64,000 bases of DNA from Pseudomonadota bacterium. GTDB taxonomy: Bacteria > Pseudomonadota > Gammaproteobacteria > Burkholderiales > Rhodocyclaceae. Under the pieces are notes generated by a model. That model saw only the letters and a program-made list of their open reading frames with translations. It had not been told where the DNA came from and ran no database searches. The DNA lies in NCBI GenBank assembly GCA_018240785.1, contig JAFEFC010000022.1, positions 101,697 to 165,696 on the forward strand. Direction: 5' to 3'. A program made the translations under genes and the position numbers. Shown piece after piece: positions 1-64,000 of the stretch (the stretch's first letter is position 1; the number at the start of each line of letters is the position of its first letter).

Positions 1-696
1 GCACGCGCGTCGAACGGCGCCTTTTCGTTCGAACTCGACTTCGTGCCCGGTGACCCCCCCCTGCTGAATGGGCGCGGCGGTTTCAGCCGCAAGGCACCGG
101 ATCCCCGCCATGCCAGCCACTACTACAGCCGCCCGCAACTGAAGGTGGACGGCACCCTGACGCTCGATGGCAGGCGTCATGCGGTTCGGGGCTCGGCGTG
201 GCTGGATCACGAGTGGTCCAGCGAGCTGATGCCGGAGCGTGCGAAAGGCTGGGACTGGATCGGCATCAACCTGCACGAAGGCGGCTCGCTGATGGCCTTT
301 CGCATGCGCGACGCCGATGGTCGCCCCATGTGGACGGCGCTGACGCTGGTCGAAGGAGGCCGTGCGCAGCGCGCGGAAGGACCGGACGTGGTGCGTTTCG
401 TGCCGCTGCGCACATGGCGGTCGCCGCGCACCGGCGCTGACTATCCGGTGGCGTGGGAACTGGAACTGCCCGCCGCTGCACCGGATGGCCCTATGCGACG
501 CCTGCGCCTCGTGCCGCTGATGGACGATCAGGAACTCGACAGCTCGCGTTCGACCGGCGCGATCTACTGGGAAGGCGCGGTGCGCGCGCTGGAACTCGGC
601 GACGCGCCGGCAACGCAGGCGATCGACGGCAAGCCGCGCGAGATCGGCCGTGGGTATCTCGAGATGACCGGATACGCCAACCGGCCGCAGATGTGA
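1..696 (+). CDS. AttH/CrtC-like lipocalin-domain protein, 3' end only
   Basis: The reading frame is open from the first base, so the N-terminus lies outside the window; about 231 C-terminal residues are visible. The sequence resembles the lipocalin-like AttH/carotenoid 1,2-hydratase (CrtC) superfamily: a YYSRPQL stretch, then a WLDHEWSS motif followed by GWDWIGINLHEGGSLMAFRM, which is the characteristic strand pair of this fold. Family members are usually encoded beside a MacB-like ABC transporter, act at the envelope, and are often annotated as predicted secreted hydrolases; their reaction is generally unproven. No neighbour upstream can be seen. It ends 14 bases before the stop of the convergent metal-sensor gene. 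The family is fairly sure, the function unknown. Confidence 0.75.
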   Translation, partial: ARASNGAFSFELDFVPGDPPLLNGRGGFSRKAPDPRHASHYYSRPQLKVDGTLTLDGRRHAVRGSAWLDHEWSSELMPERAKGWDWIGINLHEGGSLMAFRMRDADGRPMWTALTLVEGGRAQRAEGPDVVRFVPLRTWRSPRTGADYPVAWELELPAAAPDGPMRRLRLVPLMDDQELDSSRSTGAIYWEGAVRALELGDAPATQAIDGKPREIGRGYLEMTGYANRPQM

Positions 697-709
697 GCCT
701 CGACGCCGT

Positions 710-979
710 CTACAGGTACTTCGTGATTTCCTTGAACTCGCGGATCGTTTCGTCCGCATTGTCTCCGCCTGCGCGCACCGCCCCTTCCAGGCAGTGCTCG
801 ATATGGTCATGAACGAGCGTGCGCTTAGCGCTGCCGATGGCCTTCTCGACGGCCTGGAGCTGCTGGGCGATCTCCAGACAGCCTCGGGCCTCCTCCAGCA
901 TGGCGAGAATGCTCTTCAAGTGGCCTTGAGCGCGCTTGAGGCGTTTGATCACATCCGGGTGAGTTGTGTGCGTTGTCAT
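710..979 (-). CDS. CsoR/RcnR/FrmR-family metal-sensing repressor
   Basis: An 89-residue all-helical DUF156 protein. The family signature is clear: VIKRLKRAQGHL in helix 1, then QLQAVEKAI and the LVHDHIEHC stretch. The metal-binding triad reads Cys34-His59-Cys63, the arrangement of CsoR-type Cu(I) and InrS-type Ni(II) sensors rather than RcnR (Cys-His-His) or FrmR (Cys-His-Glu). An extra N-terminal His4/His7 could contribute a fourth ligand. Members bind DNA as tetramers at G-tract inverted repeats and release it on metal binding. Such a repeat lies directly upstream (993-1011), so autoregulation is likely. No copper or nickel exporter is adjacent; the nearest downstream transport gene on the other side is mgtA, which is a magnesium pump. 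The inducing metal is therefore undetermined. Confidence 0.9.
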   Translation of the reverse strand: MTTHTTHPDVIKRLKRAQGHLKSILAMLEEARGCLEIAQQLQAVEKAIGSAKRTLVHDHIEHCLEGAVRAGGDNADETIREFKEITKYL

Positions 980-992
980 AGTGCCGTCATCC

Positions 993-1011
993 TATCCCCC
1001 CGGAGGGGATA
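993..1011. promoter_or_regulatory. CsoR-type G-tract operator
   Basis: A perfect 7-bp inverted repeat, TATCCCC-N5-GGGGATA, lies 14 bases upstream of the metal-sensor start codon. CsoR/RcnR proteins recognise A/T-flanked G/C tracts of this kind, and the position would block transcription of the sensor gene. Assignment rests on symmetry and position. Confidence 0.6.
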
Positions 1012-1295
1012 TTGGCAGCTATTCCAAGGCGGGTTACAATTTCCTTGGGTTCAACTTCGGAGTTCCTCCTGTGGACAGTCCTAGTAGTCGATCTTGTATC
1101 GATCAATCACAGGCAAGGTAATCGCGAGGTCCTCATCTCGCCACTGCCTTGCCGACTTGGCGGGTAGTGGAATCAGGCGGCCGGTTCTCGGTCGCTTTCA
1201 GCTACTTCCCTTTTGATCGTGAGCGTGTCGCCGCACCTGCGGCGGCACAGAATCAGCCGTGCCTTCTTGCGCATCGGCCGGGGGTATCGTGTGTG
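1012..1295. other. Non-coding stretch with a stem-loop
   Basis: I see no convincing gene between the metal-sensor promoter and the porin remnant. The arms GGCAAGG (1112-1118) and CCTTGCC (1147-1153), with inner GCGAG/CTCGC pairing, could form a hairpin. It may be the start of a lost gene's leader or part of a mobile-element remnant. It does not look like an M-box magnesium riboswitch. Confidence 0.3.
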
Positions 1296-1705
1296 CCTTG
1301 CTGATGACGCACGGGGCCTACGACTACGCTGCCGATGCGCGCGGCTATTCGTGGGGCGCTGCACTGGAGTCGTATCACGACGACTGGGTGGTCCGCGCGG
1401 GGCGCTTCATCCAGCCCAAGGAGCCCAACCAGCAGGCACTCGATCCGCACATCTTCCAGCATCGGCGTCGCTATGGCGCGCAATGGGCTTTCCAAGGTGC
1501 ACCGCGACTATCTCGCCGCAGGCGGGCTTGGCTTCTTCATCGGCGATGGCCGCCTGAACTACCGCCCCGAAACCGTGTTCGAGGCGTTCTACAACCTGAA
1601 CCTGACCAAGGCGGCGTGGATCACGCTGGATTGGCAGCACATCCGCAACCCCGCGTACAACGCCGACCGAGGCCCTCTTCGGTGCGGCTGCATACGGAGT
1701 CTTGA
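1296..1705 (+). pseudogene. Carbohydrate-selective porin (OprB family) remnant
   Basis: Two blocks of an OprB-like outer-membrane porin survive in different frames. The first (about 1315-1460) reads GAYDYAADARGYSWGAAL and then VRAGRFIQPKEPNQQALDPH. The second (about 1470-1676), in another frame, reads LAAGGLGFFIGDGRLNYRPE followed by AWITLDWQHIRNPAYNADRG. The last residues, VRLHTES, return to the first frame. These are the mid-barrel and C-terminal strands of the family. The N-terminus, signal peptide and a large central part are missing, so this is a deleted and frameshifted gene that cannot make a porin. It supports the view that the 0.7-5.9 kb segment is a decayed mobile region. Confidence 0.8.
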
Positions 1706-1780
1706 GCCAACACCATGGACTGTCCGTCTCGACGGCCACCCTCCTGATGCGTTCGGGATGGTGGCGACCAGGAGAAAAAC

Positions 1781-4546
1781 TTGAATCTCACCATCCTGAA
1801 AGAACTCTTCGCGGGCTTCATTCGCACTCGTCACGTCGCCCGGCACTTCCGCCGTCTGGCGCTGCTCGACACCCTGGCCCAGACCGGCGTGAGCCGGGAG
1901 GTGCCCTCAACGCTGACCCAGGCGCTGGTCACTGCGGCCACTGCCGAACCCGACGCGCTGCTCAAGCAGCTTGACAGCCATAGCGATGGCCTGACCGAGG
2001 CCCAGGCCGAGGCCATCCGCGAGCGGGTGGGCCTCAATGAGGTCGAACACGAGAAGCCGCTGCCGTGGTGGATGCACCTGTGGCACTGCTACCGTAACCC
2101 GTTCAATCTGCTGTTGACGCTGTTGGCGGTGGTGTCCTACGTCACCGACGACATCAAGGCGACCATCGTCATCAGCTCCATGGTGGTGCTCTCCACCCTG
2201 CTGCGCTTCTGGCAGGAAGGCAAGTCCAACAAGGCCGCCGATGCGCTCAAGGCGATGGTCAGCAACACGGCCACCGTCATTCGTCGTGACCTGTCGGAGG
2301 ACGCAGCGCCCGAGGCCGAAAACTTCTTCGGTGTTCACCTGCACATCAAGGCGGCGCAGCGGGTGGAGCTGCCGATCAAACTGTTGGTGCCCGGCGATCT
2401 GATCGTGCTGTCGGCCGGCGACATGATCCCGGCTGACTGCCGTGTGCTGACCGCCAAAGACCTGTTCATGGCACAAGCGGCGATGACCGGGGAGTCGATG
2501 CCAGTGGAGAAGTTCGCCGTGCAGCGGGACGCCAAGGCGATCAACCCGCTGGAGCTGGACAACATCCTCTTCATGGGCACCAACGTGGTATCCGGTTCAG
2601 CCACGGCCGCGGTACTCGGCACCGGCAACCAGACCTACTTCGGTGCGCTGGCCAGCCGCGTCACCGCCACCGACCGCGCCCCGACCTCGTTCCAGTCGGG
2701 GGTCAATAGGGTGAGCTGGCTGCTGATCCGCTTCATGTTCGTGATGGCCCCGCTGGTGCTCCTCATCAACGGCCTCACCAAGGGCGACTGGACCGAGGCG
2801 CTGCTGTTCGCGCTGTCCATCGCCGTGGGCCTGACACCCGAGATGCTGCCGATGATCGTCACCTCGACGCTGGCCAAGGGCGCGGTGTTCCTGTCGCGCA
2901 AGAAGGTCATCGTCAAGCGGCTCGATGCCATCCAGAATTTTGGTGCGATGGACGTGCTGTGCACCGACAAGACCGGCACGCTGACCCAGGACAGGATTTT
3001 CCTGGCACGGCACGTCGATGTGTGGGGCGAAGAATCCGACGACGTATTGGAGATGGCCTATCTCAACAGCTACTACCAGACCGGACTGAAGAACCTGCTC
3101 GATGTGGCGGTGCTGGAGCACGCTGAGGTGCATCGTGAACTGGAGCCCGCCAAGAACTATCGCAAGGTCGATGAAATCCCCTTCGACTTCAATCGCCGCC
3201 GCATGTCGGTGGTGGTCGCCGAGCACGACGAACATCACCTGCTCATCACCAAGGGCGCAGTCGAGGAAATCCTGGCCGTCTGCACCCAGGTGCGCCATGG
3301 CGAGGCGGTCGAACCGCTTACCGACGAGCTGCTGACCCGCATCCGCACGGTGACGGCCGACCTGAACGAGGAAGGGCTGCGCGTGGTCGCCGTTGCTGCC
3401 AGGGAGTTGCCGCCCATTCAGGAGACCTATGGGCTGGCCGACGAGCGCGAGCTGACCCTGATCGGCTACGTCGCCTTCCTCGACCCGCCGAAGGAGTCCA
3501 CTGCGCCGGCCTTGAAGGCGCTGGCCGAGCATGGCGTGGCGGTCAAGGTGCTCACCGGCGACAACGAGCTGGTGACGGCCAAAATCTGCCGCGAGGTAGG
3601 CCTGGCGCAGCAGGGCGTGCTGCTGGGCAGCGACATCGAGCGCATGAGCGACAAGGTGCTGGCCGAGACCGTGGAGAGCCACAACCTCTTTGCCAAATTG
3701 ACCCCTGCCCACAAGGAACGCATCGTGCGTCTCCTGAAGGCCAATGGCCATGTGGTCGGCTTCATGGGCGACGGCATCAATGATGCGCCGGCACTGCGCA
3801 CCGCGGATATCGGCATTTCGGTCGACACCGCGGTGGACATCGCCAAGGAGGCAGCCGACATCATCCTGCTGGAGAAGAGCCTGATGGTGCTGGAGGAGGG
3901 CGTTCTGGAGGGCCGCCGGACGTTTGCCAACATGCTCAAGTACATCAAGATGACGGCGAGCTCCAACTTCGGCAACGTCTTCTCGGTGCTGGTGGCCTCG
4001 GCCTTCATCCCGTTCCTGCCGATGCTGCCGATGCATCTGCTGGTGCAGAACCTGCTGTACGACATCTCGCAGATCGCCATCCCGTTCGATGATGTGGACG
4101 ACGAACTGCTGCGTCAGCCGCAGCGCTGGCAGCCGGGTGACATCGGCCGCTTCATGGTGTTCTTCGGGCCGATCAGCTCGGTGTTCGACATCACGACTTT
4201 CGCGATGATGTGGTTCGTGTTCGGCGCGCAGACGCCGGAGCAGCAAACGCTGTTCCAGTCCGGCTGGTTCATCGTCGGCCTGCTGACGCAGACCCTGATC
4301 GTGCACATGATTCGCACGGCCAAGCTGCCATTCATCCAGAGCCGGGCGGCGATGCCGCTGATGGTGATGACTGGCGTCATCATGGCCATCGGCATCTTCC
4401 TGCCGATGGGACCGCTGGCGCACTACTTCAAGTTGCAGGCGCTGCCGCCGCTGTACTTCGCGTTCCTGCCATTGATCCTGCTGGCCTACATGGGGCTGAC
4501 GCAGGCCATGAAGGGAATCTACCGCCGCCGCTACGGTTGGCAATGA
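1781..4546 (+). CDS. mgtA: Magnesium-translocating P-type ATPase
   Basis: A 921-residue P3B-type ATPase that imports Mg2+ across the inner membrane using ATP. Motifs in order: TGES in the actuator domain at residue 236, phosphorylation site DKTGTLT with Asp396, TGDN in the nucleotide-binding part, and hinge motif GDGINDAP near residue 663. Paired hydrophobic helices follow the N-terminal region (about residues 95-145), precede the catalytic domain and fill the C-terminal 200 residues. The start is TTG, placed by the AGGAGAAA ribosome-binding site just upstream; length matches MgtA/MgtB. mgtC follows after 9 bases, so the two form an operon. No mgt leader is recognisable because the upstream DNA is a decayed porin gene. 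The gene appears intact despite broken genes on both sides. Confidence 0.95.
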   Translation: MNLTILKELFAGFIRTRHVARHFRRLALLDTLAQTGVSREVPSTLTQALVTAATAEPDALLKQLDSHSDGLTEAQAEAIRERVGLNEVEHEKPLPWWMHLWHCYRNPFNLLLTLLAVVSYVTDDIKATIVISSMVVLSTLLRFWQEGKSNKAADALKAMVSNTATVIRRDLSEDAAPEAENFFGVHLHIKAAQRVELPIKLLVPGDLIVLSAGDMIPADCRVLTAKDLFMAQAAMTGESMPVEKFAVQRDAKAINPLELDNILFMGTNVVSGSATAAVLGTGNQTYFGALASRVTATDRAPTSFQSGVNRVSWLLIRFMFVMAPLVLLINGLTKGDWTEALLFALSIAVGLTPEMLPMIVTSTLAKGAVFLSRKKVIVKRLDAIQNFGAMDVLCTDKTGTLTQDRIFLARHVDVWGEESDDVLEMAYLNSYYQTGLKNLLDVAVLEHAEVHRELEPAKNYRKVDEIPFDFNRRRMSVVVAEHDEHHLLITKGAVEEILAVCTQVRHGEAVEPLTDELLTRIRTVTADLNEEGLRVVAVAARELPPIQETYGLADERELTLIGYVAFLDPPKESTAPALKALAEHGVAVKVLTGDNELVTAKICREVGLAQQGVLLGSDIERMSDKVLAETVESHNLFAKLTPAHKERIVRLLKANGHVVGFMGDGINDAPALRTADIGISVDTAVDIAKEAADIILLEKSLMVLEEGVLEGRRTFANMLKYIKMTASSNFGNVFSVLVASAFIPFLPMLPMHLLVQNLLYDISQIAIPFDDVDDELLRQPQRWQPGDIGRFMVFFGPISSVFDITTFAMMWFVFGAQTPEQQTLFQSGWFIVGLLTQTLIVHMIRTAKLPFIQSRAAMPLMVMTGVIMAIGIFLPMGPLAHYFKLQALPPLYFAFLPLILLAYMGLTQAMKGIYRRRYGWQ

Positions 4547-4555
4547 GGAGGAGCC

Positions 4556-5272
4556 ATGACGGCGTTGCAGAACATCAACCTGGCCTCGCTGCTCGACACA
4601 CTGCTCAGCCTGGCCACGGCCTTCGTGCTGGGCGGCCTGATCGGCCTGGAGCGCCAGTACCGCCAGCGCACGGCCGGGCTGCGCACCAACGTGCTGGTGG
4701 CGCTCGGCGCGGCCGTATTCGTGGACATGGCTAACCGGCTGCATGGCCATGAAGGCGCGGTGCATGTCGTGGCCTATGTGGTGTCAGGCATCGGCTTCCT
4801 CGGCGCTGGCGTCATCATGCGCGAAGAGGGCAATGTGCGCGGCCTCAACACGGCCGCCACCTTGTGGGGTTCTGCCGCCGTGGGCGCGGCTGCCGGAGCC
4901 GACCTGATCCTCGAAGCGGTGCTCGCGACGGTGTTCGTGCTGGCCGCCAACACCTTGCTGAGGCCCATCGTCAACGCGATCAACCGCAAGCCGCTGGACG
5001 TGGAGTCAGTCGAAGTTACCAACACGGTCTACGTAATTGCCGAGCGCGCGCACCAGAAGATGGTGATGGCCCAGCTCGAAGAGGAACTGGAGCGCAGCAG
5101 CTACCCGACTCACGACCTTGACATCCACGCCTTTGGGCAAAACGACGTGGAAATCGAAGCGACCTTGGCTGCCACTTCGATTGACGGTGAAAAGCTCGAT
5201 GCCCTGGTGCAGCGACTGGCCGCTTTGCCATCGGTGCGGCAAGCGTTCTGGAGTCCTAGCACAACCGAGTAA
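4556..5272 (+). CDS. mgtC: MgtC/SapB family inner-membrane protein
   Basis: A 238-residue protein with an N-terminal multi-helix MgtC domain (about residues 1-140; conserved GGLIGLERQYRQRTAGLRTN and GIGFLGAGVIMREEG) followed by a soluble ACT-like C-terminal domain. MgtC proteins support growth at low magnesium and in macrophages, largely by inhibiting the F1Fo ATP synthase rather than by transporting Mg2+. A strong AGGAGGAG site precedes the ATG, 9 bases after mgtA, so the genes are co-transcribed. Its stop codon abuts the Tn3-type transposase remnant, showing that the pair was carried on or beside a transposon. Confidence 0.92.
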   Translation: MTALQNINLASLLDTLLSLATAFVLGGLIGLERQYRQRTAGLRTNVLVALGAAVFVDMANRLHGHEGAVHVVAYVVSGIGFLGAGVIMREEGNVRGLNTAATLWGSAAVGAAAGADLILEAVLATVFVLAANTLLRPIVNAINRKPLDVESVEVTNTVYVIAERAHQKMVMAQLEEELERSSYPTHDLDIHAFGQNDVEIEATLAATSIDGEKLDALVQRLAALPSVRQAFWSPSTTE

Positions 5273-5899
5273 TCCAAGCTCTACGTTCCGAAGGGCAACA
5301 CCGCCCAAGAAACGCTCACGCTGATGAACAGTAACGACCGGCTGAACATCAAGGCGATTCGCGCCCATTGGGACGACATCCGGCGTCTGGCCACCTCGAT
5401 CAAGCAAGGCACGGTGACGGCCTCGCTGATGCTGCGCAAACTCGGCCGCTATCCGCGCCAGAATGGCTTGGCCGTGGCGCTGCGCGAGATGGGCCGCATT
5501 GAGCGCACGCTGTTCATCGTCGACTGGCTGCAAAGCGCTGAACTGCGCCGCCGGCGTGCATGCCGGGCTGAACAAGGGCGAGGCCCGAAACGCGCTGGCC
5601 CGCGCCGTGTTCTTCAACCGGCTGGGCGAAATCCGCGACCGCAGTTTCGAGCAGCAGCGCTACCGGGCCAGCGGCCTCAACTCGGTGACGGCGGCCATCG
5701 TGCTCTGGAATACGGTTTACCTAGTACGGGCCGCCAATGCCCTGCGCGGCCAAGGCCAAGCCGTCGATGACACCCTGCTGCAGCACCTATCGCCGCTGGG
5801 CTGGAACACATCAATCTGACCGGCGATTACCTCTGGCGCAACAGTGTCAAGATCGGCGCGGGCAAGTTCAGGCCGCTTCGAACGCTGCAACCGGCCTGA
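5273..5899 (+). pseudogene. tnpA: Tn3-family transposase (TnpA) C-terminal remnant
   Basis: The last ~205 residues of a Tn3-family DDE transposase survive in three frames. The first block (to about 5555) contains [20 protein letters not shown] and ends at LQSAELRRR. After a frameshift the second contains [20 protein letters not shown] and [13 protein letters not shown] second shift near 5808, consistent with loss of one G in the codons for Gly-Trp-Glu, is followed by NLTGDYLW and the C-terminus ending at 5899. The N-terminal ~780 residues are absent and replaced by mgtC. No terminal inverted repeat is identifiable. The element is dead but marks the island border with rfbD. Confidence 0.88.
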
Positions 5900-6015
5900 C
5901 ATGCGTCATGTCACGACCCCCATCTGCAGACAGGCCGGCAGCATTGCACGCCTTGTCGGCTGCGCCGATGCGATAATCCGGCGGCCGCAATTTGCGCGAT
6001 GTGAAGGCATGGGTC

Positions 6016-6906
6016 ATGAAGGTTCTGCTGCTGGGCAGTGAAGGGCAGGTGGGTTGGGAGCTGCAGCGCTCGCTTGCACCGCTGGGTGAAGTCGTGGCGC
6101 TCGGCCGCAGGCGTGACGACGGCCTGTGCGGCGACTTGTCCCGTCCGGACGAGCTCATTGCCAGCGTGCGTTGTCTGATGCCGGACGTGATCGTCAATGC
6201 CGCCGCCTATACCGCGGTGGACAAGGCCGAAAGCGAACCCGAGCTCGCGCGGGCGATCAACGCCGAGGCGGTTCGCCGGCTGGCCGTCGAAGCGGCTGTT
6301 TCGCGCACCTGGTTGCTGCATTACTCCACCGACTACGTCTTCGACGGTAGCGGCGACCGGCCGTGGCGCGAGGACGATGCCACCGCGCCGATATCGGTCT
6401 ACGGCAGCACCAAGCTGGCGGGCGAGGAGGCGATCCGCGCCAGCGGCTGCCGTCACCTGATCCTGCGCACCTCCTGGGTGTATGCGGCGCGCGGCGGCAA
6501 TTTCGCGCGCACGATGCTGCGGCTGGCCGCCGAGCGTGACCGCCTCACCGTGATCGACGACCAGGTCGGCGCGCCCACCGGCGCCGAGCTGATCGCCGAC
6601 GTCAGCGCCCATGCCCTGCGCAGCGCACTGCGCGAGCCCGGCCTGTCGGGCACATATCACCTGGCGGCGGCCGGCGAGACGAGCTGGCACGGCTATGCAC
6701 GCTTCGTCATCGACGAGGCGTGCGCGCTGGGCCTTGCGCTGAAGGTGACGGACATCGCACCCATCCCCACCACGGATTACCCCACACCCGCGCGGCGACC
6801 GCTGAATTCGCGGCTCGACACCTCGCGCCTGCGCGAGCGCTTCGGCCTCGCGCTGCCCGACTGGCAGGCCGGCGTGCGACGCATGCTGCGCGAAGTGCTG
6901 CAGTAG
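6016..6906 (+). CDS. rfbD: dTDP-4-dehydrorhamnose reductase
   Basis: A 296-residue extended short-chain dehydrogenase that reduces dTDP-4-dehydro-L-rhamnose to dTDP-L-rhamnose with NAD(P)H, the last step of the rhamnose donor pathway for O-antigen or exopolysaccharide. Visible are the nucleotide-binding loop GSEGQVGWEL at the N-terminus, the NAAAYTAVDKAE motif, the STDYVFDG stretch, and catalytic Tyr/Lys in VYGSTKLAGE. ATG 6016 is chosen because the protein then begins MKVLLLG as usual; upstream in-frame starts add atypical residues. manC follows after 59 bases. rfbA, rfbB and rfbC are not in the window. Confidence 0.93.
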   Translation: MKVLLLGSEGQVGWELQRSLAPLGEVVALGRRRDDGLCGDLSRPDELIASVRCLMPDVIVNAAAYTAVDKAESEPELARAINAEAVRRLAVEAAVSRTWLLHYSTDYVFDGSGDRPWREDDATAPISVYGSTKLAGEEAIRASGCRHLILRTSWVYAARGGNFARTMLRLAAERDRLTVIDDQVGAPTGAELIADVSAHALRSALREPGLSGTYHLAAAGETSWHGYARFVIDEACALGLALKVTDIAPIPTTDYPTPARRPLNSRLDTSRLRERFGLALPDWQAGVRRMLREVLQ

Positions 6907-6965
6907 CGCGGGTATCAGCCCGTACCTGCAGCACATTTTCGACGATTCCACACGAGACCCAGCAG

Positions 6966-8414
6966 ATGACGATCAAGAGCGTAATTCTTTCCGGCGGTTC
7001 GGGAACCCGCCTGTGGCCGGCCTCGCGCGAAACCTATCCGAAGCAGTTGCTGCCGCTGACCGGCGAGAACTCGCTGCTGCAGGAAACCGCGTTGCGGCTG
7101 AAGGGCTTCGAGGCGATGGACGTCGACCCGCGCCCCATCGTCGTGAGCAACGAGGAATACCGTTTCATCATCGCCGAGCAGTTGCGCCAGATCGGCGTGC
7201 GTTCACCGCAGATCGTGCTCGAACCGGTTGGCCGCAACACGGCGCCGGCGCTGACGCTGGCTGCGCATGTGGCGAGCGAGGAGGGCGATCCGGTGCTGCT
7301 GGTGATGCCGGCCGACCACGTCATCGCCGATCTTGGCGCATTCCAGCGCGGCATCGCCGAGGGCGCACGGCTCGCGGCCGCGGGCGCGCTCGTGACCTTT
7401 GGCATCGTGCCCGACCGCCCCGAGACCGGCTACGGCTACATTCGCGCCGGAGATGTGCCGGCGGACGCCGAGACCGCCCGCAGCCTGCTCGAATTCGTCG
7501 AGAAGCCCGACGCGCAGACCGCCCAGGCCTATGTTGACAGCGGCCAGTTCTTCTGGAACAGCGGCATCTTCATGATGAAGGCGTCGGTGTGGCTGCGCGC
7601 CATCGCGCAATGCAATCCTGCGATGGCCTCCGCCTGTTCCGAGGCCGCGGCAGCATCGGCGCGCGACGCCGACTTCCTGCGCGTGGATCGCGCCGCATTC
7701 GAGCGCTGCCCGTCGGATTCGATCGACTACGCGGTGATGGAGCGGATGCCGTCCGCGCCGGAGCTGGGGGCAGGCGTCGTCGTGCCCTTGTCCGCAGGCT
7801 GGTCGGATGTCGGCGCGTGGGACGCGCTGTGGGCGGTGTCCGACAAGGACGCGCAGGGCAACAGCGCGCGCGGCGAGGTGATGTTCGAAGCGAGCCGCAA
7901 CACCCTGGTGCATGCCAGCAACCGCCTGGTGGCGGCGATCGGCTGCGAGGACATGGTGGTGGTCGAGACGCCCGACGCGGTGATGGTCGCCCACAAGAGC
8001 CACACGCAGGACGTCAAGAAGGTGGTCGCACGGCTCAAGGCGGAAGGCCGCAGCCTTGCCCAGAGCCACCGCAAGGTTTATCGGCCATGGGGCTGGTACG
8101 ACTCGATCGACGCGGGCGAGCGCTTCCAGGTCAAGCGCATCGTCGTCAATCCTGGCGCCAAGCTGAGCCTGCAGATGCATCATCACCGCGCCGAACACTG
8201 GATCGTCGTGCGCGGCACTGCCGAGGTGACCTGCGGAGAAAAGGTCTTCCTGCTGGCGGAGAACGAATCGACCTACATCCCGCTCGGCCACACGCACCGC
8301 CTGGCCAACCCGGGCCGGCTGCCGCTGGAGATCATCGAAGTGCAGTCGGGCGGCTATCTCGGCGAGGACGACATCGTGCGCTTCGAGGACAACTACGGCC
8401 GCATTGGCCATTGA
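6966..8414 (+). CDS. manC: Mannose-1-phosphate guanylyltransferase / mannose-6-phosphate isomerase
   Basis: A 482-residue bifunctional type II PMI/GMP enzyme that makes GDP-mannose from mannose-6-phosphate. The N-terminal nucleotidyltransferase domain carries the pyrophosphorylase signature GGSGTRLWPASRETYPKQ and FVEKP; the C-terminal cupin holds the isomerase site, with QMHHHRAEHWIVVRGTAEV including the zinc-binding His/Glu residues. ATG 6966 gives the usual start MTIKSVILSGG; more upstream in-frame codons lie inside rfbD. With rfbD it points to polysaccharide or LPS synthesis. The stop is followed by a GC-rich palindrome. Confidence 0.94.
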   Translation: MTIKSVILSGGSGTRLWPASRETYPKQLLPLTGENSLLQETALRLKGFEAMDVDPRPIVVSNEEYRFIIAEQLRQIGVRSPQIVLEPVGRNTAPALTLAAHVASEEGDPVLLVMPADHVIADLGAFQRGIAEGARLAAAGALVTFGIVPDRPETGYGYIRAGDVPADAETARSLLEFVEKPDAQTAQAYVDSGQFFWNSGIFMMKASVWLRAIAQCNPAMASACSEAAAASARDADFLRVDRAAFERCPSDSIDYAVMERMPSAPELGAGVVVPLSAGWSDVGAWDALWAVSDKDAQGNSARGEVMFEASRNTLVHASNRLVAAIGCEDMVVVETPDAVMVAHKSHTQDVKKVVARLKAEGRSLAQSHRKVYRPWGWYDSIDAGERFQVKRIVVNPGAKLSLQMHHHRAEHWIVVRGTAEVTCGEKVFLLAENESTYIPLGHTHRLANPGRLPLEIIEVQSGGYLGEDDIVRFEDNYGRIGH

Positions 8415-8416
8415 CG

Positions 8417-8430
8417 GGCGAGCGCTCGCC
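8417..8430 (+). terminator. GC palindrome after manC
   Basis: GGCGAGCGCTCGCC, a perfect 14-bp palindrome, starts two bases after the manC stop codon. It could fold into a short hairpin, but no T-run follows, so it is at most a weak terminator. Confidence 0.3.
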
Positions 8431-8488
8431 ACCGATAGGCGACCGCTACCGGCCGGCTCGCACAGGACGTGGGGCCGGTCGGCGCGTG

Positions 8489-8494
8489 TATAAT
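8489..8494 (+). promoter_or_regulatory. -10 element of the tRNA-Leu promoter
   Basis: A consensus TATAAT lies 28 bases before the first tRNA base and is followed by a GC-rich discriminator, as expected for a stable-RNA promoter. No clear -35 box is visible at the expected spacing. Confidence 0.6.
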
Positions 8495-8521
8495 GCGCGC
8501 GCTTCAAGCACGGCCGGTGAC

Positions 8522-8606
8522 GCGGGGATGGCGGAATTGGTAGACGCACTGGATTTAGGTTCCAGCGCCGCAAGGCGTGAGAGTTCGAGTCTCTTTCCCC
8601 GCACCA
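8522..8606 (+). tRNA. tRNA-Leu (anticodon UAG)
   Basis: The 85-base sequence folds as a long-variable-arm tRNA. The acceptor arm GCGGGGA (8522-8528) pairs with TCCCCGC (8596-8602), followed by A and an encoded CCA. The anticodon stem CTGGA/TCCAG encloses loop TTTAGGT, giving anticodon TAG (reads CUN). The T arm contains GTTCGAGTC. The following 266 bases hold no gene I can support. It sits between housekeeping sugar-nucleotide genes and the catabolic island. Confidence 0.97.
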
Positions 8607-8872
8607 TTCACTGACCGTGGTATTCCCATAACAGCGATAATGTGCATTATGTAAACTTTAATGGCCGGGCGAGGGTCAGCCAGCAAGCGTTCGGGCGGTA
8701 TCGCGCTCCGCTACTCCGGCAACGATGCACCCGCGAGCACTTCTCGAAAACAGGCGTTGTCCCGTTCGACGCAGCCTTGCAGTGCGGCGATAGCGAGAAG
8801 ATCTTGCCGCCTTCGCCATTCGCCGGCAGAGCCAACCCGGCTCGATCCCATTCATTGCTCGGTCACGCGGGC

Positions 8873-10855
8873 TCAGGAGCCTCGCTTGTCCGCGTGTCCG
8901 CCGGTCAGCGCATCGGCCACCAGTTCGGCGATGTCGAACACCTTGCGCTCGGGGCCTTCACGCGATGCGCTCGAGCTCAGCATCAGCAGGCAGAACGAGC
9001 ATGAGGTCGCGATCTTGCCGGCGCCGGTGTCGAGCGCTTCGCGGGTGCGCACGTCGTTGATCCGCGCCGTGCCGGTCTTGCCCGCGCTCCAGTAGTTGCA
9101 GCCGCCTGCACCGCAGCACATGCTGTCCTTGCGGCTACGCGACATCTCGATCAGCTTGCCGACCGAGGACAGGACGCGCCGGGGCTCTTCGACGATGTCG
9201 TTGTGGCGCGCCAGATAACAGGGATCGTGGAACGTGATGAGATCGTCCTCGTCGCGCTCGACCTGCAGGCGGCCTGCGGCGATGAGCTCCTCGATCAGGA
9301 CCGAGTGCGGAATCGTCACCCAGTCGGCGCCCAGTTCGGGGTAGTAGCGGTCGAAGCTGTTGAAGCAGTGCGCGCACATGGTGACGACCTTCTGGATCCC
9401 GCGTTCGCGGAAGGTCTCGATGTTGTCCTGCGCCATCTCGACGAACTGGATCTCGTTGCCGGCCATCTTCGCCGGGTCCCCGGTGCAGCGCGCCTCGCCC
9501 AGCACGCCCCACGACACGCCAGCGGCATCGAGGATGCGCACCATGGCGCGCGCCACTTCCTGCGCCCGCTCCTCGTAGGTGACTGCGCAGCCCAACCATA
9601 GCAGGTACTCGGTCGTGCCTGCCTCGAACAGCGGGACGTCGAGTCCCTTGCACCAGTCGTCGGGATTGGCGGCCGTGCCGGTGAACGGATGGCCGCGCGA
9701 CTCCAGGTTGCGGTTCACCATCGCCAGGCTGTCCGGCATCTCGGAGCGGTCCATCACCAGATTGCGGCGCAGCTCCAGGATGATTTCCGCCGGCGCGTTG
9801 CTCACCGGGCATTCCTCGATGCAGGCGGCGCAGGTCGTGCAATCGAAGATGGCCTCGCTGCCGATGTCGTCGATCAGTTGTGGATCGTCCGCCCTGCCCT
9901 GCGCAAGATAGTCGGCGCAGGTCAGCATGACTACCTTGGGCGACAGCGCCTTGCCGGTCTGCGCCGCCGGGCAGACCTCCTGGCAACGCCCGCAGCCGAC
10001 GCAGGCGGACGCATCGAACAGGCTCTTTTGCGGCAGGTCCGCCAGGCGCGCGGCCCCCAGGCGCAGCTCGCCCTCCTCGGCGTCGAAATCGATCGGCGCG
10101 AGCTGGATGCCGGGGCGCTTGCGCGCCAGTGCCGAATTGAGCGGGCCCAGCAGCATGTGCGACAGCGGCGTGTACGCGATCAGCGCGATGAACCCCACGC
10201 CCAGCAGGCCGTGCCCCCACCACATGAGCAGGTCGCCCCGCGCGACCGCGCCGGCCCCCAGTCCGCTCAGGCCGGATGCAAGGGCATTGCCGACGAACTC
10301 TCCGTTCGACGGCTGCGACAACGCCGCCAGCCGGAACGCCTCGGCAGTGAAACCGGCGACCGCCGTCAGCAGCAGCAGCACCTCCATCGCCAGAAAGCCC
10401 TTGCGCTCGCCCCCCTTGACCAGCCGTTCGTAGCGGCCAAGACGACGCACCAGAAAGAACGTCACGCCCAGCACCATCGCCAGCCCTGCCAGTTCGCGCC
10501 CCCAGCGCATCACCACGGTGCCGAACCAGCCTCCGTAGACGTCGGCGCCGACGAAGCTGATCGCGAAGCTGCCATGCCCGAGAATCTCGATCACTGCGCC
10601 GCCGAGCAGCAAGGTGTGCGCAAGACCGGCCAACGGGCGCTTCCACAGCCGCTCGGTGAGCAGTGCGCGATGGGCGAAGGCGTCCGGATTGAGTTCCCGT
10701 CCAAAGAGCCGCTTCGCGCCCCCATCACCAGCCCCTTCGGCACGCCCCTGTGCGGCGCGCAGGCGATGCCGGCGCATGCCGACGAACAGCGCGGCCAAGG
10801 CGGCGCTCAACAGGACCGCGAGGATGGTGTATTCGATCACCGACGGAGAAGACAT
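8873..10855 (-). CDS. Membrane Fe-S ETF:quinone oxidoreductase (EMO-like, HdrD-type)
   Basis: A 660-residue fusion. The N-terminal ~250 residues have about six hydrophobic helices resembling the haem-b gamma subunit of nitrate reductase. They are followed by a ferredoxin-like part with two [4Fe-4S] motifs (CVGCGRCQEVCP and CTTCAACIEECP), then two CCG cysteine-rich domains as in heterodisulfide reductase HdrD (MCAHCFNSF, then HDPCYLARHND and CCGAGGCNYW). Proteins of this architecture accept electrons from ETF and reduce membrane quinone. The gene is upstream-most in function for the thiolase-DUF35-etfA group read in the same direction (gap of 54 bases to the thiolase), supporting an ETF partnership. 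A generic (Fe-S)-binding oxidoreductase is the alternative name. Confidence 0.85.
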   Translation of the reverse strand: MSSPSVIEYTILAVLLSAALAALFVGMRRHRLRAAQGRAEGAGDGGAKRLFGRELNPDAFAHRALLTERLWKRPLAGLAHTLLLGGAVIEILGHGSFAISFVGADVYGGWFGTVVMRWGRELAGLAMVLGVTFFLVRRLGRYERLVKGGERKGFLAMEVLLLLTAVAGFTAEAFRLAALSQPSNGEFVGNALASGLSGLGAGAVARGDLLMWWGHGLLGVGFIALIAYTPLSHMLLGPLNSALARKRPGIQLAPIDFDAEEGELRLGAARLADLPQKSLFDASACVGCGRCQEVCPAAQTGKALSPKVVMLTCADYLAQGRADDPQLIDDIGSEAIFDCTTCAACIEECPVSNAPAEIILELRRNLVMDRSEMPDSLAMVNRNLESRGHPFTGTAANPDDWCKGLDVPLFEAGTTEYLLWLGCAVTYEERAQEVARAMVRILDAAGVSWGVLGEARCTGDPAKMAGNEIQFVEMAQDNIETFRERGIQKVVTMCAHCFNSFDRYYPELGADWVTIPHSVLIEELIAAGRLQVERDEDDLITFHDPCYLARHNDIVEEPRRVLSSVGKLIEMSRSRKDSMCCGAGGCNYWSAGKTGTARINDVRTREALDTGAGKIATSCSFCLLMLSSSASREGPERKVFDIAELVADALTGGHADKRGS

Positions 10856-10909
10856 GGACGGGTCTCCCTGCTCAGTTTGCGTTCGGGCGCTGCAGTCGTT
10901 GCTGCGGGA

Positions 10910-12103
10910 TCAGCGCTTGAGGATGGCCGCCGTGGCGTTGCCGCCAAGGCCGTTCGTCTGGGCCAGACCGACGCGTGCGCCAGGCACCTGGCGCGCGCCG
11001 GCCTCGCCGCGCAACTGCCAGGTGAGTTCCGCAATCTGGAACACGCCCATGGCGGTGGTCGCCTCGCCGAAGGACACGAAGCCGCCGGAGGGATTGATCG
11101 GCATGCGGCCGCTAGGCGCGGTCTCGCCGGCCTCGACGAGATGTTCCGCCTCGCCCGGCTCGCACAGGCCCCACTCCTCGGGGAAGGCGAGCTCGTAATA
11201 GCAGGTGTTGTCCTGCAGCTCGGTGAAACTGACTTCGCGCGGGCCGATGCCGGCACGCTCGAAGGCTCGCATCACCGCTGCCTTGGCCTCGGTGTGAAAG
11301 CTCGCCCCTGAAGGCACCGGCCCGGCCAGGCTGCGCGGCAGCGCATCGTCGAAGCCGATCGTGGCCACGGTGCTCGTCGCCACCGTGACGGGCTTGCGGG
11401 TGAAGCGCCGCGCCATCGCCGCCGAACAGATCACCGCCGCGGCCGCCCCGTTGGAGACCGGACAGATCTCGAACAGGCGCAGCGGGTCGCTGACATAGGG
11501 CGAGGCGAGCACCTCGTCGATGCTCACTTCCTTCTGGAAGCGGGCATACGGGTTGCCGACGGCGCACTTGCGCGCCTTGACGGTGACCCTGGCCAACTGC
11601 GCCTCGGTGGTACCGTGGTCGTGCATGCGCCGGCGTGCGAGCGTGGCCCAGAACGCCGGCCCGGGCATGCCCACGCAGCGCTGGCGCAGGAACTCCGGAT
11701 CGTTGATGTCTTCCACGCCGGAGGTCTGGATCATGCCCTTGGGCATCACCTCGCCGCCGACCACCAGAACCATGTCGTACATGCCCCCGGCAACCATCGA
11801 GTAACCGACGTTGAAGGCGTTGCCGCCCGCCGCGCAGCCGGCCGACAGGTTGAAGACCGGAATCCCGGTGCAGCCCAGATCCTCGACGATGTCGTTGCCG
11901 TTCAGGCCCCAGCCCTTGCCGCCCGAGAAACGCGAGCTGGCGGCCGATACCGCCTCGATCTGGCGCCACGAGACACCCGCGTCCTTCAATGCCATGTCGA
12001 CCGCGGCACGGCACAACTCGGTGACCGACTTGTTGCCGACGATCGCATCACCGGTCTTGCCGAACCGGTGCATGCCCACACCCAGCACCACGACTTCCTG
12101 CAT
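10910..12103 (-). CDS. SCP2-type thiolase-fold protein (partner of DUF35)
   Basis: A 397-residue thiolase-superfamily protein. The nucleophile-position cysteine is present (Cys90 in NLSAGCAAGGNAF). The C-terminal catalytic motifs are changed: where thiolases have GHPxGATG this protein has SFGEATTAMG, and the second cysteine region reads TNGLGGNATAA. It may therefore not perform a classical thiolytic cleavage. The start at 12103 gives MQEVVVLG and has an AAGGAG site 8 bases upstream. It lies 13 bases downstream of the DUF35 gene; such pairs form complexes in CoA-ester degradation, including steroid side-chain aldolases. Acetyl-CoA acetyltransferase is the usual automated name. Confidence 0.82.
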   Translation of the reverse strand: MQEVVVLGVGMHRFGKTGDAIVGNKSVTELCRAAVDMALKDAGVSWRQIEAVSAASSRFSGGKGWGLNGNDIVEDLGCTGIPVFNLSAGCAAGGNAFNVGYSMVAGGMYDMVLVVGGEVMPKGMIQTSGVEDINDPEFLRQRCVGMPGPAFWATLARRRMHDHGTTEAQLARVTVKARKCAVGNPYARFQKEVSIDEVLASPYVSDPLRLFEICPVSNGAAAAVICSAAMARRFTRKPVTVATSTVATIGFDDALPRSLAGPVPSGASFHTEAKAAVMRAFERAGIGPREVSFTELQDNTCYYELAFPEEWGLCEPGEAEHLVEAGETAPSGRMPINPSGGFVSFGEATTAMGVFQIAELTWQLRGEAGARQVPGARVGLAQTNGLGGNATAAILKR

Positions 12104-12116
12104 CTTCTTCGCTCCT

Positions 12117-12530
12117 TCAGGCAAGCCTGAACTTCCAGGACGTGAAAGCCTTCCCGTCCTCGTGAGAGATCGGATCGATGACCAGCTCGACGCGCGCGCC
12201 CACGCGCATCTCCGACGCCGCACCCAGCATCTGCCCCACGACGCGCAAACCCGCGTCCAGATCGACGACGCCGATCACGTAGGGCCGGAACGGCGCATCG
12301 AACTTGTGCGGCGCCGGCGGCGCGAAGTTCGCCACCGAATAGCTCCACAGGGTGCCCGCACCGCCAAAGGCCTCCGCCACGAGTTCCGATCCGGCGCACG
12401 CCGGGTTGCGGCAATGCGACGGCGCCGGGAAATACGGCGTGCCGCAACTGCGGCAGCGGGCGCCCAGCAGGCGACCGCCCTCCTCCTCGGTGAACAGGCC
12501 GGGGACGCAGGGTTCGCGCAATTCGCTCAT
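12117..12530 (-). CDS. DUF35 Zn-ribbon/OB-fold protein
   Basis: A 137-residue protein with an N-terminal rubredoxin-like zinc ribbon (CRSCG ... CRNPAC) and a C-terminal OB fold that contains SYSVANFAPP and PYVIGVVDLDAGLRVVGQM. DUF35 proteins are non-catalytic partners that clamp thiolase-like or MaoC-like enzymes and bind the CoA part of the substrate; ChsH2 of mycobacteria carries the same domain. The second of two ATGs is chosen because the GAGG site is then 8 bases away. It sits between etfA (10-base gap) and the thiolase-like gene (13-base gap), an operon order that implies a complex with the latter. Confidence 0.85.
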   Translation of the reverse strand: MSELREPCVPGLFTEEEGGRLLGARCRSCGTPYFPAPSHCRNPACAGSELVAEAFGGAGTLWSYSVANFAPPAPHKFDAPFRPYVIGVVDLDAGLRVVGQMLGAASEMRVGARVELVIDPISHEDGKAFTSWKFRLA

Positions 12531-12540
12531 CGCCATCCCC

Positions 12541-13488
12541 TCAGTTCCGGGCTGCGCGGATCAGCTCCGGCAGCAGCTCGACGCAGTCACCCACCACGCC
12601 GTAGCGGGCATAGCGGAAGATCGAGGCGTCCGGGTCCTTGTTGATGGCGATGATGGTCTTCGCCGCCGAGCAGCCGGCCATGTGCTGGCTCGCCCCCGAA
12701 ATCCCGACGGCGATGTAGAGCCCCGGGCGCGTGATCTTGCCGGTGAGGCCGACCTGATGCGACGAGTCGATCCAGCCGTCGTCGACGATGGCGCGCGATC
12801 CGCCCCACATCCCGCCCAGGGCGTCGGCCATCTGCTTGACCAGCTCGAAGTTCTCGCGCCGGCCCAGGCCGCGCCCGCCGGAAACGATGATCTCCGCATC
12901 CTCCAGGCGTTGCGCCTGCACGCTCGGCGACGACACGACGTCGAAGCCGGCGGTGGTCGCGCCGGCGTCCACCGCGACGTGCTCGACCTCCACCTGGCAT
13001 GCTTCGGCCGCCCTGCGGGCGACGATCGAGGTCGTCACCACCGACAGGACGTTCCTGGGCGCGGTCAGCAGGTACTCGGCGCGGGTGTCACCGCCGTATG
13101 CGGTGGCCTCAACCCGGAGCCCCTCGGCCGCGATCGACACCGCCACCACGTTGGCCAGCACCGGCAGGCCGATGCGCCCGGCCACCCGCGCGGCGACGAC
13201 ACGGCCTTCGACCGTCTGATTGAACAACAGCACGCCGGGCGCCCTCGCCCGGCAATACGCCGCAAACACCGTGACACAGGCATCCACGCCGCGCGGCGAG
13301 GCGTCGATCACGTCGAGCCGGCTCACGTCATGCAGCGCGGCGAGCGCGCGGGCCTCCTGTTCCAGCGCGGACGTCACCACCCAGCGCACTTGCGTGCCAC
13401 GGCCGGCGGCGATCCCGGCCGCCAGGGTCAGCGCCTCTGCCGTGCCACCCTCGATCTTTTCACCCCAGGAAAACAGAACGACAGTCAT
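12541..13488 (-). CDS. etfA: Electron transfer flavoprotein alpha subunit
   Basis: A 315-residue ETF alpha subunit. The N-terminal half is the alpha/beta domain (starting [15 protein letters not shown]). The C-terminal FAD domain is well conserved: [51 protein letters not shown] and [12 protein letters not shown]. It passes electrons from acyl-CoA dehydrogenases to a quinone reductase. ATG 13488 is preferred over upstream ATGs because of the AAGGAG site 8-9 bases before it. It is the first gene of the leftward unit etfA-DUF35-thiolase-EMO. The beta subunit is 44 kb away at 57.3 kb, an unusual separation. Confidence 0.95.
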
Positions 13489-13880
13489 CTCATCCGCTCC
13501 TTGCATCAATTTCATTCGATCCGGAACCGATCGCCGTGTCGCTGGCGCGATTCCACAACACCCGGATCGAAGTCTAGTGCAGCGATTTCCGCTGAAATGA
13601 ATACCGTCGAATCGGATGGGGCCTTTGCCAATTCATTTGCGGCCAGCAATCCGGCTTCGTCGAAGACGCCCGGAATCCGGCAATCCGGCCCGCATTTCCC
13701 CATTTCGCTGATTGCGCGCGCGGATGCGAAAGCTGTCCGCATCTGCCATTACTCCGGCCACTTCCGAAACCCGGCCGCAAGATTCGCGAATTAGCCGCTC
13801 GCTAGAATGGATTCACCAATCAGGGGGCGCGATTCGAAAAACGCGAACCGTCTTTTTCAGGAATTACCCAGAGGAAAACC
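13489..13880. promoter_or_regulatory. Divergent promoter region, etfA / acyl-CoA dehydrogenase
   Basis: These 392 bases are less GC-rich than the surrounding genes and separate the leftward etfA unit from the rightward acyl-CoA dehydrogenase unit. There is a perfect palindrome ATTCGCGAAT at 13782-13791 and a TAGAAT (-10-like) at 13803-13808 pointing right, without a good -35. No gene is supported here. The palindrome found in other promoters of the island is absent. Confidence 0.45.
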
Positions 13881-15062
13881 ATGGATTTCGAGTTTTCGGA
13901 ACAGGAGTGCGAATTTCTCCGCGAGGTCGATCGCTTCCTCGCCGACAATCACGACCCCCGAGTGATGGACGTGACGCGCGAGAACATGGCCCAGGTGTGC
14001 GACACGCCCGAGCGCCGCGCCTTCATGAAGAAACTCGCGGCACGCGGCTGGCTGGGCATCACCTGGCCCAAGGAATGCGGAGGCCAGGACGGCGGAGGAT
14101 TCTACGAATATCTCCTGAATGAAAAGCTGTCTTCCGTCGGTGCGCCGCAAATCGGCAAAGGCGTGGGCATCATCGGAAAGACGCTGATCCGGGTAGGTTC
14201 GGAAAAGCTCAAGCGCGAATTCCTGCCGAAAATCCTCGATGCATCGATCGAATTCGCCGTCGGCTATTCGGAGCCGAGCGCCGGATCCGATTCCGCCGCG
14301 ATGCGTCTGAAGGCCGAACGCAAGGGCGACGGCTGGGTGCTCAACGGACAGAAGGTCTTCACCACTTCCGCGCATTTCGCCGACTGGTACTGGGTCGGCG
14401 CGCGCACCGATCCGGACGCGCCCAAACATCACGGCATCTCGCTGTTCCTGGTGCCGATGAATGACCCGGGACTCACCATCCATCCGATGTACACGATGGG
14501 CAACGAGCGTACCAACGCGGTCTTCTTCGACAACGTCTTCGTTCATGACGATTACCGCGTGGGCGAACTCAACAAGGGTTTCCAGTACATCGCCGAAGCG
14601 CTGGACATCGAGCGCTTCACGATGTTCACCCTGTCGCCGATCCGCGGCCGCATGGAACTGCTGTGCGACCACGTGCGCACGGCGAGCCGCGACGGCAAGC
14701 CGCTGCGCGACGATGCAGTGATCCGTCAGCGCATCGCCCAGCTCGCCACCGAGTGCGAGGTGGCGCGGGTGCTGAGCATCAGGTTCGTCGACGCGGCGCT
14801 GAACAGCGACAAGACGCCGACCAACGAAGCGTCCCAGTACAAGCTCTTCGCCACTGAACTGTCGCGCCGCATTGCCGATGCCACCATGGACATCGTCGGC
14901 CCGGGCGCCCAGCTCGCCCTCGGTACGGACGACGCGCCGCTGCGGGGGCGTGCCGAGAGCTGCTACACGTACACGGTGATCGACACGATCGGCGGCGGCT
15001 CGTCCGAAGTGCAGAAGAACATCATCGCCAAGCGCAAGCTCGGCCTGCCGAAGAACTTCTGA
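13881..15062 (+). CDS. Acyl-CoA dehydrogenase, subunit with substrate-binding features
   Basis: A 393-residue acyl-CoA dehydrogenase family protein opening the rightward operon (AGAGGAAAA site before ATG). It has the flavin/substrate segment GYSEPSAGSDSAAM and a C-terminal IDTIGGGSSEVQKNIIAKR. It lacks the RxQFG segment that binds FAD adenine across the dimer. The position of the medium-chain enzyme's catalytic Glu (YEGTS) is Gly here; Glu244 in ALDIERF is a candidate base, as in enzymes with a base near residue 250. The second acyl-CoA dehydrogenase of the operon (17354-18514) has the complementary features, so an alpha2beta2 enzyme such as mycobacterial FadE28/FadE29 is likely. Substrate unknown. 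Confidence 0.88.
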   Translation: MDFEFSEQECEFLREVDRFLADNHDPRVMDVTRENMAQVCDTPERRAFMKKLAARGWLGITWPKECGGQDGGGFYEYLLNEKLSSVGAPQIGKGVGIIGKTLIRVGSEKLKREFLPKILDASIEFAVGYSEPSAGSDSAAMRLKAERKGDGWVLNGQKVFTTSAHFADWYWVGARTDPDAPKHHGISLFLVPMNDPGLTIHPMYTMGNERTNAVFFDNVFVHDDYRVGELNKGFQYIAEALDIERFTMFTLSPIRGRMELLCDHVRTASRDGKPLRDDAVIRQRIAQLATECEVARVLSIRFVDAALNSDKTPTNEASQYKLFATELSRRIADATMDIVGPGAQLALGTDDAPLRGRAESCYTYTVIDTIGGGSSEVQKNIIAKRKLGLPKNF

Positions 15063-15076
15063 GCCGGGCGAAGGAC

Positions 15077-16237
15077 ATGGCCTCGATGAAGGATCTCATC
15101 GTCCTCGACCTCGCCAGTGTCGGCCCGGCCGCCCGCGCCTCGCGTGTGCTCGCCGATTTCGGCATGCAGGTCATCAAGGTGGCGCCGGTGAGCGCCAAGG
15201 GCGGCAAGCAGGTGGACCCGGTTTTCCACGCCTACGGGGCCGGCCGCGGCATGCGCCGCATGCGCGTCGACCTCAAGGCGCCCAAGGGGCGCACGCTGAT
15301 CCGCCACCTCGCCTCCTGCGTCGATGTCGTCATCGAGAGCTTCCGCCCCGGCGTCGCCGCGAGACTTGGAATCGGGCACGAGGACCTGCGCGCGCAGAAC
15401 CCGCGCCTGGTGTACTGCTCCACCAGTGGCTACGGTCAGGACGGGCCCTACTCCGGCTGGGTCGGGCATGACATCAACTACCAGGCGCTCAGCGGCTATC
15501 TCGCCTGCAGTGCGCGGGACGCACGGGACATCCCGGCGCTTCCCGGCGCAACCATCGCCGACGGCGCCGGCGGCGGCATGCATGCCGCCTTGTCCATCCT
15601 CGCCGCCCTCCTCGAGCGCACGCACACCGGGCAGGGCAAATACCTCGACGTCTCGGTCACCGACGGCATGCTCAACCTCATGTCGCTCTACGTGGACCAG
15701 TTCCTCGCCACCGGCGAGGACACCGGCCCCGGTTCGGGCGTGCTCACCGGCAAGTACGCCTGGTACGACATCTATGCGACAAGCGACGGCAGGTTCGTGT
15801 CGGTTGGCGCGATCGAGAACCACTTCTTCCGCAATCTCTGCAGGCTGCTGGAGCTCGAGCATTTCGCCGACCGCCAGTACGACGCGGCGGCGCAGGAACA
15901 GATGCGCGACGCCTTCCGCGCCCGCTTTCTCACCCGCACCCGCGACGAATGGGTGACGCTGCTCGCGGCAGCCGACACCTGTGTGGCACCGGTGCTGTCC
16001 GTGCCGGAGGTATGCGCCGACGCGCACCTGCGCGCGCGGGGCGATTTCACCACCGCGGTTCATCCCGAGCGCGGCGAGTTCGAGCAGCTCGCCCCCCTGC
16101 TGGCCGGCAGCCCCCGTGACGCAAGGCCTCACGTGGTGCAGCCACCCGCGCACACGGACACCGACGAGATCCTGCGCGCGGCTGCGCTGAGCGCGGCCGA
16201 GATTGCCAGCCTGCGCGCAGAAGGATGCATCGAATGA
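15077..16237 (+). CDS. CaiB/BaiF family III protein, alpha-methylacyl-CoA racemase-like
   Basis: A 386-residue class III CoA-transferase-fold protein. The segments GHDINYQALSGYL and ATIADGAGGGMHAALSILAA match alpha-methylacyl-CoA racemase, in which the corresponding His and Asp deprotonate and reprotonate the alpha carbon; CoA-transferases of the family keep only the Asp. Epimerising a 2-methylacyl-CoA before dehydrogenation would fit its place between the two acyl-CoA dehydrogenase genes and 55 bases before the MaoC pair. It starts 14 bases after the first dehydrogenase. A CoA-transferase role cannot be excluded from sequence alone. Confidence 0.8.
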   Translation: MASMKDLIVLDLASVGPAARASRVLADFGMQVIKVAPVSAKGGKQVDPVFHAYGAGRGMRRMRVDLKAPKGRTLIRHLASCVDVVIESFRPGVAARLGIGHEDLRAQNPRLVYCSTSGYGQDGPYSGWVGHDINYQALSGYLACSARDARDIPALPGATIADGAGGGMHAALSILAALLERTHTGQGKYLDVSVTDGMLNLMSLYVDQFLATGEDTGPGSGVLTGKYAWYDIYATSDGRFVSVGAIENHFFRNLCRLLELEHFADRQYDAAAQEQMRDAFRARFLTRTRDEWVTLLAAADTCVAPVLSVPEVCADAHLRARGDFTTAVHPERGEFEQLAPLLAGSPRDARPHVVQPPAHTDTDEILRAAALSAAEIASLRAEGCIE

Positions 16238-16292
16238 GCATCGGCGCAAGGACCGGAGCCTTACGCGAGACCCACCGGAGCAAGGCCACCCC

Positions 16293-16814
16293 ATGAGCGA
16301 AGCGGACACCCTGCCGGACGTCGTCCGGAAACTGATCGACGTGCCGCAGTACGAGGAGCGCAGCGAGTTCCCGATCGAGATCGGCTACGTCTGCAACACC
16401 TGCGCAGCGGTGCAGAACGGCAACCCGGTCTTCTGGGACGACGATGCCGCGCAGGCGATCACCGGCGGGCGCATCGCGCCGCCCACCATGCTGTCGGTGT
16501 GGTTCAGGCCGCACTACTGGGCGCCGGGCGCGAGCGGCGAGCGCAAGGCCATGCAGGCGCATTTCGACCTGAAGGAACTGCTCGAGCTTCCCGAAGCGGT
16601 GGTCGCAACCAACGAAGCCGTTTTCGGTGAGCCCGTCCGCATGGGGGACGTGCTCACCACCTGCCAGATCGTGCGCTCGGTGGGCCCCATCAAGCACACC
16701 CGGCTTGGCACCGGCCGCTTCTGGACCGTCGATGTGCGCACGACCAACCAGCATGGCGACTGGGTCGGCACCGAAAGCTACACCTTCCTCGCCTACAGGA
16801 AGCCTGAGAGATGA
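16293..16814 (+). CDS. MaoC-like (FAS1-type dehydratase) hydratase subunit
   Basis: A 173-residue hot-dog protein of the N-terminal MaoC-dehydratase type, with GGRIAPPTMLSVWFRPHYW and an FGEPVRMGDVLTT strand. It lacks the D-x4-H hydratase motif, which is present in the next gene. Its stop codon overlaps that gene's start (ATGA). In mycobacterial ChsH1-ChsH2 an inactive MaoC half pairs with an active half to hydrate bulky enoyl-CoAs, and the same arrangement is inferred here. ATG 16293 is chosen over upstream in-frame codons because AAGG lies 8 bases before it and upstream codons run into the preceding gene. Confidence 0.82.
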   Translation: MSEADTLPDVVRKLIDVPQYEERSEFPIEIGYVCNTCAAVQNGNPVFWDDDAAQAITGGRIAPPTMLSVWFRPHYWAPGASGERKAMQAHFDLKELLELPEAVVATNEAVFGEPVRMGDVLTTCQIVRSVGPIKHTRLGTGRFWTVDVRTTNQHGDWVGTESYTFLAYRKPER

Positions 16815-17299
16815 GCACAAGCTACACGCCCAAGCTGCTGTTCGGCGATGTCAGGGTCGGCGACCGCCTGCCCGAACTGGTCCATGCGGTCACGCCAACC
16901 ACCGTGGTGCTCGGCGCGCTCGCCAGCCGCGACTGGCGGCCGATGCACCACGACAAGGACTTCGCCACCACGCGTAACGGTACGCGCGACATCTTCATCA
17001 ACACGCCCAACAACGCTGCCTGGTTCGAACGCTACATCACCGACTGGAGCGGTCCGTTCGGGCGCCTCGGGCGACTCAGCTTCCAGATGAAGACACCCGT
17101 GTTTCCGGGTGACGAGATCCACTTCGGTGGCGAGGTGAAATCCCTCGCGACCGACGACAGCGGATGTCACTGGGTCGATCTCGACCTGAGCATCGAGGTC
17201 GGCGGCGAGCCGCGTACCGTGGGCAAGGCCCGCGTCGCACTCCCCGGCGACATCGCCGACAACCCCTGGCAGCGCAAGGGTGCGCGCTGGCAGCCCTGA
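16811..17299 (+). CDS. MaoC-like enoyl-CoA hydratase, catalytic subunit
   Basis: A 162-residue single hot-dog protein. It keeps the hydratase-2 type catalytic Asp and His in the segment ASRDWRPMHHDKDFA, followed by FINTPNNAAWFERYITDW, both typical of MaoC/R-hydratase relatives in steroid and branched-chain catabolism. It adds water to 2-enoyl-CoAs. The 4-base ATGA overlap with the previous gene implies translational coupling and a 1:1 complex. It is followed by the second acyl-CoA dehydrogenase gene after 54 bases. Confidence 0.85.
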   Translation: MSTSYTPKLLFGDVRVGDRLPELVHAVTPTTVVLGALASRDWRPMHHDKDFATTRNGTRDIFINTPNNAAWFERYITDWSGPFGRLGRLSFQMKTPVFPGDEIHFGGEVKSLATDDSGCHWVDLDLSIEVGGEPRTVGKARVALPGDIADNPWQRKGARWQP

Positions 17300-17353
17300 T
17301 GCCGCTCCCGCGACGGCTGCCCGGACCATTCACGAAAACGATAGAGGCCTCAC

Positions 17354-18514
17354 ATGGATCTGAAGTTCACCGACGAGCAGAACATGCTGCGCGACATGAC
17401 CCGCAACCTGTGCAGCGATTACAGCGGCATCGACGTCGTGCGCAGGATGGAGAACGACCCGATCGGCGTCCCCGCCCAACTGTGGGCGCAGATGCAGCAG
17501 ACCGGACTGCTCGGCATGCGCATCCCCGAAGCGCACGGCGGCATGGGCCTGAGCCTGCTCGACTGCGCGGTGATCTATGAACAGTTCGGCCGGGCGCTGA
17601 CGCCGGGACCCTACTTCGACAGCACCATCATGAGTGCCGGCGCGCTCGTGCATTCGGGCGACAGGGCGTGGCAGGCCGACCTGCTCCCGGGCATCGCCGC
17701 CGGCGAGTGCATCGTCGTCCCGGCCTGGCTCGAGCCGGACGGCGGCTTCGGCCCCGCAGGCGTGCAATTGCGCGCCACCCGCGACGGTGATCACTACGTG
17801 TTGCAAGGCGTGAAGCGCCACGTGTTCCATGCGCGCGCCGCGCACAAGCTGCTGGTGCTGGCGCGCACGGGTGATGAGCCGGAGTCGATCTCGCTCTTCG
17901 TGGTCGACGCCGACAGCCCTGGACTGCATTACGAACAGCAGCGCTCGATGGCCTCGGACACCCAGTACAAGCTGGTGTTCGACGGGCTGCGCGTGCCGCA
18001 GTCGGCCCGCATCGGCGCCGAACACGCAGGCTGGACGGCGTGGAACGCCGCCCTGCACGAAGGCATCGTGCTGCTGGCCGCCTGGGCCGCCGGCGGCGCC
18101 GAGCGCGCGCTCGAGATCACCGTCCAGTACAGCAAGGATCGCGAGCAGTTCGGCAAGCCGATCGGCGCCTTCCAGGCGCTGGCGCACGACATGGCCGACG
18201 CCAGCACCGTCGTCGAGGGAGCGAAGGCGCTCGTCCTGGAGGCGGCGTGGGCGCACGCAGCCGGAAAGCCGATCGACCGCCTGGCGCCGATGGCCAAGCT
18301 TTTCGCCTGCAAGACCTTCCGCGACGTCACAGCGATGGCGCAGCAGGTCCATGGCGGCATCGGCTTCACCCTCGACTACGACATCCAGCTCTACTACCGC
18401 CGCGCCAAGCAGTTGCAGATGAACTGGTGGGATTCGCGCCATCTCGAGCAGCTCGTCGCAGCCGAGGTGCTCGACGGCAGCGGCCGCTGCATCGACGACC
18501 CCTTCACCGTCTAG
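17354..18514 (+). CDS. Acyl-CoA dehydrogenase, FAD-binding partner subunit
   Basis: A 386-residue acyl-CoA dehydrogenase family protein. It carries the RxQFG-type FAD segment (YSKDREQFGKPIGAFQALAH) and QQVHGGIGFTLDYDIQLYYRRAK. The usual TExxAGSD-like middle segment is degenerate (PAWLEPDGGFGPAG), and the canonical catalytic Glu is not seen. It is complementary to the protein at 13881-15062, so a heteromeric enzyme is the best reading. A GAGG site lies 6 bases before the ATG. It oxidises an acyl-CoA and passes electrons to ETF. Length is normal. Confidence 0.87.
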   Translation: MDLKFTDEQNMLRDMTRNLCSDYSGIDVVRRMENDPIGVPAQLWAQMQQTGLLGMRIPEAHGGMGLSLLDCAVIYEQFGRALTPGPYFDSTIMSAGALVHSGDRAWQADLLPGIAAGECIVVPAWLEPDGGFGPAGVQLRATRDGDHYVLQGVKRHVFHARAAHKLLVLARTGDEPESISLFVVDADSPGLHYEQQRSMASDTQYKLVFDGLRVPQSARIGAEHAGWTAWNAALHEGIVLLAAWAAGGAERALEITVQYSKDREQFGKPIGAFQALAHDMADASTVVEGAKALVLEAAWAHAAGKPIDRLAPMAKLFACKTFRDVTAMAQQVHGGIGFTLDYDIQLYYRRAKQLQMNWWDSRHLEQLVAAEVLDGSGRCIDDPFTV

Positions 18515-18550
18515 CCGCCGACAGCGGCGCGAACCGAGGCGACAGCCATC

Positions 18551-19303
18551 ATGTCCAGACCCAATCCCGACTACGGCACGGGAATCTTCCGCAGGCGCAT
18601 CCACCTGCGTGCCGGCGAGGCGTCCGTCGGCGTCGAGCTGGAGGACGGCAATCACGGCTTTCGCCTCGAACTGCGCCATGACGGCGAGCAGGTGACGGCC
18701 ATCGCCGTCGATGCGCTCCGGCATCCCTTCGACACCTGCCCCGAAGCGGTCTCCGTCCTGCAGCGCATCGTCGGCCACCGGCTCGCCAGCCCGCTGCAGG
18801 AACTGCGCAATCGCCTGGTGCCGGGCGACAACTGCACCCACATGCTCGACATGGCGGCGCTGGCCGTGTGCCATGCGGCGCGCAACGGCGCGGTGCTCGA
18901 ATACGACATGGCGGTCGAGGACGCGGGCGATCGGCCATCGCTGGTCGAAATCACCGGCAACGGACGCGTGATGCACGCGTGGCGGGTCAGCGAGCATCGC
19001 ATCGTGGCGCCGCAGCCGCTGGCCGGCAAGCCGATGATGCGGGGCTTTCACGCCTGGGCATCGCAGGCGTTCGACGGCGCCGAACTCGAAGCCGCCATCG
19101 CGCTGCAGCGCGCGTACTTCGTGGCACAGAGCCGCCGCTTCAGCTTCGATCCGCCCGAGGCCAACCCGGCGCTTGCCGATGGCATGCCCCAGGGCAGTTG
19201 CTACTCGTACAACACCGGCGTGGTGGAACGCGCCGTCCGCCACACCGTCACGATGCGCGACTTCACGCGCAGCCCCGAAAAACTGCTTCGCTTCGAACCC
19301 TGA
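18551..19303 (+). CDS. DUF2889 family protein
   Basis: A 250-residue soluble protein starting MSRPNPDYGTGIFRRR, with the DUF2889 pattern of an ALEDxxHxFRLxLRHDG-like segment and a CTHMLDMAALAVCHAAR segment. No signal peptide or membrane helix is visible. The family is found mostly in proteobacteria beside acyl-CoA metabolism genes, but no activity is established. The conserved Cys/His/Asp cluster (CTHMLD) could be a metal or catalytic site; that is inference. It lies 36 bases after the dehydrogenase and 15 bases before a CoA-transferase gene, so it is part of the same transcript. Confidence 0.78.
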   Translation: MSRPNPDYGTGIFRRRIHLRAGEASVGVELEDGNHGFRLELRHDGEQVTAIAVDALRHPFDTCPEAVSVLQRIVGHRLASPLQELRNRLVPGDNCTHMLDMAALAVCHAARNGAVLEYDMAVEDAGDRPSLVEITGNGRVMHAWRVSEHRIVAPQPLAGKPMMRGFHAWASQAFDGAELEAAIALQRAYFVAQSRRFSFDPPEANPALADGMPQGSCYSYNTGVVERAVRHTVTMRDFTRSPEKLLRFEP

Positions 19304-19318
19304 GCGGGGAGCTCCGTC

Positions 19319-20551
19319 ATGAACAAGGACATGAATCCAGCGCAGTCGGGTGCGCTCGCCGGCCTGCGGGTGATCGACTTCGGCCAGGGCGTTTCGGCGC
19401 CGCACTGTGCGCGCCTGTTCGCGGACTACGGCGCCGACGTGATCAAGGTCGAGCCGCCGGAAGGCGATGCCGCACGCAGGAGCGGCCCCTACCCCGGCGA
19501 CATCGCCGACGGCGAGCGCAGCGGCCTGTACTTCTTTCACAACACCAACAAGCGCGGCGTCACCTGCAAGGTCGAGCATCCTGAAGGCCGCCGCCTGTTC
19601 CTCGACCTGGTGAAGCAGGCCGACGTGCTGATCGAGAACAACCTCCCACGCCAGATGCGGCACTGGAAACTCGATTACGCCACGCTCGCCGAACTCAACC
19701 CGCAACTGGTGATGATCTCGATCACGCCCTTCGGCCAGACCGGCCCCTACAGCGAGTGGAACGGCTACGACCTCAACGCCTACCACCTCACCGGGGCGAG
19801 CGCGCGCTATTGCGGCCGCCCCGGCGAGATGCCGCTCGAGCACGGCACCTTCTCGGCCGACTATTTCGGCTCGGTCACCGCAGCCGCCTGGGGGCTTGCT
19901 GCCGTGTTCGGCCGCGATATGGCCGGCGGCGGCCAGCAGGTCGACGTCTCCTGCGCGGAGGCGATCGCCGCGGCTTTCGTGGGCGGACAGAACATCGGCG
20001 GCCTCGCCCAGGACGGGCGCTGGGATTCGCGCACCGGGGTCGGCATGCCGCTCGGCGCCCCGGCCACCATCCTGCCGTGCAAGGACGGCCACGTCTGGAT
20101 GCTCGCGCTGGAGGTTGGCCAGTGGAGAGGGCTGCGCAAGGCGATGGGCGATCCGGAATGGGCCGCGCTCGACATGTTCGACGACATGTACAGCCGGGCA
20201 CAGAACGCCGATCTCATCTACGAACTGATGCGCGACTGGCTGATGTCCCACGGCAAGATGGAGATCATGGAGATCTGCCAGGCCGCCGGCTGCCCGGTCA
20301 CGGCCGTGTTCACGATCGATGAGGCGGTGCACCACCCGCATCTGCAGGCGCGCGACTACTTCGTCGACATCGAGCACCCAGCCCTGGGCCGTCTGTCCTG
20401 CCTTGGCGCACCTTTCAAGCTGCCGGCCTGTCCCGGCGGGCCGCGCGCGCCGGCTCCGCTGCTGGGCCAGCACAACCACGACGTCTACGGCGGGCTGCTC
20501 GGCCTGCCGGCGGCCGAGATCGAGCGCCTGCATGCGCTCGGCATCCTCTGA
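19319..20551 (+). CDS. CaiB/BaiF CoA-transferase family protein
   Basis: A 410-residue class III CoA-transferase. The N-terminal Rossmann part reads LAGLRVIDFGQGVSAPHCAR and DVIKVEPPEGD; the catalytic Asp that forms the acyl-aspartyl anhydride is in GTFSADYFGSVTAA. These enzymes move CoA between carboxylic acids without ATP. The next gene, 22 bases on, is a second full-length family III protein, an arrangement seen in heteromeric transferases such as benzylsuccinate CoA-transferase BbsEF. A GGGGAG site precedes the ATG. The acid acceptor cannot be told from sequence. Confidence 0.88.
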   Translation: MNKDMNPAQSGALAGLRVIDFGQGVSAPHCARLFADYGADVIKVEPPEGDAARRSGPYPGDIADGERSGLYFFHNTNKRGVTCKVEHPEGRRLFLDLVKQADVLIENNLPRQMRHWKLDYATLAELNPQLVMISITPFGQTGPYSEWNGYDLNAYHLTGASARYCGRPGEMPLEHGTFSADYFGSVTAAAWGLAAVFGRDMAGGGQQVDVSCAEAIAAAFVGGQNIGGLAQDGRWDSRTGVGMPLGAPATILPCKDGHVWMLALEVGQWRGLRKAMGDPEWAALDMFDDMYSRAQNADLIYELMRDWLMSHGKMEIMEICQAAGCPVTAVFTIDEAVHHPHLQARDYFVDIEHPALGRLSCLGAPFKLPACPGGPRAPAPLLGQHNHDVYGGLLGLPAAEIERLHALGIL

Positions 20552-20573
20552 CAACGCAAGCGGGGCCAGGACC

Positions 20574-21794
20574 ATGACCAGCAAGCTTCCCCTGCAAGGC
20601 ATTCGCGTCATCAACTTCGGCTGGGTGTGGGCCGGCCCGGTGGTGGGCCAGACGCTCGGTTTTCTCGGTGCGGAGGTGCTCAAGATCGAGTCGCGCGCGC
20701 GCATCGACATGACGCGCAACCTGCCGCCCTTCGCCGAAGGCGTGCCCGGCCCCGACCGCAGCCTGTCGAACCACGCATGCTGGGCCGGCAACGGCTCGGT
20801 GACGGTCGACCTGAAGCGCGCCGCAGGCCGTGACCTGGTGATGAAGCTGATCGCCGAAGCCGATGTCGTGATCGAGAACTTCGGCCCGGGCGTCATGGAG
20901 CGCATGGGCTTTGGCTACGCGGCGCTGCGCGCGGTCAGACCCGACATCATCCTGTTCTCCATGCCGGCGGCCGGCCTGTACGGCCCTCTCGACCACGTCC
21001 GCACCTACGGCCTCAGCCTGACTTCGCTCACCGGGCTGGACAGCCTGGTGGGCTACAAGGACGGGCCGCCCATCCCGGTCGAAAACGCCTATTCGGATCC
21101 GTTTGCCGGCATCTTCGGCGGCTTCGCCATCCTCACCGCCCTCCACCACAGGCGCCGCACCGGCGAAGGCCAGCACATCGACTTCTCGCAGCAGGAAGCG
21201 GTGATGCAGATGGTCGGCCCGGCCTACATGGACCATGCGCTGAACGGTCGCGTCGGCGGGCCCAGGGGCAACGAGCATCCCACTGCGGCGCTTGCGCCCC
21301 ACGGGGTGTTTCCGTGCCGGGGAGACGACCGCTGGATCGCGATCGCCACCGGCAGCGATGCGGAATGGAAGGCCCTGGTGCACGCCATGGGCACGCCGCA
21401 GTGGGCGACTGATCCGGCCTTCTCCACGGTGGCCGGACGGCTGCAGGCGATCGACCGCATCCATGCCGAACTGGGGCGCTGGACGCAAGACCACGACGAC
21501 CGCGCCCTGGCCGCCCGTCTGCAGGAAGCCGGCGTCGCGGCGACGCCGGTGCTCAAGGTGGCCGACCTGCTCGACGATCCGCACTACCGCGCGCGCGGAA
21601 CCTTCATCGAGGTCCGCCACCCGCTCGGTTTTCGCGAAACCATCTACGGCGCCTACGTGAAGCTGAGCCGCACGCCCGCCGAGGTGAGGCCGGGCCCGGT
21701 GATGGGCCAGGACAACGACCGCGCCTTCCTCGAGATCCTGAAGTTGCCCCCTGAGGAATATCAACGCCTGAAGGAAGACCGGGTGATCTACTGA
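20574..21794 (+). CDS. CaiB/BaiF CoA-transferase family protein
   Basis: A 406-residue class III CoA-transferase with GIRVINFGWVWAGPVVGQTL at the N-terminus, VDLKRAAGRDL, VIENFGPGVMERMGF, and the catalytic Asp in ENAYSDPFAGIFGG. It resembles the BbsF/BaiF side of the family. ATG 20574 is used; upstream in-frame codons lie inside the preceding gene. Because it follows another complete family member closely, I infer a two-subunit transferase or two successive CoA-transfer steps. It precedes the F420-type oxidoreductase gene by 67 bases. Confidence 0.88.
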   Translation: MTSKLPLQGIRVINFGWVWAGPVVGQTLGFLGAEVLKIESRARIDMTRNLPPFAEGVPGPDRSLSNHACWAGNGSVTVDLKRAAGRDLVMKLIAEADVVIENFGPGVMERMGFGYAALRAVRPDIILFSMPAAGLYGPLDHVRTYGLSLTSLTGLDSLVGYKDGPPIPVENAYSDPFAGIFGGFAILTALHHRRRTGEGQHIDFSQQEAVMQMVGPAYMDHALNGRVGGPRGNEHPTAALAPHGVFPCRGDDRWIAIATGSDAEWKALVHAMGTPQWATDPAFSTVAGRLQAIDRIHAELGRWTQDHDDRALAARLQEAGVAATPVLKVADLLDDPHYRARGTFIEVRHPLGFRETIYGAYVKLSRTPAEVRPGPVMGQDNDRAFLEILKLPPEEYQRLKEDRVIY

Positions 21795-21861
21795 GCACCC
21801 TCCCGCGCCGGCAGGCGCGACCCCCAATGCCGGACCGAGATCGACACGGAGACTCAAGATC

Positions 21862-22785
21862 ATGAAATTCGCACTGGCAACGCCCGCCCTCAACACCTAT
21901 CCGGCCGCGATGGCACCCTGGGAGCCGAAAGCCGGCGGCGCCGAGATCCTGCGCTACGCGCGCAAGGCGGATGCGCTGAGCTGGGACTGGCTGACCCTTC
22001 CCGAGCACATCGTGATGCCCACCGAGATGAAGGAGATGATGGGGCCGCGCTGGGCCGAAAGCATCGTCGCGGCGGCCACGCTGATGGGGGCGACGCAGCG
22101 CATCCACATGCTCACCTACATCCTTCCCCTGCCCTACCGGCACCCGCTGCTGCTGGCCAAGCAGATCGGCACCATGGAATTCCTGGCCGGCGGCCGCTTC
22201 ACGCTCGGTACCGCGGTCGGACATCTGGAAAAGGAGTTCGAGGCGCTCGGCATCCCCTTCCACAAGCGCGGTGCGATGACGGACGAATACCTCGCAGCCC
22301 TGAAGGAAGCGTGGACGTCCGACAACCCGCGCTTCGAAGGCGACTTCGTCAGCTTCAAGGACGTCACCATCGAGCCCAAGCCGGTGCAGAAGCCGCATCC
22401 GCCGATCTTCATCGGTGGCAACTCGCAACCGGCGATGCGCCGTGCCGCCGAGCACGGCGACGGCTGGATTCCCTGGCTCGTCACCAGCGAGGATCTGCCC
22501 GGCTGCATCGCCTACATGAAGAGCCTGCCGGCCTACGAGGCCAAGGCCGACCGCTTCGAGATCCTGGTCACGACGACTGCCTACAAGGTGGAGGACTACT
22601 CCCACGCCGAGGTCGGCAGTACGCAGATCGCGAGCGACCGCGACGGCGTGCTGCGCGAGATCGAGGCCCTGAGCAAGGCCGGCGCGACCTCGGTACAGGT
22701 CATGCCGCCGCGTTTCGAGACGCTCGACCAGAGCCTCGAGTGGATCGAATGGTACGACCAGGAAATCATCCCCCAATTCCGTTGA
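21862..22785 (+). CDS. LLM-class F420-type flavin/deazaflavin oxidoreductase
   Basis: A 307-residue luciferase-like monooxygenase-superfamily protein (TIM barrel). Family marks: LSWDWLTLPEHIVMPTEMKE, the MEFLAGGRFTLGTAVGHLEKEF segment, KPHPPIFIGGNSQPAMRRAA and GDGWIPW. The sequence is closest in style to the F420-dependent TIGR03619-like groups, which transfer hydride between F420 and alcohols, aldehydes or enoyl compounds; flavin-dependent members also exist. The F420 interpretation is strengthened by fbiC, cofC and npdG in the same island and by a Ddn-like gene. It sits between CoA-transferases and a crotonase, implying a CoA-ester or ring intermediate as substrate. Confidence 0.82.
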   Translation: MKFALATPALNTYPAAMAPWEPKAGGAEILRYARKADALSWDWLTLPEHIVMPTEMKEMMGPRWAESIVAAATLMGATQRIHMLTYILPLPYRHPLLLAKQIGTMEFLAGGRFTLGTAVGHLEKEFEALGIPFHKRGAMTDEYLAALKEAWTSDNPRFEGDFVSFKDVTIEPKPVQKPHPPIFIGGNSQPAMRRAAEHGDGWIPWLVTSEDLPGCIAYMKSLPAYEAKADRFEILVTTTAYKVEDYSHAEVGSTQIASDRDGVLREIEALSKAGATSVQVMPPRFETLDQSLEWIEWYDQEIIPQFR

Positions 22786-22839
22786 AGAGCCCGCGCCGCA
22801 GCTTCGCGGCGCCGCACTCCGCTGCCCGAGGAAGGACGC

Positions 22840-23670
22840 ATGACCGAAGAACTGCGCTACCTGCAATTCCGCATCGAGGACAACGTCGGAATCATCACCC
22901 TCGACCGCCCAGAAAAACTCAACGCACTGAGCTGGGAACTGGTCGAGGAACTTGCCGCCCTGCTGCGGCGCCTGCGCTACGACGACGAGGTGCGCTGCAT
23001 CCTGCTGCACGGCGCGGGCCGCTCCTTCTGCGCCGGCGGCGACGTCGACTGGATTTCGGGCGAGAGCGACCGCCCGATGCCCGGCACCTCCGACCCTTCG
23101 CGGCCCATCCCGCGCTCCCAGCGCATGACGCCAGGCGGCCCGTTCATGGACGTGACGCGCCAGATGATGGCGGCCGACAAGCCGATCATCGCGGCCATCC
23201 ACGGTCACGCGGTGGGCGCCGGCCTGGCCTATGCGATCGCCTGCGACCGCCGCTTCGGTGACAGCACGACGAAGATGTCGGCGATCTTCACCAACGTCGG
23301 CGTGGCGCCCGATTGCGGCCTGTCCTGGTTCCTGCCGCGGGTGGTCGGCCTGCCCACGGCGCTGATGATGGTCGAGACCGGGCGCATGATCCGCGCCGAA
23401 GAATGCAAGGCGCTCGGCCTGATCGACGAGCTGGTGCCCGAAGGCAAGAGTTTCGAGGCCGCCCTCGACTACGCCCGCAACCTGGCGTGCCGCGCGACGG
23501 TGGCGGTGTCGATGGCCCGCCGGATGATCCTGATGGGGCAGACCGCAACGCTCGAGCAGGTCCTCGACTACGAGGGCATCGCCGGCGTCATCGTCGCCTC
23601 CACCTTCGACGCCAGGGAAGGGACGCAGTCCTTCCTCGAGAGCCGCAAACCGGTTTACCGCGGCATCTAG
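22840..23670 (+). CDS. Enoyl-CoA hydratase/isomerase (PaaG-like active site)
   Basis: A 276-residue crotonase. The oxyanion-hole segments are FCAGGDVDW and AVGAGLAYAIACDRRFG. In the active-site helix the sequence is FTNVGVAPDCGLSWFLPR: an Asp stands where hydratases have their second Glu, and the first Glu is missing, as in PaaG and related delta-isomerases. Double-bond isomerisation or a ring-related reaction is therefore more likely than simple hydration. There is an insertion rich in Pro/Ser after the first loop (residues ~70-95). A GAGGAAGG site precedes the ATG. Confidence 0.87.
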   Translation: MTEELRYLQFRIEDNVGIITLDRPEKLNALSWELVEELAALLRRLRYDDEVRCILLHGAGRSFCAGGDVDWISGESDRPMPGTSDPSRPIPRSQRMTPGGPFMDVTRQMMAADKPIIAAIHGHAVGAGLAYAIACDRRFGDSTTKMSAIFTNVGVAPDCGLSWFLPRVVGLPTALMMVETGRMIRAEECKALGLIDELVPEGKSFEAALDYARNLACRATVAVSMARRMILMGQTATLEQVLDYEGIAGVIVASTFDAREGTQSFLESRKPVYRGI

Positions 23671-23738
23671 ATCCCCCTCCGGGCCGGCCGCATCCGGTTC
23701 CGGCCGGCCGACGGAGAACCGTTTCAGGAAGCATTCCG

Positions 23739-24377
23739 ATGAAGGCGATCCCACTGCGCGTCTGCGCAATCCTGGCCAGTTGCTGCACCCTGCTGCTGGC
23801 TCCCTCTTCTGCACTCGCGGACACCGCGGCACCCTCCCTGGCGGAACTGCAGCGCCAGGTTCGTGAACTGCGGGACATCGAATCCATCAAGCGCGTCAAG
23901 CATGCCTATTTCCGCGCCATCGACAGTGCCGACCTGGGCCTGCTGGCCAGCCTGCTCACGCCCGACGTGGAGGTGCGCTTCATCGGTGGAGACTACGACT
24001 GGAAGCTCAAGGGGCGCGCCGAGTACGTCGAGGCCGTGGGGCGCAATTTCAACTCGCAGGTCATCGCCGAGCACAACGGCCACCACCCCGAGATCACCGT
24101 GCTGAGCGACACCGAGGCGGAAGGCGTCTGGTACCTCCACGACAACTTCTACAACCTGCGCACCCGGCTGTTCACGACCGGAAGCGCGTTCTACCACGAC
24201 CGCTACCGCAAGGTGGACGGCCAGTGGCGCATTGCCAGCACCCGCTACGAGCGTCACTACGAGATCGACACCCCGCTCGAGAAGCTTCCCGACATCGCCG
24301 TGCATTACCTGGGCAGGCACGGTCGCGTCGTCGACCGCGACTGCCATACCGACGCGCTCTGCCGCGACGCCGACTAG
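23739..24377 (+). CDS. Secreted SnoaL/NTF2-like protein
   Basis: A 212-residue protein with an N-terminal signal peptide (basic start MKAIPLR, hydrophobic core, probable cleavage after SSALA at residue 27). A LASC sequence in the core could alternatively act as a lipobox. The rest is a SnoaL-like NTF2 cone fold (IESIKRVKHAYFRAIDSADL, LLTPDVEVRFIGG, FYHDRYRKVDGQWRIASTRY). Cytoplasmic relatives act as ketosteroid-isomerase-like or polyketide cyclase-like enzymes; an exported member would act in the periplasm, perhaps binding substrate. It follows the crotonase by 68 bases and ends before the candidate operator at 24406. Confidence 0.8.
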   Translation: MKAIPLRVCAILASCCTLLLAPSSALADTAAPSLAELQRQVRELRDIESIKRVKHAYFRAIDSADLGLLASLLTPDVEVRFIGGDYDWKLKGRAEYVEAVGRNFNSQVIAEHNGHHPEITVLSDTEAEGVWYLHDNFYNLRTRLFTTGSAFYHDRYRKVDGQWRIASTRYERHYEIDTPLEKLPDIAVHYLGRHGRVVDRDCHTDALCRDAD

Positions 24378-24405
24378 CACGCACGCCTCGATCGCTGCCG
24401 TGCCG

Positions 24406-24425
24406 GTTCACTTGTATGAGTGATG
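24406..24425. promoter_or_regulatory. Candidate operator copy A, before Mo-hydroxylase operon
   Basis: An imperfect 20-bp palindrome GTTCACT-N6-AGTGATG, including a perfect TCACT/AGTGA pair with a 6-base spacer. Its centre is 88 bases before the start codon at 24504, nearly the same distance as copy B before the DUF1302 gene. It shares the GTGATGC core with the copies at 38142, 47844 and 59607. Confidence 0.5.
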
Positions 24426-24503
24426 CGCCTGCAGCATGCGCTGCCTATGATCGGCAGCATCTCGTCACCGCCCGACAGCCGGCCCGCCGCCAAGGATGAC
24501 CCC

Positions 24504-25379
24504 ATGAAACCGGCCCCTTTCGACTACCACGCTCCCGCCACCCTCGACGAGGCCGTCGCCCTGCTGACGCGCCTGGGCGACGAAGGCTGCGACGTCAAGA
24601 TCATCGCCGGCGGCCAGAGCCTGATGCCCATGCTCGCACTGCGCGTCGCGCGGCCCGAGGTCCTCGTCGACCTCGGCCGGCTGGAGGCGCTGGATTACAT
24701 CCGCGACGAAGGTGGCACGCTCGTCATCGGCGCCATGGCCAGCAAGCAGGCTGCAGCCGATTCCGACCTCGTCAGGCGCGCCCAGCCCCTGTTCCAGGCG
24801 GCGACCGAACTGGTCGGGCACCGCCAGATCCGCAACCGTGGCACCGTCGGCGGCTCCTTCGCCCACGCCGACCCGGCATCCGAATATCCCGCAGTGGCGC
24901 TCGTGCTCGACACCGAGTTCGAGGCGGTCGGCCCGGACGGGATGCGGACGATTCCCGCTGCCGATTTCTTCGTCACCTACATGACGACGAGCCTTGAGGC
25001 GAACGAGGTGCTCACCGCGGTGAAGTTCGCGCCTTTCGCGCCGCGGCGGCGCTGGGCGATCCAGGAATTCGCGCGGCGCAACGGCGATCTGGCGCTGGCG
25101 GGGGTTGCGGTCACCCTGGACATCGAGGCGGGCCTGTGCCGCGATGTCCGCATCGCCGCCTTCGGCGTCCAGGCCACGGCCGTGCGCCTGACCGCCGCCG
25201 AGCGCATGCTCGAGGGCCGCCCCGCCCAGCCGCAGCATTTCGAGGAAGCCGGCCGGGTCGCGGCAACGGCGCTGGACGACCCGATGGGCTGCATCCACGC
25301 CTCGCCCGACTACCGCCGCCACCTGGTCGGCGTCCTTGCCGCCCGCGCGCTCACCGAAGCCGCGGCGCGCCCGCAATGA
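24504..25379 (+). CDS. Molybdenum hydroxylase FAD subunit (CoxM/HcrB-like)
   Basis: A 291-residue FAD-binding subunit of the xanthine-oxidase family. The flavin motifs are IIAGGQSLMPMLALR and a RNRGTVGGSFAHADPASEYP segment. It carries electrons from the iron-sulfur subunit to the acceptor. ATG 24504 has AAGGATG just upstream. Its stop overlaps an ATG, but the better start of the next gene is 23 bases downstream. Gene order FAD - 2Fe2S - Mo matches coxMSL. It lacks the extra 4Fe-4S loop of 4-hydroxybenzoyl-CoA reductase HcrB, which argues against that reductive enzyme. Confidence 0.9.
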   Translation: MKPAPFDYHAPATLDEAVALLTRLGDEGCDVKIIAGGQSLMPMLALRVARPEVLVDLGRLEALDYIRDEGGTLVIGAMASKQAAADSDLVRRAQPLFQAATELVGHRQIRNRGTVGGSFAHADPASEYPAVALVLDTEFEAVGPDGMRTIPAADFFVTYMTTSLEANEVLTAVKFAPFAPRRRWAIQEFARRNGDLALAGVAVTLDIEAGLCRDVRIAAFGVQATAVRLTAAERMLEGRPAQPQHFEEAGRVAATALDDPMGCIHASPDYRRHLVGVLAARALTEAAARPQ

Positions 25380-25402
25380 CCCTTTTGCCCGAGGAAAGAC
25401 CC

Positions 25403-25897
25403 ATGTCGAGCAAGCAGCGCATCGAAGTCCGGGTGAACGGCATCCGGCACGTCCGCGAGGTGGAGCCTCGCCTCACCTTGGCCGATTTCCTGCGCCACGA
25501 CCTTGGCCTGGGTGGCACCCACGTCGGCTGCGAGCACGGCATCTGTGGTGCGTGCACGGTGCTGATCGACGATCGCAGCGCGCGCGCCTGCCTCACCCTG
25601 GCGGTCCAGGCCGACGGACACGAGGTGGCCACCGTCGAGAGCCTGCGCGCGCCCGAGAGCGGCGCGCTTCATCCCATCCAGCAGGCTTTCGTCGATGCGC
25701 ATGGCCTGCAGTGCGGTTTCTGCACGCCCGGCTTCATGATGACGACGCTCGAGCTGCTGCGCGGAAACCCCGACCCGACCGAAGAACAGATCAAGGAAGC
25801 GCTGGGCGGCAACCTGTGCCGCTGCACCGGTTACCAGTCGATCCTCGAGTCGGTGAAGCTCGCCGCGCAGCGGATGAAGCCGGGCGCTCCGGCCTGA
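25403..25897 (+). CDS. Molybdenum hydroxylase [2Fe-2S] subunit (CoxS-like)
   Basis: A 164-residue subunit with two [2Fe-2S] clusters. The plant-ferredoxin-type cluster is bound by [14 protein letters not shown] plus a later Cys (ARACL); the second by [13 protein letters not shown] and NLCRCTGY in the C-terminal helical domain. It passes electrons from the Mo cofactor to FAD. I choose ATG 25403, preceded by GAGGAAAG, over ATG 25376, which overlaps the previous stop codon and has no site. It is followed by the large subunit after 42 bases. Confidence 0.93.
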
Positions 25898-25939
25898 TCC
25901 GCGCTCGGGCCTCACCGCAACCTGCAAGGCGACCACACC

Positions 25940-28384
25940 ATGGCAATCGAGATTCCCACCCTGCCCGAGCAACTGCCCAACGATGCGCCGCGCCATGTCG
26001 GCAAGGCGGTGAACCGCGTCGAAGACCCGGCGCTCGTGTCCGGCACCGTCGAATTCATCGACAACTGCGTCCTGCCCGGCATGCTGCACTGCGCGATCCT
26101 GCGCAGCCCGCATCCCCACGCCCGCATCGTGTCGGTCGACACCAGCGCTGCACTGGCCGCCGACGGCGTCGTCGCGGTGCTCACGGGAGAAGACGTCAGG
26201 CGCTGGTGCGATCCCGTCTTCACTGCCCCCGAGGGTTGGGGCAACTACTGCATGGCGGTAGACAAGGTGCGCTTCGTCGGCGAGCCGGTTGCCGCCGTCG
26301 CCGCCTCCAGCCGCTACCTTGCCGAGGACGCGCTCGAGCTCATCGAGGTCGAGTACGAGCTGCTGACGCCGGTCGCCACACCCGAACAGGCGATGGCGTC
26401 CGGTGCGCCGCTGGTGTTCGAGGAGCGCGGCACCAATGTGATGCTCGCGCGCAAGTACGAATGGGGCGAGGTCGATCGCGTGTTCGCCGAAGCCGACCAC
26501 GTCGTCAGCCGCCGCTTCCGCTGGAACCGAGTGGGCGCCAACCCGACCGAGACCTTCGGCTGCATCTGCCAGTGGGATCTCGCCGACGGCACGCTCACCT
26601 GCCGCGGCTCCTACCAGACTCCGCGCTTCATGGGCATCGGCCGCGCGGGTTCGCTGCGGCTGCCGGCGAACCGGGTGCGCATCATCGCCCAGCCGATGGG
26701 CGGTGGTTTCGGCGGCAAGGGCGGCCCGCGCGGTACCGACATCGCGGCGCTGCTGTCGCGCAAGGCCGGTGGCCGGCCGGTGAAGTACATCGAGGACCGC
26801 ATGGAGTATCTCCTCGCCGGGGGCGGGCAGTCGTGGGACCGCTACTACGATGCCGCCCTTGCGGTGAAGGCCGATGGCACGGTGACCGGCTTCCGCGTGC
26901 GCCTGGTCGACAACCAGGGCGCAGGTGCCGAAGGCTACGGCACCATCTCGGCGGCCAAGCCGCTCGCCGCCTTCACCGGCAACTATCGCATCGAGGCCGC
27001 CGCCTACGACCTCACCCTGGTCGCCACCAACCGCGCGCCAAGCTATCCCTACCGCGGCTACGGCCCTCCGCCCCACAACCTGGTGCTCGAGTCGCTGATG
27101 GACTGCACCGCGCGCGAACTGCAGATCGACCCGGCGGAATTGCGCCGGCGCAACTACATCCGCCCGGAACAGTTCCCCTACACCGTCCCGAGCGGCAACG
27201 AATACGACAGCGGCAACTACGGCCAGGTGCTCGAGCGCGTCCTCGCGCTGGCGGATTATCCGGCGCTGCGGGCGCGTCAGGCCGCGGCGCGAGCCGAGGG
27301 GCGGCTGCTCGGCATCAGCGTCGTCAATACGGTGGAGCCGGGCGTGTTCGACTGGAATGCCTACGCCACGGTCGGCGTGCCCGGCATCGGCGTTCCCGAG
27401 GGCGTGAAGGTCGCCCTCGACGTCTTCGGCAACGTCACCGTCGCGGTGGGCTTCAACCTTCAGGGTCAGGGGCAATTCACCGTTGCCGCGCAGGTAGTCG
27501 CCGATTACCTCGGCGTCGACATGGCACAGGTCAGGATCAGCACGGCTGCGTCCGACGTCGCCATGCCCCACTTCGGCCAGGGCGGCAGCCGGCTCGGCGT
27601 GGCGGTCACCGGCGCCATCCTGGGCGCCTGTGAAAAGCTCAAGGCCATCTTCACCACCGTCGCCGCGCATGTGCTGCAGCTCCCGGCTGACGATCTCGTC
27701 CTGCGCAACGGGCGCATCCAGCGCCGCGACGCGCCCGCCCACGGCATGTCGCTGGCGGAGATCGCCGGGCTCATGCTGACCCGCAGCGATCTGCTGCCAG
27801 CCGGCGTCGAGCCCTGCCCGGAAGCCACCTATGTGTGGACCGCACCCAATCGCAACGCACCCGACGACCAGGGGCGTTGCCGCAGCTACCTGACCGCCGC
27901 CTACGCGACGCATGTTGCGCTCGTCGAGATCGACCGCGATACCGGCCGTGTCGACATCCTCGACTACAGCATCGTGGATGACTGCGGCACCCGCCTGAAT
28001 CCGGCCAACGTCGAGGGGCAGTTGCAGGGAGGCGTCGCCCAGGGCGTCGGCGCCGCGCTGTATGAGGAATACGTCTACGACGCGCAATGCCAGCCGCTGG
28101 TCAGCACCTTCGTGGACTATCTGATGCCCACCATCCACGAAGTGCCGATGACGCGCAAGGATCATTTCGTCACGCCGTCGCCCGTCGCCCCGCTGGGTGC
28201 GAAGGGCTGCGGCGAAGGCGCCATGCACACCACGCCGGCAGCCATCCTGTGCGCGATCAACGATGCGCTCGCCCCGCTGGGCAAGGAACTGCTGGAGACA
28301 CCCGCCTCGCCCCATCGCGTGTGGAAGCTGCTGCAGGAGGCGGGCAGTGCAATCGCCAATGGACCAACAGGAACACGAACTTGA
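25940..28384 (+). CDS. Molybdenum hydroxylase large subunit (CoxL/XdhB-like)
   Basis: An 814-residue Mo-cofactor subunit. The Moco motif AQPMGGGFGGKGG is near residue 250, and the catalytic Glu is Glu759 in KGCGEGAMHTTPAA. The active-site loop reads SYPYRGYGPPPHNLV rather than the AYRCSFR of form I CO dehydrogenase, so it does not oxidise CO; the usual form II YRGAGRPE is also altered. It most likely hydroxylates an organic ring or side-chain carbon with water. The complex probably needs XdhC (45595) for sulfuration and CoxG (47926) for membrane attachment, both in the island. Its stop overlaps the next start (TTGA). Confidence 0.92.
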   Translation: MAIEIPTLPEQLPNDAPRHVGKAVNRVEDPALVSGTVEFIDNCVLPGMLHCAILRSPHPHARIVSVDTSAALAADGVVAVLTGEDVRRWCDPVFTAPEGWGNYCMAVDKVRFVGEPVAAVAASSRYLAEDALELIEVEYELLTPVATPEQAMASGAPLVFEERGTNVMLARKYEWGEVDRVFAEADHVVSRRFRWNRVGANPTETFGCICQWDLADGTLTCRGSYQTPRFMGIGRAGSLRLPANRVRIIAQPMGGGFGGKGGPRGTDIAALLSRKAGGRPVKYIEDRMEYLLAGGGQSWDRYYDAALAVKADGTVTGFRVRLVDNQGAGAEGYGTISAAKPLAAFTGNYRIEAAAYDLTLVATNRAPSYPYRGYGPPPHNLVLESLMDCTARELQIDPAELRRRNYIRPEQFPYTVPSGNEYDSGNYGQVLERVLALADYPALRARQAAARAEGRLLGISVVNTVEPGVFDWNAYATVGVPGIGVPEGVKVALDVFGNVTVAVGFNLQGQGQFTVAAQVVADYLGVDMAQVRISTAASDVAMPHFGQGGSRLGVAVTGAILGACEKLKAIFTTVAAHVLQLPADDLVLRNGRIQRRDAPAHGMSLAEIAGLMLTRSDLLPAGVEPCPEATYVWTAPNRNAPDDQGRCRSYLTAAYATHVALVEIDRDTGRVDILDYSIVDDCGTRLNPANVEGQLQGGVAQGVGAALYEEYVYDAQCQPLVSTFVDYLMPTIHEVPMTRKDHFVTPSPVAPLGAKGCGEGAMHTTPAAILCAINDALAPLGKELLETPASPHRVWKLLQEAGSAIANGPTGTRT

Positions 28385-29643
28385 ACCCGACCGATCTGTC
28401 CGCCGGCCCACTTGCCGGCCTTCGCGTGCTCGACCTTTCAACCATGCTTGCCGGCCCTTACGGTGCGACCCTGCTCGGCGACATGGGCGCAGACGTGATC
28501 AAGGTCGAATCCCCCTACGGCGACGAGAGCCGCCATCTCGGACCGAAGCGCGGCGACGAACGCGGCCCCTATCTCAGCCTCAACCGCAGCAAGCGCGCGC
28601 TCGTGCTGGATCTGCAGCAGCCCGATGCGCAGGCCGTCTTCGCACGCCTGGCGGCAACGAGCGACATCCTGATCACCAACATCCGCGAGCCGGCGCTGAG
28701 CAAGCTCGGCCTCGACTATGAGCAGGTGCGCGCGCACCGGCCCGACATCATCTGGATCCGCGTCACTGCCTTCGGCGCCGATGGCCCCTACGCCGGCAGG
28801 CCAGGCATCGACTTCCTCGCCCAGGGCTACACCGGCGTGCTGACGCTCAACGGCGCGCCCGACGGCGACCCGGTGCGGACCGGATTTCCCGCAGTCGACG
28901 TGATCACTTCGCTGCTCGTCAGCAACGCGGCACTGGCGGCGCTGCGTGCACGCCAGATTTCAGGCGAGGGCCAGCGCATCGAAGTGTCGCTGCTCGATGC
29001 CCTGATGCATGCACAGGCGAGCTCGATCGGCACCTACCTCGCCACCGGCGACCGTCCCAGGCGCACCGGCAACCGCAGCCTCTACTTCGCGCCTTCCGGG
29101 GTCTACCCGACGCGCGACGGCAAGCACGTCGTGATCACCACCCCGGGCGAAAAGTTCTTCGCCAAGGTGTGCCGTGCGCTGGATGCCGACTGGGATACCG
29201 ACCCCCGCTTCCACGACATCCACGCCAGGCTCGCCAACGAGGACGAGCTGGATCGGGTGATGGCCGAACGCACCCGGCGCCATGACCGCGACGAACTGGT
29301 CGCCAGGCTGGTCGCGGCCGACGTGCTCACCGCCCCGATCAACGAAGTCGAGGATGTGGTGAAGGACCCGCAGGTCCTGCATAACCGCATGATCGTCCCG
29401 GTCGAACATCCCGAGCTCGGCCGCATCGATGTCACGGGCATTCCCATCCGCTTCTACGGGACGCCCGTCGAAGTGCGCAAGCATCCGCCGATGCAGGGCG
29501 AACACACGCGCGACCTGCTTGCCGAGCTGGGCTACGGCGCAAGCGAGATCGACGGGCTGATCTCCGAAGGGCTGGCGGCCGATCACCCGAGCCTGCGGCG
29601 GCAACGCGAAGCGCGTCGCGCACGCCGAAGCGGCAGCACCTGA
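28381..29643 (+). CDS. CaiB/BaiF CoA-transferase family protein
   Basis: A 420-residue class III CoA-transferase. Start TTG 28381 overlaps the stop of the Mo subunit by four bases and has AGGAACA upstream; it gives MNPTDLSAGPLAGLRVLDLS. Other marks are MLAGPYGATLLGDMGADVIK, RPGIDFLAQGYTGVL, and the catalytic Asp in GFPAVDVITSLLVSNA. Translational coupling to the Mo hydroxylase suggests it activates the hydroxylated or carboxylated product as a CoA thioester. It ends the rightward operon before a hairpin. Confidence 0.87.
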   Translation: MNPTDLSAGPLAGLRVLDLSTMLAGPYGATLLGDMGADVIKVESPYGDESRHLGPKRGDERGPYLSLNRSKRALVLDLQQPDAQAVFARLAATSDILITNIREPALSKLGLDYEQVRAHRPDIIWIRVTAFGADGPYAGRPGIDFLAQGYTGVLTLNGAPDGDPVRTGFPAVDVITSLLVSNAALAALRARQISGEGQRIEVSLLDALMHAQASSIGTYLATGDRPRRTGNRSLYFAPSGVYPTRDGKHVVITTPGEKFFAKVCRALDADWDTDPRFHDIHARLANEDELDRVMAERTRRHDRDELVARLVAADVLTAPINEVEDVVKDPQVLHNRMIVPVEHPELGRIDVTGIPIRFYGTPVEVRKHPPMQGEHTRDLLAELGYGASEIDGLISEGLAADHPSLRRQREARRARRSGST

Positions 29644-29651
29644 CGGGCGGG

Positions 29652-29709
29652 GCGGCTGCGGACCAGGGCCTTGCTGTTTCGGGGCGCGGCGCCGAACCGC
29701 CGCAGCCGC
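29652..29709. terminator. Possible bidirectional terminator hairpin
   Basis: GCGGCTGCGG (29652-29661) pairs with CCGCAGCCGC (29700-29709), with a smaller TTCGG/CCGAA hairpin in the loop. It lies between the convergent CoA-transferase and MFS genes. No strong T-run is present. Confidence 0.45.
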
Positions 29710-29718
29710 TTCTTCGGT

Positions 29719-30930
29719 TCAGCGCCGGGCGATGTGCCGGCCAAGCAGCCAGGCGATCAGGATCGCGCACAGCGACATGGCGATCGCCGCATCCCCCACC
29801 CGCGCGAATCCATCGAGCCGCCCGGCGCCATCGATGGAGATCATCCGCCCGGCGAGCATCGCGCCCACGCCCATGCTCAACTGGGTGACGACACCATTGA
29901 CCATCATGAAAGCGCCGCGCAGCGAGTGCGGCGGCCACTCCGACAGCAGCGCGAGCGCCGGAATCCAGCGGCCGTAGAGGCTGACGAGGAAGGCCGCGCC
30001 AAGCGCCGCCGCCAGCCATGGCGGGAGCGGCCCGCTGCGGCTGGCCAGCGCGATCGCCAGCACCGACACGAGCGTGGCGCAGATGAAGACCTTCAGCCGG
30101 CCGTGGCGATCGGCAAGACGCCCCAGCCGTGGCGAGGTGTACAGACTCAGCCCGCCCGCGGCGAGATAGACGAAGGGCAGGCCGGCTTCGCCCACGCCGA
30201 CGGTACCCAGCCAGTAGGGCGCGAAATAGGCCACCAGTGCGTAGGCCGACGCGCAGACCGCAAAAGTCAGCGCGAACGCCGGCGACCACGTCGCCAGGCT
30301 GCGCCGTGCGGACACCGGCCCCGCCGCCGCGGCTCCGCCAGGCGCGTGGGGCGCTGCCGCGGCGGCGGGAACGCACCGGCCGGCGACATGCCACAACGGC
30401 AGTACCAGGATCAGCAGCAGCGCGAACGGCGCGCGCCAGCCGAGCGCGGAGGCGATGCCCAGACCGAGCGGCACGCCGATCACCGACGCCAGCGCATGGC
30501 CGGTCATCACCTTTCCCAGCGCCGCGGCGCGGCCTTCGGGCACGATGTAGTCGGCGACCGTGGCGTGTACCAATGAAGACAGCACACCGCCGCATGCGCC
30601 CGCCACGACACGCGCCAGCAGCAGGCCGGCAAAGCCGCCGGCGGTGAGGGTCGCCACGAGCGCAACGGCGAATCCCGCATAGACGGCAAGCAGCAGCTTG
30701 CGCCGCGAAATGCGGTGGATCGTGGCGCCGAGCGCGAGCCCGGCCAGTCCGGCGCTCAGCGTGTAGGCGAATACCAGTTGTCCGAGCGCGGTCGGCGGCA
30801 TGCCGAGGGCTCGCAACAACTGGGGGCCAAGCGGCATGATCAACATGAAATCCACCAGATGGGTCATGTGCACCCATCTGAGGACCGTGGTCAGCCGATC
30901 GGCATCACTGCCCGACAGGTTCGGCGACAT
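29719..30930 (-). CDS. MFS transporter (DHA1/AraJ-like)
   Basis: A 403-residue protein with about twelve hydrophobic segments and the family's motif A-like cytoplasmic loops (GATIHRISRRKLLLAVYAGF and GRLADRHGRLKVF). The segment GKVMTGHALASVIGVPLGLG resembles the antiporter motif C of drug:H+ antiporters, so export of a substrate, solvent or dead-end metabolite is as likely as import. It is transcribed leftward, last in the group of genes that begins at 37.9 kb, separated from the amidohydrolase gene by 114 bases. Its substrate is unknown. Confidence 0.85.
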   Translation of the reverse strand: MSPNLSGSDADRLTTVLRWVHMTHLVDFMLIMPLGPQLLRALGMPPTALGQLVFAYTLSAGLAGLALGATIHRISRRKLLLAVYAGFAVALVATLTAGGFAGLLLARVVAGACGGVLSSLVHATVADYIVPEGRAAALGKVMTGHALASVIGVPLGLGIASALGWRAPFALLLILVLPLWHVAGRCVPAAAAAPHAPGGAAAAGPVSARRSLATWSPAFALTFAVCASAYALVAYFAPYWLGTVGVGEAGLPFVYLAAGGLSLYTSPRLGRLADRHGRLKVFICATLVSVLAIALASRSGPLPPWLAAALGAAFLVSLYGRWIPALALLSEWPPHSLRGAFMMVNGVVTQLSMGVGAMLAGRMISIDGAGRLDGFARVGDAAIAMSLCAILIAWLLGRHIARR

Positions 30931-31044
30931 GCGGGCCGGCAGGCATCACGTCGAACCGGAGCGCAACGCGCGCCGGCTGGCAGGCGCCTGCCGGGCCGGC
31001 GGCCGCACGGCGCCGGAATACCGGGCGCACCGGCTCTGCGTCGC

Positions 31045-32022
31045 TCATCCCTTCGGCGCCCGCTTGGTCGGTTCGATGCCGGTGAGACGGGCCAGATTGA
31101 GGCCGAGGATGTTGGCCTTGTCCTGCTCGGTGAGCTGGGCGTAGCCCCATTGTTCCTGCAGTTCCGCAGGCATGTCGAAATTGCGGATGTAGTCGGTCAC
31201 ACGACCGAGGTCGTCGAAGGGCAGGTCGAAGCCGAGCACGATCTTCTCCGACGTCATCCACTGCAGCGCGGTGCCGATGGCGTGGTAGCCGCGATACGGC
31301 GCACGCTGGTACCAGCCGATGATGCCGGAAATGCTCATGTACAGGTTCTTGTGCTTGCCGCACAAGCCGATCAGCAACTCGGTATCGGGCCAGCCGGCGT
31401 GATAGGCGATGATCTTCAGGTCGGGAAAGTCGAGCAGCACCTCGTCGAGCTGGCCGACCGCACAATGGTTGTTGGGCTGCGGGCAGACGTAGCTCATGCC
31501 GGTGTGGATGGTGAGCGGCACGCCGAGCTCCTGGGCCTTCTCGTAGAACGGCCACAGGCGCCGGTCGTTGAGCGGGCCGTCGTCCTCCGGCGTATAGAGC
31601 TTGCACAGGCGCGCGTCGCGCTCCTTGACCAGGTACTCGAGCTCCCAGTTGGCGTGCTTGAGGCCGCGCCTGATCACCGGACCGACGTTGGCTTCCAGGT
31701 ACATGCGCCCCGGATAGGGTTCGATCTGTTGCAGCATGAAGCCGTTGGTCGACATCGACACCGTGCCGCCGGTGATGTCCATCATCGGTTCGCGCAGGCA
31801 GAAGGCGACGTCGACGTTGGCCCGGTCCATGTACTTGATCAGCTCGCTGGCGACCGGCGACGGCCACTCGCTGTCCAGATCGCGCCCGGCCCAGGCGCGC
31901 AGCACGCCGTTCACGCTGTCGTGGAAGTGCTTCATCCCCGGGTAGTAGCCGATTTCACTCATGGTCTGCAGGTTCATGAAGTGGAATTCGGTCATCGCGA
32001 CGAAATAGTCCTGTTGTGCCAT
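31045..32022 (-). CDS. Amidohydrolase_2 family protein (ACMSD-like decarboxylase/hydrolase)
   Basis: A 325-residue TIM-barrel protein of the amidohydrolase_2 group, which includes ACMSD, gamma-resorcylate decarboxylase and lactone hydrolases. The His of the third and fourth strands are seen in LTIHTGMSY and AYHAGWPDTE, and the late Asp in VLGFDLPFDD. The N-terminal HxH metal motif is not recognisable: the segment is TEFHFMNL. The metal site may thus be altered. Such proteins often accompany CoA-transferases and LLM oxidoreductases in actinobacterial clusters. The start has a strong AAGGAGGAG site. It is separated from the upstream crotonase by 37 bases. Confidence 0.82.
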   Translation of the reverse strand: MAQQDYFVAMTEFHFMNLQTMSEIGYYPGMKHFHDSVNGVLRAWAGRDLDSEWPSPVASELIKYMDRANVDVAFCLREPMMDITGGTVSMSTNGFMLQQIEPYPGRMYLEANVGPVIRRGLKHANWELEYLVKERDARLCKLYTPEDDGPLNDRRLWPFYEKAQELGVPLTIHTGMSYVCPQPNNHCAVGQLDEVLLDFPDLKIIAYHAGWPDTELLIGLCGKHKNLYMSISGIIGWYQRAPYRGYHAIGTALQWMTSEKIVLGFDLPFDDLGRVTDYIRNFDMPAELQEQWGYAQLTEQDKANILGLNLARLTGIEPTKRAPKG

Positions 32023-32059
32023 CTTCGCTCCTCCTTGGATCGTGTTGCGGTCGGCCTGG

Positions 32060-32839
32060 TCAGCGGCCGGTGAATGCGGGCTTGCGCTTCGCGGCGAAGG
32101 CACGCGGCCCCTCCTGCGCGTCGTCGGACGCGAACACGCGCGCGGACATCGTCTTCTCGAGCACGAAGGCGGGTTCGTTGTTGAGCGCGCGCACGGCGAT
32201 CTCCTTCGCGGTGCGCACCGCCAGCGGGCCGTTCTCGCAGATGCGATGCGCATAGGCGAGCGCCTCGTCCATCAACTGTGCCGCAGGCACGACCTTGTTG
32301 ATCAGGCCCACCTCGTAAGCGCGGCGCGCGTCGATGGTGTTGCCGGTGAGCAGCAGTTCCATCGCGATCGCCCACGGCACCTGCTGCGGCAGCCGGATGT
32401 GGGAACCGCCCGCCGGCACCACGCCCCAGCGCACCTCGGCGAGGCGGAACTTCGCGTGCTCGGCGGCGATGCGGATGTCGGTGCCGAGCATGAACTCCAG
32501 CCCGCCGGCGACGCACATGCCATTGACTGCGGTGATGATCGGCTTGTAGTTGCGCTGGAACGGCCTTTTCGCCGGATCCTCGTAGCCGAGCGCGTCACCC
32601 TCGTTGAGCGCAGGCAACGCCACCTTGAGATCCAGTCCGGTGCAGAAGGCGCGCTCGCCCGCGCCGGTGAAGATCGCCACACGCAGTGCGGGATCGGCCT
32701 CGAAATGGTCGAAGGCCGCCTCCAGGCCGATGAGCATCTCCTTGGTGAGTGAATTCATCGCGTCGGGGCGGTTCATGGTGATGATCGCGATCGGGCCCCG
32801 CTTCTCGTAGATCACGCTCTCGGGCAGCTTCGGTTCCAT
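32060..32839 (-). CDS. Enoyl-CoA hydratase/isomerase
   Basis: A 259-residue crotonase. Oxyanion-hole segments are FCTGLDLKVA and CVAGGLEFMLGTDIRIAAEH; the first catalytic Glu is kept in FRLAEVRWGVVPAGG, while the second Glu position is Gly (AGGSH). It may hydrate or isomerise an enoyl-CoA. ATG 32839 is chosen for its AGGAG site and because longer in-frame starts lie in non-conserved sequence before the DUF35 gene. It belongs to the leftward operon running from 37.9 kb. Confidence 0.88.
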   Translation of the reverse strand: MEPKLPESVIYEKRGPIAIITMNRPDAMNSLTKEMLIGLEAAFDHFEADPALRVAIFTGAGERAFCTGLDLKVALPALNEGDALGYEDPAKRPFQRNYKPIITAVNGMCVAGGLEFMLGTDIRIAAEHAKFRLAEVRWGVVPAGGSHIRLPQQVPWAIAMELLLTGNTIDARRAYEVGLINKVVPAAQLMDEALAYAHRICENGPLAVRTAKEIAVRALNNEPAFVLEKTMSARVFASDDAQEGPRAFAAKRKPAFTGR

Positions 32840-32922
32840 CCTTGCTCCTGTGGTCATTTCCTTGCGGCCCTTCCTTCCAGGCCGCTCCGGCACGGCCGCG
32901 CCCGCAGCGCGGCCAGGTGCAT

Positions 32923-33345
32923 TCAGTCGGCGCGCCTGAAGTACGGCAGGCACGCCGCGTCGCCGACGCGGGTCAGCGCGAGCGCGACCGGCATGCCGAT
33001 CGCCAGTTCGCCCGGCGCGCAATCGAGCACCCGGCTCAACATGCGCACGCCCTCCTCCATCTCGACGATCACCGGGGCATAGGGGGCATCGGTCGCGAAG
33101 GCCGGGTGCAGGGGACGCACCACGTCGGTCCACGAGAACACCTTGCCACGCCCGCTCGAGGGCGCCCACACCCATTTTGGTGAACCGCAGCGCGCGCACA
33201 GCTCGCGCGGCACATGGCGGTAGTGCCCGCAATCGCTGCAGCGCTGGAAGCGCAGTTCGCCCTGCGCGCACCAGCGGTAGAACTCGCCCGCCAGGCCGCT
33301 GCCGGCGGGCAGTGGTTTGCCGTAGTCGGCGCTTGCTGCATTCAT
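32923..33345 (-). CDS. DUF35 Zn-ribbon/OB-fold protein
   Basis: A 140-residue acyl-CoA-binding partner protein. The zinc ribbon is CSDCGHYRHVPRELCARCG; the OB fold follows with VFSWTDVVRPLHPAF and PVIVEMEEGVRMLSRVLD. It begins 20 bases downstream of the thiolase-fold gene at 33366-34529. In the steroid degraders' Ltp2-ChsH2 complex, a DUF35 domain is needed for aldolase activity, and this pair has the same make-up. GGGGAG lies about 10 bases before the ATG. Confidence 0.86.
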   Translation of the reverse strand: MNAASADYGKPLPAGSGLAGEFYRWCAQGELRFQRCSDCGHYRHVPRELCARCGSPKWVWAPSSGRGKVFSWTDVVRPLHPAFATDAPYAPVIVEMEEGVRMLSRVLDCAPGELAIGMPVALALTRVGDAACLPYFRRAD

Positions 33346-33365
33346 GTCGGCTGACTCCCCGTCCT

Positions 33366-34529
33366 TCAGCGTCGCAGGATGGCGATGCTGCCATCGCCGA
33401 AATCACCCCAGCCAGTCACCACGCCGATCCTGGCGTCCTTCACCTGGCGCGCACCGGCCTGTCCGCGCAGTTGCCGGACGGCTTCCACGACATGGCTGAT
33501 GCCCAGCACATGGGCCTGCGACAGCAGGCCGCCGTGGGTATTGACCGGCAGGCGCCCGCCCAGCTCGATGCCGCCGTCCTCGACGAAGGCCCCACCCTCG
33601 CCGCGGCGGCAGAAACCCGCTTCTTCCAGTTGCTGGATCACTTCGAAAGTGAAGCAGTCGTAGATCTGCGCGAAATCGACATCGGCGGGCTGCACGCCGG
33701 CCATGCGGAAGGCCTCCGGCGCCGCGGTGGTGAGGCCGATGCGGTGGAAATCGGGGCGGCCGCAGATCTCGTCGGCCGGGTATGGCTGGCTGGCCGCCGC
33801 ACCCATGACGAATACCGGATCCTGGCGCAGATCCTTCGCACGCGCGGCACTGGTCACGACGAAGGCGGCCGCGCCATCGGTCTCGAGACTGCAGTCGAAC
33901 AGGCGGTAGGGCGAGGAAATCATCGGCGACGCCAGGTACTGCTCCATGGTCAGCGGCTTGCCATGCATGAGCGCAGCCGGATTGAGCTGGGCGTGGCGAC
34001 GCATCGCGATCGCCACCGCCCCGAGCTGCTCCTCGGTCGTGCCGAATTCGTGCATGTGCCGGCGTGCCATCAGCGCATACCATTGCGGCGGAGCGGTGAG
34101 GCCGAAGGGCAGATAGAAGTCGCGCGCGATCTCGCCTCCAGGAATCGAAGCGACGTCGTTCGCGGCAGTCTCGCGCACGCGCGCGCCGGAAAACCCGTTC
34201 CAGCCGCCGGGCACCAGCACATGGTCGGCCACCCCAGTGGCGACCGCCATCGCCGCCGCACGCAGCGAGCCGACCGGCGCCGCCCCGCCCATGTGCAGCG
34301 TGGCGGCAAAGCGCAGGTTGGTGCAGCCGAGCTCGGCGGCGAAGGCTTCTGCCTTGCCCACGTTGGGAAAGGGCATGATGCCGTCGATATCGGCCGGCTT
34401 CAGGCCGGCGTCCTCGATCGCCGCCAATGCTGCCTTGAGCTGGATACCCATTTCCGACAGGCCGGAGCCCGGCTTGCGACAGAAATCCGTCTCCCCCACG
34501 CCGACGATGCAGGCCTTGTCGCGCAGCAT
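33366..34529 (-). CDS. Ltp2-like thiolase-fold aldolase lacking the nucleophilic Cys
   Basis: A 387-residue thiolase-superfamily protein. The nucleophile position has no cysteine (LHMGGAAPVGS, residues 78-88). The C-terminal region reads NTHGGLLSQAHVLGISHVVE instead of the GHPxGATG motif. A conserved YDCFTFEVIQQLEEAGFC segment is present, as in Ltp2-type retro-aldolases, whose catalysis depends on tyrosines rather than Cys. With the adjacent DUF35 protein it probably cleaves a beta-hydroxyacyl-CoA by retro-aldol reaction, releasing a ketone or aldehyde and a shorter acyl-CoA. The start overlaps the end of the crotonase operon neighbour within GAGGAGTGAACATG. Confidence 0.85.
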   Translation of the reverse strand: MLRDKACIVGVGETDFCRKPGSGLSEMGIQLKAALAAIEDAGLKPADIDGIMPFPNVGKAEAFAAELGCTNLRFAATLHMGGAAPVGSLRAAAMAVATGVADHVLVPGGWNGFSGARVRETAANDVASIPGGEIARDFYLPFGLTAPPQWYALMARRHMHEFGTTEEQLGAVAIAMRRHAQLNPAALMHGKPLTMEQYLASPMISSPYRLFDCSLETDGAAAFVVTSAARAKDLRQDPVFVMGAAASQPYPADEICGRPDFHRIGLTTAAPEAFRMAGVQPADVDFAQIYDCFTFEVIQQLEEAGFCRRGEGGAFVEDGGIELGGRLPVNTHGGLLSQAHVLGISHVVEAVRQLRGQAGARQVKDARIGVVTGWGDFGDGSIAILRR

Positions 34530-34531
34530 GT

Positions 34532-35485
34532 TCACTCCTCGGGCCTGTCCGGACCGCTGTCGGTCATCTCGTCCAGGTAGGCGTCGAGCAGCGACTGCCG
34601 CATGCCCGCCTCGCGCTCGCGCAACGGCCAGAATCCGGGCTTGCGCTTGGCGAGGAAGGCAGCGCCGCCCTCCTTGCCTTCGGGCATGTCGAACCAGTCC
34701 GGATACATCGCGGCCGAAGTCACGCACGACTCCCGGTAGCCTTCCATTTCCTGGTCGAACGCCGCCTTGAGCACTTCCAGACAGCCGGGGCTCTTCTCCA
34801 GCAGCTCGGCGCACCAGCGGTCCACCTCGGCATCGAGCTCGTCGAGCGGCACCACCGTATTCACCAGCCCCATCTCCAGCGCCTGCTCGGCCTTGTACTT
34901 GCGGCACAGCATCCACATCTCGCGCGCCTTCTTGGCGCCGATCACCTTGGTGAGATAGGGCACGAAAAAGCCGTCCGCCGGCGACGACACCTTCGGCCCG
35001 GCCTGGCCGAACACCGCGTTGTCGGCGGCGATGGTGAAGTCGCAGCAGTAGGCCATGTGGTTGTGGCCGGCGATGCAGTAGCCCTGCACCTGGGCGATCA
35101 CCGGTTTGCGCGACAGGCGGATCAGCCGGTTGTGCGGATAGCGGTTGTAGAAGGCCTCGCGCAGCCCCCAGCGTTCCCATTCCACGTCGCCGCCGGCGCC
35201 GAAATGCTTGCCCTTGCCGGCGACGATGATGACGCCCACCATGGGATCGTGGTTCGCGTCGTAGAAGGCGCGGAACATCTCGTCCACTGTCGCCAGGGTG
35301 AGCGTGTTCATCCTGTCGGGCTTGTTCAGCGAGACGCGGGCGACACTGCCGCCGGTCTGCAGGTGGCGCTTCTTCTCGTAGATGATCTCGGCAAAATCGT
35401 CGAGCCCTTCGCCGGCGACCACCTCCCACGGGCTCCATTCGGCCACGGCGGCACTGTCGGTGTCGTTCATTGCACTCGTTTCCAT
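34532..35485 (-). CDS. MenB/BadI-like crotonase (candidate ring-forming or ring-opening enzyme)
   Basis: A 317-residue crotonase with a ~50-residue N-terminal extension and ~30-residue C-terminal extension. It differs from ordinary hydratases and resembles naphthoyl-CoA synthase MenB and 2-oxocyclohexanecarboxyl-CoA hydrolase BadI: CDFTIAADNAVFGQAGPKVS, VIGAKKAREMWMLCRKYKAE and ALEMGLVNTVVPLDELD. These enzymes make or break carbon-carbon bonds in Claisen/retro-Claisen ring reactions. The MenB GGGH loop is replaced by IAGHNHMAYCC. No menaquinone genes are near, so a degradative ring-cleavage role is more likely. Two in-frame ATGs exist; the first has AAGGAT about 8 bases upstream. Confidence 0.83.
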   Translation of the reverse strand: METSAMNDTDSAAVAEWSPWEVVAGEGLDDFAEIIYEKKRHLQTGGSVARVSLNKPDRMNTLTLATVDEMFRAFYDANHDPMVGVIIVAGKGKHFGAGGDVEWERWGLREAFYNRYPHNRLIRLSRKPVIAQVQGYCIAGHNHMAYCCDFTIAADNAVFGQAGPKVSSPADGFFVPYLTKVIGAKKAREMWMLCRKYKAEQALEMGLVNTVVPLDELDAEVDRWCAELLEKSPGCLEVLKAAFDQEMEGYRESCVTSAAMYPDWFDMPEGKEGGAAFLAKRKPGFWPLREREAGMRQSLLDAYLDEMTDSGPDRPEE

Positions 35486-35531
35486 GATGTTGATCCTTCG
35501 GTCCGATCGCTTTCCGCGCCCGCGGGCGCGC

Positions 35532-36740
35532 TCACGGAATCGCGCCGCTCGCCTTCATCGCCTCGATCTCGTCCCACTCGTAGCCGAGCAGCTCCATCAT
35601 CACGAGTTCGGTGTCCTGCCCGAGCTGCGGCCCGAGGCTGCGGATTTCCCCGGGCGTCTTCGACAGGGTGACGGGCAGGCCGCGCACCTCGACTTCGCGC
35701 TGCACTTCCTCGCACCAGGTCTTCATGAAGTAGTTGTTGCGCCAGGCCTGTTCGTCACGGATGACGTCGGCCAGGTTGTTTACCGGGCTCGCCACCAGCC
35801 CTTCGCGGCAGAAGGCGGCCATCAGCTCGGCGTGGCCGTGACGCAGCGTATGCGCCTCGATCACTTCGATGAGGACCTCGTTGTGCTGGCGCCGCCCGGC
35901 CGCATCGGCAAAGCGCGCATCGGCAGCCACATTCGCATCGCCGAACGCACGGCACAGCGCGGCCCAGCGCGCATCCTCGTTCGGCTCGCACAGGAAGACC
36001 CATTTGCCCGCCGTCGGGTACAGGTTCCACAGCGGGTTGTCGACCTGCTTGCGCGAGCGCTGCAGGGATGCGGATTCGTTGCCCGACAGGTAGGACTGCA
36101 GCAAGGGCGCCGCAAGGAAGAGCTGGGCGCCGTACAAGGACGCATCCAGGCACTGGCCGCGGCCGGTGCGCTTGCGCTGGTGGAGCGCGAGCACGATGCC
36201 GAGCGCCGACATGATGCCGCCATAGGCATCACCCGATCCCATGCCGAGGTAGATCGGCGGCTCGCCCGGCTCGCCGAGCCGCGCCATGATGCCGGTCAGC
36301 GCCTGCACGGTCATGTCGAAGGAGGGCTTGGAGACGTCGCCCAGGCGGCCGTAGCCGGTGTTGGTGGCGTAAATGATGTCGGGCCGGATCGACTTCAGCT
36401 TGTCGTATGACAAGCCCCAGCTCTCCAGCAACTGCGGCGCGAGATTGGACAGGAACACGTCCGACTCGGCCACCAGGCGGTACATGATCTCGCGCCCGCC
36501 CTCGGTCTTGAGATCGAGGGCCACGCTCTTCTTGTTGCGGTTGATGACGAGGAAATACTGGTTCCAGTCGCCGATCTCGAGCGACTTGATCGAGCGCACG
36601 CCGCGCGCCTGGTCCCCGCCCTGGGGCCGTTCGATCTTGATCACCTCGGCGCCGAAGTCAGCCAGGTACTGTGCCGAAACCGGCCCCTGGAACCAGACCG
36701 TCAGGTCGAGGACACGGATGCCTGCCAATGCTGCTGCCAC
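35532..36740 (-). CDS. CaiB/BaiF CoA-transferase, active-type subunit
   Basis: A 402-residue class III CoA-transferase with LAGIRVLDLTVWFQGPVSAQ, VIKIERPQGGDQARG, and the catalytic Asp in YLGMGSGDAYGGIMSALGI. The start is GTG, set by AAGGAG 6 bases upstream. The gene just upstream (36762-37943) is a second family member that lacks this Asp, so the two probably form an unequal heteromer in which this subunit does the chemistry. It is the second gene of the leftward operon and lies next to the MenB/BadI-like gene. Confidence 0.87.
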   Translation of the reverse strand: MAAALAGIRVLDLTVWFQGPVSAQYLADFGAEVIKIERPQGGDQARGVRSIKSLEIGDWNQYFLVINRNKKSVALDLKTEGGREIMYRLVAESDVFLSNLAPQLLESWGLSYDKLKSIRPDIIYATNTGYGRLGDVSKPSFDMTVQALTGIMARLGEPGEPPIYLGMGSGDAYGGIMSALGIVLALHQRKRTGRGQCLDASLYGAQLFLAAPLLQSYLSGNESASLQRSRKQVDNPLWNLYPTAGKWVFLCEPNEDARWAALCRAFGDANVAADARFADAAGRRQHNEVLIEVIEAHTLRHGHAELMAAFCREGLVASPVNNLADVIRDEQAWRNNYFMKTWCEEVQREVEVRGLPVTLSKTPGEIRSLGPQLGQDTELVMMELLGYEWDEIEAMKASGAIP

Positions 36741-36761
36741 GTCAGTCTCCTTGCGCTGCCG

Positions 36762-37943
36762 TCAAGCCACCACGCCGGCTTTGCGGCAGGCGTGGATGGC
36801 GTCTTCCGAATAGCCGAGCAGGTCGCGCATGACCTGCGCGGTGTGCTGGCCCATGCACGGTGCGAGCGCGTCGAGACGCGCCGTGCCCTCGCTCAGGTAG
36901 ATCGGGAACCCCAGGCTCCGGACCGCGCCGAAGCTCGGATGCTCGAGCTCGACGATGTAGCGGTTGACCCGCGCCTGCGGATCGGATGCCGGATAGTCGA
37001 AGCGCTCGATGACGTCGGCCGACAACTGCTTGTCCTCGAACACCTGGCGCCAGTGGCTGCCCGGGCGGGTGGCGAAAGCCGCCTCCAGCGCATGGATCAG
37101 ATCGAGACGGTGGGTTTCGGTACGCTTGTCGTGCGTGTCGAAACGCGGGTCATCCGAGGCGATGCCGACAATTGCCGAAAACGCCGGCCACCAGCGGTCG
37201 GTGTCGGGCATGGTCAGGGTCACCCAGCGTCCGTCCGCGCTCGGGTAGAGCGCTCCCGACATCGGGTTCGAGACATCCAGCCGCGAGATCGGATTGAGCA
37301 GCCGGTCACCCTTGCCGATGGCGAGAAAGGCCTGGATGTCCAGTGCGGCGCCGTACATGTTGGCGCCGAACAGCGACACGTCCACCGCCTGTCCTTCGCC
37401 CGAGTCGGCGCGATGCAGCAACGCAGTGACCACGCCGAAGGCGAGCATGGCGGTCGAGTGCATGGCGCCGGCCCCGGTATAGACAGGCGGCTGCCCGGGC
37501 TGCGGCAGGATGGGCATCATGCCGGTGCGCGCGGCCGCCAGCTCGTCGACCGGCGGCAGGCCGCTGTCCGGGCCCTGCGGCCCGAATCCGGACAGCCGCC
37601 CGAAGACGATGTCCGGGCGCAACGCCGCGGCGCCCGCGTAATCGATGCCCAGCGCCTGCAGCTCGGGCACGCTCCAGTCGGTGATCAGCACGTCGGCCCC
37701 GCCGACCAGTGCGTGCAGCACCGCCCTGCCCTGCGCGCTGTGCGGGTCGAGGGCAAGACTCTCCTTGTTGCGGTGGATGAGATCGGCTTCGCAGTTCCAC
37801 CCCTCGGCTGCGCGCGTGGTCAGCGGAAGGAGCTCGAGGCGCACGACCCGTGCCCCGAAATCGGCCAGGAAGGCGGCACTCAGCGACGTGCAGAACAATC
37901 TCGTCAGGTCGAGCACGACCACATCATCGAGGGGACGACTCAT
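36762..37943 (-). CDS. CaiB/BaiF CoA-transferase-like subunit without the catalytic Asp
   Basis: A 393-residue class III CoA-transferase-fold protein, first gene of the leftward operon. The N-terminal nucleotide part is VVVLDLTRLFCTSLSAAFLA. At the catalytic position the sequence is YTGAGAMHSTAMLAFGVV, with no Asp, so on its own it should be inactive as an acyl-aspartyl transferase. Some heteromeric class III enzymes have one such non-catalytic subunit. ATG 37943 is used; a GTG directly before it is the alternative start. The intergenic region upstream is shared with the DUF1302 gene and contains candidate operator copy B. Confidence 0.84.
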   Translation of the reverse strand: MSRPLDDVVVLDLTRLFCTSLSAAFLADFGARVVRLELLPLTTRAAEGWNCEADLIHRNKESLALDPHSAQGRAVLHALVGGADVLITDWSVPELQALGIDYAGAAALRPDIVFGRLSGFGPQGPDSGLPPVDELAAARTGMMPILPQPGQPPVYTGAGAMHSTAMLAFGVVTALLHRADSGEGQAVDVSLFGANMYGAALDIQAFLAIGKGDRLLNPISRLDVSNPMSGALYPSADGRWVTLTMPDTDRWWPAFSAIVGIASDDPRFDTHDKRTETHRLDLIHALEAAFATRPGSHWRQVFEDKQLSADVIERFDYPASDPQARVNRYIVELEHPSFGAVRSLGFPIYLSEGTARLDALAPCMGQHTAQVMRDLLGYSEDAIHACRKAGVVA

Positions 37944-38141
37944 CACGGTTTCCTTGTTCGGTTCGGAACATGCGGCTCGTCGCGCGGCGGGCGCGCTGCG
38001 GCGCCAGCGCCGGCTGCCGTCGCCACGGGACCGGCGGCCAGCGACTGAACCGCAACCGAGTCTACCGATCCGTCCCTCCGTGGCCGGCTCGCGATTGGCG
38101 CAATTGCGGCCGTCGGGACATCAAATGCGGCCGCCCCAATA

Positions 38142-38161
38142 CATCACCCATATTGGTGATG
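38142..38161. promoter_or_regulatory. Candidate operator copy B, CoA-transferase / DUF1302 divergent promoter
   Basis: A perfect 7-bp inverted repeat CATCACC-N6-GGTGATG, the best-formed copy of the island's recurrent palindrome. An overlapping CCAATA (38136-38141)/TATTGG (38151-38156) repeat is also present. The centre is 88 bases before the DUF1302 GTG and 208 bases before the leftward operon start. The remaining 290-base gap holds no gene. Confidence 0.6.
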
Positions 38162-38238
38162 CACCGCTTCGCCGAGGCTGACACGCTCACGCCCCGGTGC
38201 CCTGTCGGCACCCGAACAAAAAACCAAAGGAGAATGAA

Positions 38239-39909
38239 GTGCCCACCAACGAAAGGGGAAAAAGGGACAGGGTGCAGGCGAAATTCGCGCTGTCGCCTCT
38301 GGCGCTCGCCATCGGCCTGGCCACCGCCACCGCGGCATCGGCGGCACCGTCGGTGCAGCTTGGCGAGGACACCAGCCTGGCTTACTCGGTGACCCTGTCG
38401 CAGACGCTGTCGACCCGCCTCGACAAGCCGGCGCAGGCATACCTGGACAACCTCAACTACGACGACGGCACGCGCAACTTCAAGCGTGGCAGTCTCATCA
38501 CCAACCGCACCAACGTGCTCGGCGAGTTGCGCCTGCGGCACGACAACCTCGGCGCAATGCTGCGTGCGAGCACCTTCTACGATGCGGCCTACCACGGCAC
38601 GAACGACAACGATTCGCCGACGACCGTCAACAAGATCGGCGCCAACGACGAATTCACCGACATCACCCGGCGTAACAGCGGCCGCACGTCGCGCATCCTC
38701 GATGCCTACGTCTACGGCGACTGGGCGATGGGCGACGCGCAGTACCTTTCGCTGAAGGCCGGCCGCCACGTGCTCGCCTGGGGCGAAAGCCTGTTCTGGC
38801 CCAACATCAGCCAGGGACAGGCGCCGCTCGACGCCACCGTGTTCAACGTGCCGGGCACCGAGGCGAAGGAAGGCTACATGCCGGTGGGCCAGTTGTCGGG
38901 CTCGTTCACGGTGAACGACCACCTGACCCTGACCGGCTTCTGGCAGTACAAATGGGAGAAGACCCGCCTCAACCCGGTGGGCGACTACTTCGGTTCGGAC
39001 TTCTTCGGCCCGGGAGCGGAGTTCTATCGCCTGGCTCCCGGCGTGATCGGCTCGCTGCCGGACCACAGCTATGCCGTCGCCAACTTCGCCGGCGAGATCA
39101 AGCCGAAGGATTCCGGCCAGTGGGGTCTGGGCGCACGCCTGCAGGTCAGCGACGCGACCGAACTCGGCCTTTACCACTATCGCTACCACGATCGCGTGGG
39201 CGCGATGTTCTTCGACTTCACCGGCGACACCACCTATTCGTCCTTCGGCCGCTTCGGCCGCACGGCTTCGCCGGGCAGCGTGCCGTACTACAAGCTCGCC
39301 TACTTCGACGACATCCGGCTGACCGGCGTCAGCCTCAGTTCCAAGGTCGGCGACGCCGTGCAGTGGGCTGCGGAAGTGAGCTACCGCGACAACGCCCCGG
39401 TCTACGTGATGACACCGCTCGGCCCCGCACCGGCACGCGGCAGCTATCTCCAGGGCAACCTGAACGCGCTCTACATCCTCGGGCCGTCGAAGCTGGCGCA
39501 CCAGACCACGCTGATGGGCGAGATCGTGCACCAGCGCATCAACGGCGTGGACGACCTCGGCATCACTTCCGGCGGCGCCGACCTCGGTCGCTTCAACGAC
39601 TACACGTACAAGGGGCAGACGCGCGGCTCCACGCTGATGGGCGTAGGTGCGCTGTTCGACTATCCGGCCGTGTTTCCGGGCTGGGACCTGTCGACCAAGG
39701 TCATCTGGACGCAGAACGTCGACGGCAGCGCCTACAACGGCATGGGCCGCGACGAACGCCGGCTCACCCTGGGCGCCGACTTCAAGTACCTCGGCAACTT
39801 CAGTATCGGCCTGACCTACGTCGCCTACATCGGCTCGCCGGACATCGCCAGCGGCCGCACGCTGTCCGATCGCGACTATGTGTCGCTGAGCGCCAAGTAC
39901 ACGTTCTGA
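38239..39909 (+). CDS. DUF1302 outer-membrane/exported protein
   Basis: A 556-residue exported protein: basic start, hydrophobic core PLALAIGLATATAASA, cleavage near residue 35. The mature part is rich in alternating, aromatic-ended beta strands and ends with a terminal Phe (LSAKYTF), both typical of outer-membrane barrels. DUF1302 proteins are co-inherited with DUF1329 and hydrophobic-substrate degradation genes (steroids, alkanes, terpenes). The start is GTG 38239, with AAAGGAGAATGAA directly upstream; no ATG fits. DUF1329 follows after 29 bases. I infer passage or binding of a poorly soluble substrate at the outer membrane. Confidence 0.88.
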   Translation: MPTNERGKRDRVQAKFALSPLALAIGLATATAASAAPSVQLGEDTSLAYSVTLSQTLSTRLDKPAQAYLDNLNYDDGTRNFKRGSLITNRTNVLGELRLRHDNLGAMLRASTFYDAAYHGTNDNDSPTTVNKIGANDEFTDITRRNSGRTSRILDAYVYGDWAMGDAQYLSLKAGRHVLAWGESLFWPNISQGQAPLDATVFNVPGTEAKEGYMPVGQLSGSFTVNDHLTLTGFWQYKWEKTRLNPVGDYFGSDFFGPGAEFYRLAPGVIGSLPDHSYAVANFAGEIKPKDSGQWGLGARLQVSDATELGLYHYRYHDRVGAMFFDFTGDTTYSSFGRFGRTASPGSVPYYKLAYFDDIRLTGVSLSSKVGDAVQWAAEVSYRDNAPVYVMTPLGPAPARGSYLQGNLNALYILGPSKLAHQTTLMGEIVHQRINGVDDLGITSGGADLGRFNDYTYKGQTRGSTLMGVGALFDYPAVFPGWDLSTKVIWTQNVDGSAYNGMGRDERRLTLGADFKYLGNFSIGLTYVAYIGSPDIASGRTLSDRDYVSLSAKYTF

Positions 39910-39938
39910 ACGACAGAAAAATGCACAAGGAATTGCAC

Positions 39939-41318
39939 ATGAAGCCACGACTCATCGCCATGGCGCTCGCCGCAGCGTTCACGCTGCCGCTCACCGCCGG
40001 CAGCGCCCATGCGAAAGCGAGCCCGGAGGAAATCGCCCGTCTGGGCAAGGATCTCACCTGCATCGGTGCCGAGAAGGCCGGCAACGCCGACGGCAGCATT
40101 CCGGAGTGGAGCGGGAAATGGCTCGGCGCCCCGCCGCAGCTCGCCTTCAAGGGCACCGGCCGCCATCCGGTCGACCCCTATCCCAACGAGAAGCCGCTGT
40201 TCGAGATCACCGCCGCGAACGCCGCCAAGTACGCCGACAAGCTCTCCGACGGCGAGAAAGCCCTGTTCGCCAAGTACCCCGACACCTTCCGCATCCCGGT
40301 CTACCAGACCCATCGCGACTTCCGCTACCCGGACGCGGTATGCGAGTCCACGAAGCGCAACGCCCAGGAGGCCGAGCTCCGGGACGGCGGCATGGGCGTC
40401 CATGCCTACACCAACGGCGTCATGTTCCCGTTCCCGAGAAGCGGCCTGGAGCTGCTGTGGAACATCACCGTGCCGTACCGTGCCTACACCGAGGAGCTGA
40501 TTTCCGACAACGCCTACGTGATCGCCGACGGCAGCATCAACTGGGGCCGCGTCAAGTCGCGCAACATGGGACCCAGCCACAAGCCCGGCATGATCGAGCC
40601 GGTCGGTGACCGTGCCGCATCCTACTACCTGAACGAGACACTGCTTCCCGAACGGGACCGCGGCGAAGTCAACACCGGGGTCGAGTTCTATAACTACAAG
40701 GACCAGCCGCGCCAGAGCTGGCGCTACGATCCGGGCACACGCCGCGTGCGCCAGTCGCCCGGCTACGGCTTCGACATGTCCTTTCCCGGCACCGGCGGCT
40801 CGATCACGGTCGACGAGGTGCGCATCTGGAACGGCTCGCCCGAACGCTACGACTGGAACATCCTCGGCAAGCGCGAACTGTTCATTCCGTGGGACACCTA
40901 CCGCGTGCACGCCCCGGACATCAAGTACGCCGACCTGCTGATGAAGGGGCACGCCAACCCCAAGTACATGCGCTATGAACTGCGCCGCGTATGGGTGCTG
41001 GAGGGCAAGCTGAAGGAAGGCTTCCGCCACCTTTACGGCAAGCGGGTGATGTACATCGATGCCGACACCATGTTCCCGATCATGGCCGACAACTATGATG
41101 CACGCGGCGCACTGTGGCGGACCTCGATGCTGAACCACTTCTACGCCTACGAAATGCACACCTGGCAGGCGGGCGCCGGTTTCTACCACGACCTCAATGC
41201 CGGCACCTATCTGGGCTTCAACCTGATCAACGAACAGCCGAGCGCCTATCGGCTCAACGAGATGAAGTTCGGCGATCGCGACTTCGGGCCGGAAGCGGCA
41301 CGTCGCGTCGGGCAGTAA
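39939..41318 (+). CDS. DUF1329 periplasmic protein
   Basis: A 459-residue protein with a clear signal peptide (MKPRLIAMALAAAFTLPLTA, cleavage after GSAHA, residue 25). DUF1329 proteins are LolA/LolB-like beta folds with a large hydrophobic cavity and may shuttle lipophilic compounds through the periplasm with their DUF1302 partner. ATG 39939 is preferred over ATG 39921 because AAGGAA lies 6 bases upstream. It is the last gene of its unit; a 13-bp stem-loop follows the stop codon. Confidence 0.88.
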   Translation: MKPRLIAMALAAAFTLPLTAGSAHAKASPEEIARLGKDLTCIGAEKAGNADGSIPEWSGKWLGAPPQLAFKGTGRHPVDPYPNEKPLFEITAANAAKYADKLSDGEKALFAKYPDTFRIPVYQTHRDFRYPDAVCESTKRNAQEAELRDGGMGVHAYTNGVMFPFPRSGLELLWNITVPYRAYTEELISDNAYVIADGSINWGRVKSRNMGPSHKPGMIEPVGDRAASYYLNETLLPERDRGEVNTGVEFYNYKDQPRQSWRYDPGTRRVRQSPGYGFDMSFPGTGGSITVDEVRIWNGSPERYDWNILGKRELFIPWDTYRVHAPDIKYADLLMKGHANPKYMRYELRRVWVLEGKLKEGFRHLYGKRVMYIDADTMFPIMADNYDARGALWRTSMLNHFYAYEMHTWQAGAGFYHDLNAGTYLGFNLINEQPSAYRLNEMKFGDRDFGPEAARRVGQ

Positions 41319-41323
41319 GCCCG

Positions 41324-41360
41324 GCCGGCAACCGGGAGCCATGCGCCCCCGGTTGCCGGC
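41324..41360 (+). terminator. Strong stem-loop after DUF1329
   Basis: A perfect 13-bp stem, GCCGGCAACCGGG (41324-41336) with CCCGGTTGCCGGC (41348-41360), encloses an 11-base loop five bases after the stop codon. There is no T-run, so it may act with Rho or protect the mRNA end. Confidence 0.65.
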
Positions 41361-41455
41361 GCGTCACCACCATCACCTGCGTCCCCCGGGGCGCATTTTT
41401 CTTGCTCACGCGCGGCGCATGCCGGAAGCTGGCGCAGCCCGCGCAGCCGTGCGGC

Positions 41456-41489
41456 AAAAAGGAACGGCTGCCGATATCCGGCAGCCGTT
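41456..41489 (-). terminator. Rho-independent terminator for the Fe-S OYE gene
   Basis: On the minus strand an 11-bp stem AACGGCTGCCG/CGGCAGCCGTT (41463-41489, 5-base loop) is followed by CCTTTTT (T-run at 41460-41456). It ends transcripts of the leftward reductase gene that stops at 41527. Confidence 0.8.
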
Positions 41490-41526
41490 TCGGGCCCCTT
41501 CCCGCGCCGCCGGCAGACGGTGCGCG

Positions 41527-43524
41527 CTACACCAGCATGCCGATGGCTGCGCCGTGGCGCGTCGCCTCCGCCAGCCGGCGCGGCACCCACGCCGAACCGG
41601 CGAGGAAGACCCTGGCGATGCCGCCGTCCTCCTGCAGGCGGTAGTAGAGGTCGGGCTGCTGCACCGAGCCATATACCAGCACCACGCTGTCGAAGCCTCC
41701 CTCGCGATAGGACTGGTCGCCCCACGACGACACGAACTCGAGCGCGTCCGGCCGCACCGCCTTCAGGATCCGGTTCGGGTGCACCTTCACGCCGCATTTC
41801 TCCATGCGCTTGAGGACCATCCCGATCGAATAGCGGGCGACTTCCGTCGCCAGGTGCACCGACTTGTGGAAGACCTCCACCTGCGCGCCCTGCTCGGCAA
41901 GGTACTCGGCCACGCACGGCGTCTGGTAGTAGTCCTCCTGCGACACCAGCGCCACGCGCTTACCGGTGAGCGCCTTGCCGCGCATCACCTCCCAGCCCTG
42001 CACCACGTTCGGCGCGTCGATGCCGGGCACATCGTCGGGAAGGCGCGGCAGCGCGCCGGTGGCGACGACCACCGCGTCCGGCTGCAGTGCCTTGATCGCC
42101 GCCACCTCGGCGCGCGTCTGCAGGCGGACGTCGACGCCGAGGCGTGCGAGCGCGTTCTCCTCGAAGTACACCTGGTCCTCGAAGGAATCGCGCCCCGGGG
42201 CTCGGGCGGCGATCAGCAACTGGCCGCCGAGCCGGCGGCCCTGCTCCAGCAGCGTCACCCGGTGGCCGCGCATGGCCGCCACCCGGGCCGCCTCGCATCC
42301 GGCCGCGCCACCGCCGACCACCACCACATGGCCGGGCGTTTCAGCCACGCGGAAATTCGCCTGCCAGTGCAGCTCGTTGCCGATCTGCGGGTTGATCGAA
42401 CAGGTCGGCGCATACGGCAGCGTCACCGGTTCGGAAGCTTCGTCGATGCATCTCGTGCAGGCGATGCAGCGGCGGATCTCGCCGAGCCTGCCCTCGCGCG
42501 CCTTGTTGGCGAACTCGGGATCGGCAATGCCTGCCCGCACCATGCCCACCAGATCGCAGAATCCCCCCCTGAGCAGTTCCTCGGCGAGCACCGGATCGTT
42601 GATGCGCCCGGTGAACAGCACGGCGACCTTGCGCTCGAGTTCGGCCAGGTCGGAACGCGCCGCCTTGCCGAACTCGCGGTATTCCGCATGCGGATGGTAG
42701 GACGACGGCACATAGGACGGCGCACCCCAGCAGTGCCCCACGTCCAGATCGACGAAATCGAGCAGCCCCGTTTCGGCGATGTAGTAGAGCATTTCGCGCA
42801 GTTCGAGGTTGCCGTAACCGCCGTCGCGGGACTCCTGCCCGTTCACGCGGATGCCGAGCGCGAGCTTGTCGCCGACCCGCGCCCGCACGCGCCGGAGCGC
42901 CTCGACGACGAAGCGCACGCGCTCCTTCGGACCGCCACCCCAGTGGTCGGTACGGCGGTTGGTCACCGGGGACAGGAAGCTGTAGCCGACTGTCTCATGC
43001 GCGCAATGGATCTCGACGCCGTCGGCGCCGCTGTTCAACGCCGCCTCGGCGGCGTCCGCATAGCCGTCGAGCAGGAACTGGATCTCCTTCTCGCCCAGCA
43101 CGTGCGGCGTGTAGTCCTGCGCCCCCACCACCGGCACCGCCGAGGGCGCCCACAGCGCGTTGAGGTGGGTCAGTTGCACCACGACCACCGCCCCGCTTGC
43201 ATGGATCTCGTCGACGAAGCGCGTCCAGCCCTCCATGAAAGCCGGGTTCTGATGAGCGGCGAAACGGGAACCGAAGCCGCCGCGCAACGACACTTCGTCC
43301 GGCGCCCCCTCGGGAAAGGGCAGGTTCAGCAGCCAGGTCTCGCTGCCGATCCACCCCGTGCCACCGCGCGCCTTGGCGCCGTGGTGGGCGATGAAGTGCT
43401 CGTCGATCAGACCGGGCGCACGCGACGAATTGATGGTATTCGTGGTCTCGCAGATGCGGTTCGGCACCCGCATGGGGCCGATCTGCAGCGGCGAGAAAAG
43501 ATGTTCGAACTTCACGTTGCTCAT
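41527..43524 (-). CDS. Fe-S old-yellow-enzyme family reductase (FadH/2-enoate reductase-like)
   Basis: A 665-residue NADH:flavin oxidoreductase. An N-terminal FMN barrel (about 1-340) is followed by the [4Fe-4S] motif CIACTRCIDE ... CSINP (about 345-372) and a C-terminal FAD/NADH domain (GGGAAGCEAARVAAMRGHRV near 400). This is the architecture of 2,4-dienoyl-CoA reductase FadH, 2-enoate reductase and bile-acid enzymes BaiCD/BaiH: NADH reduces an activated C=C bond. Barrel residues IHCAHETVGYSFLSPVTNRR correspond to the FadH H-G-Y-L-x-Q-F region but are changed, so substrate scope may differ. It has a strong GGAGGAGAGG site and its own terminator. Confidence 0.87.
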   Translation of the reverse strand: MSNVKFEHLFSPLQIGPMRVPNRICETTNTINSSRAPGLIDEHFIAHHGAKARGGTGWIGSETWLLNLPFPEGAPDEVSLRGGFGSRFAAHQNPAFMEGWTRFVDEIHASGAVVVVQLTHLNALWAPSAVPVVGAQDYTPHVLGEKEIQFLLDGYADAAEAALNSGADGVEIHCAHETVGYSFLSPVTNRRTDHWGGGPKERVRFVVEALRRVRARVGDKLALGIRVNGQESRDGGYGNLELREMLYYIAETGLLDFVDLDVGHCWGAPSYVPSSYHPHAEYREFGKAARSDLAELERKVAVLFTGRINDPVLAEELLRGGFCDLVGMVRAGIADPEFANKAREGRLGEIRRCIACTRCIDEASEPVTLPYAPTCSINPQIGNELHWQANFRVAETPGHVVVVGGGAAGCEAARVAAMRGHRVTLLEQGRRLGGQLLIAARAPGRDSFEDQVYFEENALARLGVDVRLQTRAEVAAIKALQPDAVVVATGALPRLPDDVPGIDAPNVVQGWEVMRGKALTGKRVALVSQEDYYQTPCVAEYLAEQGAQVEVFHKSVHLATEVARYSIGMVLKRMEKCGVKVHPNRILKAVRPDALEFVSSWGDQSYREGGFDSVVLVYGSVQQPDLYYRLQEDGGIARVFLAGSAWVPRRLAEATRHGAAIGMLV

Positions 43525-43596
43525 GGACCTCTCCTCCAGTATCCCTTGAACGGGCGGCGGCGCCGCGCACCGCCGCCCGCACCACGCTGCGCCGCG

Positions 43597-44115
43597 TCAG
43601 GCCGGCCCGGTCGGGGACAGGATCACGATGCCGAAAGGTCGGTCGGTCTGCGCCTGAAAGTAGCCCCAGGTGGGGAACAGCGCGACCAGGCGCGGCCACA
43701 GCACCTTGCGCTCTTCATCCGTGGCCTCGCGCGCGACTGCGCTCATGCGCCGGCGGTCGCACTGCACCCAGCACTGCGGAGTCGCCGTCACGTTCAGGAA
43801 CCAGGCCGGAGGCTGGTCGTAGCCGGCCAGCGACGCGACCACGACCATGTTGTCGCCGTCCTGCAGGAACACCAGCGGCGTGGTGCGCTTGTCTCCCGAC
43901 TTGCGCCCGATCATCGTCAGCAGCAGCGTCGGCAGGCCGGAAGGCGAACCCGCCCCGGTGGACCATCCGTCCGGGTTCGCCAGGTAGCGCTCGACGTCGG
44001 CCTTCGCGTCGCCGCGGATACGCTCCAGGGAGGCCGTCGCGGCCTTGAGCCCCTCCCAGTCCTGATCGGACATGTAGTCCGGCTTCACCATCTTGTCGCG
44101 ATCGTGTGTCGTCAT
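43597..44115 (-). CDS. Ddn-like deazaflavin (F420)-dependent nitroreductase family protein
   Basis: A 172-residue split-beta-barrel protein of the deazaflavin-dependent nitroreductase family (DUF385; Ddn of mycobacteria). Marks are LLLTMIGRKSGDKRTTPLVF, DNMVVVASLAGYDQPPAWFL and CDRRRMSAVAREATDEERKV. Members use F420H2 to reduce enones, nitroaromatics or quinones. F420 synthesis genes in the same window make this cofactor plausible. ATG 44115 is chosen since homologues start shortly before the DWEGLKAA helix; a longer form exists. It lies 72 bases upstream of the Fe-S reductase gene in the same direction, suggesting successive double-bond reductions. Confidence 0.84.
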   Translation of the reverse strand: MTTHDRDKMVKPDYMSDQDWEGLKAATASLERIRGDAKADVERYLANPDGWSTGAGSPSGLPTLLLTMIGRKSGDKRTTPLVFLQDGDNMVVVASLAGYDQPPAWFLNVTATPQCWVQCDRRRMSAVAREATDEERKVLWPRLVALFPTWGYFQAQTDRPFGIVILSPTGPA

Positions 44116-44296
44116 GTTTACCCGTGCTCCAGCCAGGTTGTTGAAGAGATGCCCCGCATACAGTCTAGTGTCGGGCTCCATCGCGCTCGGCCATCAACCA
44201 TTTCCGATGCGGCCTTTGGCATTCCAATTCGGGCCACGGGCGGCATCGCTGGGCGGCCCCTCCGGCTCCCCCTCGCGGCGTGCGCGGGCGCGAGCT

Positions 44297-45301
44297 TCAG
44301 GCTTCCTGGCCGCGCACGTCGGAGAGCGTCTTTCCCGTCCAGCCCTTGAAGGCGCGCCGGAAGTTGCTGACGCTGCTGTAGCCGAGCAGGAAGCCGATCT
44401 CCTTGGGCGTGAGCGCGGTGTGCCTGAGGTACTGGATGGCGAGATCCTCGCGGGTCTGGTCGAGGATGCGCTGGTAGCTGATGTCCTCCTCGACAAGCCG
44501 ACGGCGCAGCGTGCGCGCGCCCATCCTCAGGTGGCGCGCCATTTCCTCAAGGGTGGGGAAGCTGCCTGGATTGTTCATCAGATGGTTGCGGATGGATTCG
44601 GCCAGCACGCTCCGGTCGCGGCTGTTGGCCGCCAGCAGTTCGCAGTTGCGTGTGCACAACTTGAAGACCTCGTCGTTGGCGAGGCTGATCGGGTCTTGCA
44701 GCAGGTTGATGTCGAAGACGACGATGTTCCGCGGCTGATTGAAGTACACCGGGCAGTTGAAGCGCCGGATGTAGCGCGAGATGTCGGGCGGCTGCGGATA
44801 GGTGAGGTGCAGCTCCAGCACCGGAAAGGCCCGGTTGGTGAGCGAGGAGGCCAGCTCTATCGTCTGGCTGACGAATTCCTCGATGCCGAAGCGAAGCACG
44901 TCGCCGAGCCGGTGCACGTCCTGGATCTCGGAGAACCAGCGGCCGTTGGCGATGTGGTTCCGCGACACGAACAGGTGTTGCTCGTTCAGGTCGCGAAAGC
45001 GGTCATAGAGCTCACGCGAGGCCCTGAGCGTCGGCGCGCTGAGCGCGGCATAGCCGAGGATGCCGAGATCGCTGATCTTGAATTCCTGGCCGAGCGAAAT
45101 GCCCAGGTAGGGATCCCCGGTAAGCCGCAGCATGTTCAGGATGATCTGGCGATACTGAGGCGGCCGCGGCCGTCCGTGCGGATCATCCAGGTGGTCGGAG
45201 CGCAGGCCCGTGCCCTCGAGCACCTGCTCGACGGTGAAGCCACGATGTTGCATGCGTTCGAGGTAGAAATCGATCTTGCTCTTGGGTTTGAGATCGCGCA
45301 T
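44297..45301 (-). CDS. AraC-family transcriptional regulator
   Basis: A 334-residue regulator of the OruR/ArgR-like AraC group: an N-terminal ~200-residue arabinose-binding-like domain (PF12625 type) and a C-terminal double helix-turn-helix with EMARHLRMGARTLRRRLVEE, then LTPKEIGFLLGYSSVSNFRR and AFKGWTGKT. It is transcribed away from xdhC across 293 bases and toward the reductase genes, so it may control either unit. The inducer is unknown; a pathway intermediate is likely. It is one of two regulators in the island. Confidence 0.92.
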   Translation of the reverse strand: MRDLKPKSKIDFYLERMQHRGFTVEQVLEGTGLRSDHLDDPHGRPRPPQYRQIILNMLRLTGDPYLGISLGQEFKISDLGILGYAALSAPTLRASRELYDRFRDLNEQHLFVSRNHIANGRWFSEIQDVHRLGDVLRFGIEEFVSQTIELASSLTNRAFPVLELHLTYPQPPDISRYIRRFNCPVYFNQPRNIVVFDINLLQDPISLANDEVFKLCTRNCELLAANSRDRSVLAESIRNHLMNNPGSFPTLEEMARHLRMGARTLRRRLVEEDISYQRILDQTREDLAIQYLRHTALTPKEIGFLLGYSSVSNFRRAFKGWTGKTLSDVRGQEA

Positions 45302-45467
45302 TACCCTCTCCTCCTCGCTGGCAGGAAGCCCTCTTCCGGCCGATCCGGCGACGTGGCCACATTTGATCAGGCGGGCGTCGCCGTCGCATCATCAGATCGA
45401 ATTAAGGGCCTCAAGACCGGGGCCGCGGTACCCTGGCGCCCGCCCCGCCGAAACCGGCGCAGGCCGG

Positions 45468-45487
45468 CGTAATGCGTTGAGGTGATG
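45468..45487. promoter_or_regulatory. Weak operator copy C, araC/xdhC divergent region
   Basis: GGTGATG (45481-45487), followed by CGC, matches one half of the recurrent palindrome; the other half (CGTAATG) is poor. It lies 107 bases before the xdhC start. The 45302-45594 gap holds no gene. Confidence 0.3.
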
Positions 45488-45594
45488 CGCAGGCGCAGGC
45501 GGCATGGAATAGTCCGGCTGTCGTGAGTCCGGACACCGGGTATGGAGCCGGGCGATGGCGCGGTCGATGCGCGCCCGACACGCGGAGAGCGACC

Positions 45595-46788
45595 ATGAAC
45601 GAAATCCAGCAGATCACGAAGGCATTCAACGAGGCGCTCGCCCGCGGCGAAGCCGCCGCGCTGGCGACCGTCGTGGCGGTGAGCGGTTCGGCCTATCGCC
45701 GTCCGGGAGCGCGCATGCTCGTGTCGGACGACGGCCATCGGGTCGGTTCGGTCAGCGGCGGCTGCCTCGAGCGCGACGTCGTCCGCCACGCAACCCTCGC
45801 CATCAAGAACGGCGAGACGGCCCTGCGCCTGTACGACTCGCTCGACGAGGATCTCGCCGACGGTCTCGCCCTCGGCTGCAACGGCGCCGTGCTGGTGCTG
45901 ATCGAACCGCCCAACGCCAACGTCCGCCACCAGATCCGCTTCCAGGGCGAATGCCTGCAGCGGCGTCGACGCGGAGCGATCGCCACCGTCTATGCCTCGC
46001 ACGACGCGTGCGTCGCCGAGCCGGGCGGGCGGCTGTCGCAGGTCGAGGGCGGCGAGACTTCCTGCTCGGGCATTGGCGCCGGCCCCCTGCGCGAGGCGCT
46101 CGAAGCCGCCGTCACCGACGCGCTGCGCCATGGGCGTGGCGGCGACTGGTCGTTCGCGACCGGCCACGGCACCGTGTCGGCCTTCATCGAAGTGCTCGCG
46201 CCGCCCCTGCGGGTCATGGTGTTCGGCGCAGGGCAGGACGTCCATCCGCTGGTCGAATTCGGCCGCCAACTGGGCTGGTGCATGCAGGTTGTCGCCAACG
46301 CCGGCGGCTTCGAGCTGCGTCAGCGCTTCCGCGCTGCCGAGACGCTGTACTTCGGTTCCCCGGGTGATGCCGTCGATGCGCTCAAGCCGGACGGTGACAC
46401 CGTCGCCCTGCTGATGAGCCACAACTTTCCGCTCGACGTCACGGCGTTTCGCGCCCTCGCCCCGGTCCGGCCGCGCTACATCGGCCTCCTGGGGCCGCGA
46501 CATCGCGCACATCGCCTGCTGGAAGAAGCGCAGGCTCAGGGAACCGTGGTGGATGAAGCCTTGCGTGCATCCGTTTTCGGCCCGGTAGGGCTCGACATCG
46601 GGGCGGAAACACCCGCCGAGGTAGCGCTGGCGATCGTCGCCGAAATCACCGCGACCCTTCACGACCGCAATGGCACATCGGCACGCCTGCGCACGGCCGC
46701 CCTGCACAAGGGCAGCACCCCGCTCGGCGATCTGCGCGCCACCGGCGGCGTCGGCGCAGACACCGTCTGCGGCCTGACCACCGCCTGA
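45595..46788 (+). CDS. XdhC/CoxI family molybdoenzyme maturation protein
   Basis: A 397-residue XdhC/CoxI protein. The N-terminal domain carries ALATVVAVSGSAYRRPGARM and SGGCLERDVVRHA with the conserved Cys; the C-terminal Rossmann domain has VMVFGAGQDVHPLVEFGRQL and RYIGLLGPRHRAHRL. XdhC binds molybdenum cofactor and promotes its sulfuration and insertion into xanthine-oxidase-type hydroxylases. It would serve the hydroxylase at 24.5-28.4 kb, 17 kb away. ATG 45595 has GGAGAG upstream. It ends in a hairpin shared with the convergent LLM gene. Confidence 0.92.
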   Translation: MNEIQQITKAFNEALARGEAAALATVVAVSGSAYRRPGARMLVSDDGHRVGSVSGGCLERDVVRHATLAIKNGETALRLYDSLDEDLADGLALGCNGAVLVLIEPPNANVRHQIRFQGECLQRRRRGAIATVYASHDACVAEPGGRLSQVEGGETSCSGIGAGPLREALEAAVTDALRHGRGGDWSFATGHGTVSAFIEVLAPPLRVMVFGAGQDVHPLVEFGRQLGWCMQVVANAGGFELRQRFRAAETLYFGSPGDAVDALKPDGDTVALLMSHNFPLDVTAFRALAPVRPRYIGLLGPRHRAHRLLEEAQAQGTVVDEALRASVFGPVGLDIGAETPAEVALAIVAEITATLHDRNGTSARLRTAALHKGSTPLGDLRATGGVGADTVCGLTTA

Positions 46789-46790
46789 AA

Positions 46791-46822
46791 CCGCCCTCTC
46801 GCCGGTATGCGGCGAGGGGCGG
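46791..46822. terminator. Convergent terminator hairpin, xdhC / LLM gene
   Basis: CCGCCCTCTCGCCG pairs with CGGCGAGGGGCGG with one bulged base and a 5-base loop, in the 46-base gap between convergent genes. No T-run is seen. Confidence 0.55.
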
Positions 46823-46834
46823 CCGTCCGCGCGT

Positions 46835-47707
46835 TCAGTCCATGCGCGAGATGACTTCGTCGCCGAAGCGGCGAAGGGCATCGAGCTGCCCTGCGAGGTC
46901 CTCGGCCCCCACCTCCCTGCCCCATGGCACCAGCCCCGCATGCGTCAGGCCGAGGTCGCGCAGGCGGCGGAAGTCGTCCAGCGTGCGGGCGCTGAAATCG
47001 ATGCCGTGGATCTGGTAATCCTCGCGCCCCAGCGTGCCGAATTCCGCACGGAAGGCGTTGAGCTGGTCGACAAGCGCCTTCAGGGTGGCGGCATCGGTGT
47101 TCGCCGACGCCCAGCCGTCACCCAGGCGCGCTGCCCGCCGCAACGCCGGCTTGCTGTGGCCGCCCACCAGGATGGGGACGGGTTGCGCAGGCACCGGCCG
47201 CATGCGCAGCGGGCCGAAATCGAAATGCTTGCCGTGATGCTCGAAGAATTCGCCGCTCATCGCCGCGCGCAGGATCTCGATGCACTCATCCATGATCTCG
47301 CCGCGCTTGTCGAAGTCCACGCCGTTGTAGACGAAATCCTCCTTCCACGGGCTGAGGCCGGCGCCGAGGCTGATCCTGCCGCCCGACAGCGCCGCCAGGG
47401 AAGTCAGCGACTTGGCGAGGATGAGGGGCTGTCGCACCGGCACCTTGAGCACTCCGGGGTAGAAGCGCAGCCGGGTGGTGACCGCCGCCATCGACGCCAT
47501 GGCGACGAAGGGTTCGATGAATTCGGAATGCTCGAGGTAATCCCGGATCGCATCGGTTTCGGCGTACGGGTAATCGGACGCCGTCGCACGTGGAAAAAAC
47601 AGGCTGTCGGGCATCGACAGGCTGTCCCAGCCGGCGTTCTCGGCCGCGCGCGCCAGATCCATGTAATTGCGGTAATGGGTGAAGCCAAGTTGCAGTACGA
47701 ACTTCAT
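46835..47707 (-). CDS. LLM-class F420-type oxidoreductase
   Basis: A 290-residue luciferase-like protein, shorter than the one at 21.9 kb. Family segments are AENAGWDSLSMPDSLFF, SLTSLAALSGGRISLGAGLS, PVPILVGGHSKPALRRAARL and GDGWASAN. It falls among F420-dependent reductases/dehydrogenases by these motifs; FMN use cannot be ruled out. It diverges from coxG across 218 bases that contain operator copy D. No CoA-specific features are visible. Together with the other LLM gene and the Ddn-like gene it makes three candidate users of F420 in the island. Confidence 0.8.
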   Translation of the reverse strand: MKFVLQLGFTHYRNYMDLARAAENAGWDSLSMPDSLFFPRATASDYPYAETDAIRDYLEHSEFIEPFVAMASMAAVTTRLRFYPGVLKVPVRQPLILAKSLTSLAALSGGRISLGAGLSPWKEDFVYNGVDFDKRGEIMDECIEILRAAMSGEFFEHHGKHFDFGPLRMRPVPAQPVPILVGGHSKPALRRAARLGDGWASANTDAATLKALVDQLNAFRAEFGTLGREDYQIHGIDFSARTLDDFRRLRDLGLTHAGLVPWGREVGAEDLAGQLDALRRFGDEVISRMD

Positions 47708-47843
47708 GAGTACGCTCCCGGTTGCGGGGATGGAATCGGTGCGGCATGGCCCCCAGCCCGATGGGCAGCATCGGCCGCCGCGAAGACAGGGGCGTCGCCT
47801 CTGGAAGGGGAGTCTCGATGCTAGCGCCTCGCTCGAATCCAGC

Positions 47844-47863
47844 CTTCATCCAAGTTGGTGATG
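47844..47863. promoter_or_regulatory. Candidate operator copy D, LLM / coxG divergent promoter
   Basis: CTTCATC-N6-GGTGATG, identical to copy B at 16 of 20 positions and partly palindromic. It lies 62 bases before the coxG start and 137 bases before the LLM start, so one regulator could control both. Confidence 0.5.
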
Positions 47864-47925
47864 CGCCTGCCTGACTGCGCTGTTAACTTGAGCCCGACAC
47901 TGCAACGGCGTGAGAGGAACAGCAG

Positions 47926-48579
47926 ATGGCCCTGGAAATAGCAGAAAACTTCGATGTAGGCGCACCTATCGACGCCGTGTGGGCGTTCCTGAACGATCCG
48001 CAGAACGTCGTCGCCTGCATGCCGGGTGCCAGCCTCAACCGGATCGTCGACGACTCGCAGTTCGTAGGTTCGGTCAAGCTCAAGATCGGCGCAGTGAGTG
48101 CCCAGTACCAGGGCACGATCACCTACGTCGAGCGCGACCAGGCCACCTACACCGTCCGCATGCTGGCCGCCGGCAACGAGCGCGGAGGCGGAACCGTCAG
48201 CGGGACCATCCTCACCCGCCTCGAGGCGCTGACGCCCGGCTCGACCCGCATCGCCTGCCAATCCAGCGTCGACCTCACGGGCAAGATCGTGCAGGTCGGC
48301 CGCGGCATGATCGAGGGGGTTTCGGCCCAGATCATCAAGAAATACGTCGGCAACGTGCGCAGCCTGCTCGAGACGTCACGCGCCGAGGCGACCGCCGCGC
48401 CGGCCGATGGCGGCCCTGCCGTCGCCGCTCAGGGCGATCCGGGCATGAATGCAGCCCCCGCCACGAGCAGCGCTCCGCCGCCCGCAAGGGAAGACTCGAT
48501 CAACGTGCTGGCGGTCGTCTTCAAGGTCTTCATCGATCGCATCGCCGGCTTCTTCCGCCGCATCCTCGGGCGGGCCTGA
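47926..48579 (+). CDS. CoxG-like SRPBCC protein
   Basis: A 217-residue protein. Residues 1-150 are a CoxG-type START/SRPBCC fold (DPQNVVACMPGASLNRIVDD, TYVERDQATYTVRMLAAG, AQIIKKYVGNVRSLLE). A low-complexity Ala/Pro/Gly linker follows, then an amphipathic C-terminal helix (VLAVVFKVFIDRIAGFFRRI) that could anchor it to the membrane. CoxG proteins recruit CO-dehydrogenase-type Mo hydroxylases to the membrane and help electrons reach quinone. It probably serves the hydroxylase at 24.5-28.4 kb. It is followed after 23 bases by a crotonase gene. Confidence 0.88.
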   Translation: MALEIAENFDVGAPIDAVWAFLNDPQNVVACMPGASLNRIVDDSQFVGSVKLKIGAVSAQYQGTITYVERDQATYTVRMLAAGNERGGGTVSGTILTRLEALTPGSTRIACQSSVDLTGKIVQVGRGMIEGVSAQIIKKYVGNVRSLLETSRAEATAAPADGGPAVAAQGDPGMNAAPATSSAPPPAREDSINVLAVVFKVFIDRIAGFFRRILGRA

Positions 48580-48602
48580 GTCGGCGACGGGGAGAACCCT
48601 CG

Positions 48603-49622
48603 GTGTCCGGCAGATCGACTACCCTGGGCCTGCAGGCCCTGTCCGAGCTCGCGCTGGCATCGTCGTTCGGCAGCGCGCGCTCGCCTTTCGACCATCCCTC
48701 CTGCCTGTTGATCGCGCTCGATGACGGCCCGTCCGGCGATCCCGCCGACTGGCCACGCCTTGCCCGCTGGCTCGTGACACAGACCTGCCCGGTGATCGGC
48801 ATCGGCTCCGGGCCGAGCGAAATCGCCGACGCTTGCGACGCCGTCGTCGCCGATGCAAGCGCTGTCGGCGCGCTGGTCGCCAACATCGAGCGCGCACCGA
48901 TCGCCGCGATGACCCTGGTGCAGGTCCTGCGCGCCACCGCGCAGATGTCGGCGGCCCATGCGCTGGCAATCGAGTCGCTGGCCTACTCGGTGCTGCAGGC
49001 CGGCCCGGAATTCCGCCGCTGGTCGGCAGAGCATCCGCCGGCGCCCGGGACGATCCCGTCGGACGACGGCCCGGCGGTGAAGATCGAACGCAGGGGCGCC
49101 AGCCTGCTGCTGCAGCTCAATCGACCATCGAGCCGTAACGCGATGACGGTGGAGATGCGCGATGCGCTGGTCGAAGCCTTCGAACTTGCGGCAACCGACG
49201 ACGACATCGGCTTCATCGCGATGTCCGGCGCGGGCGCCTGCTTCAGCACCGGCGGCGCGCTGGAGGAGTTCGGCACCGCAGGAGATCCGGCCAGTTCCCA
49301 CGTGATCCGCAGCATCCGGCTCCCGGCGGCCGCGTTGCTGCGCTGCAGGGCGGCCACGCATTTCCACGTCCATGGCGCCTGCATCGGATCCGGCATCGAA
49401 CTCCCGGCCTTCGCGCGCCGGCTGACCGCCAGCCCCGGCGCATTCTTCCAGTTGCCCGAGATCCGCTTCGGGCTCATCCCCGGGGCCGGCGGCTGCATCT
49501 CCATCCCGCGCCGCGTCGGACGCCAGCGCACCGCCTGGCTCGCGCTGTCGGCGCGCCGCATCAACGCCGCCACTGCCCTCGAATGGGGCCTGATCGACGC
49601 CATCGAGACGCCCGCCGGCTAG
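48603..49622 (+). CDS. Enoyl-CoA hydratase/isomerase with N-terminal extension
   Basis: A 339-residue protein with GTG start (GGAGA 8 bases upstream). The C-terminal ~190 residues are a crotonase: LLQLNRPSSRNAMTVEMRDA, FSTGGALEEFG and the catalytic Glu in FFQLPEIRFGLIPGAGG. The N-terminal ~150 residues are not standard; they look like a diverged crotonase-like half (VTQTCPVIGIGSGPSEIADA, DAVVADASAVGALV) without active-site residues. The result resembles a tandem with one dead half. It ends overlapping by four bases, tail to tail, with the amidohydrolase gene. Substrate unknown. Confidence 0.8.
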   Translation: MSGRSTTLGLQALSELALASSFGSARSPFDHPSCLLIALDDGPSGDPADWPRLARWLVTQTCPVIGIGSGPSEIADACDAVVADASAVGALVANIERAPIAAMTLVQVLRATAQMSAAHALAIESLAYSVLQAGPEFRRWSAEHPPAPGTIPSDDGPAVKIERRGASLLLQLNRPSSRNAMTVEMRDALVEAFELAATDDDIGFIAMSGAGACFSTGGALEEFGTAGDPASSHVIRSIRLPAAALLRCRAATHFHVHGACIGSGIELPAFARRLTASPGAFFQLPEIRFGLIPGAGGCISIPRRVGRQRTAWLALSARRINAATALEWGLIDAIETPAG

Positions 49623-51019
49623 GCGGCATGGAGCACGCGGCCACCTCCCATGGTCAGGCGCACGCGGACCGAAGCGGGATCTTCGAACACACTGTCCCAT
49701 GCGCGGTCGAGCACGCACAGGTCGGCCACTGCACCGGCCGCCAACGGTCGGCAAGCACCTCCCGGGCGCAACGGATGCGACCCGAACAGGCGCAGCGCGG
49801 CGGCAGGGTCGAGCGCTTCGCCCGCCCCGAGAACGTGGCCGGCCCGGCTCGTGCGGCGGAGGGCGGCGTCGAGCGCACGCCAGGGGTCGGGATCGCCGTA
49901 GGGAGCGTCCGAACCTGCGCCGAGCGGAACGCCAGCAGCAACGAAGCTGCGCGCACGGTAGAGATCGGCAATCTCGCGCGGTGAAAGCGCGGCAAGATAG
50001 GCATCTCCCCGCTCGTACAGGAAGTGCGGCTGGGTGACCACGTGGACGCCCGCGTCGCGCACCATCGCCACCGCCTCGGGCGATGCCAGCGAGACATGCT
50101 CCAGGCGATCCCCGCTGCGCAGGCCGGCAGCCTGCAGGGCGCCGAGGGCGAACATGAGTTCGGCCAGCGTCACGCAATGCACGGCGACAGGCCTGCCGGC
50201 CTCGTGGCTGCGTGCGATGCGCGTGCACATCGCGTCGAAGTCCGGCAACGCCGATTCGCGCAGGTGGATCTTGGTTGCGCCGACGGTCAGCCCCGCTCGA
50301 TTCCACGACGGATCGAGCGCGGAACTGCCCATCATCAGCACGTCCTGCAGCAGATGCCCGCGGTCGCGCTCGCGCGCGAAATGGCGGAATTCGGCCAGCG
50401 CGTTGTCCGGGCCGGCATCGGTGATGCCGGTGATGCCCAGCCGCGCCAGCCGCAGGCTGGCCTCGCGCAGGCCCGGCATGGCACCGCCCAGCCGCGCCCG
50501 CAGCCAGCCGTCGGCACCATAGAGCCGGCCGGTGGGGCCGCCATCGCGACGCTCGAACGGATCGTCCGCGTGCGCTGCTTCCGCCACGCCGAGGCGGCGC
50601 AAGCCCGCCGAATTGAAGATCCACAGTTGCCCGCTACGGTGCTGGATGCGCACCGGACGCCCGGGCACCAGACGATCCAGCCAGGCGCGGTCGATGTCGC
50701 CTGCCACCGACTCATGGTAGCCCACGCCGCGTATCCAGCCCTCGCCCGCCTGCGCGGCGTGCGCGACGAGCGCATCGGCGAGTTCGCCGGCATCGCGCAC
50801 CCGCGGCGGACCGCAACACACCGAGTCGATCGCGGCGGCATAGGCCAGGAGGTGGAGATGATGGTCGTGCAGACCCGGCAGCACCGCGGCGCCGGCGGCA
50901 TCGAAAACCTCTTCGCCGCGCTGCGGATGCAGATCCGGCGACACCGCGGCGATCCGTTCGCCGTCGATGCGGATGGCGGTGCGTGTCGCGCCACGCAGGC
51001 AGGCGTCGGTGATCAGCAT
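49619..51019 (-). CDS. Amidohydrolase_3 family metal-dependent hydrolase
   Basis: A 466-residue amidohydrolase of the YtcJ-like group. The N-terminal metal motif is intact in AVLPGLHDHHLHLLAY (HxH), with the later KIHLRESALPDFDAM, the His in RPVAVHCVTLAE, RLEHVSLAS and the Asp in LGAGSDAPYGDPDPW. These enzymes hydrolyse amides, lactams or cyclic amides. ATG 51019 gives MLITDACLRG, as usual, and overlaps the CoA-transferase stop by seven bases. It is the last gene of the leftward unit that starts near 54.25 kb. A lactone or other cyclic ester is also possible as substrate. Confidence 0.85.
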   Translation of the reverse strand: MLITDACLRGATRTAIRIDGERIAAVSPDLHPQRGEEVFDAAGAAVLPGLHDHHLHLLAYAAAIDSVCCGPPRVRDAGELADALVAHAAQAGEGWIRGVGYHESVAGDIDRAWLDRLVPGRPVRIQHRSGQLWIFNSAGLRRLGVAEAAHADDPFERRDGGPTGRLYGADGWLRARLGGAMPGLREASLRLARLGITGITDAGPDNALAEFRHFARERDRGHLLQDVLMMGSSALDPSWNRAGLTVGATKIHLRESALPDFDAMCTRIARSHEAGRPVAVHCVTLAELMFALGALQAAGLRSGDRLEHVSLASPEAVAMVRDAGVHVVTQPHFLYERGDAYLAALSPREIADLYRARSFVAAGVPLGAGSDAPYGDPDPWRALDAALRRTSRAGHVLGAGEALDPAAALRLFGSHPLRPGGACRPLAAGAVADLCVLDRAWDSVFEDPASVRVRLTMGGGRVLHAA

Positions 51020-52425
51020 CCCAGCAGCTTGGCCAGCGCCGCATTGTCCGCCCCGTGGGCGCGAGCGCGTCGCACGATGGCCGGCGGCACCGGCCGGCAA
51101 TCTTCCACGCCGGCATGCCGCGCCTGTCGCCGCCAGCGCGCCGCCTGCTCGCGCAGCGCGTCGCCGTCTGACGGACGTTCCCAGTCGGCGCAATGCGCGA
51201 CGACGTCACGCATCGCCAGCGAGATCATGACGCCACCGCCGGCGGCGTGCGCACACCACGCCGCGAGCGCGGCGTGCAGGCCGGTGAGCGGATCGGCGAT
51301 GGCGTCGCCGCAGAAAGCCCAGCCCTCGCCGGCGTGCGCCAGCAGCGCGGACAGCCCACCCGCCACGCCGGCATCGTCGCCGAACGCCACCCAGTTCGCC
51401 GCCGGCTCGTCGCGTCCATAACCGGTGATGCTGATCCAGCTCAGCCCGGGCCGGGCTGCAATCAGCGCCTCGGCCTCCAGCCCGAGGTGGGCGAGCGCGC
51501 GCGGGCGCGACGCCTCGATGACGATGTCGGCCCATTCCACCAGTCGGCGCAGGCAGGCGATGTCCGCTGCGCTGCCGAAGTCGAGCGCGACGCACTGCTT
51601 GCCGGCATTGACCAGATCGAAGAAAGCCGCGTTGCCCGCCCGCGCGCCATCCGGTCGCCGGGTGCTTTCGACCTTGACCACCTGCGCGCCGAGCTGGTGC
51701 AGGAGCTGGCCACACAGCGGTCCCGCCCACAGCGAGGACAGGTCGAGCACGCGCGGCGCCCGCCCGCCCCGTGCCTCCGGCGCGCGCTCGCCATGGCGGC
51801 GGACGCGGCACCAGGGCACCGCGACTGCCGGCAGCACCGCATCGGCAACGGGCAGACCCATCATGCGCCCGCGCTCGACCACGGCGTGCGCCTGCCGGGT
51901 ACGCAGCACCGCAGCCAGCGCCTCCCAGTCGTCGAGTCCGTCCTGCTCCAGCCAGGCCGGCAGCAAGGCCCGGTCCTCGGCACGCGCAAGGCTGAGCGCG
52001 AGCATTCCGTCGGCCGTCTGCAGCAGCCGGCAGGCGCCGCCGGCCGAAGTTCGCCCGCGGCGGCCCAGGCCAAGAAGGGCGGCGCGATGCGCGAGCATCG
52101 CACCGCCCTGGCGCCATGCTGCCGGAAGCACCCCGCCGGCGGCATCAAGCGCCTGCAGCACGCCGTCGGCACAGGCCGCGACCGGCGCGGGTGACATGCA
52201 CCCGGGCAGGCCGGCGGTGCCTGTCAGCCACATCAATCCACTGCGCGCCCAGGCCATGCCTGGGGAAATGTCGGGCGGCCCCTCCCGCACGCGGACCATC
52301 CCGCCCAGCGAGGACAGCAGACTGGCCGCATAGCGGCTGGCGCAGCCCGCACCCACGAGCGTGAAGCCGCGCCCATCAAGAAGCGCCGGCGCGGTCTCCG
52401 CGATGGCCGCGCGGGACGGCTGCAT
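51013..52425 (-). CDS. Tandem CaiB/BaiF-like protein with degenerate N-terminal half
   Basis: A 470-residue class III CoA-transferase-related protein. The C-terminal ~250 residues hold a usual N-lobe (RVLDLSSLWAGPLCGQLLHQ, VVKVESTRRPDGAR) and a catalytic-type Asp in FCGDAIADPLTGLHAALAAW. The first ~215 residues look like pieces of a second, eroded CaiB domain (FTLVGAGCASRYAASLLSSL; VERGRMMGLPVADAVLPAVA, the usual C-terminal part). The order, fragments of one copy ahead of the next, suggests a fused or circularly rearranged family member. It lies 6 bases from the acyl-CoA synthetase gene. Activity is uncertain. Confidence 0.72.
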   Translation of the reverse strand: MQPSRAAIAETAPALLDGRGFTLVGAGCASRYAASLLSSLGGMVRVREGPPDISPGMAWARSGLMWLTGTAGLPGCMSPAPVAACADGVLQALDAAGGVLPAAWRQGGAMLAHRAALLGLGRRGRTSAGGACRLLQTADGMLALSLARAEDRALLPAWLEQDGLDDWEALAAVLRTRQAHAVVERGRMMGLPVADAVLPAVAVPWCRVRRHGERAPEARGGRAPRVLDLSSLWAGPLCGQLLHQLGAQVVKVESTRRPDGARAGNAAFFDLVNAGKQCVALDFGSAADIACLRRLVEWADIVIEASRPRALAHLGLEAEALIAARPGLSWISITGYGRDEPAANWVAFGDDAGVAGGLSALLAHAGEGWAFCGDAIADPLTGLHAALAAWCAHAAGGGVMISLAMRDVVAHCADWERPSDGDALREQAARWRRQARHAGVEDCRPVPPAIVRRARAHGADNAALAKLLGC

Positions 52426-52431
52426 GGCAGC

Positions 52432-53934
52432 TCAGGCCGAAAGCTGGTCGCGCAGCACGCGCCGCAGCATCTTGCCCATTTCGTTGTAGGGCAGATGCTC
52501 GCGGAAGCTGATCACGGCCGGCACGCGGGACGAGCGCAGGCGCTCGCGCACCCAGTCGCGCAACTCGGCCTCGGCCACCTGCGCGCCCGGAGCGAGCACC
52601 ACAGCGGCGCCGACCGTCTCGCCCCATTCGGTGTCCGGAACCGCCACCACCGCGACATCGGCGATGGCCGGGTGCCGGCGCAGCACGTCCTCGATCTCGC
52701 CCGGCGAGATGTTCTCGCCGCCGCGCACGATGACGTCGTCCGCCCGGCCGTCAAGATACAGAAACCCGTACGTGTCCATGTAGCCGCGGTCGCGGGTCGG
52801 GAACCAGCCATCCGCGTCCAGCAGGCTGCCGACGCCGAGGTATTCGCCTGCCACCTGCCCGCCACGCACGAACACGTCGCCCACTTCGCCCGCCGGCAAC
52901 GGCGCGCCGTCCTCGCCGCGGATCTCGATCTGCACCGCATCGATCGGCCGGCCGACCGAATGCAGGCGCTTGCGTACCGCCGGGTCGGCGCTGTTAAAGC
53001 CTTCACGATGGCCTTCGGGGTCCAGCAGCGCGATGGTGGAACTGGTCTCGGTCAGACCGTAGGCGTTGGTGAAATCCACCGTCGGCCACAACTGCATCGC
53101 CCGCTCGATGACCGGCGCCGGCATCTTGCCCCCCCCGTAGGCGAGGGCACGCAGGGCCGGCAGCGCCGGATCGGCGCCCGAGGCATCCACATGCTCGATG
53201 ACACGGGCGAGCATGGTGGGCACGACGAACGCGTTGGTCACGCCTTCGCGCCGGCAGGTCTCGAGCCAGGCCTGCCCGTCGAAGCTGGGCAACTGGACCA
53301 TGTGACGGCAGGCATAGATGGAGCTCAGGATCGCCGAGATGCCGGCGATGTGATAGGGCGGCACGGCCACCAGCGTGGCGTCGCGCTCGTCGGCCGCGCC
53401 GAACTCCACCGTGCCGAGGATGTAGCTCATCAGGTTCTCGTGGCGCAGCACGGCAGCCTTCGGCGCGCCGGTGGTGCCGCTGGTGAACAGTTGCACCGCC
53501 ACCGCGGACGCGTCGGCCAGGGCCGGCTCGTCGCTGACGGACTGCCCGTCGCAGGCATCGCGCAGAATCTGCTCGCGGTCTGTCACGGTGAAGCCGGCAG
53601 GGATGTTGACGCCCTCCAGCAGCGCGGGATCGGCAACGAGCCAGGCCGGCTCGATGCGCACCAGCAGGGCCTCGATTTCCGGCTTGGTGAGGCGGTAGTT
53701 CATCGGCACGTAGGGAATGCCGGCGCAGGCCGCCGCATACAGCGCCACCGGTGCGGCGAGGCTGTTGACGTCGAGCAGGCCGACATGGCGGCAGCCGCTT
53801 GCGCGGATCCGCGCGCCTGCGCGGCGTGCCGCCTGCAGCAACTCCGCGTGGCTCATCGAGCGCTCGCCGCAGGTCACGGCGATGCGATCGGGATGGCATT
53901 CCGCCGCCATCTCCAGCGTCATCAGGATGTTCAT
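52432..53934 (-). CDS. Acyl-CoA synthetase (AMP-binding)
   Basis: A 500-residue ANL-superfamily ligase. The ATP P-loop is TSGTTGAPKA (residues 151-160); other motifs are NAYGLTETSS, DRGYMDTYGFLYLDGRADD and the C-terminal catalytic Lys in YNEMGKMLRR. It activates a carboxylic acid to acyl-CoA using ATP and would be an entry point of the pathway. ATG 53934 gives MNILMTLEMAAE; longer in-frame forms run into the small upstream gene. It is co-directional with that gene (4-base gap) and with the CaiB-like gene downstream. Confidence 0.92.
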   Translation of the reverse strand: MNILMTLEMAAECHPDRIAVTCGERSMSHAELLQAARRAGARIRASGCRHVGLLDVNSLAAPVALYAAACAGIPYVPMNYRLTKPEIEALLVRIEPAWLVADPALLEGVNIPAGFTVTDREQILRDACDGQSVSDEPALADASAVAVQLFTSGTTGAPKAAVLRHENLMSYILGTVEFGAADERDATLVAVPPYHIAGISAILSSIYACRHMVQLPSFDGQAWLETCRREGVTNAFVVPTMLARVIEHVDASGADPALPALRALAYGGGKMPAPVIERAMQLWPTVDFTNAYGLTETSSTIALLDPEGHREGFNSADPAVRKRLHSVGRPIDAVQIEIRGEDGAPLPAGEVGDVFVRGGQVAGEYLGVGSLLDADGWFPTRDRGYMDTYGFLYLDGRADDVIVRGGENISPGEIEDVLRRHPAIADVAVVAVPDTEWGETVGAAVVLAPGAQVAEAELRDWVRERLRSSRVPAVISFREHLPYNEMGKMLRRVLRDQLSA

Positions 53935-53938
53935 GCGC

Positions 53939-54250
53939 TCAGTCCGATGAAGGCAGCGCCTTCGCCTGCTTGACATCGAGCGGCACGCCGTCGATCGACA
54001 GGCTGCCGCGGCCGCCCTTGGTGCACAGCAGCTCGAAGCGATCGGCGGCATCGACGTAGCGCTTGCCGACCAGCGTGCCCTGCACGAATGCCTGGCTGGG
54101 AGCCGCGCCGGCGGGTTTGTCGACGGTCAACGCAAGCATGCCGGCGCCGCCGCATTCCAGGCTCACCTCCACTGCCGCCGCCCGAACGACCATCACTTCG
54201 GTGTCGCACACCGCGCTCTTGAGCCGCGACCCTGCCTTCAATGTGTTCAT
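53939..54250 (-). CDS. Small Cys-containing protein of unknown function
   Basis: A 103-residue soluble protein, first in the leftward unit. It has three Cys in conserved-looking settings: SAVCDTEVMVVRA, VSLECGGAGML and ELLCTKGGRGSLSIDG. It has a beta-rich character and no signal peptide. I recall similar small proteins beside acyl-CoA synthetases in actinobacteria, but cannot name a family. The Cys spacing could bind a metal or serve as an acyl/CoA site; that is speculation. ATG 54250 is preferred over the ATG nine bases earlier because GAGG is then at a workable distance. Confidence 0.65.
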   Translation of the reverse strand: MNTLKAGSRLKSAVCDTEVMVVRAAAVEVSLECGGAGMLALTVDKPAGAAPSQAFVQGTLVGKRYVDAADRFELLCTKGGRGSLSIDGVPLDVKQAKALPSSD

Positions 54251-54554
54251 TTTCTGCATCCTCGAATGATCAAGGGGTTGTCGGGAGCTGCCGTGCCACC
54301 TGCGGCGAAGCGATGACGCCTCGCCCGGGGCATCCGTGGAGCCGATTCTGTGCGATGCCGGATGGCCGATTCAACGCCTGTCCGGGGCCCTGACCTGAAT
54401 TGCGCCCGAATAGGCCGGATCAGAACTTTTGCGCCGGGCCGGGGGCTGCCGAATCTTTCTATCTTCCACTCTGCGTGCACTCCGGCGCCGATCGGGATGG
54501 CCGATCCGGGCTCATCCGGGCACGACATCGGGACTCCTGGAGACGAGACAAGAC
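54251..54554. other. Divergent intergenic region without recognised sites
   Basis: The 304 bases separate the leftward acyl-CoA synthetase unit from the rightward CoA-transferase gene. I see no gene, and no good copy of the recurrent palindrome. GGAGACGAGACAAG before 54555 supplies the ribosome-binding site. Confidence 0.5.
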
Positions 54555-55790
54555 ATGACCAATCAGACACTTCCTCCGCTGGCCAGCCTGCGTGTGATCG
54601 AGAGCTCCATCCTCGGCCCCGCTGCAATCACCACTTCCCTGGCCGACCTGGGTGCGGAGGTGATCAAGGTGGAGACGCCGTCCGGCGACTACATCCGCGA
54701 GATGACCTGGCCGATCATCGAAGGCGTTTCGCTGATGCATTACCACCTCAACCGCGGCAAGAAGAGCATCACCCTCGACCTCAAGACCGAAGCGGCGCGC
54801 GAGATCTACCGCGAGCTGGTGCGGGGAGCCGACATCGTCATCGAGGCGTCCAGGCCGGGCGCGCTCGCACGCTACGGGCTGGGATACGAAGATCTGCGCA
54901 GCATCAACCCGCGGATCGTGTTCTGCACCGTGTCGGGTTATGGCATGACCGGCCCCTACAAGGACATGCCCTCCCACGGCATCGCCTACGACACCTGGAG
55001 CGGCGTGGTGAAACCGGCGTACGACGAGGAAGGCTTCTGCTACATCCCGGAGCACGTCGGCATCGGCATCAATGCCGCGCCGCTGTTCGGTGGCCTGGCG
55101 GTGCTCGCCGGCGTGATCCGCGCACGCGCGACCGGCCAGGGCTGCTTCATGGAGCTGGCCCAGAGCGATGCCTCCGCCGCCTTCGACTGGTATCGCAGCG
55201 AGAGCCACATGGCCTACGCACGCCCCGAGGACGTGGTGACCGGCAACAAGGCCGACAATTACGTCCGCCGCCCGGTGGCGACCGCGGGCATGAAGGAAGG
55301 CGTGCGCTACCAGCTCTACGCGAGCGCCGACGGTCATGTCCTGTTCATGGCGTCCGAGCAGGCGTTCTGGAAGAACTTCTGCGCCGGCGTCGGCCGCATG
55401 GACCTGTTCGACAGGTGGCCGGGGTCGAAGTACGCCGACCATGCGCGCGGCAACCGCGAGCTGCAGGCGATCCTGCGCGACATCTTCCGCACGCGCACCA
55501 CCCGTGAATGGCTCGACTTCGGCGTCGAGTTCAACACCCCCATCGCGCCGGTCAACACGCCGGCCAACATTGTGGACGACCCCCAGTTCAAGGAGCGCTT
55601 CCACCTCCTGCCGCACGCCACGCACGGTGCCGACATGCTTCCCTTCCCGGTCAGGTTCGTGGACGAGGCAGAGACCATGCCCGACCGCGCGCCCACCGTG
55701 GGCGAGCACAGCGAGGCGGTGCTGCGCCAGGTGCTTGGCTACGACGCGGCGCAGGTCGCCGCACTGCGCCAGGCCGGCGCCCTCGGCTGA
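54555..55790 (+). CDS. CaiB/BaiF family protein with Asn at the catalytic position
   Basis: A 411-residue class III CoA-transferase-fold protein: LASLRVIESSILGPAAITTS, VIKVETPSGDYIREM, VIEASRPGALARYGLGY. Where active transferases have Asp (VADLTAG-like), this one reads GIGINAAPLFGGLAVLAG, so the nucleophile seems replaced by Asn. It may be inactive alone, or be a racemase-like or partner subunit. ATG 54555 is supported by the GGAGAC site. It precedes the nitronate-monooxygenase-like gene by 145 bases, in the same direction. Confidence 0.82.
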   Translation: MTNQTLPPLASLRVIESSILGPAAITTSLADLGAEVIKVETPSGDYIREMTWPIIEGVSLMHYHLNRGKKSITLDLKTEAAREIYRELVRGADIVIEASRPGALARYGLGYEDLRSINPRIVFCTVSGYGMTGPYKDMPSHGIAYDTWSGVVKPAYDEEGFCYIPEHVGIGINAAPLFGGLAVLAGVIRARATGQGCFMELAQSDASAAFDWYRSESHMAYARPEDVVTGNKADNYVRRPVATAGMKEGVRYQLYASADGHVLFMASEQAFWKNFCAGVGRMDLFDRWPGSKYADHARGNRELQAILRDIFRTRTTREWLDFGVEFNTPIAPVNTPANIVDDPQFKERFHLLPHATHGADMLPFPVRFVDEAETMPDRAPTVGEHSEAVLRQVLGYDAAQVAALRQAGALG

Positions 55791-55935
55791 GCCGTCAGGC
55801 AATGACACACGAGCGGCCGGATCGGATACCGCACGGCCCGGGCGGGCCGCGCACTGCCACCTAGAATCGGATCGTCCAGGGCAGGAACAAACGCCCTGCC
55901 CGATCCTGAAATCCATATGCCGGAGACATCGACAC

Positions 55936-57030
55936 ATGAACAATCCCCTTCACACCCCGCTGTGCGACAAGCTCGGCATCGAGTATCCGGTCGTCGCCTT
56001 CACCCACTGCAAGGATGTCGCGGTGGCAGTGATCAATGCCGGCGGCTTTGCCGTGCTGGGTGAAGCGCTGCACACGCCGGACCAGATCGCCTCGGACATC
56101 CGCTGGATCCGCGAACGCATCGGCGGCAAGCCTTTCGGGATCGACCTCGTGCTGCCGTCGTCGGTGCCAGAGGAAAAGACGGTCGACGAACTGCTGGCGA
56201 TGATTCCGCCGCAGCAGCGCGAGTTCGAGCAGCAGATCAAGCGCAAGTACGACGTGCCCGCCCCCAAGATCGCGCCCGACATCCACCACTGGGGCGGGCT
56301 CGACCAGAAGCGCGCGCTCGACCAGCTCGAAGTGATCTTCGACGAGCGCGTGCCGGTGTTTGCTTCCGGCCTGGGTTCCCCGGCCTTCCTGCTCAAGCGC
56401 GCGCATGAGCTCGGCATGCAGGTGTGGGGCCTGGTGGGCAAGCCGCGCCAGGCAAGGCGGCAGATCGAAGCCGGCACCGACGTGATCATCGCGCAGGGCT
56501 TCGATGCCGCCGGCCATACCGGCAACATCGGCACCTTCTCCATCGTGCCGCAGGTGGTCGATGCCGCGCGCGGCACCGGTGTACCGGTGATCGCAGCCGG
56601 CGGCGTGACCACCGGCCGCCACCTCGCCGCCGCCCTCGCCCTCGGCGCGGACGGGGTGTGGACCGGCTCGCTGTGGCTGACCTCGCGCGAATCCGACGTG
56701 AACATGCCGCTCAAGGAGCGCCTGCTGGAAGCCGAGACCGAGGACACGATCTATTCGAACTGCATCTCCGGCTACACCATGCGCACCACCCGCTGCCCCT
56801 GGCACGACGAGTGGATGAGCGACGCCGCCCCGGCGGTGCTCAAGCCGCCGCTGCAGATGATCCTGTCGTCGAACTACATCCAGGGTTCGCTCGACTACCA
56901 GCGCAAGGACCTCATGACCGAGGCCGCCGGCCAGGGCATCCACTACGTGAAGGAGATGAAGCCTGCGCCCCAGATCCTGTCCGATCTCGTCGAGGAGGCA
57001 CTCGATGTCTTCGACCGTTTCGCCGGGTGA
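55936..57030 (+). CDS. Nitronate monooxygenase-family flavoprotein (IpdC-like reductase candidate)
   Basis: A 364-residue FMN TIM-barrel protein. Marks: VINAGGFAVLGEAL, PVFASGLGSPAFLLKRAHEL, the phosphate-binding VIAAGGVTTGRHLAAALALG and the FMN/His segment IIAQGFDAAGHTGNIGTFSI. Members include nitronate monooxygenase and IpdC, the reductase acting on a CoA-linked ring intermediate in steroid breakdown. The neighbours here (ETF, CoA-transferases) favour an acyl-CoA reductase or dehydrogenase role over nitroalkane oxidation. ATG 55936 follows CGGAGAC. Its end overlaps the next small gene by 26 bases. Confidence 0.85.
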   Translation: MNNPLHTPLCDKLGIEYPVVAFTHCKDVAVAVINAGGFAVLGEALHTPDQIASDIRWIRERIGGKPFGIDLVLPSSVPEEKTVDELLAMIPPQQREFEQQIKRKYDVPAPKIAPDIHHWGGLDQKRALDQLEVIFDERVPVFASGLGSPAFLLKRAHELGMQVWGLVGKPRQARRQIEAGTDVIIAQGFDAAGHTGNIGTFSIVPQVVDAARGTGVPVIAAGGVTTGRHLAAALALGADGVWTGSLWLTSRESDVNMPLKERLLEAETEDTIYSNCISGYTMRTTRCPWHDEWMSDAAPAVLKPPLQMILSSNYIQGSLDYQRKDLMTEAAGQGIHYVKEMKPAPQILSDLVEEALDVFDRFAG

Positions 57031-57319
57031 GCCCCCCTTCCGCGAAGGCTTCGCGCCCGCGCTGTGCACCGTCGAGGCCGAATGTGACGGCGGCCGCCCG
57101 ATCGAAGGCACGCATTTCGCCGGGCGCCAGTCCTTCACTGGCCGCCTGACCGGGCACTACCGCGACTACGGCCCCTATCCCTGGCGCTGGTACCTGCTGG
57201 CCTCGCTCACGCGCAAGCCCGAAGGTTTTGCCCAGGATGCGGTCTGGTGCGACGCCGCAAGCCTGTATCTGGTGTCCGATCCTGGTCGGACGATCGAAGA
57301 AGTTCTGCCCACGGAGTAA
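57005..57319 (+). CDS. Small protein of unknown function between NMO-like gene and etfB
   Basis: A 104-residue protein that I do not recognise. It is Trp/Tyr-rich in the middle (GHYRDYGPYPWRWYLLASLT), has no signal peptide or membrane helix, and holds two Cys (ALCTVEAEC). It overlaps the 3' end of the nitronate-monooxygenase-like gene by 26 bases and ends 3 bases before etfB, which argues strongly for a real, translationally coupled gene. A structural partner of the flavoprotein or of ETF is possible. Confidence 0.7.
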   Translation: MSSTVSPGEPPFREGFAPALCTVEAECDGGRPIEGTHFAGRQSFTGRLTGHYRDYGPYPWRWYLLASLTRKPEGFAQDAVWCDAASLYLVSDPGRTIEEVLPTE

Positions 57320-57322
57320 GCA

Positions 57323-58111
57323 ATGCGAATCGTCGTCTGCGTCAAGGAAGTGCTGGATCCGGCCGCCGTCAATAACTACGCGCTCGCCGGCGGACTGAAG
57401 ATGGGAGCGGACGGCCGTCATCCCGACGTCGCCGCGATCCCGCGGCTGATCAACGGCTACGACGAGCAGGCACTGGAAGCGGCCCTGCGCCTGCGTGACG
57501 CCGGCGTGGAATGCCGCATCGTGGCGCTCACGATCGGTGCCGATGCCGGCGCGATGCTCAAGCAGTGCGCCGCACTGGGCGCCGACGAGATCGTCGCCAT
57601 CGACGCGGGCGGCCGCGAACTGGACAGCGCCGGCATCGCGGCAGTCCTCGCCGCGTGGATCGGCCGCAGTGGCGGCGCCGACCTCATCCTCTGCGGCCGC
57701 CAGGCTTCGGACGACGACCAGGGCGTGGTGCCGCTGCTGCTCGCCGAGCGCCTCGGCCATGCCGTCACCACGCTTGCCCGCGACGTCCGCCATGGCGCCG
57801 ACGGCCTGACCGTGACGCGCGCGACCCCGGAAGGCGACGAAGTCGTGCGCGGGCAACTGCCGGCGCTGGTGACCGTCAGCAACGAGCTGGGAGCACCGCG
57901 CTTTCCGACCGCCAAGGCCAAGATGGCTGCGCGCAAGATGAGCGCGGAGGTCATCCCCCTCGACAGCCTGGAACTCGACCCGGCCGCGCTCACCGCGAGC
58001 ATCCGGCTGCAGCGCCAGTTCGTGCCGAAGATCCAGGGCAATTGCGAGTTCATCAGCGGCTCGCCGGCCGACATCGCACGCGAGCTGATGGCGCGCATCC
58101 GCGCCGCCTGA
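57323..58111 (+). CDS. etfB: Electron transfer flavoprotein beta subunit
   Basis: A 262-residue ETF beta subunit. The N-terminus is MRIVVCVKEVLDPAAVNN; the family signature is VSNELGAPRFPTAKAKMAAR; the AMP-binding segment is LILCGRQASDDDQGVVPLLL. It would pair with EtfA at 12.5 kb, as no other ETF subunit is in the window. It starts three bases after the preceding small gene and is followed by a hairpin, so it ends the operon of the nitronate-monooxygenase-like enzyme. That enzyme may donate electrons to ETF. Confidence 0.95.
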   Translation: MRIVVCVKEVLDPAAVNNYALAGGLKMGADGRHPDVAAIPRLINGYDEQALEAALRLRDAGVECRIVALTIGADAGAMLKQCAALGADEIVAIDAGGRELDSAGIAAVLAAWIGRSGGADLILCGRQASDDDQGVVPLLLAERLGHAVTTLARDVRHGADGLTVTRATPEGDEVVRGQLPALVTVSNELGAPRFPTAKAKMAARKMSAEVIPLDSLELDPAALTASIRLQRQFVPKIQGNCEFISGSPADIARELMARIRAA

Positions 58112-58134
58112 AACCGCCCTGCACCCTCCATCCG

Positions 58135-58160
58135 GGCGGGAATGCCGTGGCATTCCCGCC
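58135..58160. terminator. Terminator hairpin, etfB / luxR
   Basis: GGCGGGAATGCC pairs with GGCATTCCCGCC (tight loop) between convergent genes, 24 bases after the etfB stop. No T-run follows. Confidence 0.6.
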
Positions 58161-58207
58161 TGTCGTGCGTTTGCGCGCCGGCGACCCTGCCCGCGGCAGC
58201 CCGCCCT

Positions 58208-59368
58208 TCAGGCCAGCGGCGCCACGCCGCTCAGCAGCAGGCGCATCAACTCGGTCTGGCGCGTGACGCCGGTCTTGGCGAATACGCCGCGCAACTGGCA
58301 GCGCGCGGTGTTGCGGCTGATGCCGAGTTCCTCGGATGCGTCTTCCACGGTGAGTCCTTCCAGCAGCTTGAGCACCAGGGTGGACTCGGCCGGCGTGAGG
58401 CCGTAGAGGCGCTTGAGGATGCTCAGCGATGCCTGCGACTTCTGCTCGACGTCGCGGATGATGACGATCACTGCAGGCCGGTCGGACGATTCCGACCACT
58501 CCGTCACCGGTGCCGTGCGGACCACGATGCCCAGGTTTGGCCGGCCCGACTTGCGGCTCAGGGACATGCCCGACACGAGATGCGGACTGGGCGAGCACTC
58601 GCTCCTGATCGCCCGGTCGATCAGCGCATGCATTTCCTTGTTCTCGCTGCCGAATGCGGCATGCAGCGTTCCGTTGATCGTGGACAGCCCGTCGCGTTCG
58701 GCCAGGATCGCGGATGCGGCGTCGTTCATGCGCAGGATCTTGCCCTTCTTGTCGAGGATCACTGCCCCCACGGACAGTCGTTCGAGCGTGCCGGCGTAAA
58801 GCGTGCGTTCGGCTTCGGTCACATCCAGCAGGCTGCGCAGCTTCACCGCACTCTTGATGTGCGGCACCAGCAACTGGCAGAGCGCACGGTCGGCGTCGTC
58901 GAACGGCGCACCCGTGGACGAGCGGCTCGCCCGGAAGCGGCAGCTCGGTTCGTCGCCATCGCCGATGTCCGCGCCGAGGTAGTAGCGGATTCCGAGCGGC
59001 GCGAGAAATTCCTGGAAGATCGCGCTGCGCAGCCAGTCCTCCTCGCGGACGACCTCGTCCACCGTCACCACACGGTCCACCGGCAGATTCACGAACGGAT
59101 CGACGGCATAGAAGAAGGTGTTGTAGGCCTCGGCGATCTCCGGGCGCGCCTGGCCGGCGAATACCACCTGCCAGGACCGGTCCGGCGACGGCGAACGCAG
59201 GATCATCGACACGTAATTGGCGTCGAGGCGCTGGCGCAGGGCCTCCAGGAAGCCGGTCCAGGGTGTCGGTTCGCGCGTGCCGTCATAGATCTGGTGCACC
59301 AGGCCGTCGTACTCGACAAGGCTCAGTCCGGATTTCCGGAACAGCGCGTCGAAATCCGTTCCACTCAT
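58208..59368 (-). CDS. LuxR-family regulator with PAS-like sensor
   Basis: A 386-residue regulator. The N-terminal ~190 residues form a probable sensor, followed by a PAS-like part (ERLSVGAVILDKKGKILRMN) and a C-terminal LuxR helix-turn-helix: LTPAESTLVLKLLEGLTVED, ASEELGISRNTARCQLRGVF. There is no phospho-receiver domain, so a small-molecule signal is likely. LuxR-type regulators such as TeiR control steroid degradation in other betaproteobacteria. ATG 59368 with GAGGAAA upstream is chosen over further starts. It diverges from npdG, and operator copy E lies between, which makes it the best candidate for binding the island's palindrome. Confidence 0.9.
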   Translation of the reverse strand: MSGTDFDALFRKSGLSLVEYDGLVHQIYDGTREPTPWTGFLEALRQRLDANYVSMILRSPSPDRSWQVVFAGQARPEIAEAYNTFFYAVDPFVNLPVDRVVTVDEVVREEDWLRSAIFQEFLAPLGIRYYLGADIGDGDEPSCRFRASRSSTGAPFDDADRALCQLLVPHIKSAVKLRSLLDVTEAERTLYAGTLERLSVGAVILDKKGKILRMNDAASAILAERDGLSTINGTLHAAFGSENKEMHALIDRAIRSECSPSPHLVSGMSLSRKSGRPNLGIVVRTAPVTEWSESSDRPAVIVIIRDVEQKSQASLSILKRLYGLTPAESTLVLKLLEGLTVEDASEELGISRNTARCQLRGVFAKTGVTRQTELMRLLLSGVAPLA

Positions 59369-59606
59369 GAGCAGGTTTCCTCGCAATGCTTCACTTTCGC
59401 GACACTCCGCCAGCAGTCGGGTACAAGCAGGGGAGGCATCGGCACTCGCGCCGGAACGCGCAACCGGACGAAGGAGCATAGGCGCCGATGCAGCGCGCCT
59501 CCTTGACCTTTCTCAACGCGCAGTGCCGACGGGATGCGCACGAAGGGTCCTGCCGCCGCAGATGCCTTCGTCGCCGCCGGCCCGCTGTCCACAAATGACT
59601 TCCGCC

Positions 59607-59626
59607 CATCACCAAATCATGCGATG
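59607..59626. promoter_or_regulatory. Candidate operator copy E, luxR / npdG divergent promoter
   Basis: CATCACC-N6-TGCGATG on the plus strand; on the minus strand it reads CATCGCA-N6-GGTGATG. Centre 123 bases before npdG and about 250 bases before luxR. The surrounding 59369-59739 gap (371 bases) holds no supported gene. Confidence 0.5.
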
Positions 59627-59739
59627 CCGCGTCTCCCGCACCGGCATAACGTGCAGCCATGGCCACGGACAAGCGCGCAGGACGGGGATCCCGGCGCTGC
59701 CCGCCAGGCCGCATCCGAATTCATCGAAGGGGTCATGAA

Positions 59740-60411
59740 ATGGATCAAGCAATCGCCGTCGTCGGCGGCACGGGAAATCTGGGGGCCGCACTCGCCCGCC
59801 GCTGGGCCAAGGCCGGAAAGTCCGTGATCATCGGCTCGCGCCAGGCCGAAAAGGCGCACGAAGCGGCCGCCCGTCTCGGCGCCGAACTGGGCGTGACCGT
59901 GCGTTCGGCCAGCAACGTCGACGCCGCGCGCGCAGCCGACATCGTCGTGGTGACGGTGCCCTTTGCCTCCCAGGCCGGCGTGTTGGAGGAAATCGGTCCG
60001 GTGGTCCAGGGCAAGCTCGTGATCGACACCACCGTTCCGCTGGTGCCGCCCAAGGTTGCACGCGTGCAGCTTCCGCCGGAAGGCAGCGCCGCGCAGCGCG
60101 CACAACATTTGCTCGGCAGCGACGTGCGCCTGGTATCCGCCTTTCACAACGTGGCTGCGCACAAGCTCGCGACCGACCAGCCGGTGGACTGCGACGTGCT
60201 CGTGTTTGGCGACGACAAGGCCGCCCGCAGCGTCGCCGTCGAGCTGGCGGACTGTGCCGGACTGCGCGGACTGCACGCCGGCGCGCTGGCGAACTCCGCC
60301 GCCGCCGAAGCGCTGACCTCGATCCTGATCTTCATGAACAAGACCTACCGCATCGATGGCGCGGGCATCCGCATCACCGGCCAGCTCGATTTCAGCGCGT
60401 CGGCCGACTGA
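59740..60411 (+). CDS. npdG: F420:NADPH oxidoreductase
   Basis: A 223-residue NADPH-dependent F420 reductase (Fno/NpdG). The Rossmann loop is AVVGGTGNLGAALARRW, followed by VIIGSR, whose Ser-Arg binds the NADP 2'-phosphate. Further family segments are ADIVVVTVPFASQ, VIDTTVPLVPPKV and LVSAFHNVAAHKL, which form the F420 pocket. It passes hydride between NADPH and F420, supplying F420H2 to reductases. ATG 59740 gives MDQAIAVVGG with AAGGGG upstream; in-frame starts earlier add non-homologous sequence. It heads the npdG-cofC-fbiC unit. Confidence 0.9.
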   Translation: MDQAIAVVGGTGNLGAALARRWAKAGKSVIIGSRQAEKAHEAAARLGAELGVTVRSASNVDAARAADIVVVTVPFASQAGVLEEIGPVVQGKLVIDTTVPLVPPKVARVQLPPEGSAAQRAQHLLGSDVRLVSAFHNVAAHKLATDQPVDCDVLVFGDDKAARSVAVELADCAGLRGLHAGALANSAAAEALTSILIFMNKTYRIDGAGIRITGQLDFSASAD

Positions 60412-60511
60412 TCATGTCCCCCCGGGATTCGCCCGCTGTCCGGGCACACCTGGCCGGCAGGATCTCGGGCGCCGCAGGCGCGCGGCAGTTTCCGACTGGA
60501 GGAGCAGGAAG

Positions 60512-61189
60512 ATGAGCTGCTGGGCCTTGCTCGCATTGAAACCGCCACCTCTGGGCAAGACGCGGCTATCCGGGCTGCTGCCCGGAGCCGAGCGCGAACA
60601 TCTTGTCCTGGAGATGTTCGACCGCGTGATCAACGCCCTGCAGTCCGCGCGGGAGATCGACCACATCGCCGTCGTCACGCCCGAACCCGGCCTGCTGCCG
60701 CGCGGCGTGGTCGCGGTGGCCGACCCCGGCGCCGGTCTCAACCACGCACTCGACGCCGGCCGCCGCGAGATCACCGCGCGGGGTGCGCGCGAGCTGCTGG
60801 TGCTGCATGCCGACCTGCCCACCCTCACCAGCCGCGAGGTGGACGTCTTCGTGCGCCAGGGCCGCCGCACCGGACTCGCCCTTGCACCCGACCACCACCG
60901 CCAGGGCACCAACGGCCTCGTGCTCTCGCTGCCGAGCGCATTCGGCTTCCGCTTCGGCACTGCCAGTCTTGCGCTGCACCTCGGAGAGGCGCGGCGCTGC
61001 GGGCTCGATGCGACGCTCAGCGTTCTCCCCGGCTTTGCCCATGACATCGACGAGCCGGCGGACCTGCAACACCTTCCCCGTAGTAGCAGCGGCTGCCGCC
61101 GCGCGCCCCTTCCAGCACCCCGGAGTACACCGAGATGGACAGCAAGCCCGAAGATCTTCTTGCCCTTGCACTCGACGGAGCGCGGCTGA
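60512..61189 (+). CDS. cofC: Phospholactate/phosphoenolpyruvate guanylyltransferase, F420 synthesis
   Basis: A 225-residue CofC/FbiD nucleotidyltransferase. It joins GTP to 2-phospholactate, PEP or 3-phosphoglycerate, making the activated side chain that CofD attaches to the deazaflavin Fo. Segments: ALLALKPPPLGKTRLSGLLP with the catalytic Lys region, LVLHADLPTLTSREV, APDHHRQGTNGLVLSLP and a C-terminal PGFAHDIDEPADLQHL. The strong GGAGGAGCAGG site fixes ATG 60512. The last 18 codons overlap fbiC by 55 bases and encode a Pro/Ser/Arg-rich tail absent from typical members. Which three-carbon substrate it uses cannot be told. Confidence 0.9.
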   Translation: MSCWALLALKPPPLGKTRLSGLLPGAEREHLVLEMFDRVINALQSAREIDHIAVVTPEPGLLPRGVVAVADPGAGLNHALDAGRREITARGARELLVLHADLPTLTSREVDVFVRQGRRTGLALAPDHHRQGTNGLVLSLPSAFGFRFGTASLALHLGEARRCGLDATLSVLPGFAHDIDEPADLQHLPRSSSGCRRAPLPAPRSTPRWTASPKIFLPLHSTERG

Positions 61190-63549
61190 GCGACGCGCAG
61201 ATCCACGTCATCGCCGCCGGCGCAGCCACCGACGCATTGCTGGCCTGTGCCGAAAGGCTGACCTTGAAGGGACACGGCCACCTGGTCGGCCACTCGCGCA
61301 AGGTCTTCATCCCGGTGACGCGCATGTGCCGCAACGCCTGCGGTTATTGCACCTTCGTCGCCCCGCCGCGCTCCGGCGCGGCTGTGTTCATGCACGAAGA
61401 GGAAGTGCTGCAGATCGCTCGCGCCGGTGCCTCCGCCGGTTGTCGCGAAGCCCTGTTCACCCTCGGCGAGAAGCCCGAGCTGCGCCATCGCGCCGCACGC
61501 GATGCGCTGGATGCGATGGGCCATGCGAGCACCATCGCCTACGTGGCAGCCCTCGCCGAGCGTGTCTTCCGCGAAACCGGCTTGCTGCCGCACATCAATG
61601 CCGGCAACCTCGACGCCGACGAATTCGCGTTGCTGCGCCCGCATGCCGCGTCCATGGGGATCATGCTGGAGAGTGCTGCGGAACGTCTGGGCGAACGCGG
61701 GCAGGCACACTGGAACTGCCCCGACAAGGCGCCCGCTGCGCGCCTTGCCACCCTCGAGGCTGCTGGCAGGCAGCGCGTTGCGATGACCAGCGGCATCCTC
61801 GTCGGCATCGGCGAAACGCCTGCCGAACGAGTCGAGGCGCTGCTTGCCCTGCGCGCCGTGCATGAGCGCCACGGCAACCTGCAGGAAGTCATCGTGCAGA
61901 ATTTCCGCGCCAAGCCGCGCACGCGCATGGCTCACGCTGCCGAGCCGGGCGTGGCGGAGCACGCGCGCGCGATCGCGATGGCGCGCATCGTCTTCGGTGC
62001 GCAGATGTCCATCCAAGCGCCGCCCAACCTGCGCCCCGGCGCACTCGACGCGCTGATTGCCGCCGGTGTGAACGACTGGGGCGGGATTTCGCCGGTCACG
62101 ATCGATCACGTCAATCCCGAGGCGGCATGGCCGGAACTCGAGCAGCTTGCGCAGGAAACGCGTCGATGCGGCCGCCAGCTCGCCGAAAGACTGGCGATCG
62201 TTCCCGCCTTCGCCCGCGAGGCCAGCCGCTGGACCGAAGGCGACATCCGCCGGATCGTGCTCCGCAGTGCCGACGCGGCAGGCTGGGTCCGCGAAGACGA
62301 GTGGCTGGCCGGGGCGGGAATGAAGCCCGCCGAGCACCTCGCCCAGCTCGTCACCACCGCGTCGCGGCAGCAGGCGAGTCCCGCCATCGCAAGGACGCTC
62401 GCACGCATCGCGGCCGGGATCACACCCGACGAAGACGAACTCGCGCATCTCTTCACCGCGCGCGGCGGCGATTTCGCTGCCATCGTGGGCGCTGCCGACA
62501 CGCTCCGTGCCACGGTGGTCGGCGATGCGGTGTCCTATGTGAATAACTGCAACATCAACTACACGAACATCTGCCAGCATCGCTGCGGTTTCTGCGCGTT
62601 CGCCAAGAGCCACGCCGCCAGCACCATGCGCGGACCGGCCTACACCCTGGATGCCGATGAAGTGGCGCAGCGGGCTCGCGAGGCGTGGGACAGGGGCGCG
62701 CGCGAAGTCTGCATGCAGGGCGGGATCCATCCGCATTACGACGGCGACACCTACCTCGCCCTGACGCGCGCGGTGAGGGCGGCGCTGCCCGCCATGCACA
62801 TCCATGCCTTTTCGCCGCTGGAAGTCCTGCACGGCGCCCGCTCGCTCGGCCTGCCGGTTGCCGACTATCTCGGTCGCCTGCGCGACGCCGGACTGGGCTC
62901 GCTGCCCGGCACCGCTGCCGAGATCCTGGACGACGAGGTACGGGCGATCATCTGCGCCGACAAGCTCGACACCGCCGAGTGGCTCGATGTCATGAGGGCT
63001 GCGCATCAGCTCGGGATACGGAGCACGGCGACGATCATGTTCGGCCACGTCGACGGAGCCGTGCATTGGGCCCGCCACCTGCTGCACATTCGCGGGCTGC
63101 AGGCGGAGACGGGCGGCTTCACCGAATTCGTTCCGCTACCCTTCGTGCACATGGAATCGCCGCTGTGGCACAAGGGCCGCGCGCGCTCGGGGCCTTCACT
63201 GCGCGAAGCGATCCTCATGCATGCGGTGCCGCGCCTGGTGTTCGGCAACCTGCTGCCCAACATCCAGACATCATGGGTGAAGATGGGACGGGAAGGCGCA
63301 GCCCTGTGTCTGCGCGCTGGCGCCAACGACCTGGGCGGCACGCTGATGTACGAATCGATCACGCGCTCGGCCGGCGGCATCAACGGCGAGCTGATGAGCG
63401 ACGACGACATGCGCGCGATCGCCGCCCGGGCCGGCCGCCCCTTGCGTCGGCGCACGACCACTTACGGCCCGGTGCCCGACCCGGTGGAGGATTCATCGAT
63501 CGCGGTGCCGACGGTGGATAGGCACGCCGGCCAGGTCGTGGGATGTTGA
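61135..63549 (+). CDS. fbiC: Fo synthase, fused CofG-CofH radical SAM protein
   Basis: An 804-residue fusion that makes the deazaflavin Fo (7,8-didemethyl-8-hydroxy-5-deazariboflavin) from a ribityl-diaminouracil and tyrosine using two SAM radicals. The CofG half comes first, with radical-SAM cysteines C65-x3-C69-x2-C72 (CRNACGYC). The CofH half follows from about residue 440, with C480-x3-C484-x2-C487 (CQHRCGFC). Both clusters are intact. Length and order match actinobacterial FbiC rather than the separate archaeal genes. The start lies inside cofC. It is the commitment step of F420 synthesis, so its presence in a degradative island is strong evidence that F420 is used. Confidence 0.95.
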   Translation: MDSKPEDLLALALDGARLSDAQIHVIAAGAATDALLACAERLTLKGHGHLVGHSRKVFIPVTRMCRNACGYCTFVAPPRSGAAVFMHEEEVLQIARAGASAGCREALFTLGEKPELRHRAARDALDAMGHASTIAYVAALAERVFRETGLLPHINAGNLDADEFALLRPHAASMGIMLESAAERLGERGQAHWNCPDKAPAARLATLEAAGRQRVAMTSGILVGIGETPAERVEALLALRAVHERHGNLQEVIVQNFRAKPRTRMAHAAEPGVAEHARAIAMARIVFGAQMSIQAPPNLRPGALDALIAAGVNDWGGISPVTIDHVNPEAAWPELEQLAQETRRCGRQLAERLAIVPAFAREASRWTEGDIRRIVLRSADAAGWVREDEWLAGAGMKPAEHLAQLVTTASRQQASPAIARTLARIAAGITPDEDELAHLFTARGGDFAAIVGAADTLRATVVGDAVSYVNNCNINYTNICQHRCGFCAFAKSHAASTMRGPAYTLDADEVAQRAREAWDRGAREVCMQGGIHPHYDGDTYLALTRAVRAALPAMHIHAFSPLEVLHGARSLGLPVADYLGRLRDAGLGSLPGTAAEILDDEVRAIICADKLDTAEWLDVMRAAHQLGIRSTATIMFGHVDGAVHWARHLLHIRGLQAETGGFTEFVPLPFVHMESPLWHKGRARSGPSLREAILMHAVPRLVFGNLLPNIQTSWVKMGREGAALCLRAGANDLGGTLMYESITRSAGGINGELMSDDDMRAIAARAGRPLRRRTTTYGPVPDPVEDSSIAVPTVDRHAGQVVGC

Positions 63550-63620
63550 TACAGCCCCAGGCCGCATGCGCGCTTTTCCGGCTGCGGTAAGGCAATGCCT
63601 GCCGTCGGCCGGGCTGCTGC

Positions 63621-63646
63621 CCGGAGCACGCCTGCGCGTGCTCCGG
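63621..63646. terminator. Terminator hairpin, fbiC / ETF-QO
   Basis: A perfect 11-bp stem, CCGGAGCACGC with GCGTGCTCCGG, and a 4-base loop, in the gap between convergent genes. No T-run. Confidence 0.6.
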
Positions 63647-63660
63647 CGCTCATCTCCCGG

Positions 63661-64000
63661 TCACATCCCCTGATAGATCGGCCCCTCGCCGCCCTGCGGC
63701 ACCACCCAGTTGATGTTCTGGGTCGGGTCCTTGATGTCGCAGGTCTTGCAGTGCACGCAGTTCTGCGCGTTGATCTGCAGCCGCGGGCCGGCGTCTTCCT
63801 GCACGATCTCGTACACCCCGGCCGGACAGTAGCGCTGCTCGGGCGCGTCGTACTTGGCGAGGTTCACGCTGATCGGCACCTAGGCATCCTTGAGCTGCAG
63901 ATTGCAGGGCTGGTCTTCCTCGTGGTTGGTGTTGGACAGGAACACCGAGGACAGGCGGTCGAAAGTCAGCACGCCGTCGGGCTTGGGATAGGCGATCTTC
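63661..64000 (-). pseudogene. ETF-ubiquinone oxidoreductase, 3' end with in-frame amber codon
   Basis: The last ~112 codons of an ETF-QO gene; the rest lies beyond the window. Upstream of the stop the frame reads [20 protein letters not shown], after it [20 protein letters not shown]. The C-terminal [4Fe-4S] ligands are in [19 protein letters not shown] plus the earlier Cys of YCPAG. Between LQLKDA and VPISV the codon at 63882-63880 is TAG, in perfect frame with conserved sequence on both sides; homologues have a sense codon there. Either the gene is inactivated, losing the quinone-coupling cluster domain, or this is a sequencing error. The enzyme normally passes electrons from ETF to ubiquinone. 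Confidence 0.85.

Follow-up and report, generated by a model that had tools for sequence, protein, structure and literature searches.

The closest described relatives of the locus presented here are the atcABC clusters of the 2,3-seco pathway in Thauera terpenica 58Eu, Thauera sp. GDN1, Steroidobacter and Sterolibacterium denitrificans, which resemble it in AtcA and, in the case of T. terpenica, are collinear with it. Anaerobic degradation of testosterone is reported for T. terpenica 58Eu, which has atcABC (PMC9980454), and the same paper includes RNA-seq of GDN1 on acetate and on testosterone. Steroidobacter denitrificans, which also has atcABC, is a gammaproteobacterium. The term F420 has no occurrence in the main text of either PMC9980454 or PMC5554518. 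Within the literature searched, and as far as the accessible parts of these sources go, the link between F420 and a steroid cluster amounts to no more than the naming of three genes in a single figure legend, in which cofC, cofD and cofE of S. denitrificans (SEDNCHOL_10763-10772) stand beside ACS3 and a steroid delta-isomerase (PMC6678751). Those genes are listed there by annotation only, whereas the Thauera module described below is npdG-cofC-fbiC without cofD or cofE. The parts of the system are otherwise already known. F420 synthesis in betaproteobacteria is established according to the accessible part of PMC8498797, and the 3PG-F420 system of Mycetohabitans (Paraburkholderia) rhizoxinica is likewise betaproteobacterial. 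The proteobacterial npdG-cofE-cofD-cofC-fbiC operon has the same genes and the same fusion as our host, but the copy studied here differs from it in lacking cofE and cofD and in its placement at a catabolic island. Plasmid 2 of Aromatoleum EbN1 carries the same five F420 genes in another order, and relatives of the operon are also found on plasmids. Finally, mycobacterial Ddn and other FDOR-A enzymes have a Thauera counterpart that is similar in sequence (2.5e-27 to Ddn) and predicted fold, although its N-terminal part is ~50 residues longer than that of Rv1558 and its gene is embedded in the steroid cluster of a denitrifier.

The 64,000-nucleotide stretch of DNA that we analysed (the window) belongs to a member of the genus Thauera, a denitrifier. 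Our main reading, to which we give a probability of about 70%, is that its island encodes the androgen (2,3-seco) pathway and that npdG2-cofC2-fbiC2 forms a tied, partial module supplying and recharging F420 for the reductases of that pathway (Table 1).

Identity and layout of the catabolic island

From the thiolase at 10910 onward the island is collinear with the T. terpenica 58Eu cluster. It encodes a three-subunit xanthine-oxidase-type Mo/FAD/Fe-S enzyme (24420-28384), and the published degenerate atcA primers, with a product of ~1100-1200 bp (PMC5554518), match within it at 26042 (one mismatch) and at 27188-27214 (no mismatches), spanning 1173 bp, where 0.02 and 0.00 matches are expected by chance. 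The encoded AtcA is 87% identical to the T. terpenica protein, and the same primer pair matches the seven related clusters compared. From the primers and the collinearity, the island looks like an anaerobic androgen (2,3-seco) degradation cluster, a name that is new beyond the earlier sequence-only reading of a CoA-ester degradation cluster. An XdhC/CoxI family protein encoded in the island presumably serves in molybdoenzyme maturation. Monoterpene degradation, our first guess at the purpose of the island, was dropped once the atcA primers matched; T. terpenica was isolated on monoterpenes.

The sequence-only reading had placed the F420 genes at the end of the ~50-kb degradation cluster. They do lie at the end, but this end is partly an assembly edge, as the module sits at the terminus of contig C14 (165,696 bases), where the contig stops. 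The gene of the probable LuxR-type regulator stays with the catabolic cluster in relatives and with npdG2 in T. butanivorans. An Rfam scan returned a tRNA-Leu as its only RNA match, and a search for a repeat of the tRNA 3' end, the mark of an integration site, found none. A plasmid home of the island found no support, all matches to AtcA (limit E 1e-100) and Ddn in 72,556 plasmid records being below 60% identity; FbiC relatives are present on 74 of these records.

Table 1. Features of the window discussed in the text, with the evidence for each assignment
Feature	Coordinates	Strand	Evidence or remark
CoA-ester degradation island	8873..58111		thiolases, acyl-CoA dehydrogenases, eight class III CoA-transferases, ETF, amidohydrolases, DUF1302/DUF1329
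LLM1, TIGR03619 luciferase-like oxidoreductase	21862..22785	+	above family cut-off
FAD subunit of AtcABC molybdoenzyme	24420..25379	+	PF00941/PF03450
[2Fe-2S] subunit of AtcABC molybdoenzyme	25370..25897	+	PF01799/PF00111; start chosen by us
atcA, molybdenum subunit of 1-testosterone hydratase/dehydrogenase	25940..28384	+	published atcA primers; MoCoBD domains
Old-yellow-enzyme (OYE)/FadH-like reductase	41527..43524	-	directly downstream of Ddn-like gene; PF00724 above cut-off
Ddn-like FDOR-A reductase, likely F420H2 consumer	43597..44181	-	PF04075 and TIGR00026 above cut-off
XdhC/CoxI family protein	45523..46788	+	family match
LLM2, TIGR03619 luciferase-like oxidoreductase	46835..47707	-	above family cut-off
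Probable LuxR-type regulator	58208..59479	-	divergent from npdG2; no match to GerE or a related model reaches its cut-off
npdG2, NADPH:F420 reductase	59740..60411	+	TIGR01915, 200.8 bits (cut-off 149.8)
cofC2, guanylyltransferase, predicted substrate 2-phospholactate or PEP	60512..61189	+	TIGR03552, 141.3 bits (cut-off 105)
fbiC2, fused CofG-CofH FO synthase	61135..63549	+	NF006687 (bifunctional CofGH), 1043.6 bits (cut-off 1018)

The window module and the complete F420 pathway

The sequence-only reading of npdG, cofC and a fused fbiC with both radical-SAM motifs is borne out, as all three score above their NCBIfam equivalog cut-offs, fbiC2 also exceeds the cut-offs of TIGR03550 and TIGR03551, and both CX3CX2C motifs (CRNACGYC and CQHRCGFC) are present in the FbiC2 translation. 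The sequence GAAGGGG lies upstream of the npdG2 start at 59740, and cofC2 most likely starts at 60512, with an overlap of 55 bases with fbiC2. Alignments of CofC to 7p97 and 6bwg, together with an alignment of ten CofC sequences, revealed Gly rather than Ser/Thr at the 3-PG diagnostic position (S162 in M. rhizoxinica) in CofC2, in CofC1 and in all ten aligned sequences, with the Mg-binding Asp retained in all ten, whereas M. rhizoxinica CofC has Ser at this position according to the accessible part of PMC8764529. On the strength of this Gly we rejected the second module as a source of the 3PG variant of F420.

The cofD and cofE genes, which the sequence-only reading had proposed to seek elsewhere in the genome, were found on contig C55 within a complete npdG-cofE-cofD-cofC-fbiC operon, the full set in the same order as in other proteobacteria, and the first objection named in that reading, a genome lacking both genes, therefore does not hold. 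A profile search of the genome gave one match each for cofD and cofE, both on C55, so that the F420 biosynthesis gene set (fused FbiC, CofC, CofD and CofE) is complete across the genome. Judged by sequence, the window module is a second, partial, paralogous copy of this set, npdG2 and npdG1 being 70% identical and fbiC2 and the fbiC1 of C55 66% identical. Because neither cofD nor cofE was found outside C55, the window locus is unable to make F420 alone, and the earlier picture of one locus that makes, reduces and spends F420 holds only in part: genes for synthesis and for an NADPH:F420 reductase do stand beside an island with F420-type reductases, but they are insufficient for synthesis by themselves. 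Among 14 control genomes the CofE model matches only the three archaeal F420 makers; the CofD Pfam model also matches 10 of the 14, including E. coli, and is not specific alone, but the CofD call here is specific because the gene is placed directly after cofE. The genome shows no sign of an FbiB-type route with a dehydro-F420 reductase: for the C-terminal nitroreductase domain of FbiB (TIGR03553) the best match reaches 27.1 bits against a cut-off of 249.55. It is unlikely that C55 is assembly contamination, since its order of F420 operon, cysDN and LLM3 recurs in other Thauera with a window-type copy; contamination was judged by this recurring gene order and not by composition alone.

Candidate consumers of F420H2

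The two LLM-class F420-type oxidoreductases and the Ddn-like reductase of the earlier reading were recovered with TIGR03619 (twice) and with PF04075 and TIGR00026, in each case above cut-off. In a search with the structure model of the Ddn-like protein (mean pLDDT 77), the titles of the best 16 chains mark them as FDOR-A or F420 reductases, with E values from 5.5e-13 to 1.8e-9; a heme protein comes next at 2.5e-5. Sequence and predicted fold both place the protein nearer to FDOR-A than to the FMN/heme split barrels, and its family and predicted fold support a putative use of F420. Its gene and that of the OYE-like protein are adjacent in 13 of 13 clusters. Reduction of 2-cyclohexen-1-one and similar compounds is described for mycobacterial FDOR enzymes, A1 being one of the broadest (PMC5449967, accessible part). 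In the accessible parts of PMC6678751 and PMC6208644 the pathway's ketosteroid delta4-reductase is identified through its activity or through annotation, with no gene of this cluster assigned to it. We put forward the Ddn-OYE pair as a candidate for this enzyme that lends itself to testing.

In the mechanism that we propose, FbiC2 would make FO, CofC2 would activate 2-phospholactate or PEP and not 3-PG, CofD and CofE of the C55 operon would complete F420, and NpdG2 would reduce it with NADPH. F420H2 would then be spent on an enone in a steroid intermediate by the Ddn-like FDOR-A reductase and perhaps also by LLM1 and LLM2. The likeliest target is the double bond of ring A that is lost on the way from 1-dehydrotestosterone to 1-testosterone, immediately ahead of the AtcABC step. 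Our data show the gene families, a complete set of F420 genes in the genome, the identity of the cluster and a conserved association; from these we infer that the module raises F420 supply while the pathway is in use, that these reductases use F420, and that this is their reaction.

Ring A could also be reduced without F420, because Denitratisoma extracts reduce ADD to 1-AD, which the authors explain by NADH (PMC7448270), and because an OYE-like reductase stands beside the Ddn-like protein. Ring-A reduction would then be the work of NAD(P)H and the OYE-like enzyme, whose best NCBIfam models are TIGR03997 (448.8 bits, cut-off 793) and then BaiCD (304.6 bits, cut-off 825), both below cut-off, and F420H2 and the Ddn-like enzyme would be accessory, acting in quinone reduction or in the detoxification of stray enones, in keeping with the highest rates of FDOR enzymes being those with quinones (PMC5449967, accessible part). 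An adjacency in every cluster compared, and F420 genes accompanying the cluster in 11 of 14 genomes examined, are much for an accessory role, and we regard this explanation as rather unlikely.

A further possibility is that both LLM proteins work with FMN and that F420 is spent by the Ddn-like enzyme only, or by nothing in the cluster. The nearest solved relatives of LLM1 by sequence are FMN-dependent monooxygenases, with F420 enzymes lower in the list, and the F420 dependence of TIGR03619 is a family annotation. The AlphaFold model of LLM1 is poor (pLDDT 45.5). Both proteins nevertheless exceed the TIGR03619 cut-off of 166.9 (205.6 and 196.6 bits), and LLM1 is found in the same 17 genomes as the Ddn-like protein, 16 of them with fbiC; we consider this explanation less likely than not.

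Association of F420 genes with the androgen cluster

AtcA (at least 70% identity), the Ddn-like reductase and LLM1 (orthologues at 60% or more) occur in the same 17 of 297 genomes of the family. Three AtcA matches of 38-39% identity (G034, G098, G145) were excluded from the 17 as probable paralogues, and three genomes with best Ddn matches of 33-41% (G030, G050, G095) were excluded from the 17 and included in a count of 19/20; because no more than the first few candidates of each genome were scored, the copy numbers are minimum values. The association of these three proteins with fbiC, present in 16 of the 17, gives a Fisher value of 1.8e-18, uncorrected for kinship or shared-island linkage, both of which inflate co-occurrence, and by genus it is 6/7 against 11/68 (2.8e-5). 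Of the 29 Thauera genomes searched, five have AtcA, and exactly these five have the window-type fbiC. The co-occurrence that the sequence-only reading had suggested looking for is strong. The window module is no chance reading, because the window-type fbiC of these five has npdG and cofC alongside, adjoining it in all four other Thauera read.

F420 genes lie within or beside the cluster at varying positions in the 11 genomes mentioned above, and the cluster-linked FbiC proteins come from at least two lineages, split at 100/100 in the tree. Several genomes speak against our main reading: T. butanivorans, with atcA and fbiC2 on separate contigs; G110 and G155, where 17-18 kb of sequence around Ddn yielded no F420 gene; the one-contig genome G072, with atcA and fbiC present and no cofD or cofE match; and G158 (81% complete), which carries atcA, LLM1 and Ddn and in which the thresholds applied brought up none of fbiC, cofD and cofE. 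AtcA is absent from 11 of 27 fbiC genomes, and F420 therefore has other uses. A class-wide search for AtcA (E 1e-200, 369 genomes) matched our own genome only.

The second module might instead have hitchhiked, as a redundant duplicate that came to lie next to the island and plays no part specific to the pathway. This agrees with the paralogy of the copies (Thauera fbiC2 is sister to fbiC1 in the tree), with the full operon on C55 and with the position of the module in G024 and G027, where it flanks the cluster on another side. It is improbable, however, given that the module is restricted to AtcA-bearing Thauera among the genomes searched and that in other genera F420 genes of different FbiC lineages accompany this cluster too.

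Our preferred reading of a tied F420 module leads to a broader proposal, in which anaerobic androgen degradation in Rhodocyclales would depend on F420, with F420H2 reducing the ring-A enone through the Ddn-like enzyme before AtcABC, and with the module as a substrate-linked supply that different lineages joined independently; we hold this tentatively, with the odds somewhat against it. In summary, our analysis suggests that a known anaerobic androgen pathway, which has drawn interest because of hormones in sewage and in the gut, may draw on the rare redox cofactor F420, and the locus offers this cofactor a concrete role in cultured relatives such as T. terpenica 58Eu and Thauera sp. GDN1.

The F420 module and the identity of the island

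The genome (4.71 Mb; completeness 99.99%, contamination 0.59%) carries an F420 module in the final 64,000 of the 165,696 bases of contig C14. The sequence-only reading had described npdG, cofC and a fused fbiC with both radical-SAM motifs beside a catabolic cluster that holds two luciferase-like (LLM) proteins and a Ddn-like reductase, and this description was borne out by equivalog cut-offs (see the table), by the presence of both motifs in FbiC, and by the LLM (TIGR03619) and Ddn-like (TIGR00026) proteins each scoring above their family cut-off. At the left border, a tRNA-Leu gene and a Tn3-type transposase fragment precede the cluster; a search of the window and of two 20-kb stretches for a second copy of the tRNA-Leu 3' end gave none.

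Features of the window
Feature	Position	Strand	Remarks
Tn3-type transposase fragment	5463-5819		3 kb further left of tRNA-Leu
tRNA-Leu gene	8522-8606		immediately ahead of the cluster's first gene (8873)
CoA-ester enzyme cluster	about 8.9 to 58.1 kb		upstream of the F420 module
Molybdoenzyme genes	24420-28384		encode FAD, [2Fe-2S] and Mo subunits
Probable LuxR-type regulator	58208-59479	divergent from npdG	family matches below cut-off
npdG	59740-60411	+	over curated NCBIfam equivalog cut-off
cofC	60512-61189	+	over curated NCBIfam equivalog cut-off
fbiC, fused	61135-63549	+	over curated NCBIfam equivalog cut-off
Final gene at contig end	63650-64000	-	an in-frame stop precedes its cysteine motif; by motif, presumably the C-terminal part of ETF-quinone oxidoreductase

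The island is most likely an anaerobic androgen 2,3-seco cluster, as judged from its collinearity with T. terpenica 58Eu, its molybdoenzyme subunits, its matches to atcA primers and the distribution of AtcA. Collinearity with 58Eu includes the F420 module and runs from the thiolase at 10910, where the compared stretch begins. The gene atcA encodes the Mo subunit of 1-testosterone hydratase/dehydrogenase (AtcABC), and degenerate primers published for it give a product of 1100-1200 bp (PMC5554518). In the window, one primer site lies at 26042 with one mismatch and the other, free of mismatches, at 27188-27214; the two enclose 1173 bp. Shuffled sequence gives expectations of 0.02 and 0.00, and the same pair matches 7/7 related clusters tested. 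Among 26 Thauera genomes, atcABC was reported in GDN1, T. butanivorans NBRC 103042 and T. terpenica 58Eu; 58Eu and GDN1 degrade testosterone anaerobically, and atcABC expression in GDN1 is androgen-induced (PMC9980454). In our search, five of the 29 Thauera genomes have an AtcA match, both NBRC 103042 and 58Eu among them.

Conservation and history of the association

The association of the F420 module with the probable androgen cluster is real, conserved and informative. The sequence-only reading had proposed a search of related genomes for co-occurrence of fbiC with the cluster, and it was found in 16/17 AtcA genomes of the family set and in 5/5 AtcA genomes of the Thauera set. Across 297 family genomes, fbiC occurs in 27, Ddn-like matches in 20 (19 with fbiC), LLM1, the first of the two LLM proteins, in 17 and AtcA at >=70% identity in 17; Ddn orthologues (>=60%), LLM1 and AtcA coincide in the same 17 genomes. 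AtcA is absent from 11 of the 27 fbiC genomes, and three weak AtcA matches (38-39% identity) lie in genomes without fbiC. At genus level, fbiC is present in 6/7 AtcA genera versus 11/68 overall (Fisher P 2.8e-5, ignoring kinship and linkage). Within Thauera, 9/29 genomes carry fbiC (E <= 1e-100) and five carry both copies, 58Eu being counted though its second fbiC is split across two contigs; the five AtcA genomes are exactly the five with window-type fbiC (n=29). FbiC of 58Eu is 78% identical to the window copy, and NBRC 103042 has two fbiC on one contig (79% and 66%). Three relatives (G282, G110, G155) have three fbiC copies each, and the three F420 loci of G282 differ in their neighbours.

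In 11/14 genomes examined, F420 genes are part of the cluster or no more than about 10 kb away from it, a count that leaves out G114, G157, G158 and G187. Their position varies: beyond LuxR (G000, 58Eu), on the cluster's other flank (G024, G027), between LLM2 and CoxG (G282, G216 with a complete operon, G072, G270), adjoining Ddn-OYE and LLM2 (G263), with cofD adjoining LLM2 (G140), or with npdG and fbiC adjoining ECH2 (G055). None were found in the 17-18 kb around Ddn in G110 and G155, and in NBRC 103042 (G003) F420 genes and cluster are on separate contigs. In a midpoint-rooted FbiC tree of 50 rows, the Thauera window-type copies (5 rows), the cluster copies of genus g45 (4) and the copies of genus g28 (G055, G114, G157, G187) form separate clades, with the g28 copies across the deepest split (100/100). 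Because cluster copies fall in distinct clades, we read the F420 genes as having probably joined the same pathway at least two separate times, a pattern that gene replacement could also produce. Plasmid 2 of Aromatoleum aromaticum EbN1 (L164), typed as conjugative, carries npdG, cofE, cofD, cofC and a long cofH-annotated gene that is fbiC going by length; these genes are set among several IS elements, with a pyridoxamine-oxidase-family gene ahead.

F420 synthesis capacity

The search for cofD and cofE elsewhere in the genome, suggested by the sequence-only reading, gave one match each, both in a complete operon (npdG-cofE-cofD-cofC-fbiC) on contig C55. The CofE model was specific among control genomes and the CofD model also matched E. 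coli and other controls, so the position of cofD directly after cofE matters for its identity. Window and C55 copies are 66% (FbiC), 70% (NpdG) and 43% (CofC) identical over matched length. Because the sole cofD and cofE matches sit in the C55 operon, the window module is, by gene content, a second, partial copy that would rely on CofD and CofE from C55. The idea of one locus that makes, reduces and spends F420 thus stands for the grouping of synthesis, NADPH:F420-reductase and candidate consumer genes, but not for cofD and cofE.

The C55 operon is preceded by four ORFs of no recognised kind in a contig start (L004 1-4200) of G+C 0.53, versus 0.69 in the next 15 kb, possibly a mobile remnant; it is followed by genes that we take from their protein starts to be cysDN and, 8 kb beyond, by a TIGR03617-family LLM that passes its cut-off. 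The complete operon of G024 has a transporter-like gene (L104 4647-6479), presumably SLC13-like, separating cofD from cofC; the source genome's operon has no space for such a gene. Both CofC proteins have glycine in place of the serine diagnostic of 3-PG-activating CofC (residues per PMC8764529), so ordinary F420 is predicted rather than the 3-PG type. No FbiB C-terminal reductase scored above its cut-off in the genome, so either 2-phospholactate or PEP may be the precursor.

Among 17 AtcA genomes (source genome excluded, T. butanivorans included), CofE and CofD each occur in 15, and G072 and G158 match neither. G158 has a completeness of 81%. G072 consists of one contig, which bears atcA and npdG-cofC-fbiC (L131-L134); here a plasmid may be absent from the assembly, FO alone may be made, or another, unspecified source may serve.

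Candidate F420 consumers and significance

Sequence comparison pairs the Ddn-like protein with Ddn (2.5e-27). Its predicted model (mean pLDDT 77; residues 1-26 unreliable) has as top fold matches 16 FDOR-A or F420 reductase chains (5.5e-13 to 1.8e-9); the titles of several describe structures with F420. Heme and FMN split barrels follow, beginning at 2.5e-5, and FDOR-B F420 proteins rank lower. In 13/13 clusters the Ddn-like gene is immediately followed by an OYE-like gene, whose product gets its highest score from the mycofactocin OYE model TIGR03997 and its next highest from BaiCD, both below cut-off. For the LLM proteins the cofactor signals are mixed, family cut-offs indicating F420 and the nearest solved sequences being FMN enzymes. 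In its chemistry, ring A of testosterone resembles the enone group of compounds like 2-cyclohexen-1-one; mycobacterial FDOR enzymes reduce the alkene in such compounds (PMC5449967).

Among those enzymes A1 is one of the broadest (PMC5449967), and removal of the delta4 double bond is needed before AtcABC, by an enzyme named by activity or annotation (PMC6678751, PMC6208644). Given this chemistry, the ring-A likeness and the Ddn-OYE adjacency, we propose with low confidence that the Ddn-like reductase, using F420H2, would remove the ring-A delta4 double bond ahead of AtcABC. Counting against an F420 step, reduction of androsta-1,4-diene-3,17-dione to its product 1-AD in extracts is explained by NADH (PMC7448270).

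Betaproteobacterial F420 synthesis was already known, and by 2021 F420H2-dependent reductases had reportedly been tested in Actinobacteria only (PMC8498797). A link of F420 genes to steroid genes appears in print in one figure legend, where cofC, cofD and cofE adjoin steroid genes of Sterolibacterium denitrificans; it is the only mention of F420 in the available text of that source (PMC6678751), and no further link to anaerobic steroid degradation was found among the matches listed in open-licence literature (titles, abstract starts, term counts). The individual parts are known, and the apparently new element is an F420 module linked to anaerobic androgen degradation, a connection directly testable in cultured strains.
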